Origin: an uncultured Cetobacterium sp.
Lineage (GTDB): Bacteria; Fusobacteriota; Fusobacteriia; Fusobacteriales; Fusobacteriaceae
Reading direction: 5' to 3'
Assembly: GCA_949293295.1 (NCBI GenBank)
Contig: CASFCG010000016.1
Coordinates: 1 to 64,000, forward strand
Length of the DNA stretch: 64,000 bases
Program-made: the position numbers and the translations under genes
Shown: one piece after another, positions 1 through 64,000 of the stretch
How the letters are laid out: each line of letters begins with the position of its first letter
Numbering within the stretch: position 1 is the first letter of the stretch
Notes under the pieces: model-generated
Told to the model about the DNA's origin: nothing
Databases searched by the model: none
Seen by the model: the letters and a program-made list of their open reading frames with translations, nothing else

Positions 1-186
1 CGAAATGCTGAAAAAGACCAGGAGTTGGAAAGAGAAAAATTGACTAGTTTTGATTACTATATAGGGAGAGCTTTTATGATAATTTTAATTTTATTGATAG
101 CAGATAATCTATTTAACTTATCTGTATCAGAGTGGTTCTATAATATTTATGAGAAGATTTTGAATTATATGATAGGGGTGAATTGA
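1..186 (+). CDS. C-terminal end of a small phage-type membrane protein (partial)
   Basis: An open frame enters from the left edge and stops at TGA 184-186. The visible 61 residues are a charged segment (about residues 3-16), then a hydrophobic stretch around residues 26-37 that looks like one membrane segment, then a short tail. The stop overlaps the ATG of the holin gene (TGATG), so the two are translationally coupled. The start lies outside the window. I do not recognise the family; position before a holin suggests a phage lysis or tail-associated protein, which is inference only. Confidence 0.6.
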   Translation, partial: RNAEKDQELEREKLTSFDYYIGRAFMIILILLIADNLFNLSVSEWFYNIYEKILNYMIGVN

Positions 187-638
187 TGAAAGAGTATATT
201 ATTACAATAAATGAATTTTTTCATTTAGTTGTAGAAGTTATGAAAAGTTTGGGTAATTTGGTAATTATTGGAATAGGAGCTATTGTATCATTTATTTTTT
301 ATATAACTGGTGGCCAGGATAAAATGATGGGCTGCCTATTGATCTTAATGCTTGTAGATTACATTAGTGGAATTATAAAGGGAGTTATCAAGGAAGAGTT
401 AAACAGTAAAACTGGATTTAAAGGGTTATTGAAAAAGTTGATAATGATATTAGTTATAGTGTTAGCATATCAGATTGATATACTTTTAAATAATAAATTA
501 GCGTTGAAAACGCTGATGATAGGGGTATTAATCAGTAATGAGGGGCTGAGCATTTTAGAGAATGCGAGTATATGTGGAATTCCTATTCCAGATAAATTAA
601 AGAATATTTTAGAACAGTATAAGAATAAGAGGGGCTGA
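186..638 (+). CDS. Phage holin, Cph1/BhlA-like (phage_holin_4 type)
   Basis: The 150-residue product has a hydrophobic segment at about 20-42, a second membrane region around 48-70 containing the typical LVDYISG-type motif, a third at about 86-100, and a hydrophilic C-terminus with NEGLSILENA. This pattern matches the phage_holin_4 (toxin secretion/phage lysis) family of 130-150 residues, which forms inner-membrane lesions releasing endolysin or other cargo. I chose ATG 186, which overlaps the preceding stop, over an in-frame TTG at 183. No endolysin is visible downstream, so the lysis cassette is either split or decayed. Confidence 0.85.
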   Translation: MKEYIITINEFFHLVVEVMKSLGNLVIIGIGAIVSFIFYITGGQDKMMGCLLILMLVDYISGIIKGVIKEELNSKTGFKGLLKKLIMILVIVLAYQIDILLNNKLALKTLMIGVLISNEGLSILENASICGIPIPDKLKNILEQYKNKRG

Positions 639-675
639 GGGCTTCTCTATTTTTTGTTAAAAAATGAAAAAATAG

Positions 676-704
676 TTTACTTTTTCAATAAAATATGATA
701 TAAT
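676..704 (+). promoter_or_regulatory. Sigma-70-type promoter for the small ORF at 737
   Basis: TTTACT at 676-681 and TATAAT at 699-704 are separated by 17 bp. It lies between the holin stop and the short coding sequence starting at 737 and fits no other gene. Confidence 0.6.
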
Positions 705-736
705 TATAATGTAATAAGGAAAAAGGAGGTGAGTAA

Positions 737-871
737 GTGAAGAGAAATAAAAAAGCCCGTCGAAAAAAGAAACGACAGGCGATTCTCAAAGGGTTAAAAG
801 ATTTAAATTTACTGTTGGATATCCTGGTAAAAATAGCAACAGTAGTAGCACTTCTTAAGTCCTGGAAATAA
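737..871 (+). CDS. 44-residue basic/hydrophobic small protein, possible type I toxin-like peptide
   Basis: GTG 737 is preceded by AGGAGG (724-729) at 7 nt spacing and by a good promoter (676-704). The first 17 residues are almost all Lys/Arg (MKRNKKARRKKKR), followed by an amphipathic-hydrophobic helix LLLDILVKIATVVALLK ending in SWK. The stop codon TAA lies in the loop of a 10-bp hairpin (857-881). A small basic peptide with a membrane-active helix, its own promoter and a 3' hairpin resembles type I toxin genes, but no antisense antitoxin could be demonstrated. A phage structural or regulatory role is equally possible. Confidence 0.55.
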   Translation: MKRNKKARRKKKRQAILKGLKDLNLLLDILVKIATVVALLKSWK

Positions 872-881
872 TCCAGGGCTT
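857..881 (+). terminator. Hairpin enclosing the stop codon of the 44-residue ORF
   Basis: AAGTCCTGGA (857-866) pairs with TCCAGGGCTT (872-881) over 10 positions with one G-T wobble and a 5-nt loop AATAA that includes the stop. There is no immediate run of T, so it may be a stability or partial termination structure rather than a strong terminator. Confidence 0.5.
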
Positions 882-917
882 AGCCCTTTCAAAAAATTAT
901 ATCTCTTCACAAGGAAA

Positions 918-1040
918 ATGTCAACTATATTAATAATAGCTTTAATATTTTGTATATATCAAGCAGGAATAAAAACAAAAAATACAGTTGTAAAAATGAT
1001 AAGTTTACTATTGTTAATAGCAGTAATAGTTAAACTTTAA
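918..1040 (+). CDS. 40-residue small membrane protein
   Basis: ATG 918 follows an AAGGAAA ribosome binding site. The peptide has two hydrophobic halves, STILIIALIFCIYQ and MISLLLLIAVIVKL, joined by a short basic hinge (GIKTKN), consistent with a two-segment hairpin membrane protein. It sits 9 nt before the next small membrane ORF, suggesting a co-transcribed pair. Family not recognised. Codon use and AT content match the surrounding phage-like DNA. Confidence 0.45.
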   Translation: MSTILIIALIFCIYQAGIKTKNTVVKMISLLLLIAVIVKL

Positions 1041-1049
1041 AAAGAGAGT

Positions 1050-1181
1050 ATGTCAATGATAATATCAACAATTATATTTGTAGCAAGTTTAAGCACTGAT
1101 AAACCATGGCTTAAAGTGATATGTGTACTTTTACTAATGATTAATATAGTTATCAGAGTAATTAGAAGTAAAAGGAGGTAG
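1050..1181 (+). CDS. 43-residue small membrane protein
   Basis: ATG 1050 is preceded by AAAGAGAG. Two hydrophobic stretches (SMIISTIIFVASL and WLKVICVLLLMINIVI) are separated by STDKP, and the C-terminus is basic (RSKRR). The layout mirrors the preceding 40-residue protein, so the two could be tandem small membrane components of the phage island. The final codons contain the AAAGGAGG ribosome binding site of the next gene, so translation is likely coupled. Family not recognised. Confidence 0.45.
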   Translation: MSMIISTIIFVASLSTDKPWLKVICVLLLMINIVIRVIRSKRR

Positions 1182-1183
1182 TT

Positions 1184-1357
1184 ATGCGTGGAGGAAGACG
1201 AGAAGGTTCAGGAAGAAAGAAAAAGGATGTTTCAGAAAAAAAGATATCTAAAACAGTAGTTATCTCGCCTAAGTTACTAGAACAAATAAAAACAGATATG
1301 AGTTTTTCGCAATATGTGACAAAACTAATCCAAGATGATATTAACAAAAAAAATTAA
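1184..1357 (+). CDS. Small ribbon-helix-helix-like DNA-binding protein
   Basis: The 57-residue product starts with a Gly/Arg/Lys-rich arm (RGGRREGSGRKKK) followed by KISKTVVISPKLLEQIKTDMSFSQYVTKLIQDD, a beta strand plus two helices as in short RHH/CopG-like proteins of phages and plasmids. RBS AAAGGAGG (1171-1178) overlaps the end of the upstream ORF. A hairpin terminator follows at 1402. It could be a regulator of the island; target unknown. Confidence 0.6.
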   Translation: MRGGRREGSGRKKKDVSEKKISKTVVISPKLLEQIKTDMSFSQYVTKLIQDDINKKN

Positions 1358-1401
1358 TATACTTAAATTTGTTTTAGTATCTCGTAAAATTTGAGTGTTG
1401 A

Positions 1402-1434
1402 AAAACCTAGATATTAAATTATCTGGGTTTTTTG
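1402..1434 (+). terminator. Intrinsic terminator after the small phage ORFs
   Basis: AACCTAGATA and TATCTGGGTT form a 10-bp stem with one wobble around a 5-nt loop, followed by TTTTTT. It closes the transcription unit of the small ORFs from 918 to 1357. Confidence 0.75.
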
Positions 1435-1452
1435 TTATATTGAAAAAAGTTG

Positions 1453-1497
1453 TTGACAAGTTAGTACTAACGGTATATAATAGTGTTAGTTCTAACA
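1453..1497 (+). promoter_or_regulatory. Consensus promoter with two identical-arm operators for the AbrB-like gene
   Basis: TTGACA (1453-1458), 17 bp, TATAAT (1476-1481) is a perfect sigma-70 consensus. GTTAGTACTAAC (1460-1471) lies inside the spacer and GTTAGTTCTAAC (1485-1496) lies at the expected transcription start; both are inverted repeats with the same 5-bp arms, centred 25 bp apart. RNA polymerase would be blocked by a protein bound at either site, which fits autorepression by the gene product at 1510. Confidence 0.75.
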
Positions 1498-1509
1498 TAG
1501 GAGGAGAAA

Positions 1510-1680
1510 ATGGAAAAAAGAGAAACAAAAGTTGCTTTTGGAAAAGCTGGAAACGGTATTGGTTCAAAAATAACTTTACCAATGCCTTGGCTAAAAAAAA
1601 TAGAAATATCTCCAGAAAATAGAGGTATTGAAATGTTTTTTGATGAGGAAAAACAGCAAATTATAATTCAAAAGAAATAA
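1510..1680 (+). CDS. AbrB/MazE-type swapped-hairpin transcription regulator
   Basis: The 56-residue protein reads MEKRETKVAFGKAGNGIGSK then ITLPMPWLKKIEISPENRG, a short AbrB/SpoVT-like beta-rich fold in which SKITLP is the signature strand. Such proteins bind DNA as dimers and are either antitoxins (MazE) or stand-alone regulators. No toxin ORF follows, so this looks like an orphan regulator, probably acting on its own promoter, where two inverted repeats flank the -10 box. RBS AGGAGG 1499-1504. The assignment rests on motif similarity read by eye. Confidence 0.7.
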   Translation: MEKRETKVAFGKAGNGIGSKITLPMPWLKKIEISPENRGIEMFFDEEKQQIIIQKK

Positions 1681-1684
1681 AAAA

Positions 1685-1767
1685 AACTCCTATATGTCCT
1701 AGAACACACAGGAGTTAGCTATGTAGTACACATAACTCTGACAAGTATATTGTACTACACTAACTCC
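1685..1767 (+). repeat. Nested, mutually exclusive inverted repeats before the ORF at 1799
   Basis: AACTCCT (1685-1691) can pair with AGGAGTT (1710-1716). The same segment, GGAGTTAG (1711-1718), can instead pair with CTAACTCC (1760-1767), enclosing a second stem GTAGTACA (1723-1730) with TGTACTAC (1751-1758). Two alternative folds sharing one strand are what a switch-like leader RNA or a replication/packaging signal would show. It begins 5 nt after the AbrB-like stop and ends 32 nt before the next ATG. Confidence 0.6.
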
Positions 1768-1798
1768 ATAAAATCAAATATTTTTAGGAGGAGATTTT

Positions 1799-2002
1799 AT
1801 GCATTTTAAACTTGAAGAACTGTTAGTTAAAACTGAACAATTGAGTGGGTTGCTTGTTATGTTGGAGGGGGCTATCACGGGAGGAACTGTTGAGGTAAAT
1901 GATTACAAGTGGGGAGTAAACTCGATTGTAAACTTGAGTCTTGATTTGAAAGAAGAAGTGGAAGAGTTATTACAATTAAGTTTAAAAAAGGATGTGAGAT
2001 AA
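1799..2002 (+). CDS. 67-residue phage-island protein of unknown function
   Basis: ATG 1799 follows TTTTTAGGAGGAG, a strong ribosome binding site. The protein is acidic, mostly helical (MHFKLEELLVKTEQLSGLLVMLEG; LDLKEEVEELLQLSLKK) and has no membrane segment. It overlaps the Rha gene by one base (TAATG), so the two are translationally coupled. I recognise no family; small acidic helical proteins next to Rha-type regulators are common in prophages. Confidence 0.6.
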   Translation: MHFKLEELLVKTEQLSGLLVMLEGAITGGTVEVNDYKWGVNSIVNLSLDLKEEVEELLQLSLKKDVR

Positions 2003-2595
2003 TGGAATTAATAAAAATTGAAAAATATAATGAGCAATTAGTTGTGTCTAGTAGAGTGATAGCTGAACAGTTGGGAAAGTTACATAAAAATGTAATTAGA
2101 GATTTAGAAGAAATTCTATACAGCTCAAATTTGAGCTCTACTCAAAATAATACAACGGAAATTTCCGTTCTATTCATAAAGTCGGAATATAAAGCAAGTA
2201 ATGGTAAGATGAACAAAGAATACTTACTTACTAAAGATGGATTCATTTTATACATGTTCAACATTCAAGGATACAATGATTTTAAATTAGCTTATATCAA
2301 TAAGTTTAATGAACTGGAAAAAGCTTTAAAGAATGTAGAGTTGTTTGAAGTTAAGAAAAAGCAGAGATTAGAAGATTTAAAAGTAGAGGAAATGGAACAA
2401 TTCAGAGCACGTACAAAGTTATTGAAAGAAAATTACAAAGATTTACACGAAGATATAAAAACACTTTACGAATTCGAGGAAGAGATGAGGGAATTTTTAA
2501 GAGAAACAAACAAAAAAATTAATAGTTTATTTGCCAGAGTGGCTATTAATTTGAGAGAATGTAACTCTATTTTAGAAAAAATGGAAAATCTATAA
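2002..2595 (+). CDS. Rha-family phage regulatory protein
   Basis: The N-terminal half (about residues 12-95) carries the Rha signature: VVSSRVIAEQLGKLHKNVIRDLEEI, a substrate-like SEYKASNGKMNKEYLLTKDGF, and LYMFNIQGYNDFKLAYINKFNEL. In lambdoid phages Rha interferes with growth in IHF-deficient hosts and belongs to a wider group of phage DNA-binding regulators. Residues 100-197 form a long charged, probably coiled-coil tail. Terminator at 2598. Together with the holin and small ORFs it marks 1-2.6 kb as phage-derived. Confidence 0.85.
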   Translation: MELIKIEKYNEQLVVSSRVIAEQLGKLHKNVIRDLEEILYSSNLSSTQNNTTEISVLFIKSEYKASNGKMNKEYLLTKDGFILYMFNIQGYNDFKLAYINKFNELEKALKNVELFEVKKKQRLEDLKVEEMEQFRARTKLLKENYKDLHEDIKTLYEFEEEMREFLRETNKKINSLFARVAINLRECNSILEKMENL

Positions 2596-2597
2596 TA

Positions 2598-2630
2598 AAA
2601 AAGAGTAGATAAAAATTCTACTCTTTTTTT
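2598..2630 (+). terminator. Terminator after the Rha gene
   Basis: AAAAAGAGTAGA (2598-2609) pairs perfectly with TCTACTCTTTTT (2617-2628) and continues into T residues. Confidence 0.85.
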
Positions 2631-2655
2631 ATTGTGTTTGAAAACTGGAATTTTT

Positions 2656-2721
2656 ATCAAAGTATTTTAAAAAAATTATCAAAGTATCTTCAAATTTTTA
2701 TCAAAGCATTTTTAAACTTAC
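2656..2721 (+). repeat. Three tandem 22-bp direct repeats (iteron-like)
   Basis: ATCAAAGTATTTT starts at 2656, ATCAAAGTATCTT at 2678 and ATCAAAGCATTTT at 2700, exactly 22 bp apart. The conserved core is ATCAAAG[TC]AT.TT; the spacers are A/T-rich and diverged. A 22-bp period places the cores on one face of DNA. They lie between the phage remnant and the PRD regulator. Confidence 0.7.
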
Positions 2722-2820
2722 AAAAACGTGATAAAATTTATTTTTTTGTGAAAAGATTATTATAAAAAGATATTGTAATTTTTTTTTAAAATATTATAAA
2801 ATAAACATAAGGAGGGTGAA

Positions 2821-4815
2821 ATGACAGGTAGAGGAATAATCTTGGTTCAAAATTTAATAGAAAGTTCAGGGGTTAAGAGTTTAAAGCTACTTGCAGAAGA
2901 GTTAAATCTAACAGAAAGAGCAGTTAGATATGAGTTAGAAAAAGTGATAGAGTATTTGAAAGATAGTGAAAACAGAGATGCGATAGAGTTAAAAAAAGGG
3001 ATGGTTATAGTAAAGAATATACAAAATCTAAATGAGACCTTAAAGAAAGATTACAGTATAAAATATCTTATTCCTGAAGAGAGAGAAAAGTTTATTGAAC
3101 TGGAACTAATTTTTAAAAGAATGATAAATTTAGCGAATTTATCGCAAGAGTTTGATATAAGTAGAAATACGGTGAAAGGGTATTTGAGAAACATTGAAAT
3201 AGAATTAAAGAAATATGGTCTTTCTCTAGAAATCTCTCACAAAAAAGGACTTATATTAAAGGGAAATGAAGAGAATATAAGAATTTATGCTTTGAGTGTA
3301 ATAAGTAAATTAAAAAGCAACAAAAATCCATTTTTTATAGACATAATGGAAAGATATCTTCCGAAAAAAAATGGAATAGAGAGTTTTTTGAACTATTCTC
3401 AAAAGAGAATGAACAGAATAATATCTGATGAAGCTTATGAAATAATAAAGAAATATTTGAGAATAACTATTGCGATGGTAAAAAATGGACATACAATTTT
3501 AGAGATAAAAAATGAAAGATTTTTAGAAAAAACAGATGAGTTTTCAGCAGTTATGAAAGCAAGTGCACTGTTAGAAGCTGATTATGATGTAGAACTTTCA
3601 AAATATGAATATTTGAAGATAACAGATTATTTTCTAGGAAGCCATACATATAATTTTAGATATTCATACTATGAGAATTGGGTGCAAATGGAGGTGTTGA
3701 TAAAAAAATTAATCTACAATTTTAATAGATATATTGATGTGGATATTTCAAATGATGAATTGTTATTAGATGGATTATTAAATCATTTAAAACCCACAAT
3801 ATATAGAGTACAAAATGGAATAGAGTTAGAAAATTCAATATATATAGAGGTTTTGGAGAGTTATCCAACTCTATTTAAAACTACTAAAAAAGTTATTAAA
3901 TCCATTGAAGATTACGTAGGAAGAGAGTTTTCAAGTGATGAGATAGCATTTATAACAATTCACTTTAAGTCTGCGATAGACAGAAATAGAACTATCATAA
4001 AGGAGAAGAAAAAACTTTTAGTTGTATGTGATTTAGGATATGGAGCATCAAAACTGCTCGCTCAGCAACTTAGAGATATATTTGCTGTAGAGGTGGTGGA
4101 TATACTTCCTAAACATATTTTGAAAAATAATTATGAAAGAAATGAAGTAGATTTGATTGTTACAACTGTTGATTTGAAGAAAGAGGAGTTTAATATTCCA
4201 GTTGTAAAAGTTAGACCGTTGTTAAATGCAGAGGATATAACAAAGTTAAAAAGATTTAACCTGAAAGAGAAAAAGGGAAGATATCTCTTATCAGAGATAT
4301 ATGGAGAGATTGAGAAAAGTTGTGAGATAAAGGATAAGAATAGTTTAATTAAATCTTTGAAGCAATTACTTGGGACACGGTTGATTGACGATTTTTTGTC
4401 AAAAAAAATTACAATTTTTGACACTATCAGTAAAAGTTTTATTTCGTTGAATCAAAAGGCTGAAAATTGGGAAGAAGCTATAAAAATTGCAGGTAGTATT
4501 CTATTGAAAAATAACTGTATAGAGAAGAGTTATATAGAGAATATGATTGAATGTGTAAGAAATTATGGAAGTTATATGGTTGTTGATGAAAATATAGCTT
4601 TTCCTCATGCAAAATCAGAAGGTGATGTGAAAAAGACAGCTTTCGCAATAGTAACACTGGAAAATGAAGTTTTATTTCCAGAGAATGTTCCTATAAAAAC
4701 CATTATTGCTTTTAGTTCTGTTGATAATAAAGAACATTTAGACATGTTTTTGGAGCTCATGGAGATGATAGAGAAAAAAGAGTTTAAGGTTGAGAATTTT
4801 GTAAAAAAATTTTGA
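2821..4815 (+). CDS. PRD-containing PTS-responsive transcription activator of the ascorbate operon
   Basis: The 664-residue protein has an N-terminal winged HTH (about 5-60), a second Mga/HTH-like segment (85-160), two PRD domains (about 180-280 and 290-390; ITIHFKSAIDR holds a candidate phosphorylated His), an EIIB-like domain with Cys403 in VVCDLGYGASKL, and a C-terminal EIIA domain with His596 in FPHAKSEGD. This is the MtlR/LicR type, activated or inhibited by phosphorylation through PTS components. It precedes the ula operon by 83 bp on the same strand, so it is probably its activator and could be called UlaR-like, although E. coli UlaR is an unrelated DeoR protein. AAGGAGG precedes ATG 2821. 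Confidence 0.88.
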   Translation: MTGRGIILVQNLIESSGVKSLKLLAEELNLTERAVRYELEKVIEYLKDSENRDAIELKKGMVIVKNIQNLNETLKKDYSIKYLIPEEREKFIELELIFKRMINLANLSQEFDISRNTVKGYLRNIEIELKKYGLSLEISHKKGLILKGNEENIRIYALSVISKLKSNKNPFFIDIMERYLPKKNGIESFLNYSQKRMNRIISDEAYEIIKKYLRITIAMVKNGHTILEIKNERFLEKTDEFSAVMKASALLEADYDVELSKYEYLKITDYFLGSHTYNFRYSYYENWVQMEVLIKKLIYNFNRYIDVDISNDELLLDGLLNHLKPTIYRVQNGIELENSIYIEVLESYPTLFKTTKKVIKSIEDYVGREFSSDEIAFITIHFKSAIDRNRTIIKEKKKLLVVCDLGYGASKLLAQQLRDIFAVEVVDILPKHILKNNYERNEVDLIVTTVDLKKEEFNIPVVKVRPLLNAEDITKLKRFNLKEKKGRYLLSEIYGEIEKSCEIKDKNSLIKSLKQLLGTRLIDDFLSKKITIFDTISKSFISLNQKAENWEEAIKIAGSILLKNNCIEKSYIENMIECVRNYGSYMVVDENIAFPHAKSEGDVKKTAFAIVTLENEVLFPENVPIKTIIAFSSVDNKEHLDMFLELMEMIEKKEFKVENFVKKF

Positions 4816-4898
4816 AAAAAACAGTATCTTTAAAATAATTCTAATTAATTTTATACTTGAATATATAAGAAGTAAAATAATTAGGAGGTATAGAAAAT

Positions 4899-5963
4899 AT
4901 GTCTAAAATTGATAAAATAACAAGGGAATCATGGATTTTAAGCACTTTTCCAGAGTGGGGAACTTGGTTGAATGAGGAGATAGAAAAAGAGGAGGTACAA
5001 CCTGGAACTGTAGCAATGTGGTGGTTAGGATGTACAGGTTTATGGATAAAAACGGAGGGAAATACAAATTTATGCATAGATTTGTGGGTTAAAACAGGAA
5101 AGAAAACATCAACTAATCCATGGATGGCGGATCAGCATCAACATCAGAGAATGATTGGATGTAAAGCTTTACAACCAAATTTGAGAAATGTTCCATGTGT
5201 GATTGATCCATTTGCTATAAAAAATGTTGATGCAATATTATCGACGCATGACCATGGAGACCATATAGATGAGAACGTGGCGGCTGCAGTTCTTCAAAAC
5301 TGTGATTCATCAGTTCCATTTATAGGACCAGAGGCGTGTGTGGATTTATGGGTAAGTTGGGGAGTACCAAAAGAGAGATGTATTGTGGTGAAACCTGGAG
5401 ATGTAGTGAAGATAAAAGATGTAGAAATAGTTGTTTTAGATTCATTCGATAGAACAGAGTTAGTAACAGCACCAAAAGGTGTTATATTAAAAGATAAGAT
5501 GCCACAAGATATGGATAGATTGGCAGTGAACTACTTATTTAAAACTAAAGGTGGAAATATATATCATAGTGGAGATTCACACTATTCAAACTACTATGCA
5601 AAGCATGGAAATGACCACAAAATAGATGTTGCGTTGGGTTCATATGGAGAGAATCCAAGAGGAATGACAGATAAGATGACCTCTGTAGATATTTTGAGAA
5701 TGGCGGAGTGTTTGAATGCAAAAGTTGTAATCCCTATTCACCACGATATTTGGACGAATTTTAAAGCTGATCCAAAAGAGATATTATATCTATGGAAAAT
5801 GAGAAAGGATAGATTGCAATATAAGTTCAAACCATTTTTATGGGAAGTTGGAGGAAAGTTTGTGTGGCCAATAGATAAAGATAGATTGGAATATATGTAT
5901 GATAGAGGATTCCACGATGCTTTTGCTATAGAGCCCGACCTACCTTTTAAATCAATGTTATAA
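4899..5963 (+). CDS. ulaG: L-ascorbate-6-phosphate lactonase
   Basis: Metallo-beta-lactamase-fold hydrolase that opens L-ascorbate 6-phosphate to 3-keto-L-gulonate 6-phosphate in the cytoplasm. The 354-residue length is that of the E. coli enzyme. The metal motif HDHGDH is in [16 protein letters not shown], further ligands lie in [10 protein letters not shown] and IPIHHDIW. It is the first gene of the operon, 18 bp before ulaA; in E. coli ulaG is instead divergent from ulaA-F. RBS TTAGGAGG. Two TAAAATAATT direct repeats in the 83-bp leader (about 4832 and 4874) could be regulator sites. Confidence 0.95.
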
Positions 5964-5981
5964 TTAAGGAGGGGGATAAAG

Positions 5982-7409
5982 ATGTTAGCAATATTTGAGT
6001 TCTTTGTGAATAATATATTGACGAAGCCAGAGTTTTTTGTAGGAATATTGGTTTTTATAGGATATTTATTATTAAAAAAACCTTTATATCAAGCTTTTTC
6101 TGGATTTATAAAAGCTACTGTTGGTTATATGATTTTAAATGTTGGAGCAAGTGGTCTTGTAGTAACATTTAGACCAATATTAGCTGGTTTAAATGAAAGA
6201 TTCGGACTAAATGCAGCAGTGATAGACCCTTATTTTGGATTAAATGCAGTAAATAGTGCTTTAGAATCGATAAAAGTAACTACTTCTTGGACGATGATAG
6301 CTCTTTTGATAGGGTTTTCATTGAATATAGTGTTGGTTATATTTAGAAAATTGACAAAAATAAGAACTTTATTTATAACAGGTCATATAATGGTACAACA
6401 AGCTGCTACAGCTACTTGGATAATATTTCAGGCGTTTCCTCAATATAGAAATTTCAATGGAGCTGTAATGGTAGGATTATTTGTAGGTGTTTATTGGGCT
6501 GTTGCCACAAATTTGACAGTTGGGGCGACGCAAAGATTGACAGATGGTTCAGGATTTGTTGTAGGACATCAACAGATGTTCGCGGTATGGGCAACAGATA
6601 AGATTGCTCCAAAAATTGGAAATCCAGAAAAGAGATTGGATGATTTAAAACTGCCAGAGTGGCTATCAATATTTCATGATAACGTGGTTGCAACTGGTAC
6701 ATTGATGATTATATTCTTTGGAGCTATATTAGCTGTATTGGGTGAAGATTATATGAGAGCAGTAGACGCTCAAAACTTTGGAAAAAATTTAAGTTTTGTA
6801 ACATATATAGTTTCTAAGTCGTTATATTTCTCAGTTTATCTAGCGATTTTGATGACTGGTGTTAGAATGTTTGTAAGTGAATTAACAGAATCTTTCCAAG
6901 GGATTTCAAGTAGAATATTACCAGGGGTTATGCCGGCAGTAGATTGTGCGGCAGTCTATGGATTTGGTTCTCCAAATGCTGTGTTGTTTGGATTTATATT
7001 TGGAGCTTTAGGACAATTTTTGGTGATAGCAGGATTGTTGATATTTAAATCTCCAATATTGATTATAACAGGATTTGTGCCGGTATTCTTTGACAATGCG
7101 ACGATAGCTGTGTTTGCGGAAAAAAGAGGTGGAGTTAGAGCCGCTATGATATTACCGTTTATATCAGGTATGTTACAGGTTATTATGGGTGCTGCAGCAG
7201 TACTATTATTCAAGCTTCAAGGTTTTGGAGGTTGGCATGGAAATATTGACCAAAGTACATTATGGGTTGGACAAGGATTTATTATAAATAATTTTGGGAT
7301 GATTGGATATATAGTAGCAATTTTGTTCATGTTGATGATTCCTATTATTCAATATAAAAAATTGAATAATCCAAAGCTATATTTTAATAACGAGGTTGAA
7401 GAGATGTAA
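5982..7409 (+). CDS. ulaA: PTS ascorbate-specific EIIC component
   Basis: Polytopic inner-membrane permease of 475 residues (family about 465) that translocates L-ascorbate as it is phosphorylated by UlaB. About ten hydrophobic segments are visible. The family-typical GATQRLTDGSGFVVGHQQMF, a substrate-site region, is present, as is the repeated N-terminal GFIKATVGYMILNVGASGL. AAGGAGG precedes ATG 5982. A 9-bp hairpin begins at its stop and separates it from ulaB. Confidence 0.95.
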   Translation: MLAIFEFFVNNILTKPEFFVGILVFIGYLLLKKPLYQAFSGFIKATVGYMILNVGASGLVVTFRPILAGLNERFGLNAAVIDPYFGLNAVNSALESIKVTTSWTMIALLIGFSLNIVLVIFRKLTKIRTLFITGHIMVQQAATATWIIFQAFPQYRNFNGAVMVGLFVGVYWAVATNLTVGATQRLTDGSGFVVGHQQMFAVWATDKIAPKIGNPEKRLDDLKLPEWLSIFHDNVVATGTLMIIFFGAILAVLGEDYMRAVDAQNFGKNLSFVTYIVSKSLYFSVYLAILMTGVRMFVSELTESFQGISSRILPGVMPAVDCAAVYGFGSPNAVLFGFIFGALGQFLVIAGLLIFKSPILIITGFVPVFFDNATIAVFAEKRGGVRAAMILPFISGMLQVIMGAAAVLLFKLQGFGGWHGNIDQSTLWVGQGFIINNFGMIGYIVAILFMLMIPIIQYKKLNNPKLYFNNEVEEM

Positions 7410-7432
7410 GAGTGCTATAATTGTAGCACTCT
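7409..7432 (+). promoter_or_regulatory. Intercistronic hairpin between ulaA and ulaB
   Basis: AGAGTGCTA (7409-7417) and TAGCACTCT (7424-7432) form a perfect 9-bp stem with a 6-nt loop and no T-run. It probably stabilises or delimits the mRNA between the membrane gene and the soluble PTS genes rather than terminating. Confidence 0.6.
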
Positions 7433-7452
7433 AAATTATAGGAGGTATAAAA

Positions 7453-7731
7453 ATGATAAAATTATTAGCAGTTTGTGGAAATGGAATGGGAACAAGTATG
7501 ATGATGAAAATGAAAGCAAAAGCTATTTTAGATAAACATAGTATCCAAAATAGCTGTGATAATTGTAGTATTGGGCAGGCTAAATCATCAATATCAAATT
7601 ATGATATAGTAATATCTTCAACACATTTAGCTTCTCAATTAACTCCAAACAATAAAACAAAAATAATTGCTTTAAAAAATATTTTAGATGTAAAAGAGAT
7701 GGAAGAAAGAATATTAGAAGCATTAAAATAG
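7453..7731 (+). CDS. ulaB: PTS ascorbate-specific EIIB component
   Basis: Cytoplasmic 92-residue phosphocarrier; Cys8 in LLAVCGNGMGTSMMM is the phosphorylation site accepted from UlaC and passed to ascorbate bound to UlaA. The sequence keeps the Rossmann-like EIIB pattern (SSTHLA, ALKNILD). AGGAGG precedes ATG 7453. Slightly shorter than E. coli UlaB (about 101). Confidence 0.93.
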   Translation: MIKLLAVCGNGMGTSMMMKMKAKAILDKHSIQNSCDNCSIGQAKSSISNYDIVISSTHLASQLTPNNKTKIIALKNILDVKEMEERILEALK

Positions 7732-7756
7732 AGATTAATGAAGGGGAGAGAGTTTA

Positions 7757-8200
7757 ATGGAACTTAGAAAATCTTTAATAGAAAATAACTCTATAGCTAT
7801 TAATCAAACAGCTTCGGATTGGAGAGAAGCTATAAAGCTATCAACGGATATGTTGGTAAAATCGGGAGCAGTTGAAGAGCGATACTACAACGCAATAATA
7901 GATAAAACCTTAGAATATGGAGCTTATTACATAATAGTTCCAGGGGTTGCAATGCCTCATGCTAGACCAGAAGATGGTGTTAAAAAAGATAGTTTTAGCT
8001 TGGTAACTTTGAGGGAGCCAGTTAGTTTTGATAAGGAAAATGATAATATAAGAGTTATAATAACATTGGCAGCTAAATCAAACGATAGTCATAATGAGTT
8101 TGGATTAATGCAAGTCGCAGATTTATTTGAAAATGAAGAAAATATTGAAAAAATAAAGAATGCAAAAACAATAGATGAGATATTAGAAATAATAAAATAG
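7757..8200 (+). CDS. ulaC: PTS ascorbate-specific EIIA component
   Basis: A 147-residue EIIA of the mannitol/fructose type that receives phosphate from HPr on His68 (GVAMPHARPEDG) and passes it to UlaB. NDSHNEFGLMQVADLF is characteristic of the ascorbate branch. AAGGGGAGAG lies before ATG 7757. The EIIA domain at the C-terminus of the upstream PRD regulator has the same FPHA/MPHA motif. Confidence 0.93.
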   Translation: MELRKSLIENNSIAINQTASDWREAIKLSTDMLVKSGAVEERYYNAIIDKTLEYGAYYIIVPGVAMPHARPEDGVKKDSFSLVTLREPVSFDKENDNIRVIITLAAKSNDSHNEFGLMQVADLFENEENIEKIKNAKTIDEILEIIK

Positions 8201-8218
8201 TGGAATGGAGGAAAAGAA

Positions 8219-8854
8219 ATGAGACCGTTATTACAAGTGGCTTTAGATAGTAATAGTTTAAGTGAAGGATTAAAAGTTGCAAATATTTTAGGGGATGAAG
8301 TTGATGTTTTAGAGGTAGGGACAATTTTATGTCTACAAGAGGGAATGGAACCAGTTAGATGTTTGAGAGCTCTTTTTCCTAATAAAATAATATTAGCAGA
8401 TACAAAGTGTGCGGATGCAGGAGGAACAGTTGCAAAAAATTGTAAGAATGCTGGAGCGGATTGGATGACAGTTATTTGTAGTGCCACTATTCCAACAATG
8501 CAGGCAGCTTTCAAAGAAATAGATGAACTACAGGTTGAATTATATGGAAATTGGACAATGGAAGATGCAAAAAAATGGAAAGAGATAGGAATAACTCAAG
8601 CTGTTTATCATCAAAGTAGAGATGCATTATTAGCTGGTGAAAGTTGGGGAAAAAAGGATTTAGATAGAGTCCAGGCTCTTATAGATATGGGATTTAAAGT
8701 TTCTGTAACAGGTGGTTTAGAGTTAGAAACATTGAAGTTATTTGCAGGAATGAATATCTATTGTTTTATAACAGGTAGGTCATTGAGAGAAGTGGAGGAC
8801 CCAAAAGCAGAAGCTAAGAAATGGAAAGAGGAGATAAAAAGAATCTGGGGGTAG
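8219..8854 (+). CDS. ulaD: 3-keto-L-gulonate-6-phosphate decarboxylase
   Basis: A 211-residue TIM-barrel of the orotidine-monophosphate-decarboxylase suprafamily, converting 3-keto-L-gulonate 6-phosphate to L-xylulose 5-phosphate with Mg2+. LADTKCADAGG corresponds to the DxKxxD catalytic motif region and VTGGLELETL / FITGRSLRE to the phosphate-binding strands. ATG 8219 follows GGAGG. Seven bases separate it from ulaE. Confidence 0.94.
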   Translation: MRPLLQVALDSNSLSEGLKVANILGDEVDVLEVGTILCLQEGMEPVRCLRALFPNKIILADTKCADAGGTVAKNCKNAGADWMTVICSATIPTMQAAFKEIDELQVELYGNWTMEDAKKWKEIGITQAVYHQSRDALLAGESWGKKDLDRVQALIDMGFKVSVTGGLELETLKLFAGMNIYCFITGRSLREVEDPKAEAKKWKEEIKRIWG

Positions 8855-8860
8855 AGAATT

Positions 8861-9727
8861 ATGAGATTAGAGGATATATCCTTAGGAATATATGAGAAAG
8901 CTCTTCCTAAAAATATTAGTTGGAGAGAGAGACTAGAATATGCAAAAAAATTAGGATTTAATTTTGTAGAGATGTCAATTGATGAAACTGATGAGAGGCT
9001 TTCGCGAGTAGAATGGAATAAAGAGGAAAGAAAAGAGGTTATAAATGCTATTTTAGATACAGGAGTTAGAATAAATTCAATATGTTTTAGTGGACATAGA
9101 CGATATCCTTTAGGAAGTGAGAATCCTGAGACTAGAAATAAAGCGTTAGAGCTGATGAAAAAGGTAATTGATTTAGCTTTGGATTTGGGAGTGAGAAATA
9201 TACAATTGGCAGGATATGACGTATATTATGAAGAGAGCAATGAAAAAACTAGAGAATTGTATATTGAAGCTATGAAAAAAGTAGTAAAATGGGCAGAGAA
9301 AGCTAATATGTTACTTTCAATAGAGATTATGGACCATCCTTTTATGAATTCAATAACTAAATTTTTAGAGATTAGTAAAGAGTTTTCATCTCCGTTCTTA
9401 GCTGTATATCCAGATATAGGAAATCTATCCGCTTGGGGAAATGATATCGAAAATGAGATAAAAAAAGGGCTAGATAAGATTGTAGCTATTCATCTGAAAG
9501 ATACTCTAAGAGTAACAGAGACGTTTGCAGGGAAGTTTAAAGAGGTAGAGTTTGGAGCTGGTTGTGTGGATTTTGTAAACTTTTTTAAACTTTTAAAAGA
9601 GGTTAATTATACTGCACCTTTGATGATTGAGATGTGGACTGAGAAAGCAGAAAATCCATTGAAAGAGATTGAAAAAGCTAAAGAATGGATTGTAGAAAAT
9701 ATGAAAAAAGGAGGATATCTATGTTAG
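8861..9727 (+). CDS. ulaE: L-ribulose-5-phosphate (L-xylulose-5-phosphate) 3-epimerase
   Basis: A 288-residue xylose-isomerase-like TIM barrel that converts L-xylulose 5-phosphate to L-ribulose 5-phosphate. Metal ligands are visible in [30 protein letters not shown] and MIEMWTE. N-terminal [17 protein letters not shown] matches the UlaE/SgaU family. It overlaps the next gene by 7 bases, and its last codons contain the AAAAGGAGG binding site for ulaF, so expression is coupled. Confidence 0.94.
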
Positions 9728-10416
9728 AAGAGTTAAAACGTGAGGTATTGAAAGCTAATTTAGAGCTTCCTAAAAGAGGATTAGTAACTTACACTTGGGG
9801 GAATGTAAGTGGAATAGATAGAGAAAAAGAACTTATAGTAATTAAACCGAGTGGAGTTGAATATGACAACATGTCTGTAGATGATTTGGTTGTGGTTGAT
9901 TTAAATGGAAATGTTGTAGAAGGAAAATTAAAACCCTCTTCAGATTTGGAGACACATTTAGAGTTATATAGAAAATTTAAAAATATAGGAGGGGTTGTTC
10001 ATACACACTCAACATGGGCTACTGTATGGGCACAAGCAGGAAAGGATATTCCAGCATATGGAACAACACATGCAGATTACTTTTATGGTGATATTCCATG
10101 TACAAGAAAAATGAAAGAGAGTGAGATAAAGGGAGAATATGAGTTGGAGACAGGAAAAGTAATTGTCGAGACTTTTACTGAAAGAGAGATTGAACCGGAT
10201 TATATTCCAGCAGTTGTGGTTAACTCACATGGTCCTTTTACTTGGGGAAAAACGCCTGCTGAGGCAGTCCATAATGCGGTAGTGTTAGAAGAGTTGTCAA
10301 AAATGGCTTTTAATACAGAGATGCTAAATAATGAGATTCAAAGAATGCAAAAGGAGTTATTGGATAAGCATTTTTTAAGAAAACATGGTGCAAATGCCTA
10401 TTATGGGCAGAAATAA
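9721..10416 (+). CDS. ulaF: L-ribulose-5-phosphate 4-epimerase
   Basis: A 231-residue class II aldolase/epimerase giving D-xylulose 5-phosphate, the exit to the pentose phosphate pathway. Metal ligands are in [14 protein letters not shown] and [10 protein letters not shown]; the N-terminal [14 protein letters not shown] and [13 protein letters not shown] are typical. I chose ATG 9721, which has AAAAGGAGG upstream, rather than the in-frame ATG at 9685 inside ulaE. The name araD would also apply; the operon context favours ulaF. A terminator follows. Confidence 0.93.
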
Positions 10417-10435
10417 AGAGAGTAGGTTTAAAAAG

Positions 10436-10474
10436 TTACAGATTTTTGAAATTGAAATATCTGTAATTTTTTTT
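10436..10474 (+). terminator. Terminator of the ula operon
   Basis: TTACAGAT (10436-10443) pairs with ATCTGTAA (10459-10466), followed by a long T tract. Confidence 0.8.
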
Positions 10475-10547
10475 TTATTTATTTTAGACAAAGTGTATGT
10501 TTATAGAAAAAATTGAAATTATATTATGATTTATAGTGTAAATTTGG

Positions 10548-10602
10548 TTGACTTTAAGCTTTATTAGGGGTAAAATGAGGACAAATAGAGGTACCTCTAT
10601 TT
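10548..10602 (+). promoter_or_regulatory. Promoter and perfect 20-bp palindrome upstream of the 2HCT-malic enzyme operon
   Basis: TTGACT (10548-10553), 17 bp, TAAAAT (10571-10576) form a good promoter. AAATAGAGGT and ACCTCTATTT (10583-10602) make a perfect 20-bp palindrome at the predicted transcription start, so it can be an operator or a 5' hairpin of the mRNA. The coding start is at 10625. Confidence 0.65.
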
Positions 10603-10624
10603 TTAAGACTTAAGGAGGTGGCTT

Positions 10625-11902
10625 ATGAGTTGTTCAGAAAGTAAAATATCTGTCTTTGGTTTTGAATTGAAATATTTTGTAGTTATATCCATAATTACTT
10701 TGATAGCAGCATATTTAAATTTATTACCAAAAGGGATGATAGGTGCTTTAGGATTTATGTTGGTTTTGGGAAGTATCTTAGAAATTATAGGAAATAAGAC
10801 TCCCATTTTGAAAGATTATCTTGGTGGTGGAGCGACTTTTACAATATTTATGTCTGCTTCATTTGTTTATTTTAAAGTTTTTCCAAATGAGACCTTTTCT
10901 AACTTAGGGACTTTTATGAAATCAGGTGGTTTTTTAGATTTTTATATCGCGGCTCTTATTGTAGGAAGTATTTTTGGAATGAGTAGAGATTTGCTTATGA
11001 AATCAGCATTGAGATATTTACCAGTTATTGTAGGAGGAGTGATAGGAGCCATATTGTTTACAGGGATTGCAGGTTGGATAATGGGGTATGGATTTAAGGA
11101 AGCGATATTTTTTGTTGCAATTCCTATCATGGGAGGAGGAATGGGAGCAGGAGCTGTTCCATTAGCACAAATATTTTCAAAAGCGTTGGGAGAATCACCT
11201 TCTAAAATACTTTCTATCATGGTTCCGGCAGTAGCTTTGGGAAATGCAACTGCAATTGTATTAGCGGCTTTATTAAGTAAACTTGGAAAGAAAGTTCCAA
11301 AATTGACCGGAAATGGAAGATTGCTGAAAAATTTTGAAGCTGATAAAATTCAGAATAACAATACTAAAACAGTTGAGATAAAAGCTTTAGGATGTGGAAT
11401 GTTGGTGTCTTTAACTTTCTTTATTTTAGGGAAATTATTATCAATAATCATACCAATACATTCATATGCTCTGATGATTTTATCTGTAGCTATTATTAAA
11501 GTGTTAAGTTGTATTGATAAAAAATATGAAGAGTGTGCTGCTCTGTGGTTTCAATTTATTTATAAAAATTTTACTGCTGCGTTACTTGTAGGAATTGGTG
11601 TAGCATATACCGATTTGACTCAGGTTATTACAGCATTTAATATTACATATCTTATCCTTGTTATAACAACTGTTCTGGGAGCTGTGTTAGGTACTGCATT
11701 GATAGGGTATTTAGTTGGATTTTATGTAATAGAAGCTTCCATCACGGCAGGATTGTGTATGGCAAATATGGGAGGAACAGGGGATGTTGCTGTTCTATCA
11801 AGTGCGGATAGAATGGAGTTGATGCCCTTTGCACAGATTTCATCCAGAATAGGAGGAGCTTTTATGCTGATTTTAACTTCGCTTATAATTAATTTGATTT
11901 AA
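10625..11902 (+). CDS. 2-hydroxycarboxylate (malate/citrate) transporter, CitS/MaeN family
   Basis: The 425-residue protein has about 11 hydrophobic segments and the two glycine-rich re-entrant-loop regions of the 2HCT family: PIMGGGMGAGAVPLAQI (about 170-190) and MANMGGTGDVAVLSSADRM (about 380-398). Members are Na+ or H+ symporters or exchangers for malate, citrate or lactate. The malic enzyme 50 bp downstream makes malate the most likely substrate; no citrate lyase genes are seen. RBS TAAGGAGG, ATG 10625. Confidence 0.9.
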   Translation: MSCSESKISVFGFELKYFVVISIITLIAAYLNLLPKGMIGALGFMLVLGSILEIIGNKTPILKDYLGGGATFTIFMSASFVYFKVFPNETFSNLGTFMKSGGFLDFYIAALIVGSIFGMSRDLLMKSALRYLPVIVGGVIGAILFTGIAGWIMGYGFKEAIFFVAIPIMGGGMGAGAVPLAQIFSKALGESPSKILSIMVPAVALGNATAIVLAALLSKLGKKVPKLTGNGRLLKNFEADKIQNNNTKTVEIKALGCGMLVSLTFFILGKLLSIIIPIHSYALMILSVAIIKVLSCIDKKYEECAALWFQFIYKNFTAALLVGIGVAYTDLTQVITAFNITYLILVITTVLGAVLGTALIGYLVGFYVIEASITAGLCMANMGGTGDVAVLSSADRMELMPFAQISSRIGGAFMLILTSLIINLI

Positions 11903-11952
11903 AGATGAGTTTTTTTATAAAAGTAAGCAATTATATGAAAGGTGGGTTTGTT

Positions 11953-13140
11953 ATGTCAAATGTTTTTGAAAACTCTTTAAAACTTCATGAAAAATATAGA
12001 GGGAAAATTGAAGTTATTTCAAAAGTTAAAGTAACCAATAAGGATGATTTGGCTCTCGCTTATTCTCCAGGTGTTGCTCAACCTTGTGTGGAGATAAAAA
12101 ATAATCCAGAAAATATATATAAATATACCTCTAAAGGAAATATGGTCGCAGTTGTTTCTGATGGTTCAGCGGTTTTGGGATTGGGAAACATTGGAGCGAA
12201 AGCAGCTCTTCCTGTCATGGAGGGAAAAGCTATTCTTTTTAAACAGTTTGGAGGAGTAGACGCTTTTCCTATTTGCCTGGATACTCAAGATACGGAGGAG
12301 ATTATCAAAACTGTTAAGTTATTGGCTCCTAGTTTTGGAGGAATAAATTTAGAGGATATATCAGCTCCGAGATGTATAGAGATTGAGGAGAGATTAAAAA
12401 AAGAGTTAGATATTCCAGTTTTCCATGATGACCAGCATGGGACAGCAATAGTTGTTGTAGCAGCTTTAATTAACTCTTTCAAAATTGTAAAAAAATCATT
12501 TGAAACAGCAAAATTTGTAATTTGTGGTGCGGGTGCTGCAGGAAGTTCAATAGCTAAACTACTTATCAAGATGGGAGCAAAAGATATTGTAATAAACGAT
12601 ATTGATGGAATTATAAATAGAGATGATATTCACAAGTATGATTTTTTAAAAGCGGAATTAGCTGAGCTGACAAATCCAGAAAATATAAAGGGAGGATTGA
12701 GTGAAGCTATCAAGGGAAGAGATGTTTTTATAGGTGTTTCCGCTCCCAAAATTGTGAATAAAGAGATGATAAGGAGTATGAATAGAGATGCTATTGTTTT
12801 TGCAATGGCTAATCCAACTCCAGAGATTATGCCAGAGGAAGCGATTGACGGTGGAGCTAAGATTGTTGGAACTGGACGTTCTGACTATCCAAATCAAGTA
12901 AACAATGTATTAGCATTTCCTGGAATCTTCAAGGGTGCTTTGAGAGCCGGAGCCAAAAAAATAACTGATGAGATGAAAATTGCGGCTGCTTTTGGAATAG
13001 CAAAATTAGTCTCTGATGATGAATTGAACCCAGAGTATGTGATTCCAGCTGTATTTAATCCTAAGGTTGCAGATGTGGTAGCCGATGAGGTTGAAAGAAT
13101 TGCAATAGAAAAGAAAATTACGAGAGAGCAAAGTGTGTAA
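11953..13140 (+). CDS. NAD(P)-dependent malic enzyme
   Basis: The 395-residue protein oxidatively decarboxylates L-malate to pyruvate and CO2. SPGVAQPCVEI, VSDGSAVLGLGNIG, MEGKAILFKQFGGVDAFPICLDT, and the metal site IEERLKKELDIPVFHDDQHGTA are diagnostic; the Rossmann motif is CGAGAAGSSIAKLL. I chose ATG 11953, preceded by AAAGGTGGG, over an ATG at 11905. Downstream of the 2HCT transporter it completes a malate uptake and fermentation unit. Cofactor preference cannot be told from sequence. Confidence 0.93.
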   Translation: MSNVFENSLKLHEKYRGKIEVISKVKVTNKDDLALAYSPGVAQPCVEIKNNPENIYKYTSKGNMVAVVSDGSAVLGLGNIGAKAALPVMEGKAILFKQFGGVDAFPICLDTQDTEEIIKTVKLLAPSFGGINLEDISAPRCIEIEERLKKELDIPVFHDDQHGTAIVVVAALINSFKIVKKSFETAKFVICGAGAAGSSIAKLLIKMGAKDIVINDIDGIINRDDIHKYDFLKAELAELTNPENIKGGLSEAIKGRDVFIGVSAPKIVNKEMIRSMNRDAIVFAMANPTPEIMPEEAIDGGAKIVGTGRSDYPNQVNNVLAFPGIFKGALRAGAKKITDEMKIAAAFGIAKLVSDDELNPEYVIPAVFNPKVADVVADEVERIAIEKKITREQSV

Positions 13141-13281
13141 CTTTTTATAGAGTTTTAAGATTAAGATGTAAAAATAGAGTAGAATATTGTGTTATTTCTA
13201 TTGGTAAAATTAAACATTATTACCTCCGAAATATCTACATTAACGAAGGCATTGTATTGTTTTGGAGGTAATAAAAGCAAC
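13141..13281. other. Intergenic region with a 15-bp inverted repeat (13217-13274)
   Basis: TTATTACCTCCGAAA (13217-13231) pairs with TTTTGGAGGTAATAA (13260-13274) over 15 positions with one wobble, loop 28 nt. Read on the minus strand, one arm contains GGAGGTAATA directly before ATG 13214-13216 of an 18-codon frame that stops near 13160. No protein family fits, and neither strand has a strong T-run after the stem. Confidence 0.5.
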
Positions 13282-13358
13282 AAAAAAATATTCCCCGCAA
13301 TCAAGCCGGGAATATAGATAAAAAACAAACGAAAAAAATGAAAAACATTCTTTTCATT
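13282..13358 (-). ncRNA. Candidate orphan small RNA with its own promoter and terminator
   Basis: On the minus strand TTGACA (13385-13390), 17 bp, TACAAT (13362-13367) predict a transcript starting near 13356. It contains a first hairpin (AAATGAAAA with TTTTCATTT, 13336-13359) followed by T residues, then a second hairpin ATATTCCC with GGGAATAT (13288-13315) followed by seven T. No ORF fits in about 75 nt. The MATE gene upstream on this strand already has its own terminator at 13439, so this unit is separate. Confidence 0.45.
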
Positions 13359-13361
13359 TGG

Positions 13362-13390
13362 ATTGTATAGAGAAAAAATGAATTTGTCAA
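13362..13390 (-). promoter_or_regulatory. Consensus promoter for the candidate small RNA
   Basis: TTGACA at 13385-13390 and TACAAT at 13362-13367 on the minus strand with 17 bp spacing; only the sRNA candidate lies immediately downstream. Confidence 0.6.
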
Positions 13391-13431
13391 CGAAAGATAA
13401 AAAAACTATAGATTTATTAATGTAATTGCAA

Positions 13432-13476
13432 TAAAAAATGTAGATTGATAAATTTTATATCAATCTACAATGGTTT
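13432..13476. terminator. Bidirectional terminator between malic enzyme and MATE genes
   Basis: TGTAGATTGATA (13439-13450) and TATCAATCTACA (13458-13469) form a perfect 12-bp stem. T-runs follow on both strands (TTTTTT at 13473 on plus; six T on minus from 13438), so it can end both converging transcripts. Confidence 0.8.
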
Positions 13477-13477
13477 T

Positions 13478-14797
13478 TTACACAAAAGATTTATCATACC
13501 ACTTTTTACTTCTCCAACGCCATAACATGGCAAATCCTCTAATCCATTCGTCAGTTCCATTTCCAATCCATATTCCTACAAGTAACCAGTGTAATTTTAA
13601 ACCTAATAACCATGATAGTGGAGCTGCAACCCCAAGCATAACAAGACAAGCCATAAACATAGGGAACTTTATATCTCCAGCAGCATGTAGAGAGTTAATC
13701 AAAACAATATTAAATGTTCGTCCAGTTTCAACAAAAATAAACCAGATAAATATTTTAGTTGCTACTTCAATCACTTTTTCATCAGAAGTTAAGATTTTTA
13801 TAATAGGATATCTTAAAAAATAGACTATGATTGATACAACAGTAGCTGCCACAAAAGAGATAGCTAAAGATTTTAATCCCCTTTGATAAGCTTCCTCTTT
13901 TTTCCCAGCTCCGACTAATTGACCGACTTGAATCGCTGTTCCTTGCCCAAGAGCTATTGAAAAAGTCATAATAAAGGATGAAATTAGTGCCAAATAGGTT
14001 CTAGCAGTTATATTAACAATTCCCATAGTATTAACCATAGATAAAATAATTAATTGAGTGACACACCAAGTAAGATGCTCCCCTGCTGTTGGTATTCCAA
14101 TTGAAAGTATTTTTTTTACTTTATCAAAACTGAAGAAAGAAAAATCTTTAATTTTTATATTACAGTATTTTTTTAATACAAAAAATGAGATAATTACACC
14201 AATAAATCTTGAAAATACGGTAGAGATTCCAACTCCTGTAACTCCTAAAACTGGAGCACCAAACCATCCAAAAATGAACATCCCATTTCCTAAAATATTT
14301 AAACAGTTTACAAAGATATTGATAAAGAGCATAGGTTTAGTATTTCCATAACTTTTAAGGATTGCACTTGCAGTTAAAGTAATAGATTGAAAAATACAAA
14401 ATCCTCCAACAAGTTTAAAATAGTTTTCTGCTAAACTTTTGATAATCGGTGGAAGTTTTATTAAATCCAGAATTTCACTCCAACCAAAATAATAGATTGC
14501 TCCTAGGGTCAATCCAACAAATATATTGATAGTAATTGAAGTTGCAATAACCTGTTTTATTGATGAATGATTGTTTGCTCCTATAAATTGTGCCATAAGA
14601 ATAGTAGTACCAAGACAGATAAAACTTAAGATAATGTTTTGAATCAACATAACTTGGCTCATTCCACCTACAGCAGCAACCGCGTTATCATTGAATTTAC
14701 CAAGCATTATTGTATCAATATTTCCCACAATAGTAACAAGCATAAGTTCAAGAAAAATAGGTATGGTTATAGTAAATAATGTTTTTTTATTTTTCAT
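13478..14797 (-). CDS. MATE family multidrug/cation antiporter
   Basis: A 439-residue membrane protein with 12 hydrophobic segments in two halves. The first half carries IGNIDTIMLGKF-like and SQVMLIQNIILSF, the second GIPTAGEHLTW, both typical of NorM/DinF-type MATE exporters, which expel cationic drugs or metabolites in exchange for Na+ or H+. It is 17 bp after the EamA gene, with which it probably forms an operon. ATG 14797 is preceded by GGGGGAGAGG. Confidence 0.88.
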   Translation of the reverse strand: MKNKKTLFTITIPIFLELMLVTIVGNIDTIMLGKFNDNAVAAVGGMSQVMLIQNIILSFICLGTTILMAQFIGANNHSSIKQVIATSITINIFVGLTLGAIYYFGWSEILDLIKLPPIIKSLAENYFKLVGGFCIFQSITLTASAILKSYGNTKPMLFINIFVNCLNILGNGMFIFGWFGAPVLGVTGVGISTVFSRFIGVIISFFVLKKYCNIKIKDFSFFSFDKVKKILSIGIPTAGEHLTWCVTQLIILSMVNTMGIVNITARTYLALISSFIMTFSIALGQGTAIQVGQLVGAGKKEEAYQRGLKSLAISFVAATVVSIIVYFLRYPIIKILTSDEKVIEVATKIFIWFIFVETGRTFNIVLINSLHAAGDIKFPMFMACLVMLGVAAPLSWLLGLKLHWLLVGIWIGNGTDEWIRGFAMLWRWRSKKWYDKSFV

Positions 14798-14814
14798 CCT
14801 CTCCCCCTTTTTAT

Positions 14815-15675
14815 TTAAGAACCAAACTTATAATTTAAATATGCTGCTCCCAGAATTAAAGTAGCTCCAGCGATTGTGTATAAATCTGGAATCTCGTTCC
14901 AAGCGATATAACCAATGATAGCAGCAAAAATTATACTAAGATATTGATAGATTGAGACCTCATTTGCTTTTGCATATTTATAAGCCGCAGCCAAACCATA
15001 TTGGGCAATAGTTGCAAAAACACCAGTTAAAGCAAGATAGAAAAATTGTGTTTTATTTGGAACTACAAAACCATGTATAAGCATAAATGGTATCATTACA
15101 ATGGTACAAAAAATAGAAAACCACAAAACAAGTGTTGTAGGATTTTCCATTGTTCTTAAAAAACGCAATAGCGTATATGCACTTCCAGCGAAGATAGCGG
15201 ATATAAAACCTATAAGAGCTGGAATAGAAATAAAATTAAAACTTGGTTTTATAACTAATAGTGCTCCACATAAAGTTAAAATAAGAACGAAAAGTTGAAG
15301 TTTTTTTAATCGTTCTTTTAGAAAGATTGTAGCGAATATAGTTACAAAAACTGGAGACAGTTTATTCAAAAGAGATGAATCAGCTAAATAAAGTCTATCA
15401 ATTGAATAAAAATAAAGCGTTGCTCCAGTGAGTCCTAAAATAGACCTCAAAATGATGAAAATTCTACTTCTATTACTACTTCCCAATAAAGTTTTGAAAT
15501 CACCTTTTATAGTAAAGCAAAGCACAATAACTCCAAATAAATTCCTAAAAAAAAGTTTTTCAAAAGTGGATATCTCTGTTCCAACAAATTTAACGGTTGC
15601 ACTCATAAGAGCCATCCCGAAGGCAGATATAATCATCCACAACGTTCCCTTAATTTTGTCTTTATTATTGCTCAT
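14815..15675 (-). CDS. EamA (DMT) family transporter
   Basis: The 286-residue protein has ten membrane segments arranged as two EamA repeats of about 140 residues: MSATVKFVGTEISTFEKLFFRNLFGV in the first and LYLADSSLLNKLSPVFVTIFATIFLKERL at the end of the first, AYKYAKANEVSIYQYLSIIFAAIIGYI in the second. Members export metabolites or amino acids; the substrate cannot be predicted. It lies downstream of the tRNA cluster but is separated from it by a terminator. RBS TAGGAGG. Confidence 0.88.
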   Translation of the reverse strand: MSNNKDKIKGTLWMIISAFGMALMSATVKFVGTEISTFEKLFFRNLFGVIVLCFTIKGDFKTLLGSSNRSRIFIILRSILGLTGATLYFYSIDRLYLADSSLLNKLSPVFVTIFATIFLKERLKKLQLFVLILTLCGALLVIKPSFNFISIPALIGFISAIFAGSAYTLLRFLRTMENPTTLVLWFSIFCTIVMIPFMLIHGFVVPNKTQFFYLALTGVFATIAQYGLAAAYKYAKANEVSIYQYLSIIFAAIIGYIAWNEIPDLYTIAGATLILGAAYLNYKFGS

Positions 15676-15696
15676 AGATAAAAACCTCCTAGGATA

Positions 15697-15719
15697 GAAA
15701 AAAAGAGGCTATCTGCCTC
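15697..15719 (-). terminator. Terminator of the tRNA cluster
   Basis: On the minus strand GAGGC (15719-15715) and GCCTC (15709-15705) form a 5-bp stem with loop AGATA, followed by seven T. It lies between tRNA-Met and the EamA gene. Confidence 0.7.
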
Positions 15720-15732
15720 GTACTTTCAAAAA

Positions 15733-15810
15733 TGGTGCCTAGAAATGGATTCGAACCATCGACCGCTCGGGTATGAACCGAGTGCTCTAGCCAACTGAGC
15801 TATCTAGGCA
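15733..15810 (-). tRNA. tRNA-Met (CAT), elongator type
   Basis: Acceptor strands TGCCTAG and CTAGGCA pair fully, the D arm and TTCGAAT T-loop are canonical, and the anticodon loop is TTCATAC within stem CTCGG/CCGAG. CCA is encoded. The first base pair is complete and the anticodon stem lacks the three G-C pairs of initiators, so this is the elongator; tRNA-Ile2 is less likely from the loop bases. Confidence 0.93.
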
Positions 15811-15813
15811 TAA

Positions 15814-15889
15814 TGGCAGGTCAAGAGGGACTCGAACCCCCAGCCCTCGGTTTTGGAGACCGATGCTCTACCAATTGAGCCATTGACCT
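15814..15889 (-). tRNA. tRNA-Trp (CCA)
   Basis: Acceptor AGGTCAA pairs with TTGACCT, discriminator G, encoded CCA. The anticodon loop CTCCAAA gives CCA for Trp. GGTTCGAGTCC forms the T arm. Confidence 0.95.
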
Positions 15890-15892
15890 AAA

Positions 15893-15969
15893 TGGTCGGA
15901 ATAGCAAGATTCGAACTTGCGGCCCCCTGCTCCCAAGGCAGGTGCGCTACCGGACTGCGCTATATTCCG
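15893..15969 (-). tRNA. tRNA-Pro (TGG)
   Basis: Acceptor CGGAATA pairs with TATTCCG, discriminator A, encoded CCA. The anticodon loop CTTGGGA gives TGG for Pro. First tRNA of the Pro-Trp-Met unit. Confidence 0.95.
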
Positions 15970-15985
15970 CTCATCAACAGAACTA

Positions 15986-16014
15986 ATGATATCATAAAAA
16001 TTTTAATATGTCAA
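15986..16014 (-). promoter_or_regulatory. Promoter of the tRNA Pro-Trp-Met cluster
   Basis: On the minus strand TTGACA (16009-16014) and TATCAT (15986-15991) with a 17-bp spacer, 17 bases before the tRNA-Pro 5' end. Confidence 0.8.
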
Positions 16015-16056
16015 GAGTTTATTTTGTAAATTATAATATAGAAAATAGATGCAATA

Positions 16057-16503
16057 TTATATTTTTATTAGTTTTATTCTTCCAACAATAGGAAGTTTTT
16101 TCATTTTGCCGGAGAAAGCATAGAAGATACCCAGTATTCCAAAGATTATAAGAATAAACTGTAATAACCAAAATATAGTGCTTAATCTTAGTATAGCAAA
16201 CAATCCCAAAACTTTAAAAAATCCAAAAATTGTAGCAAAAACTAGTTGTATAAATGTGATGATTATATAGATAAAGAATAACATTAAATTTACTAACATT
16301 AAAGATAGACCTTGATTTAAGTGAAAACGAATATAGTTAGATTTAGGATTAATACAAGCTGGAATTAAGGAAAAAAGATAGAAATAACAAAAAACAGCTA
16401 AGTATTTATTTTCTTGTATATCATTTTTCATTCTTTCATCCATTGTTTTATCTTTAGATGTTGAACACAACTCCAGAGTTTCAAAATTTTTTGACTCATT
16501 CAT
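16057..16503 (-). CDS. DUF4870-like small membrane protein
   Basis: From ATG 16503 (AAGGAGGAAAT upstream) the protein has 148 residues. A hydrophilic N-terminus of about 35 residues precedes YLAVFCYFYLFSLIPACI, then YIRFHLNQGLSLMLVNLMLFFIYI, which matches the RFH-x-NQG pattern of the DUF4870/Tic20-like family, and two further membrane segments. Function unknown. An upstream ATG at 16563 is possible but has no ribosome binding site. Confidence 0.7.
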   Translation of the reverse strand: MNESKNFETLELCSTSKDKTMDERMKNDIQENKYLAVFCYFYLFSLIPACINPKSNYIRFHLNQGLSLMLVNLMLFFIYIIITFIQLVFATIFGFFKVLGLFAILRLSTIFWLLQFILIIFGILGIFYAFSGKMKKLPIVGRIKLIKI

Positions 16504-16630
16504 TTTTATTTCCTCCTTACTCAATTTATTTATAGTTGAGGTTATAGTAAAAATACAATACATTTTGTTAAGTATAATATCAGTATATCATAAAATCAGA
16601 AGAATGTAAATGAGAAATCTTTTTCTACAT

Positions 16631-16664
16631 AAAAAAGTCCCCATTGTTATGAAGATGGGGACTT
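16631..16664 (-). terminator. Terminator of the outer-membrane protein gene
   Basis: AAGTCCCCAT (16635-16644) pairs with ATGGGGACTT (16655-16664); on the minus strand the stem runs into six T. Confidence 0.8.
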
Positions 16665-16705
16665 ATTAATTTAATTTTTATATTTTAACCGGGTTTAATG
16701 AATTT

Positions 16706-17395
16706 TTAAAATTTAAGATTTAAAATCAATGACACTCTATCATAATTTACATCATATTTTTTTGAACCGTTTTCTTTATCATCCACTGTTAACTGTGCAA
16801 TATTAGATTGATACATAAGTTCAACACCAAGCATCAAAAACTCAGCTCCCACTCCTATACCGTAGTAAACTCCATTAGAGATTTTTGTACTACTTGTATA
16901 TGATTTAGGATCTAATTGTGGTAAACTTAAACCTGGATAATAATCATCATCATATTTCCACCCTTGACTATATCTGATATCCCTATTACCAAAGTTAAAA
17001 GAGTAACCTAAATTAAGTTTAATATAAGGATTGAAAGGGAAAAATGGAAGTGGAGTAATTTTTGCTGTTAAGTATAACGGTACGCTGTCGAAACTTTTAA
17101 AATCATCATAACCTTTATAGTTCTCTTTAAAATTACCAATATTCCAATCTGTATCATTTCCTGAAAACTTTGCATGATTTTGATAACTAATTCCAGCCCC
17201 TAATTTTACAAGAGGTATGAAGTCTAACATGTATTCAGCTCCAATCTCATAACCAACATTTTCAGTACTACCATCTGAATAAGGACCAATTGCTTTTGAT
17301 TTCGAGTAAGTATCAACACCTACTCTCAAATTAACACTGGCTAAAGATGTTGTTCCTAGAACAGCTAATAAGAATAGTAAAGTTTTTTTCATCAA
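16706..17395 (-). CDS. Outer-membrane beta-barrel protein
   Basis: The 229-residue precursor has a Sec signal peptide (MKKTLLFLLAVLGTTSLAS), then alternating amphipathic strands (NLRVGVDTYS, VGYEIGAEYML, LVKLGAGISYQ, PLYLTAKITP, PYIKLNLGYSFNFG, YYGIGVGAEFLML) and a C-terminal VSLILNLKF ending in Phe, the signature recognised by BamA. About eight strands are expected. Function unknown; such small barrels are abundant in fusobacterial outer membranes. Start could be ATG 17395 or 17392; GGAGGAGAG lies upstream. Monocistronic with promoter at 17422-17449. Confidence 0.85.
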   Translation of the reverse strand: MMKKTLLFLLAVLGTTSLASVNLRVGVDTYSKSKAIGPYSDGSTENVGYEIGAEYMLDFIPLVKLGAGISYQNHAKFSGNDTDWNIGNFKENYKGYDDFKSFDSVPLYLTAKITPLPFFPFNPYIKLNLGYSFNFGNRDIRYSQGWKYDDDYYPGLSLPQLDPKSYTSSTKISNGVYYGIGVGAEFLMLGVELMYQSNIAQLTVDDKENGSKKYDVNYDRVSLILNLKF

Positions 17396-17421
17396 TCTCT
17401 CCTCCTAAATTTTTGTATACC

Positions 17422-17449
17422 ATAATATTTTAACATAGAATTGTGTCAA
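17422..17449 (-). promoter_or_regulatory. Promoter of the outer-membrane protein gene
   Basis: On the minus strand TTGACA (17444-17449), 16 bp, TATTAT (17422-17427), about 27 bp before the coding start. Confidence 0.6.
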
Positions 17450-17568
17450 CAATGTGTCATATTCTATAGCATTATAAGAAAATATAATACTTTAGAACAT
17501 GACACACTAAAAGATAAAAATATTTTTAGGATGTTGTATGAGCAAGAATATTGCTGATATTATTATAT

Positions 17569-18066
17569 TTAATTTTTTAATTTAACTTTCATCAAAAGGT
17601 CTCCAACTTTTACCTCTCCAGTTGCAACTATCTCTATTTTTTCTACCTCTTCCATGTTTGTTATAATAATAGGTGTATTTATGGATTTAGCATTTTTCAT
17701 TATGTATGTAAGGTCGTACTCCATTAATACTTCTCCAGTTTTGACTTCTATATTGTTTTCTACAACTCTTTGAAAACCTTTTCCATCAAGTTTTACAGTA
17801 TCGATTCCGAAATGTACTAGGAGTTCTAGTCCCTTTTTTGTTTCAAAACTGATTGCATGATTTGTCGAAAAAATGTCAATTTTAGCATTAATAGGTGAAC
17901 AAATATTGCCTATAGTGGGTATAATTCCGCAACCGTCGCCAATCATTTTTTGTGAGAAAGCCTCATCAGGTATTTCTGATAACGGAATTACTTTTCCATT
18001 TAATGGAGAGTAAACCTCTATCCATTCCTCCTTATCTTTCTTTTTAAAAAAATCAAATATTCCCAT
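17569..18066 (-). CDS. crr: EIIA-Glc-type PTS phosphocarrier
   Basis: The 165-residue protein from ATG 18066 is a stand-alone EIIA of the glucose family. The phosphorylated histidine is His85 in LLVHFGIDTVKL and the supporting histidine is His70 in STNHAIS, at the usual spacing of 15. VYSPLNGKVIPLSEIPDEAFSQKMIGDG is the family N-terminal motif. No ptsHI or EIIBC is adjacent. A start at 18099 would add 11 residues without a ribosome binding site. In this lineage it may serve several EIIBC permeases; a regulatory role is inference. Confidence 0.92.
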   Translation of the reverse strand: MGIFDFFKKKDKEEWIEVYSPLNGKVIPLSEIPDEAFSQKMIGDGCGIIPTIGNICSPINAKIDIFSTNHAISFETKKGLELLVHFGIDTVKLDGKGFQRVVENNIEVKTGEVLMEYDLTYIMKNAKSINTPIIITNMEEVEKIEIVATGEVKVGDLLMKVKLKN

Positions 18067-18287
18067 TTTTATTTTACTTCTCCTTTCAAAGTAATACATA
18101 TACTTATCATTATAGCACAGATTAAGAAGATTTTTAACAAATTTTCAAAAATTTTAACAATTTTAGTATTTAAATATCTGGTTTAGAATTATATGTTAAT
18201 AATCAAAAGCTCAATAAAAATATAAAAAAGTAATGGGCATAGTTAATTTTGAATGAAGACAGAGTAATAATTTTGAGAGAATAAAAA

Positions 18288-18315
18288 CGATAAGTCAGTT
18301 ATTTATCTAACTGAC
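18288..18315 (-). terminator. Terminator of the second MATE gene
   Basis: On the minus strand GTCAGTTA (18315-18308) pairs with TAACTGAC (18301-18294), followed by TTATCGTTTTTATT. It starts at the stop codon of the gene. Confidence 0.65.
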
Positions 18316-19641
18316 CTATTTAAAATTTAAGTTATTTCTTAATTTTTTGATTGAAGTTAGTGTTAATGGAACACTGAAAAATAGACAGAGTAATTCAGCA
18401 ACTGGAATGGAAAGCCAAATTCCAATATTTCCCAAAAATAGAGGGAGTGTAAATAACGGAATCAATACAAATATAATTGTTCTTCCTAGTGCTATAAAAG
18501 CAGACTCAACAGGTTTTTCAATCGCAGTATGAAAACTACTAGAGATAATATTAAAGAATGATAAGAGATATGAAAAACTAATAATATATGAGGCTTGCTT
18601 TGTTAATTCAATCAACTCGATATTATTTTTTGAGAAGATAGTTATTATATTTTTGTTAAAGATTAGAACAATTAAAAATGTAACGACTCCAATCCCAGCT
18701 CCAGAAACGAAAGAAAGTTTCAAGACATCAATTATTTTCTCCATATTCTTAGCCCCTAAATTGTATGAGATAATTGGCTGTAGTGCTTGAGATAAACCAT
18801 AAAGTGATATTATTATGATAGAGTTGATATAAAAAACAATAGTTAAGGCGGAAACACCAAGAATACCGATATTTTTCATAATAACAATATTGAAGATATA
18901 GATTGTAACAGCACTAGATACTGTAGTTAAACATTCTGAACTTCCATTAGTAAAAATTTTTTTCAAGTCGTTAAGATTTCCATATATCTTACCAAAATTT
19001 ATATTAGGAAAGAGAACCAAACCAGCTAACATATTCGCTAAAGTTGTTGAGATTGCTGCTCCTTCAACTCCCATTTTTAAATTAACAATGAATATATAAT
19101 CAAGAATAACATTAGTTAAAAAAGCGGTAGTTCCACTGACAAAAACTAGATTAGGTTTTCCATTAATTCTGACAAATGTTTCTGTGAAAATAGGAATATT
19201 ATAAAATATTGACCCAGCTACTAATATTGATAGATAAGGAATTACATATTTTTTTATTTCATTTGTAACACCTAAAAGTTTTAAAATATAGTCAAAGTTT
19301 AAAAGAACAAGCAAAGAGGTAAAAATTAAAACTCCTAAAAGTAAAAACAGTGTAAAACTTGTTAATCCTTTTGATTTTTCAAACTCTTTTCTTCCATTAG
19401 CGATACTAACTAAGACTCCTCCTCCTGTACAAACCATAAGAGCAATACTCATAATAATGTTAACTATAGGCATGGAAAGATTTACAGCAGCTAGTCCTTC
19501 AGCCCCGACAGCTCGACTCAAAAACATGCCATCTATCATAGTTTGCATTGAAACAATAAGCATTCCTAAAATACTAGGGATGGAAAATTTAATAAATAAC
19601 TTTTTTACACAACCATTTTCTAAACTTACATTCTGCAACAT
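18316..19641 (-). CDS. MATE family efflux transporter
   Basis: A 441-residue, 12-segment membrane protein. MIDGMFLSRAVGAEGLAAVNLSMPIVNI near the N-terminus and QALQPIISYNLGAKN in the second half are typical of the MepA-like branch, which exports cationic drugs. It is divergent from a MerR-family regulator at 19723, with an 81-bp shared region containing two perfect palindromes, so drug-responsive control by that regulator is likely. Confidence 0.88.
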   Translation of the reverse strand: MLQNVSLENGCVKKLFIKFSIPSILGMLIVSMQTMIDGMFLSRAVGAEGLAAVNLSMPIVNIIMSIALMVCTGGGVLVSIANGRKEFEKSKGLTSFTLFLLLGVLIFTSLLVLLNFDYILKLLGVTNEIKKYVIPYLSILVAGSIFYNIPIFTETFVRINGKPNLVFVSGTTAFLTNVILDYIFIVNLKMGVEGAAISTTLANMLAGLVLFPNINFGKIYGNLNDLKKIFTNGSSECLTTVSSAVTIYIFNIVIMKNIGILGVSALTIVFYINSIIIISLYGLSQALQPIISYNLGAKNMEKIIDVLKLSFVSGAGIGVVTFLIVLIFNKNIITIFSKNNIELIELTKQASYIISFSYLLSFFNIISSSFHTAIEKPVESAFIALGRTIIFVLIPLFTLPLFLGNIGIWLSIPVAELLCLFFSVPLTLTSIKKLRNNLNFK

Positions 19642-19674
19642 TTTTCCTCCGTTAACTTTAATAATTTTTTTATA

Positions 19675-19705
19675 TATGATATCATAAAGGATATACTATA
19701 GTATA
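19675..19705. promoter_or_regulatory. Two palindromes between the divergent MATE and MerR genes
   Basis: TATGATATCATA (19675-19686) is a perfect 12-bp palindrome and TATACTATAGTATA (19692-19705) a perfect 14-bp palindrome. The second contains TATACT/TATAGT-like -10 elements. They are candidate MerR-family operators. Confidence 0.6.
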
Positions 19706-19722
19706 ATGTCAAGGAGAAATTT

Positions 19723-20532
19723 ATGGAAAAAAGATTTAAAATCTCAGAACTAGCCAAAATTTTTGGAATATCCAAGCAAACTCTCATTTATTATCATAAA
19801 AAGGGAGTATTGATTCCAGATTATATTGACCCCGTAAATAGTTATAGATATTATTCAAATACTCAAATTTGGGACCTTATGTTTATTTTAACATTAAAAG
19901 AAGCAGAGTTTTCATTGAGAGATATACAAAAATACAGTGAATCAAAAAGTGTAAATGAAAGTGTTGATTTTTTAGAGAAGAAAATCTCTAGTATTGAGAG
20001 AAAAATAGAAAAATTAAGAAAGGCGAAGAGTGAGATTGATAAAAAGATTTTGAGTTTAAAGGAGATAGATTTAGATAAAGATGAGACAGTGGAAAATATA
20101 AAAAAATATAAAAGTTATTGGTATAAAATTGGATTAAAAAATAAAAATGATGATAAAGAGATGGCAAAAATTTATGAAAAATTAAGAGAGATTGCAAAGA
20201 AGAATAAGATTTTATTCCCAGTATATATTACTAAAACTAAATGGGTTAATAAGAGGATTGTCATTGAAGAGATAGGAATCCTTGTTGAGAATAGAAAGGG
20301 TTTTTCTGAAAAATTAGAGGTATTAGAGGGTGGAAATTTCCTGAAATTAAAGCATAAAGCAGAATATGATAATTTAGAAAAAACCTATTTGAAACTTATA
20401 GAAAAGATAGAAAATAAGGAGAAAGAACTGATATTTTATGAATTTTGTAGCGAAGTTTTATTACCTTTAGAGAAAGGAATAGGCGGAATTTTAGAGATTT
20501 TTTACAAAATTGGTAGGAGTGGAAAGGAATAG
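19723..20532 (+). CDS. MerR-family transcription regulator with effector domain
   Basis: The 269-residue protein begins with the MerR winged helix (RFKISELAKIFGISKQTLIYYHKKGVL, residues 4-30; YRYYSNTQIWDLMFIL), then the long dimerising coiled coil (about 75-120), and a 140-residue C-terminal part that resembles the GyrI/BmrR-like ligand-binding module in position, though I cannot confirm the fold. Divergent from a MATE pump. It ends 3 bp before rluD, with which it may be co-transcribed. Confidence 0.85.
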   Translation: MEKRFKISELAKIFGISKQTLIYYHKKGVLIPDYIDPVNSYRYYSNTQIWDLMFILTLKEAEFSLRDIQKYSESKSVNESVDFLEKKISSIERKIEKLRKAKSEIDKKILSLKEIDLDKDETVENIKKYKSYWYKIGLKNKNDDKEMAKIYEKLREIAKKNKILFPVYITKTKWVNKRIVIEEIGILVENRKGFSEKLEVLEGGNFLKLKHKAEYDNLEKTYLKLIEKIENKEKELIFYEFCSEVLLPLEKGIGGILEIFYKIGRSGKE

Positions 20533-20535
20533 ATT

Positions 20536-21498
20536 ATGGATAGTTATAAAAGAATTATTGAAATAGATGTAAAAATAGAGAGTAAAGGAGAGCGATTAGA
20601 TTTATTTCTAAGTGAACAAGTTACAGAGTTAACACGGAGCTATATTCAAAAATTGATAGATGAAAACAGAGTATTAATAGATGATAAAGTTGTAAAAAAA
20701 GGCGGAGTAAAATTAAGAGGGGGTGAAAAGATAAAAATATTTGTTCCGAATGATGAATTGTTAGAGATTTTACCTGAAAATATAGATATAGATATTGTTT
20801 ATCAAGATAGTGATATAGTGATTATAAATAAAGATTTTGGAGTAACGGTGCATCCAGCCCAAGGATATATGAGTGGCACACTTGTGAATGCGGTGTTATA
20901 TCATATAAAGGATTTATCCACGATAAATGGAGTGGTAAGACCTGGGATTGTTCATAGACTTGATAAAAACACTTCGGGTTTAATAATTATTGCTAAAAGT
21001 GATGAGGCTCATTTAAAACTAACAGATATGTTTAAAAATAAAGAGATAGAGAAAAAATATCTTTGTATCTGTAAAGGAAATTTTAAAAATAGAGTGGGAA
21101 GAGTTGAAAATCTCATCGGGCGAGACCCGAAAGATAGAAAAAAAATGGCTGTCGTAGAAAAAAACGGAAAAATAGCAATTACTAATTATGAAGTTTTGGA
21201 TAGTGTAGGAAATTACTCTTTAGTTGAGGTAAAAATAGAGACAGGAAGAACTCATCAAATAAGAGTTCATATGAGATATCTTAATCATGCGATAGTTGGT
21301 GATGAGGTTTATGGAAGAGTTACAGATTTGGCTAATAGACAGATGTTACATTCGTATTACTTGAAATTTAAGCATCCAATAACTAATAATGAGTTGTGCA
21401 TATTCGGAGATTTAAAAGATGATTTCAAGAGGTTGGCGTCAAAATTACGATTGGATTTAGGGAAGATAAAAAGAGATGGAGAGAATTATGAAAAATAA
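20536..21498 (+). CDS. rluD: 23S rRNA pseudouridine synthase, RluA/RluD family
   Basis: The 320-residue protein has an N-terminal S4 RNA-binding domain (about 15-75, RLDLFLSEQVTELTRSYIQKLI) and a RluA catalytic domain with the catalytic Asp in GIVHRLDKNTSGLIIIAKS. IETGRTHQIRVHMRYLNHAIVGDEVYG is also diagnostic. Modifies uridines in helix 69 if it is RluD; other RluA members are not excluded. It overlaps rnhB by 11 bases. Confidence 0.9.
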   Translation: MDSYKRIIEIDVKIESKGERLDLFLSEQVTELTRSYIQKLIDENRVLIDDKVVKKGGVKLRGGEKIKIFVPNDELLEILPENIDIDIVYQDSDIVIINKDFGVTVHPAQGYMSGTLVNAVLYHIKDLSTINGVVRPGIVHRLDKNTSGLIIIAKSDEAHLKLTDMFKNKEIEKKYLCICKGNFKNRVGRVENLIGRDPKDRKKMAVVEKNGKIAITNYEVLDSVGNYSLVEVKIETGRTHQIRVHMRYLNHAIVGDEVYGRVTDLANRQMLHSYYLKFKHPITNNELCIFGDLKDDFKRLASKLRLDLGKIKRDGENYEK

Positions 21499-22102
21499 CG
21501 AATTATATATATTTGATTTGAAAAATGGGGATATTGCAGGAGTCGATGAGGCAGGAAGAGGACCGTTAGCTGGAAAAGTTGTAGCTGTGGCAACAAAATT
21601 AAAAAAATATAAAGATATTCTTGTTGAGATTAATGACTCTAAAAAAATATCTGAAAGAAAAAGAGAGGAACTTTATGATATAATAATGGAGAGCTTTTAT
21701 GTAGGAGTAGGAGAGGCAACAGTTGATGAGATAGATGAATTAAATATATTAAATGCGACTTTTTTAGCAATGAGAAGAGCAATAGAGGAACTAAAAGTAA
21801 AGACTGATTTTGAGAGGGTTTTAGTTGATGGGAACAGATTAATAAAAGGGTACGATGGAAAACAAGATGCTGTTGTGAAAGGAGATTCAAAGAGTTTAGC
21901 TATTGCAGCAGCCTCTATAGTAGCAAAAGTAACAAGAGATAGGGATATGATAAATGAAAGTAAAAATTATCCTGAGTATGAATTTGAACGACATAAGGGA
22001 TATGGAACAAAATTACACAGAGAAAAACTTTTAAAGTATGGAGCTAGTAAGATTCATAGAAAAACTTTTTTAAAGAAAATTTTGGGGGAGGGAGATGAAT
22101 AA
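21488..22102 (+). CDS. rnhB: Ribonuclease HII
   Basis: The 204-residue enzyme removes ribonucleotides and RNA from RNA-DNA hybrids. GVDEAGRGPLAGKVVA supplies Asp and Glu, LVDGN the next Asp and IVAKVTRDRDM the last. ERHKGYGTKLHREKLLKYGASKIHRKTF is the family C-terminal pattern. ATG 21488 with GGAGAG upstream was chosen over ATG 21476. It overlaps yraN by 8 bases. Confidence 0.94.
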   Translation: MKNNELYIFDLKNGDIAGVDEAGRGPLAGKVVAVATKLKKYKDILVEINDSKKISERKREELYDIIMESFYVGVGEATVDEIDELNILNATFLAMRRAIEELKVKTDFERVLVDGNRLIKGYDGKQDAVVKGDSKSLAIAAASIVAKVTRDRDMINESKNYPEYEFERHKGYGTKLHREKLLKYGASKIHRKTFLKKILGEGDE

Positions 22103-22451
22103 CCGGATTAAGGGTAAAATTTATGAAAAAAAAGCTGAAGATTATTTGATTTCTAGAGGTGTGAAAATATTAGAGAGGAACTATTGTGGAAAACATGGCG
22201 AGGTAGATTTAATAGGTTTAGAGGGAGATTACTATATTTTTATAGAGGTGAAATATAGAAAAAATAGTTGTTTTGGAGAGCCGATAGAAGCAATAGATAT
22301 GAGAAAAATGAAAAAAATATATTTAACAGCAATAGAATATATAGAAAAAAATGATATATTCAATGAAAAAATTAGATTTGATGCAATAACAATACTTGGT
22401 AGGAAAGTAGAGTGGATAAAGAATTTAATTTTAGGAGATGAGATATGTTAA
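22095..22451 (+). CDS. yraN: YraN family (UPF0102) nuclease-fold protein
   Basis: 118 residues with the restriction-endonuclease-like core KGKIYEKKAEDYLISRGVKILERNY, HGEVDLIGLEGDYYIFIEVKYRKN (catalytic-type E...D...EVK) and a typical GEPIEAID. The family is associated with DNA processing or uptake but its role is not settled. It overlaps both neighbours, placing it in the rluD-rnhB-yraN-comF run. Confidence 0.9.
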   Translation: MNNRIKGKIYEKKAEDYLISRGVKILERNYCGKHGEVDLIGLEGDYYIFIEVKYRKNSCFGEPIEAIDMRKMKKIYLTAIEYIEKNDIFNEKIRFDAITILGRKVEWIKNLILGDEIC

Positions 22452-23068
22452 GTATATTAAAAAAATTTTTATTTAGTTCGAAATGTTCTATGTGTAGAAA
22501 AAGAGAGATACAAAAGGGAGTATTATGTCAAGAGTGTGATAAAACATTGGCAATAATGTCAGATTTGAAGCACAGAAAAAATTTATATTATCTATATTAT
22601 TATTCAGATGTGAAAAATATGTTGATGGACTTGAAGTTTAAGAACAGAAAGGCAGTAATAAAAGAGTTTTCAGGATATACAAAAAAGGCAATAGAGGATA
22701 TAATAGAATTGGAAAAGATTGATTGTATTTTATCAACACCAACAAGTAAAACTCATATATTGAAAAGAGGATTTAATCAAGTTGATGAACTTTTGAATGA
22801 AGCTGGTATAAAATATGAAAAGATTAGAAGAGTAAAAAATACAAAATATATGTTTAAGATAAAGGGGCTTGAAAAGAGAAAGAAAAATATAAAAAATGCC
22901 TTTTTATTGGAAAAAAGCTATAAAGGAAAAAGATTATTATTGGTTGATGATATAGTTACAACAGGAGCAACTTTGGAAACTTTAAAACAACTTCTTTTAG
23001 ATAAGGGAGAAGCAGAAAGGGTTATTTTTTTCTGTTTGGCAGCAGTTAAAGGATATTTCAGGGGTTAG
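22445..23068 (+). CDS. comF: ComF-family phosphoribosyltransferase-like protein
   Basis: 207 residues with an N-terminal zinc-type Cys set (CSMCRKREIQKGVLCQEC) and the C-terminal phosphoribosyl-pyrophosphate motif LLLVDDIVTTGATLETL. ComF/GntX proteins act in DNA uptake; no other competence gene is adjacent, though YraN also has been linked to transformation. Translation is coupled to yraN by a 7-base overlap. Confidence 0.88.
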   Translation: MLSILKKFLFSSKCSMCRKREIQKGVLCQECDKTLAIMSDLKHRKNLYYLYYYSDVKNMLMDLKFKNRKAVIKEFSGYTKKAIEDIIELEKIDCILSTPTSKTHILKRGFNQVDELLNEAGIKYEKIRRVKNTKYMFKIKGLEKRKKNIKNAFLLEKSYKGKRLLLVDDIVTTGATLETLKQLLLDKGEAERVIFFCLAAVKGYFRG

Positions 23069-23079
23069 AGAGGGGGAAG

Positions 23080-23670
23080 ATGAAGATATTTGTGAATGGA
23101 CAAAAACAAGAGTTTAATACAAGAGGAGGAGATTTAGCAAAGCTTTTAAATAGAATACAAAAAAAGTTGAATAAAGGAGGTGATGTAATTGTTGAATTAA
23201 AACTCAATGGGGAAACTATTGAGGGGGATATAGTTCCAGTTTCGACAAGAGGGATAAAAGTTATAGAGATAACAACGAGAACACATAGAAGAATAGTTAT
23301 AGAATCATTATATTTTTTAGAAAAATATTATGAAAAATTTACCTCAATTTATAACTCTTTAGATGAGATAACAGAGATTTCAGATGTTGTAGAGATGGTA
23401 AGGTTTACAGAATGGCTACTTAGTCTTGCTATTTCTTTACCAGAAGTATCAGCGGTAGAGTTTATGTATGAAGATTATAGTGAGTATCTTGAAGAGTTCA
23501 AGGAGGGAGTAAAACAGTTTTTAAAGGCTTTTGAAAAAGAGGATTATGAAAGGATGTTTGAGATATTAGATGATAATTTGATATATTTTATAGAAAGTTT
23601 TATATTGAATTCAAATGATTATTTGAATGAAGTAATAAAGGAGGAACAAGGAACACAATTATATAGTTAA
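23080..23670 (+). CDS. Conserved-looking cytoplasmic protein of unknown function
   Basis: 196 residues, acidic, no signal peptide or membrane segment. The first 75 residues read like a beta-grasp or ubiquitin-like module (MKIFVNGQKQEF; VIVELKLNGETIEGDIVPV; IKVIEITTRTHRR) and the rest is helical with many Glu/Asp/Tyr (about 85-196). RBS GAGGGGGAAG before ATG 23080; 11 bp after comF. The last gene of the housekeeping run. I do not recognise a family. Confidence 0.75.
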   Translation: MKIFVNGQKQEFNTRGGDLAKLLNRIQKKLNKGGDVIVELKLNGETIEGDIVPVSTRGIKVIEITTRTHRRIVIESLYFLEKYYEKFTSIYNSLDEITEISDVVEMVRFTEWLLSLAISLPEVSAVEFMYEDYSEYLEEFKEGVKQFLKAFEKEDYERMFEILDDNLIYFIESFILNSNDYLNEVIKEEQGTQLYS

Positions 23671-23785
23671 TTTAGTTAAAAAAATATACAAAAATAGATA
23701 AAAATATAGGCAAAAAGAGTTGTGAAAAATTTTGATAAGTGTGATAGGATAAAAATGGTATTTATAAAACTTTGGAGGTATAAGA

Positions 23786-24547
23786 ATGAGAAAAACAATA
23801 ATTGCTGGAAATTGGAAGATGAATAAAACGGCAACAGAAACAAGAGATACATTAAAAGAGTTAAAAGAGTTAGTTGATGGAGTAAAAGATGTTGAAGTTG
23901 TTATTGGGGCTCCGTTTACATCTTTAGAAACAGCAGTTAAAACTGTTGAGGGGTCAATTATAAAGATAGCGGCTCAAAATATATATCCTAAAGAGTCAGG
24001 TGCGTATACTGGAGAGATATCACCAGTAATGCTAAAATCTATAGGAGTTGAATATGTAATTTTAGGTCATTCAGAAAGAAGAGAATACTTTAAAGAGACG
24101 GATGAATTTATAAATGAAAAAGTAAAATCAGCATTAAAAAATGGATTAAGACCTATTTTATGTATAGGAGAGAGTTTAGAAGAAAGAGAAACAAATAAAA
24201 CAGATGAAGTAAATTCAAGACAGTTGGAAAAAGGACTGGCTGGAATTACTCCAGAGGAAGCAAAAAATATTGTAATAGCTTATGAGCCAATATGGGCTAT
24301 TGGAACTGGAAAGACGGCAACTCCAGAAATGGCAGAGTCAACTCATAAAGAGATAAGAAAAGTTTTAGCGAAACTGTTTGGAGAAAGTGTAGCTAATGAG
24401 ATGACAGTTCAATACGGTGGTTCTATGAATGCTAAAAATGCAAAAGAACTATTGGAAATGGATAATATTGATGGTGGGCTTGTAGGAGGGGCTTCCTTGG
24501 AAGCATCAACATTTATAGAGGTTATAAAAGCTGGGGTAAAAAGATAG
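23786..24547 (+). CDS. tpiA: Triosephosphate isomerase
   Basis: The 253-residue TIM barrel interconverts DHAP and glyceraldehyde 3-phosphate. AGNWKMNKT holds the catalytic Lys, ILGHSERREYF the His and AYEPIWAIGTGKTATP the Glu with the flexible loop 6. YGGSMNAKN and GGLVGGASL bind phosphate. GGAGG precedes ATG 23786. It forms a glycolytic pair with gpmI 25 bp downstream. Confidence 0.97.
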   Translation: MRKTIIAGNWKMNKTATETRDTLKELKELVDGVKDVEVVIGAPFTSLETAVKTVEGSIIKIAAQNIYPKESGAYTGEISPVMLKSIGVEYVILGHSERREYFKETDEFINEKVKSALKNGLRPILCIGESLEERETNKTDEVNSRQLEKGLAGITPEEAKNIVIAYEPIWAIGTGKTATPEMAESTHKEIRKVLAKLFGESVANEMTVQYGGSMNAKNAKELLEMDNIDGGLVGGASLEASTFIEVIKAGVKR

Positions 24548-24572
24548 AAAGAACGAAAAGATGGAGGATAAA

Positions 24573-26090
24573 ATGACAAAGAAACCTTTAGTTTTAATGA
24601 TATTGGATGGTTGGGGATACAATCCAAATCCAAATGAAAAAAATGCTATAACAGAGGCAAAACCTGAAAATTTCGAAAGATTATTTAGAAACTATCCACA
24701 CACTTATATAGAAGCTTCTGGAGAGGCGGTTGGATTACCGGATGGACAAATGGGTAATTCAGAGGTAGGACACTTAAATTTAGGAGCGGGAAGAGTTGTT
24801 TATCAGCCATTAGTAGAGATAACGAAAGACATAAGGGATGGAGATTTTTTTAGAAAAGATACTTTGGTTAAGGCATTCCAGAAGGCAAAAGAGAGTGGAA
24901 AATCTATTCATTTAATGGGATTATTGTCTGATGGAGGCGTTCACTCTCATATAGAGCATCTTTATGGACTTTTAGAGATGTCAAAAAGAATGGACGTAAA
25001 AAATGTGTATATACATGCGTTTATGGATGGAAGGGATACAGCTCCGACTTCAGGTTTAGGATATGTTGAACAGTTGGAAGAGATGATAAAAAAAATTGGA
25101 GTTGGAGAGATTGCAACAATATCAGGTAGATATTATTCTATGGATAGAGATACTAACTGGGATAGAACTAAGAAAGCATATGAAGCTATAACTGGTAAGA
25201 TAGAAGTAACTAAGATGACAGCTGAAGAGGTCGTTAAGAGGTCGTACGAAGAAAATATTACTGATGAATTTATAGTTCCAGCTCTTTTATTAGAGAGAGG
25301 AAAAGTAGAGAAAGGGGATACTATAATAAACTTTAATTTTAGACCGGATAGAGCAAGACAGATTACAAGAGCATTTGTAGAAAAGGATTTTTCAGGGTTT
25401 GAAAGAGAGTATTTAGATGTAAAATATTATTGTATGAGACAATACGACGCAAAAATAGATGCATCTATTATCTATGAAGATAAAGAGTTATCAAATACAT
25501 TGGGAGAGGTTTTATCTAAACATGGATTGAAACAACTTAGAACAGCTGAGACTGAAAAATATGCACATGTTACATTTTTCTTCAATGGTGGGAAAGAGAT
25601 TGAGTTTGATGGAGAGGAGAGAGAGCTGATAGCTTCTCCAAAAGTTGCTACGTATGATTTAAAACCAGAGATGTCTGCAAATGAGCTTACACAAGCTGTG
25701 TTAAAAAGACTGTCAGAAAATAAATATGATGTAATTATAATGAACTTTGCTAATCCGGATATGGTAGGGCACACAGGAAAATTTGAAGCTACTGTTGAAG
25801 CTATAAAAGTAGTAGATAGTTCAATTGCAAAAATTGTGGATAAAGTGTTGGAGCTAGATGGAACAGTTTTAATAACTGCAGACCACGGAAATGCAGAAAA
25901 AATGGAAGACCCTAATACTCATGCACCATTCACTGCTCATACATCATATAAGGTTCCATTGATATTGGTTGGAAATAAAAAAGGGATTGAGTTAAACGAA
26001 GGAAAATTGTCAGATGTGGCTCCAACTATATTGGAAATATTAGGGATAGAAAAGCCAATGGATATGACAGGAAAAAGTTTGATAAAATAA
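24573..26090 (+). CDS. gpmI: 2,3-bisphosphoglycerate-independent phosphoglycerate mutase
   Basis: A 505-residue Mn-dependent enzyme of the alkaline-phosphatase superfamily. LMILDGWGYNP binds metal; MGNSEVGHLNLGAGR contains the catalytic Ser; DGRDTAP, SGRYYSMDRD, NFRPDRARQ and ITADHGNAEKM are all present. I chose ATG 24573, with GGAGG at 24563-24567, over ATG 24561 which contains that binding site. Followed by the lysine riboswitch unit. Confidence 0.96.
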   Translation: MTKKPLVLMILDGWGYNPNPNEKNAITEAKPENFERLFRNYPHTYIEASGEAVGLPDGQMGNSEVGHLNLGAGRVVYQPLVEITKDIRDGDFFRKDTLVKAFQKAKESGKSIHLMGLLSDGGVHSHIEHLYGLLEMSKRMDVKNVYIHAFMDGRDTAPTSGLGYVEQLEEMIKKIGVGEIATISGRYYSMDRDTNWDRTKKAYEAITGKIEVTKMTAEEVVKRSYEENITDEFIVPALLLERGKVEKGDTIINFNFRPDRARQITRAFVEKDFSGFEREYLDVKYYCMRQYDAKIDASIIYEDKELSNTLGEVLSKHGLKQLRTAETEKYAHVTFFFNGGKEIEFDGEERELIASPKVATYDLKPEMSANELTQAVLKRLSENKYDVIIMNFANPDMVGHTGKFEATVEAIKVVDSSIAKIVDKVLELDGTVLITADHGNAEKMEDPNTHAPFTAHTSYKVPLILVGNKKGIELNEGKLSDVAPTILEILGIEKPMDMTGKSLIK

Positions 26091-26093
26091 TAG

Positions 26094-26374
26094 TTGACAT
26101 TTTATAAAAAGAATGTTATCATAAGCAAAATAAAATAAAAAATAGAGTAATTTAGGTAGAGGTTGCAAAAGACAAGAGTAGTTCAATGGAGTTTGACAAG
26201 CTGTGATGTTGGATGAAAGGGGATTTTGCCGAAGTGAAAATCTTTGTCAGAAGATTTTTGCTGGGGATATAGATAATATCTATATAACTGTCATTGAGTT
26301 TCAATGTTGTGCTATCCTGAGTTTGTATTGAATTACAACACTACCGTTATAAATTACGGTAGTTTTTTATTGAT
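26094..26374 (+). promoter_or_regulatory. Lysine riboswitch (L-box) with promoter and terminator
   Basis: Promoter TTGACA (26094-26099), 17 bp, TATCAT (26117-26122). The leader from about 26155 contains the L-box signature in order: GGTAGAGGTTGC, AAGAGTAG, GATGAAAGGGG, TTTTGCCGAAGTGAAAATC and TTGCTGGGGATAT. It ends with the terminator CTACCGT/ACGGTAG (26341-26364) and TTTTTT. High lysine should favour termination before the transporter gene. Confidence 0.9.
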
Positions 26375-26394
26375 TGAAAATGGGAGGTATAGTT

Positions 26395-27846
26395 ATGGAA
26401 ACTATTTTTGAGATTTTAAGATTAAGCCCTGTTCTTGTATTGGCGACGCTGATATTTAACGAAATGGATGTGTTATTAGCGGCTCCAATAGCAACAGTAT
26501 ATGCATCAATAGTGGCTCATTTTGTGGATAAAAAGAGGGTTAGTGAGATTATGGATGCAATAATAAATAATGCTAAAGATATGCAAATAGCGTTTTTTAT
26601 TTTAATGATGGCATACGCCATGGCAGAGGTTTTTATGGCGACTGGAGTCGGAGCAGCAATTATTAAATTAGCATTAAATGTAGGATTAACAGGTAGAACT
26701 GTTGCAGTTGTTGGTGTATGTGTGTCAGCTGTATTGTCAATTGCTACAGGAACTAGTTGGGGAACCTTTGCAGCATGTGCTCCGATTTTTCTGTGGTTAA
26801 ATCATATTGTTGGCGGAAGTATTCCTTTGACAATAGGTGCTATAGCTGGTGGAGCTTGTTTCGGGGATAATATCGGTCTAATATCGGATACAACAATAGT
26901 TAGTTCTAGTATTCAAAAAGTTGAGGTTGTTAAAAGAATTAGACATCAAGGTGTGTGGTCTGTATTGGTTTTACTTTCTGGAGTTATAGTGTTTTATGTA
27001 ATGGGAATTATATTGAATCTTCCAATAACTTCGGGAGATGCTGTAGAGGCTATAAATAATATCCCAAATGATGTATGGGCAATTTTGGCAGAGAAAAGAG
27101 AATCAGCTGTAAAATTATTAAATCAAGTAAAAACAGGAGTTCCTATCTATATGATAGTACCACTAATTTTTGTTTTAATTGCAGCATTTAGAGGGATGCC
27201 AACTATGTTATGCTTATTAATAGGGATTGTATCAGCTTTCCTATTTGGAAGAGTAGCGGGAACTGTAAAAGATATTAATTCATTTTTAGAACTTATATCA
27301 AGTGGATTTGTAAACGCTGGTTCATGGGTAATAATAATGATGATGTGGATTGCAGCTTTTGGTGGAGTGATGAAGATGATGAATGCGTTCAGACCATTAT
27401 CTAGAGTGATTATAAAGGTTTCGAGAAATGTTAGACAGTTGATGTTTTGTAACGGAGTATTGTCAATATTGGGAAATGCAGCCTTAGCTGATGAGATGGC
27501 ACAAATAGTTACCATAGGACCGATTATAAGAGAAACGGTTGAGAACAATGTCGAAGGAGATAAAGAGGATATGGAGACTTTGAGGTTAAGAAATGCAACA
27601 TTTAGTGATGCATTAGGTGTTTTTGGTTCACAACTTATCCCATGGCATGTGTATATAGGATTTTATTTAGGAATAGCCCAAGCGGTTTACCCGATATATA
27701 AGTTTGAAGCAATAGATATAATTAAATATAATTTTTTAGCTATAATAGCTGTTGTATCCATTCTTTTATTTACTTTGACTGGTCTTGATAGAATGATACC
27801 TAGATTCTCATTACCTCAGGAACCAAATGTAAAGTTAAAAAAATAG
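26395..27846 (+). CDS. NhaC-family transporter, predicted lysine transporter (LysW type)
   Basis: The 483-residue protein has about 12 membrane segments with NhaC-superfamily motifs SIATGTSWGTFAACAPIFL and GGACFGDNIGLISDTTIVSS, and a second-half NAALADEMAQIVTIGPIIRE. NhaC annotations mean Na+/H+ antiport, but L-box control and published comparative genomics of NhaC-like LysW proteins point to lysine uptake. I chose ATG 26395, with GGGAGG upstream, over ATG 26374, which lies inside the T-run side of the terminator. Terminator at 27857. Confidence 0.85.
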   Translation: METIFEILRLSPVLVLATLIFNEMDVLLAAPIATVYASIVAHFVDKKRVSEIMDAIINNAKDMQIAFFILMMAYAMAEVFMATGVGAAIIKLALNVGLTGRTVAVVGVCVSAVLSIATGTSWGTFAACAPIFLWLNHIVGGSIPLTIGAIAGGACFGDNIGLISDTTIVSSSIQKVEVVKRIRHQGVWSVLVLLSGVIVFYVMGIILNLPITSGDAVEAINNIPNDVWAILAEKRESAVKLLNQVKTGVPIYMIVPLIFVLIAAFRGMPTMLCLLIGIVSAFLFGRVAGTVKDINSFLELISSGFVNAGSWVIIMMMWIAAFGGVMKMMNAFRPLSRVIIKVSRNVRQLMFCNGVLSILGNAALADEMAQIVTIGPIIRETVENNVEGDKEDMETLRLRNATFSDALGVFGSQLIPWHVYIGFYLGIAQAVYPIYKFEAIDIIKYNFLAIIAVVSILLFTLTGLDRMIPRFSLPQEPNVKLKK

Positions 27847-27856
27847 TAAATCTATG

Positions 27857-27896
27857 AGTTATGTAAATTTAATAATTTATTTACATAACTTTTTTA
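27857..27896 (+). terminator. Terminator of the lysine transporter gene
   Basis: AGTTATGTAAAT (27857-27868) pairs perfectly with ATTTACATAACT (27879-27890), followed by TTTTTT. Confidence 0.9.
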
Positions 27897-28211
27897 TTTA
27901 TTCATAAAAAAGATGAAAATAGGAAAAGGATTAATATAATATGTGAAGAACAAACAGGAGATATTTTTATAATTTTATTGAGAATTTTAAAAATTGAGTT
28001 ATAATTGAAGTAGCTGTTGGCTCGAAAAATATTCATAGTGTAGTTTTAATATTAGAAAATATAAAAAATATTAATAAATAAAATACGGAGTTAATCATAT
28101 AAATTTAGGTAAGGAATTGACTGTAAAACAGGATGGATAGGCTAAGTTTATTACTAACTATTTATCAAGAAGTTTGGAAAATCAACTCTAATTATTATAA
28201 AAATTCTAAAA
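27897..28211 (+). other. Gene-free stretch with possible decayed coding fragments
   Basis: No intact gene. On the plus strand one frame reads VAVGSKNIHSVVLILENI before a stop near 28079, and another reads KYGVNHINLGKELT then, past one TAG, AKFITNYLSRSLENQL, stopping near 28188. Such stretches read like coding sequence broken by stops and a frameshift, but they are short and I cannot name a parent family. Confidence 0.3.
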
Positions 28212-28212
28212 T

Positions 28213-28250
28213 AAAATGGTTATAGAAAGGTTTTTGTCTATAACCATTTT
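28213..28250 (-). terminator. Terminator of secreted-protein gene A
   Basis: AAAATGGTTATAGA (28213-28226) pairs perfectly with TCTATAACCATTTT (28237-28250). On the minus strand it is followed by ATTTTAGAATTTTT. Confidence 0.75.
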
Positions 28251-28256
28251 AGCTAA

Positions 28257-28985
28257 TTATCTAACTCTTACAGCAATTTTAACATTAGTTGAAATATCTT
28301 TTCCTCCAGCAAATTGCTTATTGATTACTTGCATACGGTCTCCTAATCCAGTTTCATTATTATTACCATTAGTAATTTCTAGAACTCCTTTTTCTGTTAC
28401 TGAGAAATTTATGTCTTTACCTCCTCTATAATTTCCTACGTCAGTTACAGTAAATCCTTTATTCCCCCATCTAAGCTCTGAAGTATTTAACTCAGAATTT
28501 ACAGCAGCAATAACAGCATTTAGTTCATCTTGCACTAATAATTCAAATGCAGTAGTAGAAAATGAAGCGCTTGTACCAAACCAACTTGATTGAGAAGATA
28601 CTTTTGACGAATCTAAACATACCATAAATTCTATCTCTTCTACAGAATTTAATTCTTCGACTGTTTCTTGTCCAGTTGTTCCAGTAACTCTTTTTACATA
28701 AACTTTAGGGTTTTCTTCTTTAAATCCAGCTAATGATGAATCATGACTGATTACAAAATCATTTAGTTGAAGAACATCTTCTTTTGTAACTCCATTATCA
28801 TCAGAAGCATAGACAACATATTTAATAACAGGTATATCAGATGTAACTTTACCAGTAACAGAGATAGCTCCCTCTTGTAATGTTTGGAAAACGTTAGTTC
28901 CATCTGTAGGAGTAGCTCCTAAATCTACTTCTGCAGCAAAAGAAATAGCTGATACAGCTATTAATCCAAATAAAATCTTTTTCAT
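28257..28985 (-). CDS. Small secreted protein A, paralogue of the one at 36463
   Basis: 242 residues: a Sec signal peptide MKKILFGLIAVSAISFAA, then a predicted 223-residue mature, acidic protein. It shares with the protein at 36463 the signal peptide, TN[VI]FQT, [IV]KY[AV]V[FY][AS][SA]DD and VYV[KR]R near the same positions, while the C-terminal halves differ. It has one Cys (FMVCLDSS) and ends VKIAVRVR, not the terminal Phe of a barrel. No known domain is recognised; periplasmic or surface location is inferred. It has its own terminator, and its leader matches that of the paralogue for at least 30 bp. Confidence 0.8.
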   Translation of the reverse strand: MKKILFGLIAVSAISFAAEVDLGATPTDGTNVFQTLQEGAISVTGKVTSDIPVIKYVVYASDDNGVTKEDVLQLNDFVISHDSSLAGFKEENPKVYVKRVTGTTGQETVEELNSVEEIEFMVCLDSSKVSSQSSWFGTSASFSTTAFELLVQDELNAVIAAVNSELNTSELRWGNKGFTVTDVGNYRGGKDINFSVTEKGVLEITNGNNNETGLGDRMQVINKQFAGGKDISTNVKIAVRVR

Positions 28986-29410
28986 AATATAATCCTCCTA
29001 AATTTTTATTTATTCTATAAAAAGTAAAAACTTTTGATAGCTAATTACTATTTTTAATTAAAATTTAATTTACACAAAAGATTAAAACTTAAAGTAAGTT
29101 TTAATTTTTATTGAATTTATTAATCTACTTAAATCTGCTAAAAAGTTTTATTTTTTTGAAATCTTAGTTTTATTTCAATCTTAGTTTTATTTCACATAAA
29201 AAAATCAGAGTTAAATTGCTATTTTCTTTTTTATTCATTTCTTATGCAAAAATTATCTTCAAAGAGATTAATTAATACAAAATATCTTTGTTTATATATC
29301 TCTTAAAAATTCCATTTTTTACTTAAAATAGGATTAAATTTTATTAATTTCTAACTTTTTAAATTTTCCAATTTTCACAAAAAAATAAAATTCATTATAA
29401 AAATCCTTTT
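28986..29410. other. AT-rich leader region of gene A with a 17-bp tandem repeat
   Basis: The first 50 bp hold the ribosome binding site and a leader (TATTCTATAAAAAGTAAAAA at 29013-29032) shared with gene B. ATCTTAGTTTTATTTCA occurs twice in tandem at 29161-29177 and 29178-29194. The remainder is very AT-rich and I see no gene in it. Confidence 0.6.
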
Positions 29411-29437
29411 AGTCCCCAGTCTCTAAGGAGGCTGGGA
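29411..29437. repeat. GC-rich hairpin, copy 1
   Basis: CCCAGTCTC (29415-29423), loop TAAG, GAGGCTGGG (29428-29436): nine pairs, one wobble. A similar hairpin with partly compensated bases lies at 37444-37465 at the equivalent place of the second locus. Its look (AGTCCCC...CTAAGGAGG...GGGAGTTC) recalls the subterminal hairpin or omega-RNA end of IS200/IS605 elements, but no tnpA or tnpB is present. Confidence 0.5.
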
Positions 29438-29530
29438 GTTCTAAAATCATGAAAAATTTTTGTTAAAGAGGTTCTACCGCTTGAACCTAAATGTTGTAAA
29501 AACCCAGTAACAGTGGTATTAAAATGAAAA

Positions 29531-29699
29531 GTGTCTATCTGGGGTATACCCCAAATAGACACAAAAAATAAAAAAGAAAGCAAAAATTTAGCGAACTAAA
29601 CTTTTGCTTTTTATTCTAAAGTTATTCTTTTTATACACGAAAATTTTTAAATTTTCACAAATTTTTGTGTCTAAATAGAGTATACCCTAAATGGACACT
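29531..29699. mobile_element. Palindrome-ended ~169-bp element, copy 1 (MITE-like)
   Basis: Each end is a 32-bp near-palindrome centred on GGGGTATACCCC-like sequence: left 29531-29562 starts GTGTCTATCTGGGG and ends AAATAGACAC; right 29668-29699 starts GTGTCTAAATAGAG and ends AAATGGACAC. Between them lies a hairpin (AAAGCAAAAATTTAG, CGAA loop, CTAAACTTTTGCTTT, 29577-29611). Nearly identical to 37572-37739. No coding capacity beyond chance frames. Confidence 0.6.
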
Positions 29700-29937
29700 A
29701 CATTAATTTTACCATAAAAAATCTATTTTTATTCCTTTTTAAGAAGTTTAATTTTAGATAACTAATTACTTCACGATATGATTATTTATATAATATAGAG
29801 TCATAATTTTAATTAATTTATAAAATTAATAGTAAAAATATATAAACTTTAAAGTTTTTTATAAAAATTATTGATTATAATAAGCCATGTGTTTATGTTA
29901 TAATTTCAAAGTGTATAATTTAACTTGGAGGTAAAGT

Positions 29938-30996
29938 GTGAAAAAGATAGGTGTATTATTGATTAGCTTAGTGTTTATAGCGTGTGGAAAGAGTGATGGT
30001 CATACAACTAAAATTGAAAATCTAAAAACAGTAAAAACTCTTTCTATATCTCCACAATCAATTTTGAAAATTGAATCCTCTTCAGGTATTGCTGAGCCAT
30101 TAGTCGAAGTTACAGAGATAAGCAAATCTGGAGGAGATGTAGAGAAAATAAATTTTAGAAATGGGGAAAGAGTAAAAAAGGGAGAGCTTATTCTAGAACT
30201 GTCAAATGATGAGATATCAGCTAACTTTTTAAAGGCGGAGGCAACTTATTTTTCAGCCAAAAATGATTTTAAAATTAAAGAGGAAAATTTTAATAAATTT
30301 AGTAAACTTTTTAAGAATAGTTTGATTTCACAAGATGAGTTTTCAAATAAAAAAATTGAATATCTTCAGAGTCAATCAAATTTGAAAAATGCAGAGGCTT
30401 CATTTAATTTAGCCAAGAAAGATTATGATGATTTAAAAGTTATAGCGAAGATAGATGGAGTTATAAGTGATTTAAATCTAAAAAAATATGAAAAAATATC
30501 AGCTAATTCAGAGTTGTTTACGATAGTTAATAATGAGAAAATATTAGTTACAGCTTCTATTTCGCCAACTGATGTGAATAATATTGGAAAAAATATTAGT
30601 GCCGAAATAAGATTTGAAGGAATCGAGAGAATTTATCCTGCGAAATTATATGAGATAAATCCCGTAGCAAATAAAGAAAACAATAAATATTCTATAAAAT
30701 TGGAAGTTGAAAATAGTGATTTTTTGATAAAAAAAGGGATGTATTCAGATATACTATTGAATACAGGTGAGAAAACAGGATATATAATTCCTAAGAAAGC
30801 TATTGTGTTGAAAGAGTTATTTTCTTATATTTTCATTGTTGAAAATAATCAAGCCAGAATGATAAAAGTGGAGCGAGGTTATGAAAATGGAGAGAATCAA
30901 GAGATAAAAAGTGATCAGCTATATCCAAATATGAGTTTAGTTATTGAAGGACAATACCTTTTAGAGGATAGAGATAAAATTAAGATTATAGAGTAG
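29938..30996 (+). CDS. RND efflux periplasmic adaptor (membrane fusion) lipoprotein
   Basis: 352 residues, GTG start with TTGGAGG upstream. MKKIGVLLISLVFIAC is a lipoprotein signal (lipobox FIAC). VEKINFRNGERVKKGELILELSND is the barrel-sandwich/lipoyl motif (about 65-90), followed by a coiled-coil hairpin (about 95-150), the second lipoyl half (KVIAKIDGVISDLNLKKYEKIS) and the beta-barrel domain. It links the RND pump to an outer-membrane channel; none is encoded nearby. Operon with the permease 8 bp downstream. Confidence 0.93.
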   Translation: MKKIGVLLISLVFIACGKSDGHTTKIENLKTVKTLSISPQSILKIESSSGIAEPLVEVTEISKSGGDVEKINFRNGERVKKGELILELSNDEISANFLKAEATYFSAKNDFKIKEENFNKFSKLFKNSLISQDEFSNKKIEYLQSQSNLKNAEASFNLAKKDYDDLKVIAKIDGVISDLNLKKYEKISANSELFTIVNNEKILVTASISPTDVNNIGKNISAEIRFEGIERIYPAKLYEINPVANKENNKYSIKLEVENSDFLIKKGMYSDILLNTGEKTGYIIPKKAIVLKELFSYIFIVENNQARMIKVERGYENGENQEIKSDQLYPNMSLVIEGQYLLEDRDKIKIIE

Positions 30997-31004
30997 GTGA
31001 AATA

Positions 31005-34000
31005 ATGAGTATTGCAAAATTTTCAATAAAACATTCTGTTACAACTATGATGATTATTATCTCAATGATTATCTTAGGTTTTTTAACTTTAGTAAATTTA
31101 AAAACGGAGCTTATGCCTAACTCCAATCTTCCCATGGCGAGTATTAGAGTGAGTTGGAAAGGTGCTTCTCCAGAGGATATGGAGAAACTGGTTACAACTG
31201 AGATTGAATCAGCATTGGGAGATGTAGAGGGAATAAAAAGGGTAACAACGAACTCAACATTTGGAAGTTCGAATATATCTGTTGAGTTTAATTATGGAGT
31301 TAATATTGATAATAAAGTTAATGATTTAGTTACAGCTGTGAGCAAGGTCAGAAACAGTTTACCAGATGATATAAATGAACCAGTAGTTAGAAAAAGTGGG
31401 GCTTCAAACTCAAGAGTTTTGTTGATTGGTGTCAATGGAAAAGATTTAATAACATTAAAGACTTATATTGATAATATTTTGACTCCAAGACTTGAAAAAA
31501 TTGAAGGTGTTGAAAGTGTGGATAGTTTTGGTGGATTAAATAAAGAGATTAAGGTTGAAATTAATCCTGAAAAGCTAGAGAAGTATAATCTAACTGTAAT
31601 GGAATTATATAATCTTTTGAATAATTCTAGTTTAAATTTTCCTGCTGGATATATCACAGATGGTGGAAAAGAGTTTTTAGTTAAACTTTCAGCAGAAGTA
31701 AAGACTCTTGAAGATATTCAAAAAATCATATTAAAAAATGTAGATGGAAAAACTCTGTATTTAAGTGACGTTGCAGATATTACGTTGGGAGTAAAAGACC
31801 GTTCAAATTATGGTAGAGTTAATGGAAATGATAATATTATTGTCAGTGTGAGCAAAAGTGATTCAGGAAATACAGTTGATATCTCAAAAAGAGTTCAAGA
31901 GGAGTTAAAAAGAATAGAGTCTACTTTGCCAGAAGGAGCTTCTTTCACTATTATAAGGGATAGTGCAAGAGATATAACTCGTTCTATTTCGACAGTAAAA
32001 AGTAATGCGATTACAGGTTTATTTTTAGCTTCTGTTATCTTGTTCATCTTTTTAAGAGATATTCGTGCAACTTTGGTCGTTGCAATATCTATTCCAGTTT
32101 CTATCATGGCAACATTTGGTTTTTTTGGAGCAAAGGGGATGACTTTAAATATAATTTCACTTATGGGGCTCTCTTTAGGGGTTGGAATGCTTGTTGATAA
32201 TTCCATTGTTGTTTTAGATAATATTTTTAGACATCTGACGGAGTTGAAAAAGGATAGAGTTGAGGCGTCAGAATCGGGAGCAACAGAGGTTGTTGTTCCA
32301 ATAATAGCTTCCACAGCTACAACAATTGCTGTGTTTTTACCGATTGTATTGAGAGAGGGAAGAGCAAAAGAAACATATCAAGATATGGCTTATTCCATAA
32401 CTTTTTCGTTGATAGCTTCATTGTTAATTGCAGTAACTTTTATTCCTATGATATCAAGTAAAATTTTAAATAAGAATATAAAACTGCATCAGGATGGAAA
32501 AATTTTAAATTATGTAAAAAAGAGATATGAGAAACTTTTGAAGTGGAGTTTATCACATGTTTCATTAATTATATTTTTAACCATAAGTTTATTTTGTAGT
32601 GTCATGTGGATTGGAAATAGATACATCGGAGGAGAGTATATGCCGAGAACAGATGATGGTATCTATAGTGTTATAGCAGAACTTCCGACAGGTATGGAGC
32701 TTGAAAAAGCAAATGGTGTAGCGAAAATTATTGAAAATATTGTATCTAAAAATAGATATACTAAAAAATATAATGCTTCTATTAATAAAGAGAGTGCCTC
32801 TATCATGGTAGATGTTGGAGATAAAGATGAGAGGGATAAGAGTGTTCAAGATATTATTGCTGAAGTTAGAAAAGAGGTAGGAACTATTCCAGACGTAAAA
32901 CTTAATTTTCTTCCTTTTATGAATTTTGGACGTGGTGGTTCTAAAGATTTAAAAGTAATTTTAAAATCTGATGACTTAGTTCAATTAGAGTACATATCTA
33001 AAGAGCTAATGAATAGAATGGAGAAAAATAAAAGTTTTACGGATATAACAAACTCAATGTTAAATGGAAATCCCGAGGTGAATATTATCTTAGATAGAAA
33101 AAAAATGGAATACTACGGCGTTACTGCTAGAGATTTAACTTTTTCGACGAGTTATCAGATTTTAGGAGGGGTCCCTATAAAAATAAAAACTAGAGTGGAA
33201 GAAGTGGACGTTACAATAAGACTGGCGGAGAAGTATCGTGATTCAATTGATAAACTGAAAAATATTATTATTAAAAGAGGGAATGGAAAAAATGTTTATC
33301 TTGGAGATATTACAAATTTTGTGGTTGGAGAGGGAGCTTATGGAATTGAAAAAGAGGACAAAATAACAATTATTTCAGTTAATGCGAATTTGAATAAAGG
33401 AAGTGACCTTGTAACTGCTCAAAAATCAATAGAAGAGATGATTAAAGAGATGAATATTCCAAAAAGTGTATCTTACTCTTTTGGAGGAGATGGACGAAAT
33501 TTGGCAGAGGTAAACGCGCAACTTTCTTTTGCCTTTGTTGTAGCTATATTTTTGATATATTTTATTTTGGCTTCTCAATTTGAGTCCTATATTCTTCCTA
33601 TTATTGTTATGGGAAGTGTTCCATTATCAATTATTGGTGTTTATAGTGGACTTTTGATAACAGGGCAAAAAACTAATACAATGGTATTTGTTGGAATTAT
33701 TATGTTGGCTGGAATAGTTGTTAATAATGCAATAGTATTAATAGATTATATAAAAATACTGCTTTCAAAAGGTATTGAGTTGAAAGATGCTATTGTTGAA
33801 GCTGGTTTGACAAGGATTAGACCGATTTTTATGACAACGATGACAACAGTATTTGGGATGTTGCCACTTGCCTTGGGAATAGGTCAGGGGAGTGAGATGT
33901 ATAAAGGAATGGCAATTGCAGTAATATTTGGATTGGTTTTTTCAACTTTATTAACCTTGATTTTTATTCCAGTATTATTTTATATCTATAGTAAGTTTGT

Positions 34001-34037
34001 AGAGAGATTTCAAAAAAGAGTTAAAGAGAAGAAATAG
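31005..34037 (+). CDS. RND family efflux permease (AcrB/MexF-like)
   Basis: 1010 residues with the RND layout: TM1 at about 12-30, a periplasmic porter domain, TM2-6 at about 330-480, a second porter domain, TM8-12 at about 850-1000. SLGVGMLVDNSIVVLDNIFRH carries the proton-relay Asp pair in TM4 and GIVVNNAIVLIDYI the repeat equivalent. PNSNLPMASIRVSWKGASPEDMEKLVT is typical of the HAE1/HAE2 groups. Expels drugs or lipids using proton motive force. Terminator at 34092. Confidence 0.94.
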   Translation: MSIAKFSIKHSVTTMMIIISMIILGFLTLVNLKTELMPNSNLPMASIRVSWKGASPEDMEKLVTTEIESALGDVEGIKRVTTNSTFGSSNISVEFNYGVNIDNKVNDLVTAVSKVRNSLPDDINEPVVRKSGASNSRVLLIGVNGKDLITLKTYIDNILTPRLEKIEGVESVDSFGGLNKEIKVEINPEKLEKYNLTVMELYNLLNNSSLNFPAGYITDGGKEFLVKLSAEVKTLEDIQKIILKNVDGKTLYLSDVADITLGVKDRSNYGRVNGNDNIIVSVSKSDSGNTVDISKRVQEELKRIESTLPEGASFTIIRDSARDITRSISTVKSNAITGLFLASVILFIFLRDIRATLVVAISIPVSIMATFGFFGAKGMTLNIISLMGLSLGVGMLVDNSIVVLDNIFRHLTELKKDRVEASESGATEVVVPIIASTATTIAVFLPIVLREGRAKETYQDMAYSITFSLIASLLIAVTFIPMISSKILNKNIKLHQDGKILNYVKKRYEKLLKWSLSHVSLIIFLTISLFCSVMWIGNRYIGGEYMPRTDDGIYSVIAELPTGMELEKANGVAKIIENIVSKNRYTKKYNASINKESASIMVDVGDKDERDKSVQDIIAEVRKEVGTIPDVKLNFLPFMNFGRGGSKDLKVILKSDDLVQLEYISKELMNRMEKNKSFTDITNSMLNGNPEVNIILDRKKMEYYGVTARDLTFSTSYQILGGVPIKIKTRVEEVDVTIRLAEKYRDSIDKLKNIIIKRGNGKNVYLGDITNFVVGEGAYGIEKEDKITIISVNANLNKGSDLVTAQKSIEEMIKEMNIPKSVSYSFGGDGRNLAEVNAQLSFAFVVAIFLIYFILASQFESYILPIIVMGSVPLSIIGVYSGLLITGQKTNTMVFVGIIMLAGIVVNNAIVLIDYIKILLSKGIELKDAIVEAGLTRIRPIFMTTMTTVFGMLPLALGIGQGSEMYKGMAIAVIFGLVFSTLLTLIFIPVLFYIYSKFVERFQKRVKEKK

Positions 34038-34091
34038 ATTAAATAATAATGTATTATTAAATGCAGAACATAATCATTCTAGTTGAGATTG

Positions 34092-34127
34092 AAAAAAAGA
34101 GAGGTTTTAATTTTACTCTCTTTTTTT
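34092..34127 (+). terminator. Terminator of the RND operon
   Basis: AAAAAAAGAGAG (34092-34103) pairs with CTCTCTTTTTTT (34116-34127). Confidence 0.85.
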
Positions 34128-34191
34128 CTTGCTATTTTTTGTGATATAATTATACTGGTAAGCTATAATTTAGATTAAAAAGGTTGATTTT

Positions 34192-34821
34192 ATGAAAAAA
34201 GTTTTAATTTTTGTTTCAAATGGTTTTGAAGCTTTGGAATTATCCCCATTTTTAGATATTTTTGGCTGGAATAATATTTTATGTAAATCTAAGATAAAAC
34301 CTGTTACAGTTTCCATTAGTGATAGTGTAGTTGCAACTTGGAATTTAAAAATTATGCCGGAAATAAATCTAACCAAAGAAACTATTAATATAGACGAATT
34401 TGAAGCATTAATAATTCCAGGTGGATTTGGAAAAGCAGGTTTTTTTAAAGATATTCAATCGGAGATATTTAAAAAATTGTTATATGAGTTCCATAGTCAA
34501 AAAAAATTAATTGTTGGGATATGTACAGGTGCTCTTGCTCTTGCGATAAATGGTATTTTAAAGAAGATTCCAGCTACAACCTATTTAATGGAAAATAAAA
34601 GATATTTTTCACAATTAAAAAAATATGGAGCTATTCCAATAGAAAAAGAGATTGTAAGATATAAAAATATTATTACATCATCGGCTCCAAATACAGCAAT
34701 TTTGATATCTTTTTATCTTGTTGAAGTTCTACTAAGTAAAGAAAATAGAGTTAAGGTTGAAGAGAATACAGGGTTTAAAAATTATTTTAATATTTTTGAT
34801 GAAATTTCATTTATTTTGTGA
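34192..34821 (+). CDS. DJ-1/PfpI family protein
   Basis: 209 residues with a class I glutamine-amidotransferase-like fold: KKVLIFVSNGFEALELSPFLDIF, ALIIPGGFGKAG (oxyanion) and LIVGICTGALALA with the reactive Cys. Members are glyoxalases, chaperones or peptidases; the substrate is not predictable. The C-terminal APNTAILISFYLVEVLL matches the family. Preceded by its own AT-rich promoter region; 44 bp before slyD. Confidence 0.88.
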   Translation: MKKVLIFVSNGFEALELSPFLDIFGWNNILCKSKIKPVTVSISDSVVATWNLKIMPEINLTKETINIDEFEALIIPGGFGKAGFFKDIQSEIFKKLLYEFHSQKKLIVGICTGALALAINGILKKIPATTYLMENKRYFSQLKKYGAIPIEKEIVRYKNIITSSAPNTAILISFYLVEVLLSKENRVKVEENTGFKNYFNIFDEISFIL

Positions 34822-34864
34822 TATTCTTTTATTGATTAATAATAATTTTGTGTGAGGTGTTTTT

Positions 34865-35344
34865 ATGAAAATTGAAAAGGAAAGAGTTGTAACATTGGAT
34901 TTTGTAGTTTATGATAATGACACGAACGAGGTTTTAGAGGATACTAAAGATGTTAGTCCATTCTTTTATATTCATGGAACGGGACAGTTTATACCAAAAA
35001 TTGAAGAGATTCTTGAGGGAAAAGAAAAAGGTTTTTCAACAACTATAATTTTAACTCCTGAAGAGAGTTACGGGGAGTATGATGAAGAGTTGATAGTTGA
35101 GATGAGAAAGGATGAGTTTGTAGAGTTTGAAGATATTTATGAGGGATTGGATTTTATAGCTGATATGGAGGATGGAAGTGAACAATCTTTTATTATTACA
35201 AAAATTGAAGATGATATTGTAGTTGCTGATGGAAATCATCCATTTGCCGGAAAAAATCTAAAGTTTGAAGTTACTGTGTCAGATGTTAGAAAAGCTACAG
35301 ATGAGGAATTAGAACACGGACATGTTCATTTTAATGGATTTTAA
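34865..35344 (+). CDS. slyD: SlyD-like FKBP-type peptidyl-prolyl isomerase
   Basis: 159 residues: FKBP half (VVTLDFVVYDND...PFFYIHGTGQFIPKIEEILEGKEKG), an IF insert flap (about 70-125) and ADGNHPFAGKNLKFEVTVSDVRKATDEELEHGHVH, the defining SlyD C-terminal pattern. The short His tail (HGHVH) may bind nickel, but the long metal-rich tail of E. coli SlyD is missing. Cytoplasmic folding catalyst. Confidence 0.92.
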   Translation: MKIEKERVVTLDFVVYDNDTNEVLEDTKDVSPFFYIHGTGQFIPKIEEILEGKEKGFSTTIILTPEESYGEYDEELIVEMRKDEFVEFEDIYEGLDFIADMEDGSEQSFIITKIEDDIVVADGNHPFAGKNLKFEVTVSDVRKATDEELEHGHVHFNGF

Positions 35345-35371
35345 AATTAAGTTTAGTAAAGGAGTTTAAAT

Positions 35372-35800
35372 ATGAAGATTGCTTTAGGTGCTGACCACGG
35401 GGGTTTTACTTTAAAAGAGATAATAAAAAAACATCTAGTTGAAAAAGGAATTGAGGTAATAGATAAAGGGACTCATTCTCTTGAGTCTGTAGATTATCCT
35501 TTTTACGCACGGGCTGTTGCTTATTCTGTTTTAGAAAAGGAGTCTGATTATGGTATAATTGTTTGTGGTACAGGAATAGGGATATCTATTGCAGCAAACA
35601 GAATAAAAGGGATTCGAGCAGGGCTTTGTTTTAATACTACAATGGCAAGATTAACTCGTGAACATAATGATGCAAATATTTTGGCTTTGGGAGCTAGAAC
35701 AACAGGAGATGTTGTAGCTCTTGATATTGTTGATGAGTTCTTAAAGACAGAGTTTCAGGGAGGAAGACATCTGACACGAATCCAAGAGATTGAGTTGTAG
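35372..35800 (+). CDS. rpiB: Ribose-5-phosphate isomerase B
   Basis: 142 residues with GADHGGFTLKEIIKKHL, the catalytic Cys region GIIVCGTGIGISIAANRIKGIRAGLC and REHNDANILALGAR, all standard for RpiB. Interconverts ribose 5-phosphate and ribulose 5-phosphate, connecting to the pentoses produced by the ula pathway. Thirteen bases before the HIT gene. Confidence 0.95.
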   Translation: MKIALGADHGGFTLKEIIKKHLVEKGIEVIDKGTHSLESVDYPFYARAVAYSVLEKESDYGIIVCGTGIGISIAANRIKGIRAGLCFNTTMARLTREHNDANILALGARTTGDVVALDIVDEFLKTEFQGGRHLTRIQEIEL

Positions 35801-35812
35801 AAAGGAGAAGTT

Positions 35813-36154
35813 ATGGCGACTATTTTTACTAAAATAATTAATAGAGAGATTCCAGCGAGTATTGTTTTTGAAAATGAAAAAGTGATAGCATTTAAAGATA
35901 TAAATCCACAAGCTCCAGTACACATTCTTGTTGTTCCTAAAAAGGAGATTGCGACCTTAAATGATGTTACTAAAGAGGATTTTGAGTATATTACAGCTAT
36001 TTATCAAGCTATACAGGAGATAACAAAAGAATTAGGAATTTCAGAGAAAGGCTATAGAGTTATAACCAACTGTAATTCACATGGAGGTCAAGAGGTGTTT
36101 CATCTGCACTTCCATATTTTAGGAGGGGAGCCTTTAGGAGCTTTAGTTAAATAA
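35813..36154 (+). CDS. HIT family protein (HinT-like nucleotide hydrolase)
   Basis: 113 residues: IFTKIINREIPASIVFENEKVIAFKDINPQAPVHILVVPKKEI and the histidine triad GGQEVFHLHFHILGGEPLG. HinT proteins hydrolyse nucleoside phosphoramidates such as aminoacyl-AMP. AAAGGAG precedes ATG 35813; a terminator follows. Confidence 0.94.
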   Translation: MATIFTKIINREIPASIVFENEKVIAFKDINPQAPVHILVVPKKEIATLNDVTKEDFEYITAIYQAIQEITKELGISEKGYRVITNCNSHGGQEVFHLHFHILGGEPLGALVK

Positions 36155-36163
36155 GGAAGTAGG

Positions 36164-36203
36164 ATAATCATTAGATTTATAAGATCTGATGATTATTTTT
36201 TTA
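36164..36203 (+). terminator. Terminator of the rpiB-HIT unit
   Basis: ATAATCATTAGAT (36164-36176) and ATCTGATGATTAT (36184-36196) pair over 13 positions with a wobble, followed by TTTTTTT. Confidence 0.85.
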
Positions 36204-36356
36204 AAAAGTCAAAGTTTTTAAAATTTAAAATCATTTATGAGAAATTTTGGTTTAAAAAATAAAGTTATAGTAAAATTATAATAAATTATTTAGTTTTTAT
36301 AGTAATTTTGAGATTTGGGAATATATTGGTATTAATTTATAAAATAACAAAATAAA

Positions 36357-36395
36357 AAAGCAAAAACTTAGTGGACTAAATTTTTGCTTTTAAAC
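36357..36395 (-). terminator. Terminator of secreted-protein gene B, same hairpin family as the palindromic element
   Basis: AGCAAAAACTTAG and CTAAATTTTTGCT pair around TGGA; on the minus strand TTTTTTATTTTG follows. The hairpin closely resembles the central hairpin of the elements at 29531 and 37572. Confidence 0.7.
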
Positions 36396-36429
36396 TATAT
36401 TAAATATTTTAACTCTTTGTAATTTTCAT

Positions 36430-36461
36430 GTTTTATGAGCTCCGTCCCCCAGCTATAAAAC
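36430..36461 (-). repeat. Inverted repeat directly after gene B
   Basis: GTTTTAT with AGCT (36430-36440, one bulged base) pairs with AGCTATAAAAC (36451-36461). It abuts the stop codon of gene B. Not followed by T on the minus strand; role unknown. Confidence 0.4.
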
Positions 36462-36462
36462 T

Positions 36463-37221
36463 CTATTTAATTTCTATATCTATATAAAATGTACTTGAAA
36501 TTGGAGTTTTTAATGCTTCAAACATTGGTTTTGCTTCCTCTTCTGTAAATGAAGTAGAAGATGTTACACCGCTATTTTTTGAAAGATACATGTGTACTTC
36601 ACTAGTTGAAGGTTTATATACAAAAAGTTGTTTTGCAAATCTCAAGACTTTTCTAGAACCTTTAAAATGTCCAATAAGTTCTCCATAAGTATTCATATCT
36701 ATATTAGTTACATCTGCTACATTTTCATATGCTTTTTTAGCTAAATCAAGTATTTGAGCTTTTGGGAAAAAAGAGGTAACTGATAAACTATGTCCGGCCC
36801 CTACAGTTTCAACACCTTTACCATTTATAGCAGTATAAGAAGGGTCAAAGCTTGATAAAGTCAATCTAAAAACTTCTGCTACATCTAGATCTGTTATTTT
36901 ATCCCCTACTACTCTTCTTACGTAAATTCTCTTAACAGTATTTGCTTCTTTAAAGTTCATTTTGTCTGTATCTAAACTCAATACTAAAGTTGGTAAAGTT
37001 AATGTATCTTGCGGATTAGTAAATGACGCATCATCTGCTGAAAATACTGCGTATTTTACCATTGGTGCATCGCTTGATGTTATTGTCATATTAACACCTA
37101 TTTTCCCTTTTTGCCCTGTTTGAAATATATTAGTTAGTTCTGCAGCAGGTTTAGTTACATCCAATGGTGCTGCAAATGAAACAACTGACATAGCTGTCAA
37201 ACCCAATAAAATTTTTTTCAT
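36463..37221 (-). CDS. Small secreted protein B, paralogue of the one at 28257
   Basis: 252 residues with a Sec signal peptide MKKILLGLTAMSVVSFAA. The mature part shares TNIFQT, VKYAVFSADD and YVRRVVGDK with gene A, then diverges; B has no Cys and ends STFYIDIEIK. A repeat-free, beta-rich secreted protein is likely. The upstream 30-bp leader, the GC hairpin and the palindromic element are all shared with gene A in the same order, so the two loci are duplicates. No domain recognised. Confidence 0.8.
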   Translation of the reverse strand: MKKILLGLTAMSVVSFAAPLDVTKPAAELTNIFQTGQKGKIGVNMTITSSDAPMVKYAVFSADDASFTNPQDTLTLPTLVLSLDTDKMNFKEANTVKRIYVRRVVGDKITDLDVAEVFRLTLSSFDPSYTAINGKGVETVGAGHSLSVTSFFPKAQILDLAKKAYENVADVTNIDMNTYGELIGHFKGSRKVLRFAKQLFVYKPSTSEVHMYLSKNSGVTSSTSFTEEEAKPMFEALKTPISSTFYIDIEIK

Positions 37222-37440
37222 AATACATCCTCCTAAAATTATAAAATAATTTATTCTATAAAAAGTAAAAACTTTTAATAGCTTTTAAAAATTAAATCTT
37301 TTAATTACGAATTTTTTTATTTAATTTTTCTTACTAAATTGATTTTTAACTAGATTAAGAAATGAAAATCTCATTAATCTTCAATTTTTTTCTTTTTTTG
37401 ATTTCACAAAAAACTAAAATTTATGTTGAAAACTTTCTCA
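37222..37440. other. AT-rich leader region of gene B
   Basis: Contains the shared leader TATTCTATAAAAAGTAAAAA (37253-37272) next to the ribosome binding site, then about 160 bp of AT-rich DNA shorter and diverged from the equivalent part of locus A. No gene seen. Confidence 0.55.
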
Positions 37441-37467
37441 ATGCCCAACCACCAAGGTGGCTGGGAC
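37441..37467. repeat. GC-rich hairpin, copy 2
   Basis: CCCA (37444-37447) with TGGG (37462-37465) and CCAC (37449-37452) with GTGG (37457-37460), loop CAAG, one A-C mismatch. Compared with copy 1, one pair changed T-A to A-T and one wobble became C-G. Confidence 0.5.
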
Positions 37468-37571
37468 TTTTTAAATTATGAAAAAGTTTTATTTGGCTAA
37501 TTAAAAATTGTGTCTATTTTCATGCATAAATATCTTATGAATCCAGTAATATTGGTATTTTAAACAAAAAA

Positions 37572-37739
37572 ATGTCTATCTGGGGTATACCCCAAATAGA
37601 CACAAAAAATAAAAAAGAAAACAAAAATTTAGCGAACTAAACTTTTGCTTTTTATTCTAAAACTATTCTTTTTATACACAAAAATTTTTAAATTTTCACA
37701 AATTTTTGTGTCTGAATAGAGTATACCCTAAATGGACAC
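37572..37739. mobile_element. Palindrome-ended ~168-bp element, copy 2 (MITE-like)
   Basis: Left palindrome 37572-37603 and right palindrome 37708-37739 match copy 1 base for base except a few positions; the central hairpin is the same. Similarity continues about 45 bp to the right (ACCATAAAAAATCTATTTTT, present in both). One single-base deletion relative to copy 1. Confidence 0.6.
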
Positions 37740-37832
37740 TATAGCAATTCTACCATAAAAAATCTATTTTTATTCCTTTATAGGAGTAATGTCAGTGTAG
37801 TAATGATATATCAAATAAAACTTAGTTCAAAT

Positions 37833-37869
37833 AAAAAATTCTCCACCTCAGCGAAATGAGACAGAGAAT
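37833..37869 (-). terminator. Terminator of the HU gene
   Basis: On the minus strand ATTCTC...CTCA, TGAG...GAGAAT form a stem interrupted by a 3x3 internal loop (37838-37869), followed by TTTTTATT. Confidence 0.7.
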
Positions 37870-37889
37870 CAGAACACAAGTAAACAATC

Positions 37890-38180
37890 TTATTTAGCTT
37901 TTGATTTTGCAACTTTTTCAGCAAGTCCTTTTCCTACTCTGAATTTAACAACTTTTTTAGCAGGAACTTTTATTTCTTCTCCAGTTTTAGGATTTCTACA
38001 AACTCTTGCAGCTTGTTTAGTAGTTTCGAATTTTCCAAAACCGATTACAGAAAGGTTATCCCCTTTTACTAAAACCTCTTCTAAAGTTGTGAAAAACCCG
38101 TTTACTAATTTTTCAGCTTCTTTTTTTGTAGATAATTCCATTTTAGTTTGGAATAATGAAATAAACTCTTGTTTTGTCAT
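37890..38180 (-). CDS. HU family DNA-binding protein
   Basis: 96 residues: MTKQEFISLFQTKMELSTKKEAEKLVNGFF, then IGFGKFETTKQAARVCRNPKTGEEIKVPAKKVVKFRVGKGL, the typical HU/IHF beta-arm with the RNPKTG tip. Packs DNA and assists bending. GTG 38183 immediately precedes, but ATG 38180 has AGGAGG at a better distance. Own promoter at 38216-38244 and own terminator. Confidence 0.94.
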   Translation of the reverse strand: MTKQEFISLFQTKMELSTKKEAEKLVNGFFTTLEEVLVKGDNLSVIGFGKFETTKQAARVCRNPKTGEEIKVPAKKVVKFRVGKGLAEKVAKSKAK

Positions 38181-38215
38181 CACAAATCCTCCTATTTTAT
38201 TAATTAAGTAAATTG

Positions 38216-38244
38216 ATTATATCCTATTTCTTGAAATAGTGCAA
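38216..38244 (-). promoter_or_regulatory. HU promoter with inverted repeat in the spacer
   Basis: On the minus strand TTGCAC (38239-38244), 17 bp, TATAAT (38216-38221). CTATTTC (38224-38230) and GAAATAG (38233-38239) are inverted arms in the spacer, a possible operator. Confidence 0.6.
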
Positions 38245-38319
38245 TAGTTTTTAATAAAAAAAAGAAAAAATCTATATTATATAAAAAAATATGGTACTCT
38301 AGATTAAAAAAATAGTATT

Positions 38320-38826
38320 TTATTGGTTCGTAGATATGAAGTTCTCAATTATTTTTTGCCAAGTTCCCTCTTTTTTTAGAATAAATTCGATAAACTCTCT
38401 TACAGCACCGTCTCCTCCATTTTTAGTTGATGTGAAATCAGAAATTTTTAAAATATCTTCTGAAGAGTTAAGGGGAGCCCCTTTTAATCCACATTTATTC
38501 ATTATGGATAAATCATTGATATCATCCCCCATGTAGGCTATTTTTTCTAGGGTAGTATTGTAATTTTTTAAAATAGTTTCTAAGAGAGAAGATTTATCTT
38601 TTACACCTTGATATATATCGGAAAATCCCAATTCTAGACATCTATTCTCAACAATTTTAGATTTCCTACCAGTGATAGCAATAAATTTTTTTCCTAATTT
38701 AATTGCTTGTGTAATTCCTAAACCATCTTTAACATTAAATGCTTTAATCTCCTCTCCTGAATTAGTAAAATAAAGTTTCCCATCGGTAAGAGTTCCGTCG
38801 ATATCTAAAATAATAATATCAATCAT
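38320..38826 (-). CDS. kdsC: 3-deoxy-D-manno-octulosonate 8-phosphate phosphatase
   Basis: 168-residue HAD phosphatase of the KdsC/YrbI type: IILDIDGTLTDGKLYF with the nucleophile Asp, NVKDGLGITQAIKLG, AITGRKSK, and YMGDDINDLSIM with GLKGAPLNSSEDI. Makes Kdo from Kdo 8-phosphate for lipopolysaccharide inner core, so it is evidence for an outer membrane with LPS. No kdsA/kdsD adjacent. RBS AAAGGAGG. Downstream of rpsT across a terminator. Confidence 0.93.
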   Translation of the reverse strand: MIDIIILDIDGTLTDGKLYFTNSGEEIKAFNVKDGLGITQAIKLGKKFIAITGRKSKIVENRCLELGFSDIYQGVKDKSSLLETILKNYNTTLEKIAYMGDDINDLSIMNKCGLKGAPLNSSEDILKISDFTSTKNGGDGAVREFIEFILKKEGTWQKIIENFISTNQ

Positions 38827-38850
38827 TAGTAACTTAACCTCCTTTTATAT

Positions 38851-38878
38851 AAAAATAAAACTGAGGATTTCCTCAGTT
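38851..38878 (-). terminator. Terminator of rpsT
   Basis: AACTGAGG (38859-38866) and CCTCAGTT (38871-38878) with loop ATTT; on the minus strand it is followed by TTATTTTTAT. Confidence 0.75.
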
Positions 38879-38896
38879 CTACGTAACAGCGAGTTA

Positions 38897-39157
38897 TTAT
38901 AGAGCATTAACTTTAGCAGTTAATCTAGATTTTTTTCTAGAAGCTGTATTTTTTTTCAAAACACCTTTTGTTACAGCTTTATCTAACTCTTTGTAAGCTA
39001 TTGATAAAGCAGCCTTAGCTGTTTCAACCTCTTTAGCTTCAACTGCAACTAATACTTTTTTTATCATAGTTTTAATTCTAGATTTTATTGCTTGATTTCT
39101 TACTCTGTTTCTTTCTGCTATTACAACTCTCTTTTTTGCTGATTTTGAATGTGCCAA
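38897..39157 (-). CDS. rpsT: 30S ribosomal protein S20 (TTG start)
   Basis: 86 residues: AHSKSAKKRVVIAERNRVRNQAIKSRIKTMIKKV...LKKNTASRKKSRLTAKV, the standard S20 sequence. The residue before AHSKSAKKR is encoded by TTG 39155-39157, which has GGGAGG upstream at normal spacing; a longer reading from 39226 would add 23 unrelated residues. E. coli rpsT also starts with UUG and is translationally autoregulated, so the weak start is probably functional. Confidence 0.93.
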   Translation of the reverse strand: MAHSKSAKKRVVIAERNRVRNQAIKSRIKTMIKKVLVAVEAKEVETAKAALSIAYKELDKAVTKGVLKKNTASRKKSRLTAKVNAL

Positions 39158-39288
39158 AATAAAAACCTCCCTGAAAATTAAATAAATATGAGTTCTTTTT
39201 GACAGGTAAGCAGAAAAGAGACACATCTTCTCAATGGACCTATGAACATTCTAACATAAAATAAAAAAAAAAAGAAGAAAAAAATAAA

Positions 39289-39318
39289 TTTACTATCTAA
39301 AAAATGGTATGATATAAT
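39289..39318 (+). promoter_or_regulatory. Promoter of the JAB-DinG gene
   Basis: TTTACT (39289-39294), 18 bp, TATAAT (39313-39318), 36 bp before ATG 39355. Confidence 0.6.
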
Positions 39319-39354
39319 ACTAATAGAATATAAAATAGTTAAGAAAGGGATAAG

Positions 39355-41820
39355 ATGAGTATAGAAAATAAAATTAGTTTAGAAATGCGTGAGAGGATGA
39401 AAACTGAAATTGAAAAAGCTGGTGGAAATGAGGTTTTTTTCAGAGGAATTCCAGATGAAAATGGGATTGTAGTAGATGTAGAGGTGTTAGCAAGAGGAAA
39501 TAAAAAATCAGTTCCTGCAATTCTTAAATATATGAGAAAAGGAGAGGTAATTATTCATAATCACCCCTCTGGTTTTTTATACCCTTCTGACCCTGATATA
39601 GAGGTTGCTTCAATCTATTCAAATAGAATGGATGGTGCCTCATATATTATAAATAATGATTTAACAGATATATATGTCATTGTTGAACTAGTGATAAAGA
39701 GAAATGTGGAGATTGATATAAAACCATATTTTGAAGAAAAAGGGATTTTGGCTGGAAAATTTGATGAGTTTGAGTTTAGAAATGAACAATTAGAGATGGC
39801 AACAGAGATAGAAAAGGGACTTAATAGTGAAACTAAAGTTATTGTTGAAGCTGGAACAGGAACGGGCAAGACTTTGGCTTACTTAATTCCGGCAATTGAA
39901 TGGAGTATAAAAAATAAAAAAAGAGTTGTGATAAGTACAAATACGATTAATTTACAAGAACAACTTTTAAATAAAGATATTCCAATCGCTAAAGAGGTAA
40001 TAGAGGGAGAGTTTTCTTATGTATTAGTGAAAGGAAGAGGCAACTATCTTTGCAATAGAAAGGTTCATAATGTAGTTGTAGGAGATATTATTGATTTCGA
40101 AGAGTTGTCAGAGGTACAACGGAAACAGTATAAAGAACTTTTGAAATGGGCTAAAAAGACAGACACTGGAGATAAAGCGGAGCTATTTTTTGAGGTGGAT
40201 TATTCATTATGGGAGCATTTTCAAAGTGAAAGTGATATGTGTGCTGGGAATAAATGTCCTTTTAAAATGGAGTGTTATTTTTTAAAAGCTCGAGATGAAA
40301 AAAAGAAAGCAGATATACTAATAACAAATCATCATATGTATTTTTCAGACCTTGCAATAAGAAAAGAGATTGGTTTTAATACTGAGTATTCAATTCTTCC
40401 AGAATATGAATTGGTTGTATTTGATGAAGCTCATAATATTGAAAAGGTATCTAGAGATTATTTCTCTTATGAAGTATCGAAATATGGATTTACTAAGATG
40501 ATGAATCAGATTTATTCCGTTGAAAAAACTAAGAAAAGAGGGTCAGGTGTTTTGGATGTACTAATTAACTATTTAAAAACACAGAACTATGAAGGTAAAA
40601 AAGGGATTGAAAAAGATTTGGAAAATGAGATAAAATTAAAGCATAGAGATTTATACAGAGTTGGGAGAGAGTACTTTAATTTTCTATTGGATTCTTTTTC
40701 AAAAGGGCAGATGGGAAGCATTGCATATCGTTTGAAGAAAGAGGAGTTTGAAACGGCGGTATATTTTTCTGAGTTGGAACGATTAAGGGAAGAGTTTACA
40801 TTAGAGATTTCTTCATACTTGAAAAGAATTAGAACAATAATGGGAAAACTTAGAGATTTAGAGGATAATGCGGGTCATATAAGTGATTTTTCAAGATATA
40901 TTGACAGGCTGGAAAGTTTTTTTGAAAACTTTAAATTTATAACTAAGCTGAGTGATGATAAGTTTATTTATTGGGTGGAAGTAAGCGGAAAACGAAGTAA
41001 TTCAAAATTGGTTGCTACACCTTTAAAAATAGATGGAGAGTTAAAAAAGAATCTACATCAAAATTTGAAACAAATGGTATTTACATCGGCTACAATAGCT
41101 ATAGGAGAGAGCTTTGAATATTTTAAAAAAAGTATCGGTTTGGAAGAGGAAACATTGGAAAAAGTGATTTATTCACCTTTTGATTATGATAACCAGATGA
41201 CAGCATATATTCCAAACAACCTAGCAGCACCAACAGCAACTAATTTTATTGAAGATATTACAGATTTTTTAAAAGAGTTGATAATAAAAACAAAAGGAAA
41301 AACCTTTCTTTTATTTACATCCTACCAAAGTTTGAACTACGTATATTACAGGATAAGAGATGACTTAGAAAGAGCAGGGCTTAATCTTTTACTGCATGGT
41401 CAGGCTCCTAGGACACAGCTTGTGAATATGTATAAAAATTTTGAAAATCCGGTTTTGTTTGGAACCGATTCTTTTTGGGAGGGAGTAGATATTAAAGGAG
41501 AAAAATTAAGTTCTGTGATAATTGTAAAGCTTCCTTTTAAAGCTCCAAATGACCCGGTAACAGAAGCTATAATAGAGAGTTTGACTTTAGAGGGAAAGAA
41601 TGCTTTTATGGAGTATCAAATACCAGAATCTGTTATAAAGTTTAAACAAGGAATAGGAAGATTAATAAGAGGTAAGCTAGATAGAGGAATAGTTACAATC
41701 TTAGATAATAGAATCATCAACAAAAAATATGGAATTTATTTTAAAGAAGCTATTCCGACAAAAAATATTAAAATATTTAATACTACTCAGATTTTAAGAG
41801 AGGTTTCTGAGGAGAAATAG
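39355..41820 (+). CDS. JAB/JAMM-domain fused to a DinG/XPD-like helicase
   Basis: 821 residues. Residues 1-125 look like a RadC/JAB-type metalloprotease fold: Glu26, His68 and His70 in IIHNHPSGF, and SDPD 78-81, together the E-HxH-S-D zinc pattern. Residues 140-820 are an XPD/DinG superfamily 2 helicase: Walker A EAGTGTGKT 165-173, four Cys for a 4Fe-4S cluster (NYLC, DMCAG, NKCPF, MECYF), DEAH in VVFDEAHNIEKV, and C-terminal motifs FTSATIAIG, LLFTSYQS, GTDSFWEGVDIKG and GIGRLIRG. The helicase part unwinds damaged or structured DNA in DinG. The N-terminal fusion replaces the exonuclease domain found in Gram-positive DinG. Heads the PgpH-YbeY run. Confidence 0.9.
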   Translation: MSIENKISLEMRERMKTEIEKAGGNEVFFRGIPDENGIVVDVEVLARGNKKSVPAILKYMRKGEVIIHNHPSGFLYPSDPDIEVASIYSNRMDGASYIINNDLTDIYVIVELVIKRNVEIDIKPYFEEKGILAGKFDEFEFRNEQLEMATEIEKGLNSETKVIVEAGTGTGKTLAYLIPAIEWSIKNKKRVVISTNTINLQEQLLNKDIPIAKEVIEGEFSYVLVKGRGNYLCNRKVHNVVVGDIIDFEELSEVQRKQYKELLKWAKKTDTGDKAELFFEVDYSLWEHFQSESDMCAGNKCPFKMECYFLKARDEKKKADILITNHHMYFSDLAIRKEIGFNTEYSILPEYELVVFDEAHNIEKVSRDYFSYEVSKYGFTKMMNQIYSVEKTKKRGSGVLDVLINYLKTQNYEGKKGIEKDLENEIKLKHRDLYRVGREYFNFLLDSFSKGQMGSIAYRLKKEEFETAVYFSELERLREEFTLEISSYLKRIRTIMGKLRDLEDNAGHISDFSRYIDRLESFFENFKFITKLSDDKFIYWVEVSGKRSNSKLVATPLKIDGELKKNLHQNLKQMVFTSATIAIGESFEYFKKSIGLEEETLEKVIYSPFDYDNQMTAYIPNNLAAPTATNFIEDITDFLKELIIKTKGKTFLLFTSYQSLNYVYYRIRDDLERAGLNLLLHGQAPRTQLVNMYKNFENPVLFGTDSFWEGVDIKGEKLSSVIIVKLPFKAPNDPVTEAIIESLTLEGKNAFMEYQIPESVIKFKQGIGRLIRGKLDRGIVTILDNRIINKKYGIYFKEAIPTKNIKIFNTTQILREVSEEK

Positions 41821-41831
41821 GGAGAGATTTT

Positions 41832-43895
41832 ATGATAAAAGAGTTAGAAATTTTCGGTATAACTTTTAGATTAAAAGTTGCAAAAGAAAAAATAGATGAC
41901 GATGAGTTTAGTAGAGAGAGCTCATTAAAAGCTCGAGTGTTGAATCTGATATTAATCTTATTTTTCATCATTATCTCTAAAAATATGTACATAGGAAATA
42001 ACTCTGAATATAAAGTGGGGGATGTTGTTTCAAAAAATATATATGCTCCGAAAACTGTATTATACAATGATAAAAATAAGAGGAAAGAACTTCTGTACTC
42101 TCTTATAGAAACTTCAAAGCAGAGTTATAGATATATTCCAGAAGTACGTGAAAAAAGTATAAAGGATATTGATAGCTTTTTTGATGAAATATTAAATGAA
42201 AAAAATAAAAAAACATTTGACTTGAAAGAGATAGAAAAAAAATTTGGAAATAAAATCTCAAAAAGAGATATTAGGTATATTTTCTTCAGAAATACGGGAG
42301 AGATACAAAGAATAAGACAAAGAATCTTAAAAGCTGTTGACGAAGCGTATAAGTGTGGTGTTATAAAGGAGGGAAAAGAAACTGTAATCTATTCTCCGGA
42401 GGAGGATATTTTTTCTAGTTTGACAGATAGAGAGAGAGGATTAGCAGAAAGCTTTATAAAACCGAACTATATTTATGACAGTGAAAGTGACGGGGAGACA
42501 ATATCTGAAAAAGTAAAAAAAATACAGGAGCAGATTGTAGAAGTAAATGCAGGTTCATTACTTATAAAAAAAGGCGAGAGGGTAGATGAAATAAAACAAA
42601 CTCTCATTGAATTGACAGGAGCGTCTTCAGCGAAACAAAGAACTATATTTTTTGGTATAAACTTTTTATATATTATAATTTGTACTAGTATATTTTATCC
42701 GATATTGGTCAACGGATTTAAAGAGGAGATATTGAAAAAAAATATATATAAAAGTCTGACGTTTGTTTTTATACTGTCTTTTTTGATTTATAGATTTTTA
42801 AATATAAAATATATATATTTTGTTCCTTTTGAGACAATAATATTTTTAATGTATATATTGTATAAAAAAAGATTCGCGTTTTTTGCTTCATTGATGCTAT
42901 TATTTTATCTTTTTCCACTAGTTGAGTACAACTCAATATTTTTAATAATAGCGTTTTTTACTATATTACTATCAAACTATTTAGCAAATAAAGTTTCAAC
43001 ACGTCAAGAATTAATCATAATGGGAATGAAGATTGCGATAGTAAAGTTTTTGCTATATCTGATTTTTAGTTATTTAAAGTGGAATGGACAAGAGTTATTA
43101 ATATTTCAAGGAAGTCAAATTTTAATATCAGGTTTTATCTCTGGAATGTTAACTATAGCGGTTCTTCCTTATTTTGAAAGAACTTTTAATATATTAACTA
43201 TTTTCAGATTGGCGGAGTTAGGGGATATGTCTCATCCTCTGTTAAAACTATTATCAACTCAAGCACCGGGAACATTTTACCATTCGTTGATGGTTTCAAC
43301 TCTTTCAGAAGCTGCAGCAGAAGCGATTGGAGCAAATGCTATATTTGCTAGAGTTGCATCCTATTATCATGATATAGGAAAAATAAAAAGAGCAAAATTT
43401 TATGTTGAAAACCAAGAGGATGCAGATAAAGAACACGCAAAAATAACCCCTTCTTTAAGTGCAATGATAATTACTGCTCATACGAAAGATGGAAACGAAT
43501 TAGGAAGGAAATACCAGATTCCAAAAGAGATAAGAGATATAATGTTTGAACATCAAGGAACAACCTTGTTAGCATATTTTTATAATAAAGCGAAACAGAG
43601 TAATCCGAATGTGTTGGAGGATGATTTTAGGTATAGTGGTCCTATCCCAAAAACAAAAGAGTCTGCTATTATAATGTTAGCTGATTCAGTTGAAGCGGCG
43701 GTAAGGTCTTTGGATGAGAAAACACAGCTGAAAATAGAAGCTATGGTAAGAAAAATAGTAAATGCAAAAATAGAAGAAAATCAATTATTGGATTCTGATA
43801 TAACGTTTAAAGAGTTGGAGATTATAATTAAAACTTTCACGAGAGTATTAATGAGCATTCATCATGCAAGAATAAAATATCCTGGACAGAAATAA
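41832..43895 (+). CDS. 7TM-HD phosphohydrolase (PgpH/YqfF type)
   Basis: 687 residues: an N-terminal membrane anchor (about 37-52), a large extracytoplasmic domain to about 265, seven membrane segments (about 272-460) and a C-terminal HD domain with FYHSLMVSTLSEAAAEAIGANAIFARVASYYHDIGKIKR. In Listeria PgpH degrades the second messenger c-di-AMP; that activity is inferred here. Immediately upstream of ybeY and a dgkA-type gene as in Bacillus-like gene orders. Confidence 0.92.
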   Translation: MIKELEIFGITFRLKVAKEKIDDDEFSRESSLKARVLNLILILFFIIISKNMYIGNNSEYKVGDVVSKNIYAPKTVLYNDKNKRKELLYSLIETSKQSYRYIPEVREKSIKDIDSFFDEILNEKNKKTFDLKEIEKKFGNKISKRDIRYIFFRNTGEIQRIRQRILKAVDEAYKCGVIKEGKETVIYSPEEDIFSSLTDRERGLAESFIKPNYIYDSESDGETISEKVKKIQEQIVEVNAGSLLIKKGERVDEIKQTLIELTGASSAKQRTIFFGINFLYIIICTSIFYPILVNGFKEEILKKNIYKSLTFVFILSFLIYRFLNIKYIYFVPFETIIFLMYILYKKRFAFFASLMLLFYLFPLVEYNSIFLIIAFFTILLSNYLANKVSTRQELIIMGMKIAIVKFLLYLIFSYLKWNGQELLIFQGSQILISGFISGMLTIAVLPYFERTFNILTIFRLAELGDMSHPLLKLLSTQAPGTFYHSLMVSTLSEAAAEAIGANAIFARVASYYHDIGKIKRAKFYVENQEDADKEHAKITPSLSAMIITAHTKDGNELGRKYQIPKEIRDIMFEHQGTTLLAYFYNKAKQSNPNVLEDDFRYSGPIPKTKESAIIMLADSVEAAVRSLDEKTQLKIEAMVRKIVNAKIEENQLLDSDITFKELEIIIKTFTRVLMSIHHARIKYPGQK

Positions 43896-43907
43896 AAAGG
43901 AGAGGAA

Positions 43908-44372
43908 ATGAATATAGTATTGGATTTTACATTAGAGATAGAGGGATTTAATAATAGAGTTAATGAGATAAAGATTAAAGAGTATGTAGAACAAATTTTG
44001 AAAGAGGAATTGAGTTCTAAGAGAGATATTTATCTCTCTTTAGCTTTGGTAGGGAATGAAGAGATTCAGCAAATAAATAGGGAGTATCGTGGAAAAGATT
44101 TACCAACAGATGTAATCTCTTTTGCATATCATGAGACAGATGAATATATGGTAGGTCCTTATGATACGTTGGGGGATATTATAATATCACTAGAGAGAGT
44201 TGAAGAACAGTCAAAAGAGTATAATCATTCATTTGAGAGAGAGTTTTATTATGTATTAACTCATGGAGTTTTACATCTTTTAGGCTATGACCATATGGAG
44301 GAAGTAGAGAAAAAAATCATGAGAGGGAAAGAGGAACAGATTTTAGAAAAATTTGGATACACTAGGGGGTAA
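43908..44372 (+). CDS. ybeY: Endoribonuclease YbeY
   Basis: 154 residues with the zinc motif HGVLHLLGYDHMEEVE and LPTDVISFAYHE. Needed for 16S rRNA 3'-end maturation and ribosome quality control. GGAGAGG precedes ATG 43908. Confidence 0.95.
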   Translation: MNIVLDFTLEIEGFNNRVNEIKIKEYVEQILKEELSSKRDIYLSLALVGNEEIQQINREYRGKDLPTDVISFAYHETDEYMVGPYDTLGDIIISLERVEEQSKEYNHSFEREFYYVLTHGVLHLLGYDHMEEVEKKIMRGKEEQILEKFGYTRG

Positions 44373-44378
44373 GTTATA

Positions 44379-45098
44379 TTGAAAGATAAGAAAAATCAAG
44401 ATATAATTCAGAGTTTTAATGTCGCCATTGAGGGAATAATAGAGACGATTAGAACGGAAAGAAATATGAAATTTCATATGTTTTGTGCCGTATTGGTTTT
44501 AATGGTTGCGGTAGTACTTGGGGTAACAAGATTTGAGATGATATTATTATCCTTTGCAATGGTTTTAGTTATTAGTGCTGAGTTATTAAATACAGCAATA
44601 GAGAGTGTTGTGGATTTGATATCTCCAAGTTATAATATATATGCTAAGAGAGCTAAAGATGTAGCTGCAGGGGCAGTATTTTTGACAGCTCTAAATGCAT
44701 TATTTACAGTATATCTCATATTTAAAGGAAAGATATTGAGAGAGTTATCATTTTTATTTAGAAATTTAAAAAACTCATATGCAAATTTAACTTTTTTTAT
44801 TTTAATTTTAATAGTGGTAGTTGTGATTATTTTGAAAGTGTATTTTAAAAAAGGTACACCTTTGAGGGGAGGAATTCCTAGTGGACATAGTGCCTTAGCT
44901 GGAGCATTATTTATGGGGATTTTCTTTTTAACAGATAATGCTAAAATCTTTTATTTGGCGATGTTTTTATTTATTTTAGTTTTACAATCTAGAGTGGAGG
45001 GAAAAATACACACAGTATTAGAAACTGTAATTGGTGCTATTTTAGGAATGGGAATAAGTTATCTGTTTTTGACATTGATAAATTATACGCCATTATAG
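44379..45098 (+). CDS. Fused undecaprenol/diacylglycerol kinase and PAP2 phosphatase
   Basis: 239 residues with a TTG start (44379). Residues 1-118 are a DgkA-type kinase: SFNVAIEGIIETIRTERNMKFH, VISAELLNTAIESVVDLISP and AKRAKDVAAGAVF. Residues 130-239 are a PAP2-like phosphatase with KKGTPLRGGIPSGHSALAGALF and SRVEGKIHTVLETVIGAILG. Kinase and phosphatase acting on the same lipid class in one polypeptide would recycle undecaprenol or diacylglycerol. Usual ybeY neighbour. Confidence 0.88.
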   Translation: MKDKKNQDIIQSFNVAIEGIIETIRTERNMKFHMFCAVLVLMVAVVLGVTRFEMILLSFAMVLVISAELLNTAIESVVDLISPSYNIYAKRAKDVAAGAVFLTALNALFTVYLIFKGKILRELSFLFRNLKNSYANLTFFILILIVVVVIILKVYFKKGTPLRGGIPSGHSALAGALFMGIFFLTDNAKIFYLAMFLFILVLQSRVEGKIHTVLETVIGAILGMGISYLFLTLINYTPL

Positions 45099-45132
45099 AT
45101 TGTTTATAGTTTTGAGAGAATAAGGAGGAATT

Positions 45133-46650
45133 ATGAAGACTATAAAGGAATATCTTTTATTAAGTGCAATCTCATATTCAGATTTTTCTATGAAAGATTG
45201 TGGTAAGACTTTATATGATATTTTTAATAACTCCTCACAGGTAGAGATAAACGGATTTTCTTTTGCAAAGAAACAAAATTCAAAAGAGATTATAAAAAAA
45301 TATTTTGATAACTTCTTTAAAGAATGGATGTTATTTTATGTGGAGGATAAACGAGCTAAAACTGTAGAAAAGGACGCCACTGGCTTTTTTGGTGTGGTTT
45401 TTAAAAATATAGAAAAAAATAGATACATTATTGCATTTAGAGGAAGTGAAAGATATCCATTAGAGGATGCTTATAAGGATTTTATTGAGAATGATTTGAA
45501 AATAGGTCTAGGAATAAAACCACTACAATTTTATGACGGAGTGGCTTTATATAACAAGATATTGGATGATTTTAAGATAGATAAAAATTTAATATCACTG
45601 ACAGGACATTCTCTGGGAGGAGGGATTGCTCAATTTGTTGCTATAGTTTCGGACAGAGAAAGGAAATATGTTCCATATACATATACCTGGAATAGTATTG
45701 GGATAAATAGAGAGGGAATAATAAATATATTTGATTTTTTTGATTATAATGAGATATTAAATGGCTTAAATTTGAATGAGAATGAAAAGAGATATTTTTT
45801 AGATTTTAGGGATGAGTACTTAGTTTTCTTCTTTAAAGAGATGAAAAGAAAGAGAATAATGAAAGATAATAATACATTATTGGTAAATAGTACAGAGTTT
45901 CCGGAGACAATAGTTGATGATGAACTAATAAAAAATTTTTTTGAAACAACTAGTTTTGAAGAGAGATTGAGAAAACTTCCACTTTCTACTCAAAATAGGT
46001 TGATGCATGAAAATAATATTTTTAATGTATTTTTCAAGATAGAGAATGTGAAAAAAGAGGTAATGAGAACTTCTAAATTTATAGAAAAAATTAAGAACAA
46101 TTTGGAGTATGAAACTAGAATTATTAATTTTTGTCACTCAGAGGATTTGACAGTTTCCCTTTTTCCGCATATTGGAGCGGTTTACCAAGTTGAAAAGGAG
46201 TTTTTTAAAAGTGAGATAAAAAAGAAAACAATCTTTTCAAGTCTATTATTTTTTACAAAGTCAGTTCAGAACTATCATAATCACGATGTGTTTATTCCTT
46301 TTTTAATAAATACAGGTGTACACAGTGGATTATTTGATAAAACTATCTCAAATACGTATTTAAGTAGTTTGATAAGGAAGATTTTTACATTTGAATATTG
46401 TGTTGAGAAAGAGTTGTTGGCGGATTATTACAGTTTTATAGAGATTACAGATGATAATTTTGAAAAAATAAAAAATCAAATTATAGATGCGTTGAAAAAA
46501 TGTGAAGCTAATATTTTATATAAGACGCAGGGAATAAAGAGATTAGAACAGATAGAAAAACAGGGATTCAAAGAGGTTTGGAAGAGTGTGATAAAAAAGT
46601 TATCGAGTCCATATAAACCACAAGATATTCATGATTTAATACTATTTTAG
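45133..46650 (+). CDS. Mbeg1-like/lipase class 3-like alpha/beta hydrolase
   Basis: 505 residues without signal peptide. YIIAFRGSERYPLEDAYKDFIEND (about 97-120) and the nucleophile elbow ISLTGHSLGGGIAQFVA (about 157-170) match DUF2974 / Mbeg1-like lipases. The catalytic Asp and His are probably in the last 150 residues (FCHSEDLTVSL, NHDVFIPF) but not certain. Substrate unknown; a cytoplasmic lipase or phospholipase role is inferred. AAGGAGG before ATG 45133. Confidence 0.8.
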   Translation: MKTIKEYLLLSAISYSDFSMKDCGKTLYDIFNNSSQVEINGFSFAKKQNSKEIIKKYFDNFFKEWMLFYVEDKRAKTVEKDATGFFGVVFKNIEKNRYIIAFRGSERYPLEDAYKDFIENDLKIGLGIKPLQFYDGVALYNKILDDFKIDKNLISLTGHSLGGGIAQFVAIVSDRERKYVPYTYTWNSIGINREGIINIFDFFDYNEILNGLNLNENEKRYFLDFRDEYLVFFFKEMKRKRIMKDNNTLLVNSTEFPETIVDDELIKNFFETTSFEERLRKLPLSTQNRLMHENNIFNVFFKIENVKKEVMRTSKFIEKIKNNLEYETRIINFCHSEDLTVSLFPHIGAVYQVEKEFFKSEIKKKTIFSSLLFFTKSVQNYHNHDVFIPFLINTGVHSGLFDKTISNTYLSSLIRKIFTFEYCVEKELLADYYSFIEITDDNFEKIKNQIIDALKKCEANILYKTQGIKRLEQIEKQGFKEVWKSVIKKLSSPYKPQDIHDLILF

Positions 46651-46662
46651 GGGGAGAGAAAG

Positions 46663-47505
46663 ATGGTTAAAATTGGAAAAAGACAGAGATTAAAAATATA
46701 TAGTTTCAAAAGTTCTGGGGCTTATTTGGATGTGGGAACTGGAGAAGCAAAAGATTGTATTTTATTACCTAATAGTGAGATTGAAGGAAAAGATTTAACA
46801 GTTGGGGATGAAGTAGATGTTCTAATTTATAGAGATTCGGAGGATAGACTTACCGCAACTTTAAAGAAAACTAAACTTCTTGTCGGAGAGATAGGGAGAT
46901 TGAGAGTCACTGATATCAATAAGATAGGTATTTTTTTGGATTGGGGATTGCCAAAAGAACTTTTATTACCTCATTCGCAAGTTGTTGGGAGTGTTGAGAT
47001 TGCTGATGAAGTTTTAGTTGGGGTTTATGAGGATAGTAAGGGAAGAGTTTCAGCAACAATGAAGATATATAATTTTTTACTTCCAGCTAAAGGATATCAG
47101 AGAAATGATATTGTCAATGGAACCGTTTATAATATAAATATGGAACACGGAGTTTTTGTTGCAGTAGATAATAGATATTTTGGGCTGATTCCGAAAGTGG
47201 AGTGTTTTAGAAGATTTGAGATAGGAGAAGAGTTAGAGGCTAGGGTTATTCAGGTCAGAGAGGATGGAAAATTAAACTTAGCTGTAAGAGAGAGAATTGT
47301 AGAACAGATGGATAGGGATGCAGAACTTATAATTTCTAAGATGAAAATATTAAAATCGTATTTTCGTTTCAATGATAATAGTTCTCCAGAAGATATAAGA
47401 GAGTATTTCGGAATAAGTAAAAAGGCTTTTAAAAGGGGAATAGGAAAACTTTTAAAAGAGGGTAGAATAGAGAAAAATGAGGATGGAAATTTCGTACTAA
47501 AATAG
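46663..47505 (+). CDS. CvfB-family S1 RNA-binding protein
   Basis: 280 residues composed of successive S1-like beta-barrels: RLKIYSFKSSGAYLDVGTG (about 5-65), GRLRVTDINKIGIFLDWGLPKELLLPHSQ (about 75-140), VNGTVYNINMEHGVFVAVDNRYFGLIP (about 148-210), then a winged-helix tail SPEDIREYFGISKKAFKRGIGKLLKEGRIE. This is the CvfB/YitL family, which binds RNA and affects virulence gene expression in staphylococci. GGGGGAGAG precedes ATG 46663. Confidence 0.9.
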   Translation: MVKIGKRQRLKIYSFKSSGAYLDVGTGEAKDCILLPNSEIEGKDLTVGDEVDVLIYRDSEDRLTATLKKTKLLVGEIGRLRVTDINKIGIFLDWGLPKELLLPHSQVVGSVEIADEVLVGVYEDSKGRVSATMKIYNFLLPAKGYQRNDIVNGTVYNINMEHGVFVAVDNRYFGLIPKVECFRRFEIGEELEARVIQVREDGKLNLAVRERIVEQMDRDAELIISKMKILKSYFRFNDNSSPEDIREYFGISKKAFKRGIGKLLKEGRIEKNEDGNFVLK

Positions 47506-47538
47506 GAGATTATCTATTGGAGATATAAAGGGGATTTT

Positions 47539-48168
47539 ATGAAAAATTCAAGCTATAGGAGATATGGTTCAATTCTATATTATCTATTGAATTTAATATC
47601 AAAAACGATGAAAATAAGAGTTATAAGTAAAATGGAGATAAAGAAGAGTGATTCCTATGTATGTGCTTTTTGGCATAATAAACTGGTGGGAGTTAGCATA
47701 GCTTTAAAGGGTTATTTTGATAAAAGAGTTTGTCTTGCAAGTCCTTCAAATGATGGGGAATTAATTGCTGTTCCACTTGAAAAAATGGGGTTTGAAATAG
47801 TTCGAGGTTCGACCGGGAAAGATTCAATTAAATCACTTTTAAAAATGGTAAAAATGGTGAAAAATGGTTATTCAGCAGGAACACCAGTTGATGGTCCAAA
47901 AGGTCCTATATATGAAGTTAAGCAGGGAATGCTTTATTTAGCTCAAAAAGCGGAGGTTCCACTTCTTCCGATTGGAGTAGCGTTTGAAAAAAAGTGGATT
48001 TTTAAAAAGAGTTGGGATAGATTTCAACTTCCAAAGTTTTGCTCTAAAATGGTATGTATTTTGGGAGAGCCCATTCATATTTCTAAAGATGCAAATTTAG
48101 AGGAGTACTCTGAGATTATAAAAAGAAAAATATTTGAATTAGAAAAAGAAGCTGAGGAAAGTTTGTGA
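47539..48168 (+). CDS. DUF374 lysophospholipid acyltransferase-like protein
   Basis: 209 residues: CAFWHNKLVGVSIALKGY (the HxxxxD-like active site is replaced by the family's HNK), LASPSNDGELIAVPLEKMGFEIVRGSTGKDS, and GTPVDGPKGPIYEVKQGMLYLAQKAEVPLLPIGV are diagnostic of the DUF374 branch of LpxL/PlsC acyltransferases. Some members acylate lipid A-type or Kdo-linked precursors; the exact acceptor is unknown. GGGG before ATG 47539. Confidence 0.85.
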   Translation: MKNSSYRRYGSILYYLLNLISKTMKIRVISKMEIKKSDSYVCAFWHNKLVGVSIALKGYFDKRVCLASPSNDGELIAVPLEKMGFEIVRGSTGKDSIKSLLKMVKMVKNGYSAGTPVDGPKGPIYEVKQGMLYLAQKAEVPLLPIGVAFEKKWIFKKSWDRFQLPKFCSKMVCILGEPIHISKDANLEEYSEIIKRKIFELEKEAEESL

Positions 48169-48193
48169 AAGACACAAGGAGAGTGAAAGTAAA

Positions 48194-49621
48194 ATGAGTA
48201 AAAATTTTTATGTAACAACACCTATTTATTATGTAAACGGAGACCCGCACGTGGGGAGTGCATACACTACAATTGCGGCTGATGTAATAGCTAGATATAA
48301 AAAATCTAAAGGTTTTAATGTTTTTTTTCTAACAGGAACAGATGAACATGGACAAAAAGTGGAAGAAACAGCAAGAGGTAGAGGATTGACACCACAGGAA
48401 TGGGTAGATTCTATGGCTCCAAAATTTGTAGATATGTGGGAAAGATTGAATATTAATTATACGGACTTCATTAGAACTACGGAATTAAGACATAAGGAAG
48501 CTGTAAAAAAAATATTAAAAACTGTATATGATAAGGGGGATATCTACAAAGGGGAGTATGAGGGGAAATATTGTGTTTCTTGTGAAACTTTTGTTCCAGA
48601 AAATCAGATTATAAACAATAATTGTTGTCCCGACTGTGGAAAAGAATTAAGAACGGTAAAAGAGGAGTCCTACTTTTTTAAGATGTCAAAATATCAAGAG
48701 CTTTTGTTAGAACACATAGAGAAGAATCCTGATTTTATCCTGCCTATTTCCAGAAGAAATGAGGTAATATCTTTCATAAAGCAAGGATTGCAAGACCTTT
48801 CAATCTCAAGAACGACATTTGAATGGGGAATACCGATTGAGTTTGCTCCAGGGCATATAACTTATGTTTGGTTTGATGCTTTAACTAACTATTTAACAGC
48901 AGTAGGATACGAGAATAACTCAGAACTTTTTGATACTATGTGGAATAATGGAGAGGTTGTACATCTTTTGGGGAAAGATATTTTGAGGTTTCACGCTATA
49001 ATATGGCCTTGCATGTTACTTTCAGCGGGAATTAAACTTCCAGATAAGATAGTTAGCCATGGATGGTGGACCTCTGAAGGGGAGAAGATGTCTAAATCAA
49101 AGGGAAATGTTGTTTCACCAGTTGAAGAGATAGAAAAGTATGGAGTAGATGCATTTAGATATTGCTTGATGCGTGAGGTAAATTTTGGAAATGATGGTGA
49201 TTATTCAACAAACTCTATAATCAATAGAATAAACTCAGATTTAGCGAATGACTTAGGAAATCTATTAAATAGAACTTTAGGAATGTATCACAAATATTTT
49301 GATGGAGTAATTAGAGAGAGTGGAAAAGTGGAAGAGATTGATTTGAATGTAATCTCTCTTTACGATGAAACTATAAAAATTATTGAAGAGCATACGGGAA
49401 AATTTGAATTTTCCAAAGCTTTAGAAGCTATATGGCGATTTATATCTAGAATGAATAAATATGTTGATGAGACGACACCGTGGTTATTGATTAAGGATGA
49501 AACTAAAAAACAGAGATTAGCTACTGTAATGAATTTTTTAATAGATTCATTAGTAAAAATAGCGGTTTTAACAATGCCTTATATGCCAGAAGCTTCACAA
49601 AACATATGGAATCAACTGTGA
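48194..49621 (+). CDS. metG: Methionyl-tRNA synthetase, catalytic and anticodon domains, ended by in-frame TGA
   Basis: 475 residues. The HIGH-like signature is DPHVGSAYT, the zinc knuckle CVSC/CCPDC, KMSKS is GEKMSKSKGN, and the anticodon-binding helical domain continues to NIWNQL. The frame then meets TGA at 49619-49621 and continues open to 50107 as the C-terminal tRNA-binding domain. Families of this type are about 640 residues; the combined frame has 638 codons including the TGA. A single base change (GGA Gly to TGA) would explain it. A truncated MetRS of this extent is enzymatically active as a monomer in E. coli, so the gene may still work. A sequencing error is the main alternative. 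Confidence 0.88.
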   Translation: MSKNFYVTTPIYYVNGDPHVGSAYTTIAADVIARYKKSKGFNVFFLTGTDEHGQKVEETARGRGLTPQEWVDSMAPKFVDMWERLNINYTDFIRTTELRHKEAVKKILKTVYDKGDIYKGEYEGKYCVSCETFVPENQIINNNCCPDCGKELRTVKEESYFFKMSKYQELLLEHIEKNPDFILPISRRNEVISFIKQGLQDLSISRTTFEWGIPIEFAPGHITYVWFDALTNYLTAVGYENNSELFDTMWNNGEVVHLLGKDILRFHAIIWPCMLLSAGIKLPDKIVSHGWWTSEGEKMSKSKGNVVSPVEEIEKYGVDAFRYCLMREVNFGNDGDYSTNSIINRINSDLANDLGNLLNRTLGMYHKYFDGVIRESGKVEEIDLNVISLYDETIKIIEEHTGKFEFSKALEAIWRFISRMNKYVDETTPWLLIKDETKKQRLATVMNFLIDSLVKIAVLTMPYMPEASQNIWNQL

Positions 49622-50107
49622 ATAAATAAGAGTATAGAAGAGGCTGAAATTTTTGATGTTGAGGGATGGCAACTTTTAGAGATAGGTCATAAATTGGGAG
49701 AGCCAGTTCCAATTTTTCCTAGAATAGAGTCAGAACAGAAAAAAGGGAGTTTTGAGATAGATGAAAATTTAAAAATAGAATCTCCAATTGATATTTCAGA
49801 ATTTGATAAGATTGATATTCAAGTCGTGGAAATTTTAGAAGTAAGTAAGATCGAGGGGGCAGATAAACTATTAAAGTTTAAAGTAAAAACTGCTAAAGAG
49901 ATTAGACAGATTGTATCAGGTATAGCAAAATATTACTCTGAACCTGAAGTGTTAGTTGGAAAAAAAGTTATGGCTGTTTTAAATCTACCACCTGTTAAGC
50001 TTAGAGGTGTTCTATCACAAGGGATGTTGTTAAGTACAACAGAAAAGAAAAATATAAAATTAATTGAGATAGATAGTGAAGTAAAAATTGGTGCTAAAGT
50101 AAAATAA
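49622..50107 (+). pseudogene. metG: Detached C-terminal Trbp111/EMAP-like domain of metG
   Basis: In the same frame as metG, after the TGA. From INKSIEEAEIFDVEGWQLLEIGH it runs without interruption through a linker and the OB-fold dimerisation/tRNA-binding domain (IDISEFDKIDIQVVEILEVSKIEGADKLLKF; SGIAKYYSEPEVLVGKKVMAVLNLPPVKLRGVLSQGML). No convincing independent start: TTG 49694 lacks a ribosome binding site. Without readthrough or reinitiation this part is probably not made. Confidence 0.75.
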
Positions 50108-50122
50108 AAATGGAGGAGAGAG

Positions 50123-51001
50123 ATGAAAAAAGTTACAAAAGCAGTTATACCTGCAGCAGGTTTAGGAACAAGAGTATTGCCAGCAACGAAAGCTCAACCA
50201 AAGGAGATGTTAGTAATAGTTGATAAACCGTCTCTTCAATATATTGTAGAGGAATTAGTAGCTTCTGGAATAACAGATATTTTAATTGTTACAGGTAGAA
50301 ATAAAGATTCCATTGAGGACCATTTTGATTTTTCATATGAATTAGAGCATAGTTTAGAAAAAGCAGGGAAATTTGATTTACTAAAAAAAGTTGATGATAT
50401 TTCAAGTTTAGCAAATATCTACTATGTTAGACAAAATCATCCTTTAGGATTAGGACATGCTATATTAAAAGCGAAATCTTTTGTAGGGGAAGACCCGTTT
50501 GTGATAGCGTTGGGAGATGATATTATTTATAATGCAAATAAACCCGTTGCAAAACAGTTAATAGAGGTTTATGAAAAGTATCAAACTAATATTGTTGGAG
50601 TTCAAGAGGTTGCAAAGGGAGATATTTCAAAATATGGGATAGTAAGGCCAACAGATAGGTATGATGAAAAAAACGTTAAAATAGCTGATTTTATAGAGAA
50701 ACCAAAAATTGAGGAAGCTCCATCAAATCTGGCGTGTCTAGGAAGATATCTGTTGACAGGAGATATTTTTGAATATTTAGAGCAGACAAAGCCAGGTAAA
50801 GGCGGAGAGATACAGCTTACGGATGCTATTCTGAAAATGATAAAAGATGATAAAACTACACTTGCATATAGCTTTGAGGGAAAAAGATATGATATCGGTA
50901 ATAAACTAGGACTTTTAAAAGCCAATATTGAATTTGGACTCAGAAATGAAGAAACAAAAGAGGGGTTGCTAAAATATCTGAAAGAGGAGATTAAAATTTA
51001 A
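50123..51001 (+). CDS. galU: UTP-glucose-1-phosphate uridylyltransferase
   Basis: 292 residues: AVIPAAGLGTRVLPATKAQPKEMLVIVDKPSLQYIVEE is the nucleotidyltransferase signature, followed by VRQNHPLGLGHAI, IALGDDIIY and FIEKPKIEEAPSNLACLGRYLL. Makes UDP-glucose for envelope sugars. RBS TGGAGGAG. It shares one base with the following GroEL-like gene. Confidence 0.95.
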   Translation: MKKVTKAVIPAAGLGTRVLPATKAQPKEMLVIVDKPSLQYIVEELVASGITDILIVTGRNKDSIEDHFDFSYELEHSLEKAGKFDLLKKVDDISSLANIYYVRQNHPLGLGHAILKAKSFVGEDPFVIALGDDIIYNANKPVAKQLIEVYEKYQTNIVGVQEVAKGDISKYGIVRPTDRYDEKNVKIADFIEKPKIEEAPSNLACLGRYLLTGDIFEYLEQTKPGKGGEIQLTDAILKMIKDDKTTLAYSFEGKRYDIGNKLGLLKANIEFGLRNEETKEGLLKYLKEEIKI

Positions 51002-52617
51002 TGGTAAAGCTTTTGAAATTTGATTTTGAAGCAAGGGAGAAATTAGAGAAAGGTATCGATACAGTAGCTAATGCTGTAAAAGTTACATTGGGTCCAAAAG
51101 GTAGAAATGTAGTATTAGAAAGAGTTTATGGTGCTCCATTGATAACAAATGATGGAGTGTCTATTGTCAAAGAGTTGGATTTGGAAGACCCGTATGAGAA
51201 TATAGGAGCACAGCTTTTAAAAGAGGTTGCTATTAAGTCGAATGAAGTTGCTGGAGATGGAACAACAACAGCCACGATATTAGCACAGCAGATAGTAAAA
51301 GAGGGATTAAAAAAAGTTGAAGCTGGATATAATCCCACTCTAATAAAAAGAGCTATTGAAACTATTTCAAAAGTTGTATTGAAAAAAGTAGAGGAAAGAA
51401 CTAGAAAGATATCTAGTGCTGAGGAGATATTTCATATTGCTTCTATTTCTGCAAATGATAAAGAGATTGGAAAGATAGTGGCAGAAGCCATAGAAAAAGT
51501 TGGAGAGAATGGAATTGTAACAATTGAAGAGGGACACTCTTTTGAGACAAAATTAGAGATAGTGAAAGGGATTGAATACGAAAAAGGATATATATCACCC
51601 TACATGATAACTAATTCTGAAAAGATGGAAACGGTTTTAGAAAATCCATATATCTTGCTTTCAATGGATAAGATAAGCACTCCGAAACAGTTGTTGCCGT
51701 TTTTAGAACATGTAGTAGAGTCAAATTCATCCATACTGATTGTTGCTAAGGATTATGAAACTGAGGTATTAAACACCATAGTTTTAAATAAAATTAGGGG
51801 AAGTATAGAGATTGTAGCGACGAAGCTTCCAGCATTTGGAGACAAGAGAAAAGAGATATTGGAGGATATAGCTATTTTAACAGGAGCAACAGTTGTATCA
51901 GAGGAAAAAGGAGTTAATATTCTGGGAGCAACCCCTTTTTATCTTGGAAAAGCTGAAAGAGTGATAGTAAATAAGGATAGGACTACAATTATAAATAGTT
52001 TACCAAATGAAGAGAGGATAAATAAGAGAATAAGTGAACTAAAAGAGCAAGTAAAAATTAGTACATCTGAATATGTGATTGAAGAGTTGCATAGGAGAAT
52101 AGCTTCTTTGACTGAAGGAGTGGCATTGATAAAAGTTGGAGCTACAACAGAGATTGAACTAAAAGAAAAAATATTAAGATATGAGGATTCTTTAAATGCT
52201 ACAAAATCAGCATTAGAAGAGGGAGTTGTCGCTGGTGGTGGAATAGCATTATACGAGATATCTAAAGAGTTAAGAGAGTTAGAACTAAATGATGAAGTTG
52301 AAGAAATAGGTTTGCAAATAATAGAGAGTGCTTTAAAAGCACCATTGAAGCAAATAGTATTAAATGCTGGATTGGAATTTGAACAAATATTAAAGAAGTT
52401 AGAGGGATTACCAAAGAATTATGGAATAGAGATATTGAGTGAAAAATTCGTTGATATGTTTGAGGCTGGAATAATTGATTCAACTAAGGTTGTAAAATCA
52501 TCATTTTTTAATGCAGTATCTGTAGCGAGTTTAATTTTAACAACAGATGTGATAGTTATAAATAAGAAAGAGGATAATTTTAAAGAGGATGATGAAAGGG
52601 GGCAATATTTTGGATAA
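51001..52617 (+). CDS. GroEL-family chaperonin paralogue (no GroES, no GGM tail)
   Basis: 538 residues with the GroEL core: VANAVKVTLGPKGRNVVLER, the ATPase GDGTTTATILAQQIV, GEEGVVAGGG-type EEGVVAGGGIALYEI and FGDKRKEILEDIAILTGA. Compared with standard GroEL several invariant stretches vary (TVVSEEKGVNIL, RYEDSLNATKSALEEG), the C-terminus is DNFKEDDERGQYFG rather than a GGM repeat, and no groES precedes it. It overlaps galU by one base and the phosphohexomutase gene by 8. It is probably a second, specialised chaperonin; whether it is the only groEL cannot be seen in this window. Confidence 0.88.
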   Translation: MVKLLKFDFEAREKLEKGIDTVANAVKVTLGPKGRNVVLERVYGAPLITNDGVSIVKELDLEDPYENIGAQLLKEVAIKSNEVAGDGTTTATILAQQIVKEGLKKVEAGYNPTLIKRAIETISKVVLKKVEERTRKISSAEEIFHIASISANDKEIGKIVAEAIEKVGENGIVTIEEGHSFETKLEIVKGIEYEKGYISPYMITNSEKMETVLENPYILLSMDKISTPKQLLPFLEHVVESNSSILIVAKDYETEVLNTIVLNKIRGSIEIVATKLPAFGDKRKEILEDIAILTGATVVSEEKGVNILGATPFYLGKAERVIVNKDRTTIINSLPNEERINKRISELKEQVKISTSEYVIEELHRRIASLTEGVALIKVGATTEIELKEKILRYEDSLNATKSALEEGVVAGGGIALYEISKELRELELNDEVEEIGLQIIESALKAPLKQIVLNAGLEFEQILKKLEGLPKNYGIEILSEKFVDMFEAGIIDSTKVVKSSFFNAVSVASLILTTDVIVINKKEDNFKEDDERGQYFG

Positions 52618-54298
52618 AAAGACTCTAGACAACTATAATTATTGGTTAAAGTCAAAGTTTATAGATAGATGCGATAGAGAAGAGTTGTTGCTTTTACAGG
52701 ATAATGAAAAAGAGATTGAAGAAAGATTTTTTTCAGATTTAGAGTTTGGAACCGCTGGAATGAGGGCAGTTATGGGATTGGGTACAAATAGAATTAACAA
52801 ATACACAATTCAAAAAGCGACCCAAGGGTTAGCAAATTATATTTTAAAATCTAAAGAGAGTAAAAAAAATGGAGTTGCAATAGCATATGACTGTCGTCTA
52901 AACTCGGAGGAATTAGCTAAGAATACAGCTCTAGTTCTAGCTGGAAATGGAATAAAAGCATATCTTTTTAAAACTGTACATTCGACACCAGAGTTATCTT
53001 TTGCCGTAAGAGAGCTTGATTGTATAGCTGGAATAGTGATAACAGCTTCTCATAATCCAAAGGAATACAATGGATATAAAGTTTATTGGAGTGATGGAGC
53101 ACAAGTTGTTGAACCACAGGCAAGTGGAATAATAGAAGAAGTAAATAAGGTGGAAGGCTTTGAATTAATAAAAAGTATATCGGAGCAAGAGGCACTAAAA
53201 GAGGGATTACTTGTGTATATTCCAGAAGAACTGGATACTAAGTATATAGAAACAATAAAAAAACAATCATTAAACAGAGAGATACTAGAGAAAGATAGCT
53301 TCAAAATAGTGTATACACCGTTACATGGAACAGGCGGACGACCTATGAAACGAGCTTTTAAAGAATTAGGATTTAATTCAGTGTATTTTGTTGAGGAACA
53401 AGAGAGCCCAGATGGAAGTTTTCCAACATGTTTATATGCTAATCCAGAGGAGAAAGAGGCTTTTAGATTAGGAATTGAGCTGGCTGAAAAAGTAGGAAGT
53501 AAAATCTGTATGGCAAATGACCCAGATGCGGACAGAATAGGGATAGCTTTAAAAGATAAAGAGGGGATTTGGAGATTTCCGAATGGGAATCAAATAGGAA
53601 TAGTTTTATTGGACTATATTTTAAAGAATAAAAAAGAGATATCTAAAAAATCAGCTGTGATATCAACAATTGTTTCAACTCCGATGCTTGATGTGATTTG
53701 TAAAGAGAACAATTTAAAACTGTTCAGAACTTTGACAGGATTTAAATATATTGGAGAGAAGATTCGAGAGTTTGAAGAGGGAAAATTGGATTTTGATTAT
53801 CTTTTAGGATTTGAAGAATCTTATGGTTATTTGATTGGAACTCACTCGAGAGATAAAGATGGAATAGAAGCTACTCTTTTAATTGCGGAAATGGCAGTTT
53901 TTTATGAAGCTAATGGGACATCTATACTAGAGGAGCTAGAAAAATTATACAAAAAATATGGTTATTTTAAAGAGGGAATTGTTTCTGTTACAAAATTAGG
54001 AAAAAATGGGATAGAAGAAATTAATAGGGTTATGAGCTTTTTAAGAAAAGAGATTAAAGATGAATTGTTAGGAAAGAAAATAATGTCTAAAGTTGATTTC
54101 TCTTTAGGTGTTCAGGGATTTCCAAACTCCAATATTCTTCAGTTTATACTGGAAGATGGAAGTTATATAACAGCTAGACCATCTGGAACAGAACCAAAGA
54201 TAAAATATTATTTTGGAATTTGTGATAAAACAGAGGAGAGAGCGGAGAAAAAACTTTATGATATGATGAGTGAGTTTAAAAGAGTTTTTGATAAGTAG
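52610..54298 (+). CDS. Phosphohexomutase (phosphoglucomutase/phosphomannomutase)
   Basis: 562 residues from TTG 52610 (AAAGGGGGC upstream; an in-frame ATG at 52589 lies inside the binding site region). FGTAGMRAVMGLGTNRIN, the phosphoserine loop VITASHNPKEYNGYK, metal loop NDPDADRIGIAL, sugar-binding GFEESYGYL and RPSGTEPKIKYYF are all present. Most similar to PgcA-type alpha-phosphoglucomutases of Firmicutes, which would feed glucose 1-phosphate to GalU encoded two genes upstream. Confidence 0.92.
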   Translation: MDKKTLDNYNYWLKSKFIDRCDREELLLLQDNEKEIEERFFSDLEFGTAGMRAVMGLGTNRINKYTIQKATQGLANYILKSKESKKNGVAIAYDCRLNSEELAKNTALVLAGNGIKAYLFKTVHSTPELSFAVRELDCIAGIVITASHNPKEYNGYKVYWSDGAQVVEPQASGIIEEVNKVEGFELIKSISEQEALKEGLLVYIPEELDTKYIETIKKQSLNREILEKDSFKIVYTPLHGTGGRPMKRAFKELGFNSVYFVEEQESPDGSFPTCLYANPEEKEAFRLGIELAEKVGSKICMANDPDADRIGIALKDKEGIWRFPNGNQIGIVLLDYILKNKKEISKKSAVISTIVSTPMLDVICKENNLKLFRTLTGFKYIGEKIREFEEGKLDFDYLLGFEESYGYLIGTHSRDKDGIEATLLIAEMAVFYEANGTSILEELEKLYKKYGYFKEGIVSVTKLGKNGIEEINRVMSFLRKEIKDELLGKKIMSKVDFSLGVQGFPNSNILQFILEDGSYITARPSGTEPKIKYYFGICDKTEERAEKKLYDMMSEFKRVFDK

Positions 54299-54311
54299 TG
54301 GAGAGACATAT

Positions 54312-55388
54312 ATGGTAGATGCGATATATATACACATTCCATTTTGTTTGAAAAAGTGTGCTTATTGTGATTTTTTATCATTTAAAATGTCAGATAAAGA
54401 ACGAGAGAGGTATGTTGATGCACTCATAAGAGAGATTGAATTATATCCTAAGTTTGAATATACAACAATATATTTTGGAGGAGGAACGCCCTCGCTGTTA
54501 TCAGTTCGAGAGGTAGAGAGAATTTTATCAGTTTTGAATATAGGAGAGAGATGTGAAATAACTTTAGAGGTTAATCCCAAAACCGTTGATTTAGACAGAT
54601 TGAAACTTTTAAAAAAGGCAGGAATAAATAGGTTAAGTTTAGGAATTCAAACGTTTAATTCCAAGCATCTAAAAAGATTAGGACGTTTACACAGTGTAGA
54701 AGAGGCTGTAGAGGCTTATAAATTAGCAAGAGAGGCAGGATTTGAAAATATAAGTATAGACTTGATGTTTTCATTACCAGAACAAAGTTTACTTGAATTA
54801 AAGGATGATTTATTCCTACTCTTTTCTTTAAAACCAGAACATTTTTCAATCTATTCATTGATATGGGAAGAGGGAACAGAGTTTTTTGAAAAGTTAAAGA
54901 AAGGAATATATACAGAAACAGATAATGATTTGGAAGCAGATATGTATGAATATATAATAGATGAGAGTAAAAAACAAGGGTACAATCATTATGAAATATC
55001 AAATTTTTCCTATCCAAATAAAGAGTCGCTTCATAACAGCAAATATTGGGAAAATAAGCAGTATATAGGTGTTGGATTAGGAGCTTCTGGCTATTTTGAA
55101 AATAAGAGATATAAAAATGACTTAAATTTTAATAAATATTATGATAGAATATGTCAAGGTGAGAAGCCGATATCAGAAATAGAGATAATTGATGAAGAAA
55201 CAAAGTTGATATATGAGTATATTTTGGGATTGCGTCTTATAAATAAAGGCATTAAACCAAAAGGAAAGTATTTAGAGATTTGTAAAATATTAGAGAAAGA
55301 GAATTATTTAATTAAAATTAGTGGAAGATATAGATTAACTAAAAAAGGAATAGTTTTGGCTAATGATGTTTTTGAAAGATTTTTATAG
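54312..55388 (+). CDS. hemW: HemW-like radical SAM heme chaperone
   Basis: 358 residues from ATG 54312. IYIHIPFCLKKCAYCDFLS has the CxxxCxxC iron-sulfur triad plus the extra F-C spacing of HemW; YFGGGTPSLLS, GIQTFNSKHLKRLGR and SIDLMFSLPEQ follow. HemW binds heme and is often mislabelled coproporphyrinogen oxidase; HemN's oxidase-specific extra Cys is not evident. RBS GGAGAG. A longer ORF start at 54270 lies inside the previous gene. Confidence 0.88.
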   Translation: MVDAIYIHIPFCLKKCAYCDFLSFKMSDKERERYVDALIREIELYPKFEYTTIYFGGGTPSLLSVREVERILSVLNIGERCEITLEVNPKTVDLDRLKLLKKAGINRLSLGIQTFNSKHLKRLGRLHSVEEAVEAYKLAREAGFENISIDLMFSLPEQSLLELKDDLFLLFSLKPEHFSIYSLIWEEGTEFFEKLKKGIYTETDNDLEADMYEYIIDESKKQGYNHYEISNFSYPNKESLHNSKYWENKQYIGVGLGASGYFENKRYKNDLNFNKYYDRICQGEKPISEIEIIDEETKLIYEYILGLRLINKGIKPKGKYLEICKILEKENYLIKISGRYRLTKKGIVLANDVFERFL

Positions 55389-55400
55389 TTTCGGGTGAAA

Positions 55401-56075
55401 ATGATGAATATAAAGAAAAATGTCGACTCTATCTATAATGATATAAATCAGTATTCTAAGCATCCAGAAAGAGTTACTCTTGTAGGAGTTACAAAATATG
55501 TTGATGTGGAAGTGATAAAAAAATTATTAAATACAGGTGTAGAAAATTTGGGTGAGAATAAAGTACAAGTTTTAAAAGAGAAATATCAGTTATTATTGGA
55601 TTATGATATTGTACCGCGTTGGCACTTCATAGGAAATTTACAAAGGAACAAGGTAAAATATATAGTTCCATTTGTGAAATTGATACACTCTGTCAATAGC
55701 TTATCATTGGCTTTAGAGATTGATAAACAAGCAGCTAAAATAAAGAGAGTGGTAGATGTACTTCTTGAAATAAATATATTTGGAGAGGAAAATAAGAAAG
55801 GTTTTCTTTATGAGGGATTATTTAAGGAGGTTCCGCAGCTTTTAAAATTGGAGAATATTAGAATAAAAGGTGTTATGGCAATGGCACCGAATGTTGAGGA
55901 TAAAAATTATATTAGGGAAGGATTTAAAAAGTTAAGAGAACTAAAGGAATTTTTAAACTTGGAATATTTTAATGGTAGTTTGACAGAGTTGTCAATTGGA
56001 ATGAGTGGCGACTATAAAATTGCATTGGAAGAGGGAGCTACTCTTATACGAATAGGAACAAATTTATTTAAATAA
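55401..56075 (+). CDS. YggS family PLP-binding homeostasis protein
   Basis: 224 residues: LVGVTKYVDVEVIKKLLNTGVENLGENKVQ (Lys binds PLP), RWHFIGNLQRNKVKYI, IKGVMAMAPN and LSIGMSGDYKIALEEGATLIRIGTNLF. Cytoplasmic vitamin B6 homeostasis protein, frequently encoded next to sepF as here. Starts possible at GTG 55395, ATG 55401 or ATG 55404. Confidence 0.93.
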   Translation: MMNIKKNVDSIYNDINQYSKHPERVTLVGVTKYVDVEVIKKLLNTGVENLGENKVQVLKEKYQLLLDYDIVPRWHFIGNLQRNKVKYIVPFVKLIHSVNSLSLALEIDKQAAKIKRVVDVLLEINIFGEENKKGFLYEGLFKEVPQLLKLENIRIKGVMAMAPNVEDKNYIREGFKKLRELKEFLNLEYFNGSLTELSIGMSGDYKIALEEGATLIRIGTNLFK

Positions 56076-56089
56076 TTTTGGAGGTATTT

Positions 56090-56605
56090 ATGGCATTAAA
56101 AAATTTTATAAGGAATCTTACAGATAGCGTAGGGTTAACTTATGAAGAGGAAGAGGGATTGAAAAATAAGAAAGAGAGCAAAGAGGAGAAAAAAAATAAA
56201 GAGGAACTTCTAGTGGAGCAGAGGAAAGAGATAATAGTTGAACAACGGGAAGAGGAAAAAGAAGTAGAAGAGGATTTAAAAGAGGATTTTGTTCCACCTT
56301 TTGTTGATACAAGGATAACAGATTCAATGAATGAAAATTGTAATACTGTATTTGTGAATCCAAAAAGTTTTGCAGAGTGTAGAAAGATTGCGGATTATAT
56401 AAAGAGTGACAAAATTGTAACGCTTAATCTGGAAAATATAGAGCATAAGGATGCACAGAGAATATTAGATTTTTTAAGTGGAGCTATAACGATAAAAGAA
56501 GCAAAGTGGATTCCAATTAGTAAAAATGTATTTACATCAGTTCCAAAAAATGTAAGTTTTTTCTATGATGGAAAAAGTAACCCAAAGAGTTTTTTTACAA
56601 GGTAA
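56090..56605 (+). CDS. sepF: Cell division protein SepF
   Basis: 171 residues from ATG 56090 (TTTTGGAGG upstream). The N-terminal amphipathic membrane anchor MALKNFIRNLTDSVGL is followed by a very Glu/Lys-rich linker (about 20-72) and the FtsZ-binding domain TVFVNPKSFAECRKIADYIKSDKIVTLNLENIEHKDAQRILDFLSGA. SepF tethers FtsZ to the membrane and is typical of Gram-positives; its presence with kdsC fits Fusobacteria. Confidence 0.9.
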   Translation: MALKNFIRNLTDSVGLTYEEEEGLKNKKESKEEKKNKEELLVEQRKEIIVEQREEEKEVEEDLKEDFVPPFVDTRITDSMNENCNTVFVNPKSFAECRKIADYIKSDKIVTLNLENIEHKDAQRILDFLSGAITIKEAKWIPISKNVFTSVPKNVSFFYDGKSNPKSFFTR

Positions 56606-56628
56606 GAATTAGTTGAAGGAGTAATTTG

Positions 56629-57618
56629 ATGAAAGCATTAGCACTTTTTTCAGGTGGATTGGATAGTAGTTTGGCAATTAAGGTTGTTAAGGATTTAGGA
56701 ATAGAGGTTATAGCCTTGAATTTCGTTTCTCACTTTTTTGGTGGAAGAAATGAAAAGGCAGAGAATATGGCAAAGCAGTTGGGTGTGCAGCTAGAATATG
56801 TTGATTTTAGTAGTTCTCATACAGAGATTTTAAAAAATCCGAAATATGGAAGAGGAAAACACATGAATCCTTGTATAGATTGCCACTCTCTTATGTTTAA
56901 AAAGGCGGGAGAACTTCTAGATAAATATGGAGCATCATTTATAATATCAGGAGAGGTTTTGGGGCAGAGACCTATGTCACAGAATTATAAAGCTTTAGAG
57001 AAAGTGAGAATGGTATCTTTGAAGTTAGAAGATATAATTTTAAGACCATTGTCAGCTAAGCTATTACCAGAATCTCTACCAGAAAGGATGGGATGGATAG
57101 ATAGAGAAAAGCTATTATCTTTTCAGGGAAGAAGCAGAAAACCGCAGATGGAATTAGCAAATTATTATAACCTCATAGATTATCCGACACCAGGAGGAGG
57201 GTGTTTACTTACAGACCCTGGTTATTCAAGAAGACTTAAAATTATAGAGGATGATGGATATTTAGAGGATAAAAACTCACATCTGTTTCATCTCTTAAAA
57301 ATTGGAAGGTTTTTCAGATTTGATAAAGGAAGATATCTTATTGTGGGAAGAGAGAGGGAGGATAATTTAAAAATAAATGAATATAAAGATTATGCTACTC
57401 TCTTTATAAGAGGAAAAGAGGTTCCGGGACCACATATCATAGGGATTGGAGAATTGAGAGCGGAGGAGATAGAGTTTGCACTTACTCTGTTTTCGAGGTA
57501 TTCTAAAGTTAAGGGAGAGAAAGAAGTAACTCTGTTGATTAATGGAGAGGATATCACTATTCAAAGAGTTGATATGGAGAGTTTGAATAGTAAGATAAAA
57601 AGATATCAGATAATATGA
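56629..57618 (+). CDS. PP-loop ATPase, ThiI/MnmA-like tRNA modification protein
   Basis: 329 residues from ATG 56629. KALALFSGGLDSSLAIKVV is the PP-loop, NPCIDCHSLMFKKA and ISGEVLGQRPMSQN follow, then PTPGGGCLLTDPGYSRRL (about 188-205). Residues 225-329 resemble an added RNA-binding part. Databases often call this group tRNA methyltransferase or thiouridylase-like; the substrate is not established. Terminator at 57626. Confidence 0.8.
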   Translation: MKALALFSGGLDSSLAIKVVKDLGIEVIALNFVSHFFGGRNEKAENMAKQLGVQLEYVDFSSSHTEILKNPKYGRGKHMNPCIDCHSLMFKKAGELLDKYGASFIISGEVLGQRPMSQNYKALEKVRMVSLKLEDIILRPLSAKLLPESLPERMGWIDREKLLSFQGRSRKPQMELANYYNLIDYPTPGGGCLLTDPGYSRRLKIIEDDGYLEDKNSHLFHLLKIGRFFRFDKGRYLIVGREREDNLKINEYKDYATLFIRGKEVPGPHIIGIGELRAEEIEFALTLFSRYSKVKGEKEVTLLINGEDITIQRVDMESLNSKIKRYQII

Positions 57619-57625
57619 TTGGTTT

Positions 57626-57658
57626 GGGTTGCAGTAAAAAAGTTGTGCAACCCTTTTT
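57626..57658 (+). terminator. Terminator after the PP-loop gene
   Basis: GGGTTGCA (57626-57633) and TGCAACCC (57646-57653), followed by TTTTT. Confidence 0.85.
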
Positions 57659-57675
57659 AAATATGAAAGGAGATT

Positions 57676-58296
57676 ATGAAGAAAAAATATTATGCTTATT
57701 TAATTGTAGATGAAAAATGTTCAGGTATTGTTAATGAATGGAGCCTGTGTCAAACTATTATCAAAGGAAAGAGAGCTAGATATAAATCTTTTAAATTGGA
57801 AGAGGAAGCGAGACAATGGCTGGAGCAAGGGGCGATTTATGAGAATAAAAAAGAAGAATTAAAAGAGTTGAAAAAGGAGTTAGAAGAGGGAGTTTATTTT
57901 GATGCTGGAACTGGAAGAGGAATTGGAGTTGAAGTCAGAGTTACAGATAGAGTTGGAATCTCTTTACTGGACAGTGTAATGCCCCAAAAAATGATAAATA
58001 GTTATGGGAACTATTTAGCTCCAGAGGGAAGTACTAATAATTATGGCGAGTTAATAGGTTTATTTTTAGCCTTAGATGTTGCTAAAAAATTGAATCTCTC
58101 CAAAATTTATGGAGATAGTAAATTAGTATTGGATTATTGGAGTAAGGGTTATTATAATAGAGAAAATTTAAATGAGAAAACTGTATCCTTAATTCAAAAA
58201 ACTATAAAAAAAAGGTTGGAGTTTGAAGAAAAAAATGGACTGATATCTTATATATCAGGAGATATTAATCCAGCGGATTTAGGATTTCATAAATAA
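57676..58296 (+). CDS. rnhA: Ribonuclease HI with N-terminal viroplasmin-like RNA-binding domain
   Basis: 206 residues. Residues 1-60 are a caulimovirus viroplasmin/RNase H1 N-terminal domain (YYAYLIVDEKCSGIVNEWSLCQTIIKGKRARYKSFKLEEEARQWL). The catalytic domain has Asp in VYFDAGTGRG, Glu in NNYGELIGLFLAL, Asp in IYGDSKLVLDYW and Asp in NPADLGFHK. Degrades RNA of RNA-DNA hybrids; with rnhB at 21488 the cell has both classes. Confidence 0.9.
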   Translation: MKKKYYAYLIVDEKCSGIVNEWSLCQTIIKGKRARYKSFKLEEEARQWLEQGAIYENKKEELKELKKELEEGVYFDAGTGRGIGVEVRVTDRVGISLLDSVMPQKMINSYGNYLAPEGSTNNYGELIGLFLALDVAKKLNLSKIYGDSKLVLDYWSKGYYNRENLNEKTVSLIQKTIKKRLEFEEKNGLISYISGDINPADLGFHK

Positions 58297-58308
58297 AGGG
58301 GGAAGAAG

Positions 58309-58974
58309 ATGTTTCAATTATTTGATAAAAATCATATTTTATACCTTATTGGTTATACTTTGTTAACAGTTATATTTTATTATTTTATTTCATATTCTAA
58401 AAATAAAGAGAAATTATTAAAAGGACTAGCAATTGGAGTTTTAACTGTCAAGATTGTAGAGATAATGATTAGATATAATTTGGGAGAGAGTTGGAAAACT
58501 CTTTTACCATTACATTTGTGTAATTTGACACTTATTTTAGTCATTATAGGGTCTTTGCTAAATAATAAATGTATACTAAAGGTGACATTTTTTTGGAGTG
58601 CGGGAGCGGTATTTGCATTGATAACTCCAGAAGTAAGAGTGTTATTTCCAAGTTTTCTCAATATAAGCTTTTTTGTAACACATGTATATGTAGTTCTTAT
58701 ATCTGTAATTCAGTACAGACTGTTTAATTTAAAGCCTACATTCAAAAGTTGGTATATAGCTTTATTTTATATAAATATTGCTTCCATAATCATATTTTTT
58801 ATAAATAAAAGATTAGGGACAAATTATCTTTTTGTAAATAGAAAACCGGCCTTTACTTCTCCCCTTGATTATTTTGGCGATTGGCCAAACTATATTATAG
58901 TAGTTATGCTATTATATATAGCAATAACTTTTGTAATGTATATTTTACTTAAAGAGAGAAAGAAAAGAGGTTAA
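58309..58974 (+). CDS. TIGR02206/YwaF family integral membrane protein
   Basis: 221 residues with six hydrophobic segments. LPLHLCNLTLILVIIGSLL and LITPEVRVLFPSFLNISFFVTHVYVV match the YwaF family motifs (HLCN; PE; HxxV). Function unknown. GGGGGAAGAAG precedes ATG 58309; 13 bp after rnhA. Confidence 0.8.
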   Translation: MFQLFDKNHILYLIGYTLLTVIFYYFISYSKNKEKLLKGLAIGVLTVKIVEIMIRYNLGESWKTLLPLHLCNLTLILVIIGSLLNNKCILKVTFFWSAGAVFALITPEVRVLFPSFLNISFFVTHVYVVLISVIQYRLFNLKPTFKSWYIALFYINIASIIIFFINKRLGTNYLFVNRKPAFTSPLDYFGDWPNYIIVVMLLYIAITFVMYILLKERKKRG

Positions 58975-58981
58975 ATATATC

Positions 58982-59872
58982 ATGAAAAGAATAGTTTTAT
59001 GTATTATTCTAGTGGTAATAAGTAGTTGTAGTTCTATTCCAAGTAAAGAGAAGCTAAAACAATATTATAGTGAAATAGATGAGAAAATAGAGCTAGAAAG
59101 AGATAAAAATCCCAGAGGTGTATATAGAAGACGAAAAACAGAGGATGAGATTGGAGATACACCCTATTCACAAAGTGGGAGAGTAAAAATAATAACAGAG
59201 AATGGATATAGAAACTATTATAATGCTTATGATAATAATTTAGAGAAAAGTATTAAACTAAATGAAAAAATGGAGTTTAAAGGAGTAATAAAAACATTTT
59301 ATAAAAATGGAACCTTAAAATCTATAGGATATTTGGAGGATGAGAATATATTTACGGGGATTTTGAGAGAGTACTATGAAACAGGCGAATTTTTAAGGGA
59401 GACACCGTATTACAAGGGAGTAATACAGGGAGAGATGAAAATATATTATAAAAGTGGAAAATTAAAAAATAAAATCCCTTATGAGAACGGAAAAGTTAAT
59501 GGAAAAAGAGTTTTTTACTATGAGAATGGAAATATAAAAGAGGAATATAATTATATTGATGGAAAAGAGGAGGGAATAGGAGTTTTATATTATAGTACAG
59601 GTGAGAAAAAACAAGAAGAAAACTATAAAAGTGGTCAGAAACATGGCAGTTATAGAGTATATTATAAGAATGGAAATATAAAAGAAGAGGGAGTATTCAA
59701 AGAATATAGAATGGTCGGAGAATATAAATTGTATTATGAGAATGGAGCTTTAAAAGTAAAAGGGTATTGTGAGAATGGACTATTAGAGGGAGAAGGAGAG
59801 ATATATTCTGAAACTGGTCAAATGAAGAAAGTAAATTTCAAAAGAGGGAAGATAATAGAAGAGATTGAATAA
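58982..59872 (+). CDS. YwqK/MORN-like repeat lipoprotein
   Basis: 296 residues. MKRIVLCIILVVISSCSS is a lipoprotein signal with Cys at residue 16. Residues 95-290 are about eight tandem repeats of roughly 22-24 residues of the type [FY]YxNGxLK..[YG]..G..[EN]G, for example YYENGNIKEEYNYIDGKEEG and YYKNGNIKEEGVFKEYRMVG. Proteins of this family have been annotated as YwqK antitoxins, but here the signal and absence of a nearby toxin suggest a surface or periplasmic structural role. Confidence 0.85.
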   Translation: MKRIVLCIILVVISSCSSIPSKEKLKQYYSEIDEKIELERDKNPRGVYRRRKTEDEIGDTPYSQSGRVKIITENGYRNYYNAYDNNLEKSIKLNEKMEFKGVIKTFYKNGTLKSIGYLEDENIFTGILREYYETGEFLRETPYYKGVIQGEMKIYYKSGKLKNKIPYENGKVNGKRVFYYENGNIKEEYNYIDGKEEGIGVLYYSTGEKKQEENYKSGQKHGSYRVYYKNGNIKEEGVFKEYRMVGEYKLYYENGALKVKGYCENGLLEGEGEIYSETGQMKKVNFKRGKIIEEIE

Positions 59873-59907
59873 AAAATCATCATAGGCATTGCTTATGATG
59901 ATTTTTT
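59873..59907 (+). terminator. Terminator of the YwqK-like lipoprotein gene
   Basis: AAAATCATCATA (59873-59884) pairs with TATGATGATTTT (59894-59905), then T residues. Being near-symmetrical it might also act on the converging chromate transporter transcript. Confidence 0.85.
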
Positions 59908-59957
59908 TATGAAAGAAAATTGAGTGATTACAAAAATTAGCACTTGGAGTAAAAAAA

Positions 59958-60494
59958 TCAGAGTATAACCATTCCTACACAAAAAGAAAGTATTAAAAGA
60001 AGAATAATATTTATTCTTTTTAGAAATTTTATACTAAAAAATACGGATAAAAATATGAAAAACAGTTTTAAAGTCTGAATAGGATTATCAATAAAAATAA
60101 CTGATTTCGAAATAATAAAACCAGCGTATGTAATTAGAGCGACAGTAACAGGTTTTACTCCTTTAAAAAACAATGTTTTAAAAATGTTATCTTTTAGTTT
60201 AACAAAAATTTTAGAAACAATCAGTATGACGATAAAAGATGGAAGAGTTGATGCTAGAGTAGCTATAACTCCACCAAATATCCCCGCAACTTGATTTCCA
60301 ATAAAAGTAGCAGTATTAATTGCTACTGGTCCTGGTGTTACTTGAGATATTGAAATAATATCTAAGAATTGTTGTTCTGAAAGCCAACTGTATTTTAAAA
60401 CTATATTTTTCATAAGAGGAAGCATGGCAAGTCCGCCTCCAAAAGTAAACAGTCCTATTTTAAAGAATTCATAGAATAGTATAATATAAATCAT
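59958..60494 (-). CDS. Chromate transporter-like protein, second half-size subunit
   Basis: 178 residues, about five to six membrane segments. FKIGLFTFGGGLAMLPLM and FLDIISISQVTPGPVAINTATFIGNQVAGIFG are the CHR motifs (GGG near the N-terminus and PGP). Short CHR proteins act as pairs; its partner is 8 bp upstream. They export chromate or an unrelated natural anion. Confidence 0.9.
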   Translation of the reverse strand: MIYIILFYEFFKIGLFTFGGGLAMLPLMKNIVLKYSWLSEQQFLDIISISQVTPGPVAINTATFIGNQVAGIFGGVIATLASTLPSFIVILIVSKIFVKLKDNIFKTLFFKGVKPVTVALITYAGFIISKSVIFIDNPIQTLKLFFIFLSVFFSIKFLKRINIILLLILSFCVGMVIL

Positions 60495-60502
60495 AAAATC
60501 TC

Positions 60503-61030
60503 CTAATTATTGTTTTTTAAGTTAAAAATGATACTGAAAACACCGAAACCAACTATAAGGATAATAGGTGAGAAGTTGAAAAAAATTAGACTTCCTAACG
60601 AAATAATAAAAATTATATAGTCTTGCATTTTAATAAAGGTAGTTTTTGATAAGGAGAAGATAGAGGATAAAATTAATGCAACGATACCACTCCTAAGCCC
60701 AAGAAACCCCTTTTGTATAATGGGATTGGTAAAAGATTTAGATAGATATATAGAGATTAAAGTCAAAAGAATTAAAGAGGGAAGAACAACTCCTATTGTA
60801 GCACATACAGCCCCTTTGAATCCTAAACGTTTTCTTCCAATGAAAGTAGCAGTATTAATTGCAATAGGTCCCGGTGTTATTTGTGATATTGTTATCATCT
60901 CAAGCATTTCATCTCTATTAATCCATTTTTTATTTTCAATCATCTCTTTCTCGATAATAGGAATCATAGCTAATCCGCCTCCAAAAGTAAACATCCCTAT
61001 TTTAAAAAAAGTATAAAAAAGTTCAAACAT
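60503..61030 (-). CDS. Chromate transporter-like protein, first half-size subunit
   Basis: 175 residues with FKIGMFTFGGGLAMIPIIEKEMI and EMITISQITPGPIAINTATFIGRKRLGFKG, paralogous to its neighbour. In short-chain CHR pairs the two subunits have opposite membrane topology. Operon of two, converging on the YwqK-like gene. Confidence 0.9.
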   Translation of the reverse strand: MFELFYTFFKIGMFTFGGGLAMIPIIEKEMIENKKWINRDEMLEMITISQITPGPIAINTATFIGRKRLGFKGAVCATIGVVLPSLILLTLISIYLSKSFTNPIIQKGFLGLRSGIVALILSSIFSLSKTTFIKMQDYIIFIISLGSLIFFNFSPIILIVGFGVFSIIFNLKNNN

Positions 61031-61363
61031 CTTTCCACCTCAGTATTTTTACTGATATTATAAAACTGTTTTAAATATAAAGTCAAGAGAAGATTGAAAC
61101 AAAAGAATATATTTAATGTACGTATTCAGAAAATATAAAATAAATATAGGTAAGTTTCAATCAGAATAAATTTAATTTTATAAAAAGTATACTTTTTACA
61201 ATTATAAATATAAGAAAATTTAGTATAGTATAAATGATTATTTGAAAAGATATAGTACGGAAATTATGGAACTAGACTTGAAAGGGAAAAGTTGAAAAGA
61301 ATTACGAAAATATGATAAAATAAAAAATTAAATAAAATGATTAAATTTGGTAAGGAGGAAAAA
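61031..61363. other. Intergenic region between chromate pair and tatD
   Basis: No gene seen. AAAAAGTATACTTTTT at 61182-61197 is a perfect 16-bp palindrome. GATTGAAAC (61092-61100) and GTTTCAATC (61154-61162) are inverted. Promoters for both diverging units must lie here; none is clear enough to place. Confidence 0.5.
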
Positions 61364-62119
61364 ATGAAACTAGTAGATACTCATTGTCATTTGGATAATA
61401 ACAGATATAGTGAAGATTTGGAAGAGATATTAGATACAGTTCAAAAGAAAATGGAATTTTGCGTAAATATAGGATGTGATTTAGAGAGTTCAAAGAGAAG
61501 TATAGAGTTAGCAGAAAATAACTCTAATATATATGCTACAGTTGGGATTCACCCGATAGATATATTGGAGTTTTCGGAAGAAACTAAGATAAAAATAGAA
61601 GAACTTGCCTCTAATAAAAAGGTTGTTGCCATAGGAGAGATAGGTTTAGATTATTACCATATGAGTGCTCCAAAAGAGCTTCAAATATTGGGTTTTGAAA
61701 AACAGTTGGAGATAGCAAAGAAATTAAATAAGCCAGTTGTGATTCATAGTAGAGATGCGATATCTGATACTGTTGAGATATTAAATAGATATAAAGAGAT
61801 AAAAGGGGTTATTCATTGTTATTCTGGCTCTCTTGAGACAGCAAAAACTCTGATAGATAGGTTTTACATTGGAATAAGTGGAACAGTTACTTTTAAAAAT
61901 GCTAAAAAACTGATAGAGGTTGTAAAAGAGATTCCTTTGGAAAGAATCGTGATTGAGACAGATTCTCCTTATCTAGCTCCGGAACCTTTTAGAGGAAAGA
62001 GAAATCAACCTGATTATGTTGAATATGTTGCTAAAAAAATAGCAGAGATTAAGGGAATTGAGATGGAGCAAGTAATAAGAGTTACAACTGAAAATGCAAA
62101 GAAATTATATAATATTTAA
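61364..62119 (+). CDS. tatD: TatD family metal-dependent DNase/hydrolase
   Basis: 251 residues from ATG 61364 (AAGGAGG upstream). LVDTHCHLDNNRY, YATVGIHPI, AIGEIGLDYYH, VIHSRDA, GVIHCYSGSLETA and IETDSPYLAPEPFRGKRNQP are the metal-site motifs. Acts on DNA 3' ends or D-aminoacyl ester type substrates. Seventeen bases before acpS. Confidence 0.94.
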   Translation: MKLVDTHCHLDNNRYSEDLEEILDTVQKKMEFCVNIGCDLESSKRSIELAENNSNIYATVGIHPIDILEFSEETKIKIEELASNKKVVAIGEIGLDYYHMSAPKELQILGFEKQLEIAKKLNKPVVIHSRDAISDTVEILNRYKEIKGVIHCYSGSLETAKTLIDRFYIGISGTVTFKNAKKLIEVVKEIPLERIVIETDSPYLAPEPFRGKRNQPDYVEYVAKKIAEIKGIEMEQVIRVTTENAKKLYNI

Positions 62120-62135
62120 AAAATATGGAGGTTAT

Positions 62136-62483
62136 GTGAAGTTAGTAGGAATTGGAACAGATATTATAGAGATTAGGCGTATTGAAAAAGCACTTGAAAG
62201 AGAGGGATTTAAGGAAAAAGTATTCACAAAATTAGAGTTAGAGGAGTTAAAAAATAAGAGAATTGAGAGTTATGCTGGGAAGTTTTCTGCTAAGGAAGCT
62301 GTTTCAAAAGCTCTAGGAACTGGGGTTCGTGGATTTTCTCTACTAGATATTGAAATATTAAATAATAAACTGGGAAAACCAGAAGCTTATTTTAAAAAAG
62401 AGATGGAAAATAGTATAAGGATAGAGATATCAATATCTCATTGCAAAGAATATGCTACAGCAACAGCGATAGTTTATAAATAG
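62136..62483 (+). CDS. acpS: Holo-[acyl-carrier-protein] synthase
   Basis: 115 residues from GTG 62136 (TGGAGG upstream). VGIGTDIIEIRRIEKAL and YAGKFSAKEAVSKALGTGVRGFSLLDIEI are diagnostic; IEISISHCKEYATA follows. Transfers phosphopantetheine from CoA to acyl carrier protein. A longer ATG reading at 62094 lies inside tatD and lacks a binding site. Confidence 0.94.
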   Translation: MKLVGIGTDIIEIRRIEKALEREGFKEKVFTKLELEELKNKRIESYAGKFSAKEAVSKALGTGVRGFSLLDIEILNNKLGKPEAYFKKEMENSIRIEISISHCKEYATATAIVYK

Positions 62484-62493
62484 AGGTGTTATT

Positions 62494-62919
62494 ATGTTGA
62501 AATTTTATGAAAAACTGGATGAGGTTATTAGAGAGAACGAGAAAAATTATTATAAAATTTTAGCTTTTATTGTGGATGAAATAGGATATATTTCAGATGA
62601 AACTGTGAAGTATATAGCTGAAAAGCTGAAGATATTTGATTTTACATTAGAGGGAATTATTGAATATTATCCTAAGTTATCTAGAGCAAGAAAAATGGAT
62701 TATGTGGAAATATGTATTGGTAAAAATTGTGGAGTTAGTATGCCACAGAGAAAAATAGAAGAATTAGAAGAGAAAACAGGTATGAAAATAGTGGAGAGAG
62801 TTTGCTTAGGAAGATGTGGTAAACAAAAAGTAGTGAAAATAAATGGAGAGATAAAAAACTATGATTTAGAAGATGAATTGGAAAAAATATTATTAAAGTC
62901 AAAAAAGATTAGGAGTTAA
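62494..62919 (+). CDS. NuoE-like [2Fe-2S] thioredoxin-fold protein
   Basis: 141 residues: a helical N-terminus (KILAFIVDEIGYISDETVKYIAEKL) then VEICIGKNCGVSMPQRKIEELEEKTG and VCLGRCGKQKVVKINGE. Four Cys in the pattern C-x4-C ... C-x3-C match the complex I 24-kDa/HydC-type 2Fe-2S site. No NuoF or hydrogenase subunit is adjacent, so its electron-transfer partner is unknown. Confidence 0.82.
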   Translation: MLKFYEKLDEVIRENEKNYYKILAFIVDEIGYISDETVKYIAEKLKIFDFTLEGIIEYYPKLSRARKMDYVEICIGKNCGVSMPQRKIEELEEKTGMKIVERVCLGRCGKQKVVKINGEIKNYDLEDELEKILLKSKKIRS

Positions 62920-62924
62920 GAGAA

Positions 62925-64000
62925 ATGGATATTTTAGAATTAAAGAGAGAGTACAATGAATTTAGGGAAAAAATTGATTTAATTAGGGGGTCTCTTTGAC
63001 TTAGAAAGAAGAAGAGAGATTGTTTTAGAGCTTGAAAAAGAAAGTTTTAAGGAAGGATTTTGGAGTGATAAACAAAGAAGTAATAAGATAATCAAAGAGA
63101 TGAACGAACAGAAAGAAGTTATAAGAGAGTATGAGGAGATAGAACAGATTTTTTCAGATGTAGGTGTATTGATAGAGTTCGTAGAGGCAGGAGAAAATGA
63201 TTTTATCTTTGAATTAGAAGAGAAACATGGTAGTTTAAGAGATGTGATAGAAAATTTTGAAACCAAGATGTTATTAAATGAGGAATATGATAGTAATAAT
63301 GCAATCATGACAATACACTCAGGAGCAGGTGGGACAGAAGCATGTGATTGGGCAGATATGCTTTATAGAATGTATATGAGATGGTTTAATACAAAAGGGT
63401 TTAAAGTGAGTGAAATAGATTTTATGGCAGGAGATTCGGTGGGAATAAAATCAATAACTTTAATGATAGAAGGAGTTAGGGCTTATGGGTATTTGAAAGG
63501 TGAAAAAGGAGTACATCGTTTAGTAAGAATATCACCATTTGATGCTAATAAAAAGAGGCATACATCTTTTGCTTCAGTAGATGTTATGCCTGAAGTGGAT
63601 GAGAGTGTGGAGATAGAGATAAATCAATCTGATTTAAGAATAGATACATATAGAGCCTCGGGAGCAGGCGGTCAACATGTTAATATGACTGATTCAGCAG
63701 TGAGAATAACACATATTCCAACGGGGGTAGTAGTTACATGCCAGAGGGAAAGGTCACAGTTGAGTAACAGAGAGACTGCAATGAAACTTTTAAAATCAAA
63801 ACTTATAGAGATAGAGTTAAAAAAGAAAGAGGAAGAGATGAAAAAAATACAGGGAGAACAGAGTGATATAGGATGGGGAAACCAAATACGTTCCTATGTA
63901 TTTCAGCCATATACTTTAGTAAAAGACCATAGAACACTTGTAGAATCAGGAAATGTAAAGGCAGTAATGGATGGAGATATAGATAGTTTTATTAATGGAT
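62925..64000 (+). CDS. prfB: Peptide chain release factor 2 (partial, programmed frameshift)
   Basis: The zero frame from ATG 62925 gives MDILELKREYNEFREKIDLI plus RGSL and reaches TGA 62997-62999; a +1 shift at CTT TGA C continues DLERRREIVLELEKE without a break to the right edge (about 358 residues visible, gene incomplete by a few codons). RF2 marks are the SPF recognition tripeptide (RISPFDANKKRHTSF) and ASGAGGQHVNMTDS with GGQ. It terminates at UGA and UAA. Coding parts are 62925-62996 and 62998 onward. Confidence 0.95.
62985..63000 (+). promoter_or_regulatory. prfB programmed +1 frameshift site
   Basis: AGGGGG (62985-62990), TCT, then CTT TGA C. The internal Shine-Dalgarno and the slippery CTT-TGA-C match the conserved RF2 autoregulatory site, with TCT in place of the usual TAT. 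Confidence 0.95.

What the first reader, a model, noticed from the sequence alone, without database searches (positions are those of the whole stretch)
28257..37785. Duplicated secreted-protein loci: paralogous gene plus shared leader, GC hairpin and palindromic element
Two 8-kb-separated loci repeat the same order: signal-peptide protein, 30-bp identical leader, AT-rich spacer, covarying GC hairpin, then a nearly identical ~169-bp palindrome-ended element. The proteins keep the N-terminal third but differ in the C-terminal two thirds, while the non-coding element is almost unchanged. Conserved non-coding sequence with diversifying protein ends suggests a gene family expressed or exchanged through the shared flanks, possibly a surface-variation module. 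I know of no described system of this form.
Basis: partly seen in the sequence, partly recalled or inferred. Interest (0 to 1): 0.68.

Follow-up and report, generated by a model that had tools for sequence, protein, structure and literature searches.

The report
Two dozen attenuated pilus-subunit-like gene cassettes
A small-genome relative of the fish-gut bacterium Cetobacterium carries about 24 scattered versions of one secreted, probably pilus-type protein, nearly every one placed behind the same promoter-plus-terminator RNA module, whose activator-like DNA motif occurs exactly once elsewhere in the genome: in front of what looks like the export machinery for that protein.

Summary
The two proteins (28257-28985 and 36463-37221, minus strand) belong to a 24-member, full-length homologous family in a 1.17-Mb draft genome whose nearest named relative is Cetobacterium. 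Eleven congeners lack the family; one other genus has two copies inside a chaperone/usher-like operon.

The "palindrome-ended element" is not a transposon end. Read in gene orientation it is an activator-like dyad (TTCCtAAAAAGGAA), an extended -10 box, and a 168-nt structured RNA ending in two intrinsic terminators, the second being the "palindrome". Of 33 copies, 17 lie 232-710 bp upstream of a family gene in the same orientation; at least four more run off contig ends on the gene side; about nine are solo. Module identity is 92%, against 62-66% for the genes.

The dyad core TCCTAAAAAGGAA occurs exactly seven times in the genome: six at modules and once upstream of the chaperone/usher-like operon at C16:64.2-74.1 kb, just beyond the window. 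That operon's subunit slot is empty.

Best reading: dispersed pilus-subunit cassettes, co-regulated with shared export machinery and each gated by an attenuator leader. Exchange between copies is not supported. Transcription and export are inferred.

The parts
28257..28985 (-). family member A, 242-aa secreted subunit-like protein
   Evidence: member of 24-gene family
29015..29040 (-). proximal hairpin CTATCAAAAGTTTTTACTTTTTATAG just 5' of the Shine-Dalgarno AGGAGG (may also hold a -10 box TAGAAT)
   Evidence: 13 genome matches at up to 3 mismatches allowed, all upstream of family genes, controls 0; alignment
29415..29436 (-). covarying GC hairpin of the leader, loop CCTT-type
29531..29562 (-). 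H4: perfect 14-bp stem plus T run, intrinsic terminator (the 'palindrome')
   Evidence: terminator scan; covariation
29577..29610 (-). H3: UUCG-loop stem plus T run, second intrinsic terminator
   Evidence: terminator scan; 9 of 15 pairs with two-sided change
29531..29698 (-). 168-nt module RNA, from H1 (first palindrome) to H4
   Evidence: fold z-score -9.9; alignment A3
29706..29714 (-). extended -10 box TGGTAAAAT
   Evidence: invariant TGnTAnA columns in 20 copies
29732..29744 (-). -35-region dyad TCTTAAAAAGGAA (consensus TTCCtAAAAAGGAA)
36463..37221 (-). family member B, 252-aa secreted subunit-like protein
37256..37281 (-). proximal hairpin of locus B
37444..37465 (-). covarying GC hairpin of locus B
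37572..37603 (-). H4 terminator of locus B
37572..37739 (-). 168-nt module RNA of locus B
37747..37755 (-). extended -10 box TGGTAGAAT of locus B
37773..37785 (-). -35-region dyad TCCTATAAAGGAA of locus B

Best explanation
The two loci are members of a lineage-specific set of about 24 single-gene cassettes. Each encodes an alternative version of one secreted subunit, probably a pilus or surface-fibre subunit handled by the chaperone/usher-like operon at C16:64.2-74.1 kb. Nearly every cassette has a conserved upstream module: an activator dyad at about -40, an extended -10 promoter, and a 168-nt leader RNA ending in two intrinsic terminators, followed by a GC hairpin and a long AU-rich leader. 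A regulator that binds the dyad would switch on the modules and the export operon together. By default module transcription would stop at the terminators, and read-through (or release by a trans-acting factor) would let an individual subunit gene be expressed. Shown: the family, the module, its association with the genes, the terminators, the covariation, and the dyad at the export operon. Inferred: that the module promoter drives the gene by read-through, that the dyad is an activator site, and that the proteins are pilus subunits.
For: Family: 24 genes (one, on C6, broken in two frames) at E 1e-35 or better in the own genome, none full-length in 11 congeners, two in G036. In G036 one member occupies the slot between two PapD-like chaperone genes directly before an 888-aa usher-like protein, and the second closes the same operon (PapD_N best E 1.5e-6 among the chaperones). 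Congeners carry a different 170-215-aa secreted protein in that same slot. The own operon keeps both chaperones, the usher-like gene, minor genes and a terminal family member, but has only about 0.1 kb in the slot. Module: about 33 copies in the own genome, none convincing in 24 relatives; 17 of 17 gene-associated copies in the same orientation 232-710 bp upstream; fixed -10-to-H4 spacing of 183 nt in almost all copies; 2 sense-strand terminators inside the module against 0.1 expected for the region; H3/H4 covariation above all 500 shuffles; fold z -9.9. Dyad: 7 exact copies genome-wide, 6 at modules and 1 at C16:64055, about 170 bp upstream of the export operon; the control pattern gave 5 hits against 26 at up to one mismatch; absent upstream of the other operons checked. 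Precedent in the phylum: the Fusobacterium nucleatum sRNA FoxJ raises genes that lie behind intrinsic terminators carrying G stretches, proposed as anti-termination (PMC11005410), and H4 carries GGGG.
Against: No transcript data. The proximal block could hold a separate promoter about 30 nt upstream of the start codon (the median 5' UTR in F. nucleatum is 39 nt), which would make the module an independent RNA gene. About nine modules have no family gene behind them. The mature proteins do not match known pilins by sequence (profile against congener slot proteins without signal peptide E=0.035), by Pfam or by fold. The usher-like protein has no usher or PDB match, and in this assembly the own operon's usher-like gene is split by a frameshift.
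Confidence: 0.5

Rival explanations
1. The module is a multi-copy small-RNA gene (about 168 nt, own promoter, own terminators) that lies next to each family gene but acts in trans on the family mRNAs; each family gene is transcribed from a separate proximal promoter.
For: Complete RNA-gene anatomy with strong terminators; solo copies exist without a family gene; the proximal block contains a -10-like TAGAAT at a distance that fits the short 5' UTRs reported for the phylum.
Against: Does not explain why 17 of 17 gene-associated copies are in the same orientation just upstream; no conserved complementarity to the ribosome-binding region was established; the 300-700 nt between module and start codon is itself conserved (inter 73%, leader 81%), which an intergenic spacer need not be.
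Confidence: 0.25
2. The element is a non-autonomous mobile element (MITE- or PATE-like) with palindromic or inverted terminal ends that inserts upstream of these genes.
For: Outer palindrome arms form an inverted repeat conserved even in diverged copies; high copy number; assembly breaks at copies; one copy (L060) looks like a deletion between the two palindromes.
Against: Conservation extends beyond the palindromes on both sides, including a promoter, even in diverged solo copies; the long-range pairing shows no covariation whereas the local hairpins do; placement is strictly oriented; no copies in congeners and no parent transposase was identified (not searched exhaustively).
Confidence: 0.1
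3. Recombination-based antigenic variation: the shared flanks let silent copies replace an expressed copy.
For: Near-identical flanks around diverging genes; dN/dS near 1 in the closest pair.
Against: Each copy has its own promoter region, ribosome-binding site and distinct terminator; N- and C-terminal relatedness agree; no shared 3' flank for double crossover; no slippage tracts.
Confidence: 0.08
4. An ordinary paralogous family whose upstream region is conserved only because the duplications are recent.
For: Duplicated genes share flanks.
Against: Genes are 62-66% identical while the module is 92%, and synonymous divergence is 0.4-1.0 in most close pairs, so the module is under separate constraint or homogenisation.
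Confidence: 0.05

Closest known systems
Chaperone-usher pili of the alternate / class 5 type (CFA/I-like)
   Same: Operon order chaperone - secreted subunit - chaperone - large outer-membrane protein - minor subunits in congeners and G036; PapD_N domain detected in some chaperones.
   Different: Usher and subunits unrecognised by Pfam or PDB; here the subunit is outside the operon in about 24 dispersed copies with their own leaders. F. nucleatum is reported to lack chaperone/usher genes (PMC13432900).
Mycoplasma gallisepticum vlhA family (PMC6258824) and M. agalactiae Vpma (PMC5634654, PMC2268961)
   Same: Large surface-protein gene family in a small genome; shared upstream regulatory sequence.
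   Different: [quoted passage not shown] here no repeats or recombination signs, but a structured leader with terminators. Those proteins are lipoproteins.
FoxJ-regulated terminator-gated genes of Fusobacterium nucleatum (PMC11005410)
   Same: Genes behind an intrinsic terminator with a G stretch, proposed to be opened by a trans-acting RNA; same phylum.
   Different: There the terminators end upstream operon genes; here a dedicated promoter-terminator module is repeated about 33 times. No FoxJ homologue was sought.
Transcription attenuators / terminator-controlled leaders
   Same: Promoter, structured leader, intrinsic terminator, then gene.
   Different: No known sensor domain or Rfam match; tandem terminators; the same module serves many alleles of one gene.

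Membership tests
Chaperone-usher pilus subunit | Encoded with or served by a PapD-like chaperone and an usher | tested here: inconclusive
   G036 members sit in such an operon; chaperones match PapD_N weakly (best E 1.5e-6); usher-like protein unmatched. Own members are dispersed.
Chaperone-usher pilus subunit | Ig-like pilin fold with donor-strand groove, or sequence match to pilins | tested here: not met
   AF2 model pLDDT 88.9 has no significant PDB match (SafA pilin only at E 0.26); no Pfam match; homology to congener slot proteins limited to the signal peptide.
Intrinsic-terminator attenuator | Promoter, then terminator, then gene in the same orientation | tested here: met
Intrinsic-terminator attenuator | Regulated read-through in vivo | not testable with these tools
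   Needs RNA-seq or reporter fusions.
Insertion-sequence derivative (MITE/PATE) | Homology ends at the terminal repeats; target duplication; empty sites | tested here: not met
   Homology extends 45 bp 5' and about 25 bp or more 3' of the palindromes in solo copies; empty sites not testable since congeners are too distant.
Recombining antigenic-variation cassettes | Silent copies lacking expression signals plus one expression site, or mosaic genes | tested here: not met
   Nearly all copies keep promoter-like sequence, RBS and terminator; no N/C incongruence.
Phase-variable genes by slipped-strand mispairing | Long homopolymer or short tandem tracts in promoter or CDS | tested here: not met
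Known Rfam RNA family | Covariance-model match | tested here: not met
   No match at E<=1 in 27000-39000.

The most novel reading that the evidence does not exclude
A pilus-like organelle whose single subunit gene has left its operon and become some two dozen alternative, individually terminator-gated alleles that share an activator with the export machinery, so that each cell displays a chosen or stochastic subset; the terminators may be opened by a trans-acting RNA.
Probability: 0.2. Interest if true: 0.85.

Novelty: new variant of a known kind. Interest (0 to 1): 0.64.

Why it matters
Large variable surface-protein families are known from reduced genomes of mycoplasmas and a few pathogens, usually switched by DNA rearrangement or repeat slippage. 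Here a fish-gut-type fusobacterium appears to have built one with a conserved, structured, terminator-ended RNA leader instead. If leader and export operon are co-controlled, the system is a natural multi-allele test of terminator-gated expression, the mechanism proposed but not proven for FoxJ in Fusobacterium. It also indicates an unannotated chaperone/usher-like system in the genus.

Tried and rejected
Pfam, NCBIfam and PDB sequence searches of the subunit family found nothing useful. Structure searches of a good model against PDB and the viral library gave nothing. The usher-like model without an alignment was too poor to use. The profile match of the family to the congeners' slot proteins (E 3.6e-11) was rejected as evidence of homology after removing the signal peptide (E 0.035). 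The long-range closing stem of the module, although it is the energy minimum, was rejected as the conserved structure because it shows no covariation. Collection scans of GTDB and viral contigs, and plasmid searches, found no relative of the family or the module. Slippage tracts: none of note. One relatives search failed on the server and was repeated smaller.

Full report
Setting. The window is contig C16, bases 1-64000, of a 1.175-Mb draft genome in 26 contigs (82.8% complete, 0.4% contaminated), 30% G+C in the window. Congeners in the same collection are mostly 2.1-3.1 Mb. The best named hit of the window's RND transporter on plasmid records is Cetobacterium somerae (68% identity), with other fusobacteria next, so a small-genome Cetobacterium or near relative is the likely source. 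This is inferred; no name was available.

The observation. The two proteins are members of a family with 24 genes in the genome, one of them (C6) broken in two frames. Members are 238-254 aa, start with a near-constant signal peptide and align over their whole length. The N-terminal half of the mature protein is 40% identical on average and the C-terminal part 20%; close pairs are close in both parts, so divergence rather than domain exchange explains the pattern. dN/dS is higher in the C-terminal part in most close pairs (0.44-0.88 against 0.19-0.56 outside the closest pair), an adhesin-like but not conclusive sign.

The non-coding module. Read in gene orientation, the conserved element is not just two palindromes. 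About 45 bp before the first palindrome lies a dyad TTCCtAAAAAGGAA; then comes an extended -10 box TGnTAnAAT, invariant at its key positions in 20 aligned copies; then the first palindrome H1, a variable AT-rich middle, a UUCG-loop terminator H3 and a perfect palindrome-terminator H4 with a T run. The distance from the -10 to the end of H4 is 183 nt in almost every copy, even where the middle is unrelated. The standard scan finds H3 and H4 of locus A, and H4 of locus B, as sense-strand terminators where the shuffled regions give 0.1-0.2. The 168-nt RNA folds at z = -9.9. H3 and H4 show two-sided changes above all shuffles, whereas the long-range pairing of the two palindromes does not. In diverged solo copies conservation falls to background outside the interval from about -45 (relative to H1) to about 25 nt past H4, which argues against a transposon ending at the palindromes.

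Between the module and the gene lie a covarying GC hairpin and a long AU-rich leader, and just before the Shine-Dalgarno a conserved hairpin CTATYAAAAGTTTTTACTTTTTATAG. That hairpin was found 13 times in the genome at up to three mismatches, always before a family gene; two further genes have changed sequence but keep a stem there. The block also contains a -10-like TAGAAT, so a second promoter cannot be excluded. The loop of the GC hairpin (CCUU or CUCCUU) could pair with the AGGAGG of the ribosome-binding site; this is an observation only, not tested.

Distribution. A sequence model of the module finds about 33 places in the genome and nothing convincing in 24 relatives. Seventeen lie 232-710 bp upstream of a family gene, all in the same orientation. 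Four run off contig ends on the gene side (C3, C4, C11, C25), and four family genes are cut on their upstream side by contig ends (C6, C7, the ends of C12 and C24), so these are probably the same loci split by assembly. About nine copies are solo in intergenic regions. Three further ends are undetermined (C3 right end, C9, C20 right end). Family genes without a module are the second gene of a tandem pair (C15) and the members at C15:9305 and C16:73367. Among 14 complete units, mean pairwise identity is 92% for the module, 73% for the following 110 nt, 81% for the rest of the leader, and 66% and 62% for the two parts of the gene. Each gene has its own, different downstream terminator, so the unit is not a recently copied cassette with common ends.

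The export operon. In another fusobacterial genus (G036) a family member lies between two chaperone-like genes and before an 888-aa usher-like gene, and a second member ends the operon. All 11 congeners have usher homologues, and wherever the operon start was read there is a chaperone - secreted protein - chaperone - usher order with a different 170-215-aa secreted protein in the slot. In the own genome the matching operon is at C16:64229-74089, just outside the window. It keeps both chaperone genes, the usher-like gene (split by a frameshift in this assembly, left as found), minor genes and a terminal family member, but the slot between the chaperones holds only about 0.1 kb. The subunit that should be there exists instead as the dispersed cassettes. 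The membership of this operon in the chaperone-usher class rests on order and on weak PapD_N matches; the usher-like protein itself has no match, and the sequence link between this family and the congeners' slot proteins does not survive removal of the signal peptide.

The link. The core of the dyad, TCCTAAAAAGGAA, occurs exactly seven times in the genome. Six are the -35 regions of modules; the seventh is C16:64055-64067, about 170 bp upstream of the first chaperone gene of the export operon. With one mismatch there are 26 hits, against 5 for the reversed control pattern. It is absent from 450 bp (or the sequence available) upstream of the other chaperone/usher-like operons checked, including the second one in the own genome. 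Chance expectation for one exact match is about 0.1 per genome by base composition (own estimate), and landing in front of this operon is far less likely.

Interpretation. The most economical reading is a set of alternative surface-subunit genes sharing a regulator with their export machinery, each behind a terminator-ended leader that keeps it off or low unless read-through occurs. In the same phylum the sRNA FoxJ is proposed to open such terminators (PMC11005410); H4 has the GGGG stretch such a factor could use, but no such RNA was sought here. The main rival is that the module is a stand-alone small-RNA gene and the family genes use the proximal promoter. Transcript mapping would separate them at once. 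A mobile-element origin and recombination between copies are less likely for the reasons given.

Limits. Everything rests on one draft metagenome-type assembly; copy numbers are lower bounds; no expression data exist; protein function is inferred from gene order.

Noticed in passing
G000:C16:64229-74089 (L108), just beyond the window end: Chaperone/usher-like operon with an empty subunit slot; its usher-like gene is split into two overlapping frames (L108:5758-7305 and 7302-8756), either an assembly error or a broken gene.
   Followed up: partly
G000:C12:39.7-47 kb (L048, L078, L080): A second, intact chaperone/usher-like operon with its own different 181-aa secreted protein; F. nucleatum is reported to lack this pathway, so its presence in the genus is worth annotating.
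   Followed up: partly
L060 (G000:C16:129213-129378): A solo module in which the stretch between the two palindromes is missing and the remaining palindrome looks like a hybrid of the first and second, as if the two had recombined.
   Followed up: no
L058 (G000:C24:52502-54000): A diverged solo module 520 bp upstream of a DnaG-like primase gene, in the same orientation.
   Followed up: no
L056 (G000:C12:23339-24024): Two diverged modules in tandem, followed by a gene for a different secreted protein.
   Followed up: no
L077 (G000:C15:9000-10037): A family member without a module, followed by an ORF whose start resembles the N-terminus of S6-type autotransporter proteases (impression from sequence, not tested).
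   Followed up: no
G000:C6:104-837 (L039): A family member interrupted by a frameshift, possibly a pseudogene.
   Followed up: no
window 36349-36391: A hairpin very similar to the module's H3 terminator lies between the convergent HIT-family gene and family gene B.
   Followed up: no

Follow-up and report, generated by a model that had tools for sequence, protein, structure and literature searches.

The metG gene, which encodes methionyl-tRNA synthetase (MetRS), is essential in bacteria. The closest described counterparts of the locus considered here are the full-length bacterial MetRSs with a C-terminal OB-fold domain (NF008900, or TIGR00398 with TIGR00399). Our metG is like them in sequence, domain order and length, and shares its downstream gene order with the loci of relatives, but differs by one TGA at codon 476. 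Many bacteria have a MetRS that lacks the C-terminal domain (frames of 510–537 amino acids); these natural short, monomeric enzymes keep the whole core and end at about residue 507–519 in the numbering of our protein. Core constructs of 500–551 amino acids exist in the PDB, and separate beta chains are also known (8vtz, 1pyb). In E. coli, the available part of PMC11004401 describes metG630, a late truncation caused by a C-terminal frameshift at about residue 626 of MetRS, as viable and highly persistent. In-frame stops in bacterial genes are, in the accessible text of PMC7918605, widespread and often short-lived real variants. The metG stop is comparable to these in being an isolated in-frame stop with constrained flanks, but the same text focuses on stops found in at least two species to limit artefacts, whereas the metG stop is found in one genome only.

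The locus lies in a draft genome of an uncultured Cetobacterium sp. (1,175,016 bases, 26 contigs, 82.76% complete), within what we call the window, the whole 64,000-nucleotide stretch of contig C16 that was analysed. At this completeness the 1.175 Mb draft compares with 1.7–3.1 Mb for 11 congeners (2.1–3.1 Mb in 10 of the 11), and the species is possibly genome-reduced. Elsewhere in the window, a lysine riboswitch (RF00168, 113.6 bits) occupies positions 26149–26322, upstream of an ORF at 26374–27846.

On the forward strand, metG spans positions 48194–50107, from an ATG at 48194 to its normal end, a TAA at 50105–50107, giving 638 codons. The in-frame TGA to which the preliminary description drew attention is confirmed at 49619–49621. 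It forms codon 476 of 638 and is followed by 161 sense codons and the TAA, so that the product would be 637 residues long if the TGA were read through. Codons 1–475 (48194–49618) cover the whole catalytic domain and the greater part of the domain that binds the anticodon, matching the NCBIfam methionine--tRNA ligase profile NF008900 (742 bits, profile positions 3–476 of 648), PF09334 and, partially, PF08264/PF19303. The part after the stop matches NF008900 too, in register (profile positions 483–648 of 648), and the two halves are therefore one gene. The frame after the stop had been described as continuing directly into the C-terminal tRNA-binding domain. The continuation stands, but the domain does not follow at once: PF01588, the tRNA-binding OB fold (49817–50098), begins 66 residues past the stop, and the first 30–35 or so residues after the stop still complete the anticodon-binding core. 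Codons 477–512 (49622–49729) comprise this remainder of the core, including a GHxLGxPxPIFPRIE segment, and are retained in natural short MetRSs, as indicated by PDB core chains, the frame lengths of relatives and AlphaFold2 pLDDT. In place of the uninterrupted frame of some 630–640 codons expected of a full-length MetRS gene, the locus thus has a frame broken once, at codon 476; its three domains (catalytic, anticodon-binding and OB) share a single register and are under constraint. Downstream, at 51001–52617, lies a Cpn60 gene of the GroEL family, the only one detected in this draft; it is just about 56% identical to the gene in the same place in relatives, compared with about 80% for metG and the next upstream gene.

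The read-through protein was searched against 149 relatives and found a match in every one, mostly at full length. Within the same family (G001–G060), metG has no stop in the matched part in 59 of 60 genomes, and the remaining one (G025) shows no metG; the match in G006 ends at residue 432, the end of its contig. The TGA is therefore not a chance pairing of two ORFs. For the C-terminal part of MetRS, relatives in public collections include Fusobacteriaceae and Psychrilyobacter records. At codon 476 itself, 37 loci from two sets (29 and 8, some of which may be the same genomes) encode Gly as GGA, GGT or GGG in 36 cases and Ala in one (L016, Streptobacillus). This comparison agrees with the earlier proposal that the stop replaces a glycine codon, and on these alignments it is private to this genome among the relatives examined.

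The wider condition of the genome was assessed in 77 genes from 235 kb, each aligned over at least 85% of the relative's ORF with at least 45% identity. Artefacts of tRNA regions and two partial matches, one of which lies where a retrieved stretch of sequence ends, were set aside, and many genes in the 235 kb have no counterpart in the stretches of relatives that were used. In all, 27,372 residues were aligned; an interior stop occurs in metG and in no other gene, and no frameshift is apparent in any of the 77. In five other genes, stops are aligned no further in than residue 21 of the reference ORF; we read these as over-extended reference starts, four after inspection and one (C16:130518) by position only. 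With a single interior stop and no frameshifts, the genome is not visibly decaying, and the lack of frameshifts indicates that the consensus is generally good. Genome decay as an explanation is thus unsupported in this sample.

Constraint on metG is likewise intact. Among 231 columns that are invariant in 35 relatives, one of the 197 before the stop is broken here (K470N), and none of the 34 after it. Distances to seven outgroups average 0.213 before the stop and 0.366 after it, compared with 0.164–0.184 and 0.319–0.357 for the corresponding parts of ten congeners. Judged by these distances, metG in this lineage evolves somewhat quickly on both sides of the stop, and no faster after it. Since constraint beyond the stop is intact, the TGA is either very young or absent from the living gene. 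Neither relaxed constraint after the stop nor broken genes nearby, as a pseudogene in a decaying genome would show, were found. The one broken column, K470N (49601–49603), lies six codons upstream of the TGA and is Lys in all 35 aligned relatives. A looser set, which admits columns with one deviating relative, has nine breaks in 303, the TGA included, and we estimate at about 10% the chance that one of the other eight breaks would fall as near to the TGA. The position of K470N is a weak hint that the TGA lies in a poor local patch of sequence.

UGA is a true stop in this genome, as the preliminary description had held. The prfB gene carries its autoregulatory frameshift site (AGGGGG TCT CTT TGA C) at 62994–63000 on the forward strand, indicating that RF2 is present and UGA is a stop, and it keeps its SPF and GGQ motifs. 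In the full-length comparison of 77 genes with relatives, the stop is TAA in 40, TAG in 27 and TGA in 10, and each of the ten TGA ends lies no more than 14 codons from where the alignment ends, at the place expected of a stop. Furthermore, Gly in the aligned relative is matched here by GGN at 1,528 of 1,855 positions and by TGA at just one, the metG codon. None of the 34 tRNA genes, all of which were given an anticodon, carries UCA, and no tRNA-Sec exceeded the cut-off, although the draft is incomplete and such absences are not proof. The stop is followed by no SECIS-like hairpin, in that its surroundings show no structure beyond that of shuffled sequences. The prfA gene (RF1) was not found in the draft even though 27 of the 77 genes end in TAG, and is probably missing from the assembly.

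A PF09334 search of the whole draft gave the two parts of metG as its only strong match; the remaining matches are weaker and belong to different, long frames that resemble synthetases. A search at the DNA level likewise turned up the metG region a single time. The draft has two PF01588 domains, one in metG and one in an 806-residue frame taken to be pheT, and the same is true of congeners. We reject, for this draft, a second metG, which the preliminary description had proposed to look for, and likewise a spare protein with an OB domain: metG is single and the second PF01588 sits in the 806-residue frame, with the proviso that a second copy could lie in the part missing from a draft that is 82.76% complete.

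We consider it probable that the TGA is a consensus error or a minority variant in the draft, and the sequences suggest no new way of reading metG. The TGA would then be a local base-level fault, whether a base called wrongly or a minority variant that the assembler adopted, and the single-copy gene itself would be normal and functional, with MetRS made at full length. We infer that a sense codon stands at position 476 in the reads or the population, and in the living population this would most likely be Gly, as in relatives. This explanation is favoured because metG is essential and present in a single copy, because all 34 invariant residues after the stop are kept while distance is not raised more after the stop than before it, and because a 475-residue product would lack part of the core. 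The fragmentary state of the draft (26 contigs, 82.76% complete) and the lack of visible decay, with one interior stop in 77 genes, also favour it, as, weakly, does the K470N change six codons before the TGA. The preliminary description is supported in offering a wrong base call, here the leading explanation, in its account of an in-frame TGA at a glycine position of an essential gene, which is single-copy here, and in taking UGA as a true stop. On the other side, the rest of the sample is clean, with no frameshift in 77 genes, which suggests a generally good consensus, and short-lived real in-frame stops are reported as common in the available text of PMC7918605.

The alternative that survives best is that the TGA is real and recent, and that ordinary leaky read-through of UGA supplies the little full-length MetRS on which the strain lives, with Trp inserted by tRNA-Trp and growth probably slow. 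We regard this as unlikely, while still deserving consideration. The accessible portion of PMC11126739 describes UGA as the stop that leaks most in E. coli, usually with Trp inserted, and readthrough as reaching several percent in some contexts. The frame beyond the stop is intact, and common short-lived in-frame stops, as reported in the part of PMC7918605 available to us, would fit such a variant. However, Trp would here take the place of a nearly invariant Gly. No suppressor tRNA was found: the tRNA-Trp anticodon is CCA, and its D arm, by our own numbering, shows no sign of G24A, the classical suppressor change in this tRNA. Moreover, RF2 has Ala in its R-A-SGAGGQ stretch; Ala before GGQ is the efficient form of the factor, unlike the Thr of E. 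coli K-12. Nor is there a stable RNA structure at the stop that might act as a read-through signal, since 176 of 200 shuffled sequences fold at least as well (z = 1.1). Read-through at CTG TGA A, raised as an option in the preliminary description, could occur in principle, but nothing speaks for it specifically and we found no special signal for it.

It is improbable that the TGA is real and that MetRS works here as a monomer of 475 residues with no tRNA-binding domain. Such a product would share with natural short MetRSs the lack of that domain, and the OB-less enzymes, the PDB core constructs and the viable metG630 strain (PMC11004401, in its available part) count in its favour. The difference lies in where the cut falls. 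PDB cores without the OB domain align as far as residue 507–516 of our protein (4qrd to 509, 1a8h to 507, 5xet to 515), and among relatives whose metG match starts at residue 7 or earlier no frame is shorter than 510 amino acids, save that of G006 at its contig end. The 497-residue chain 2csx, which we take to be the Aquifex alpha subunit, aligns 488 to 479 and so extends about 30 residues beyond codon 475 here. An AlphaFold model built from 14 sequences was poor overall (mean pLDDT 59) and was used just for local confidence over residues 441–534 or so. It is locally confident over 441–500 (block means 79–92, and 81–89 over 481–500), with a helix at 465–474, and falls below pLDDT 50 over 509–534, a likely linker. 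From these alignments and the model, a protein of 475 residues would lack the end of the core and not the OB domain alone. All these natural or engineered cores retain the segment equivalent to 477–507/516, and the metG630 cut, placed at about residue 626 in the available text of PMC11004401, lies far beyond codon 476 and so sets no precedent for a cut within the core. A truncated monomer, which the preliminary description had listed as an option, is therefore unlikely to function: the cut falls in the anticodon-binding core rather than after it, at a cost of some 30–35 core residues.

It is very improbable that the TGA is fixed in the lineage and that MetRS is throttled or split at the UGA, as a little read-through product or as a 475-residue alpha chain with a restarted beta chain in trans, with methionine charging tied to RF2 activity. 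A gene fission under way, with the beta chain restarted at a TTG at 49694–49696 to give an alpha/beta MetRS of the Aquifex type, seems more doubtful still. This TTG is the sole ATG, GTG or TTG in frame shortly 3' of the stop and has an AGG 7 nt upstream, and the 137-residue open frame that it would begin holds the whole OB domain, a composition for which the known separate beta chains offer a parallel. As a start, however, it is a weak candidate, left behind a 72-nt gap, and the split point would lie inside the core, about 30 residues before the end of 2csx. The locus therefore has neither the complete-core alpha chain nor the clearly initiated beta chain of a split enzyme, and no relative examined shows such an arrangement. 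Lastly, the recoding of UGA, as Gly after the manner of code 25, in which UGA means Gly, or as Sec at codon 476, can be rejected as scarcely credible despite the stop's position at a conserved Gly, being already contradicted by the TGA gene ends, the tRNAs, prfB and the Gly-codon counts.

If the TGA is an error, as we think probable, this locus is a caution for the annotation of draft genomes, in which automatic calls would label an essential gene as broken. If it is real, a natural UGA within the core of this synthetase, both essential and single-copy, would put directly to the test how much leak at UGA can sustain life, and the level of MetRS in this organism would be linked to RF2.
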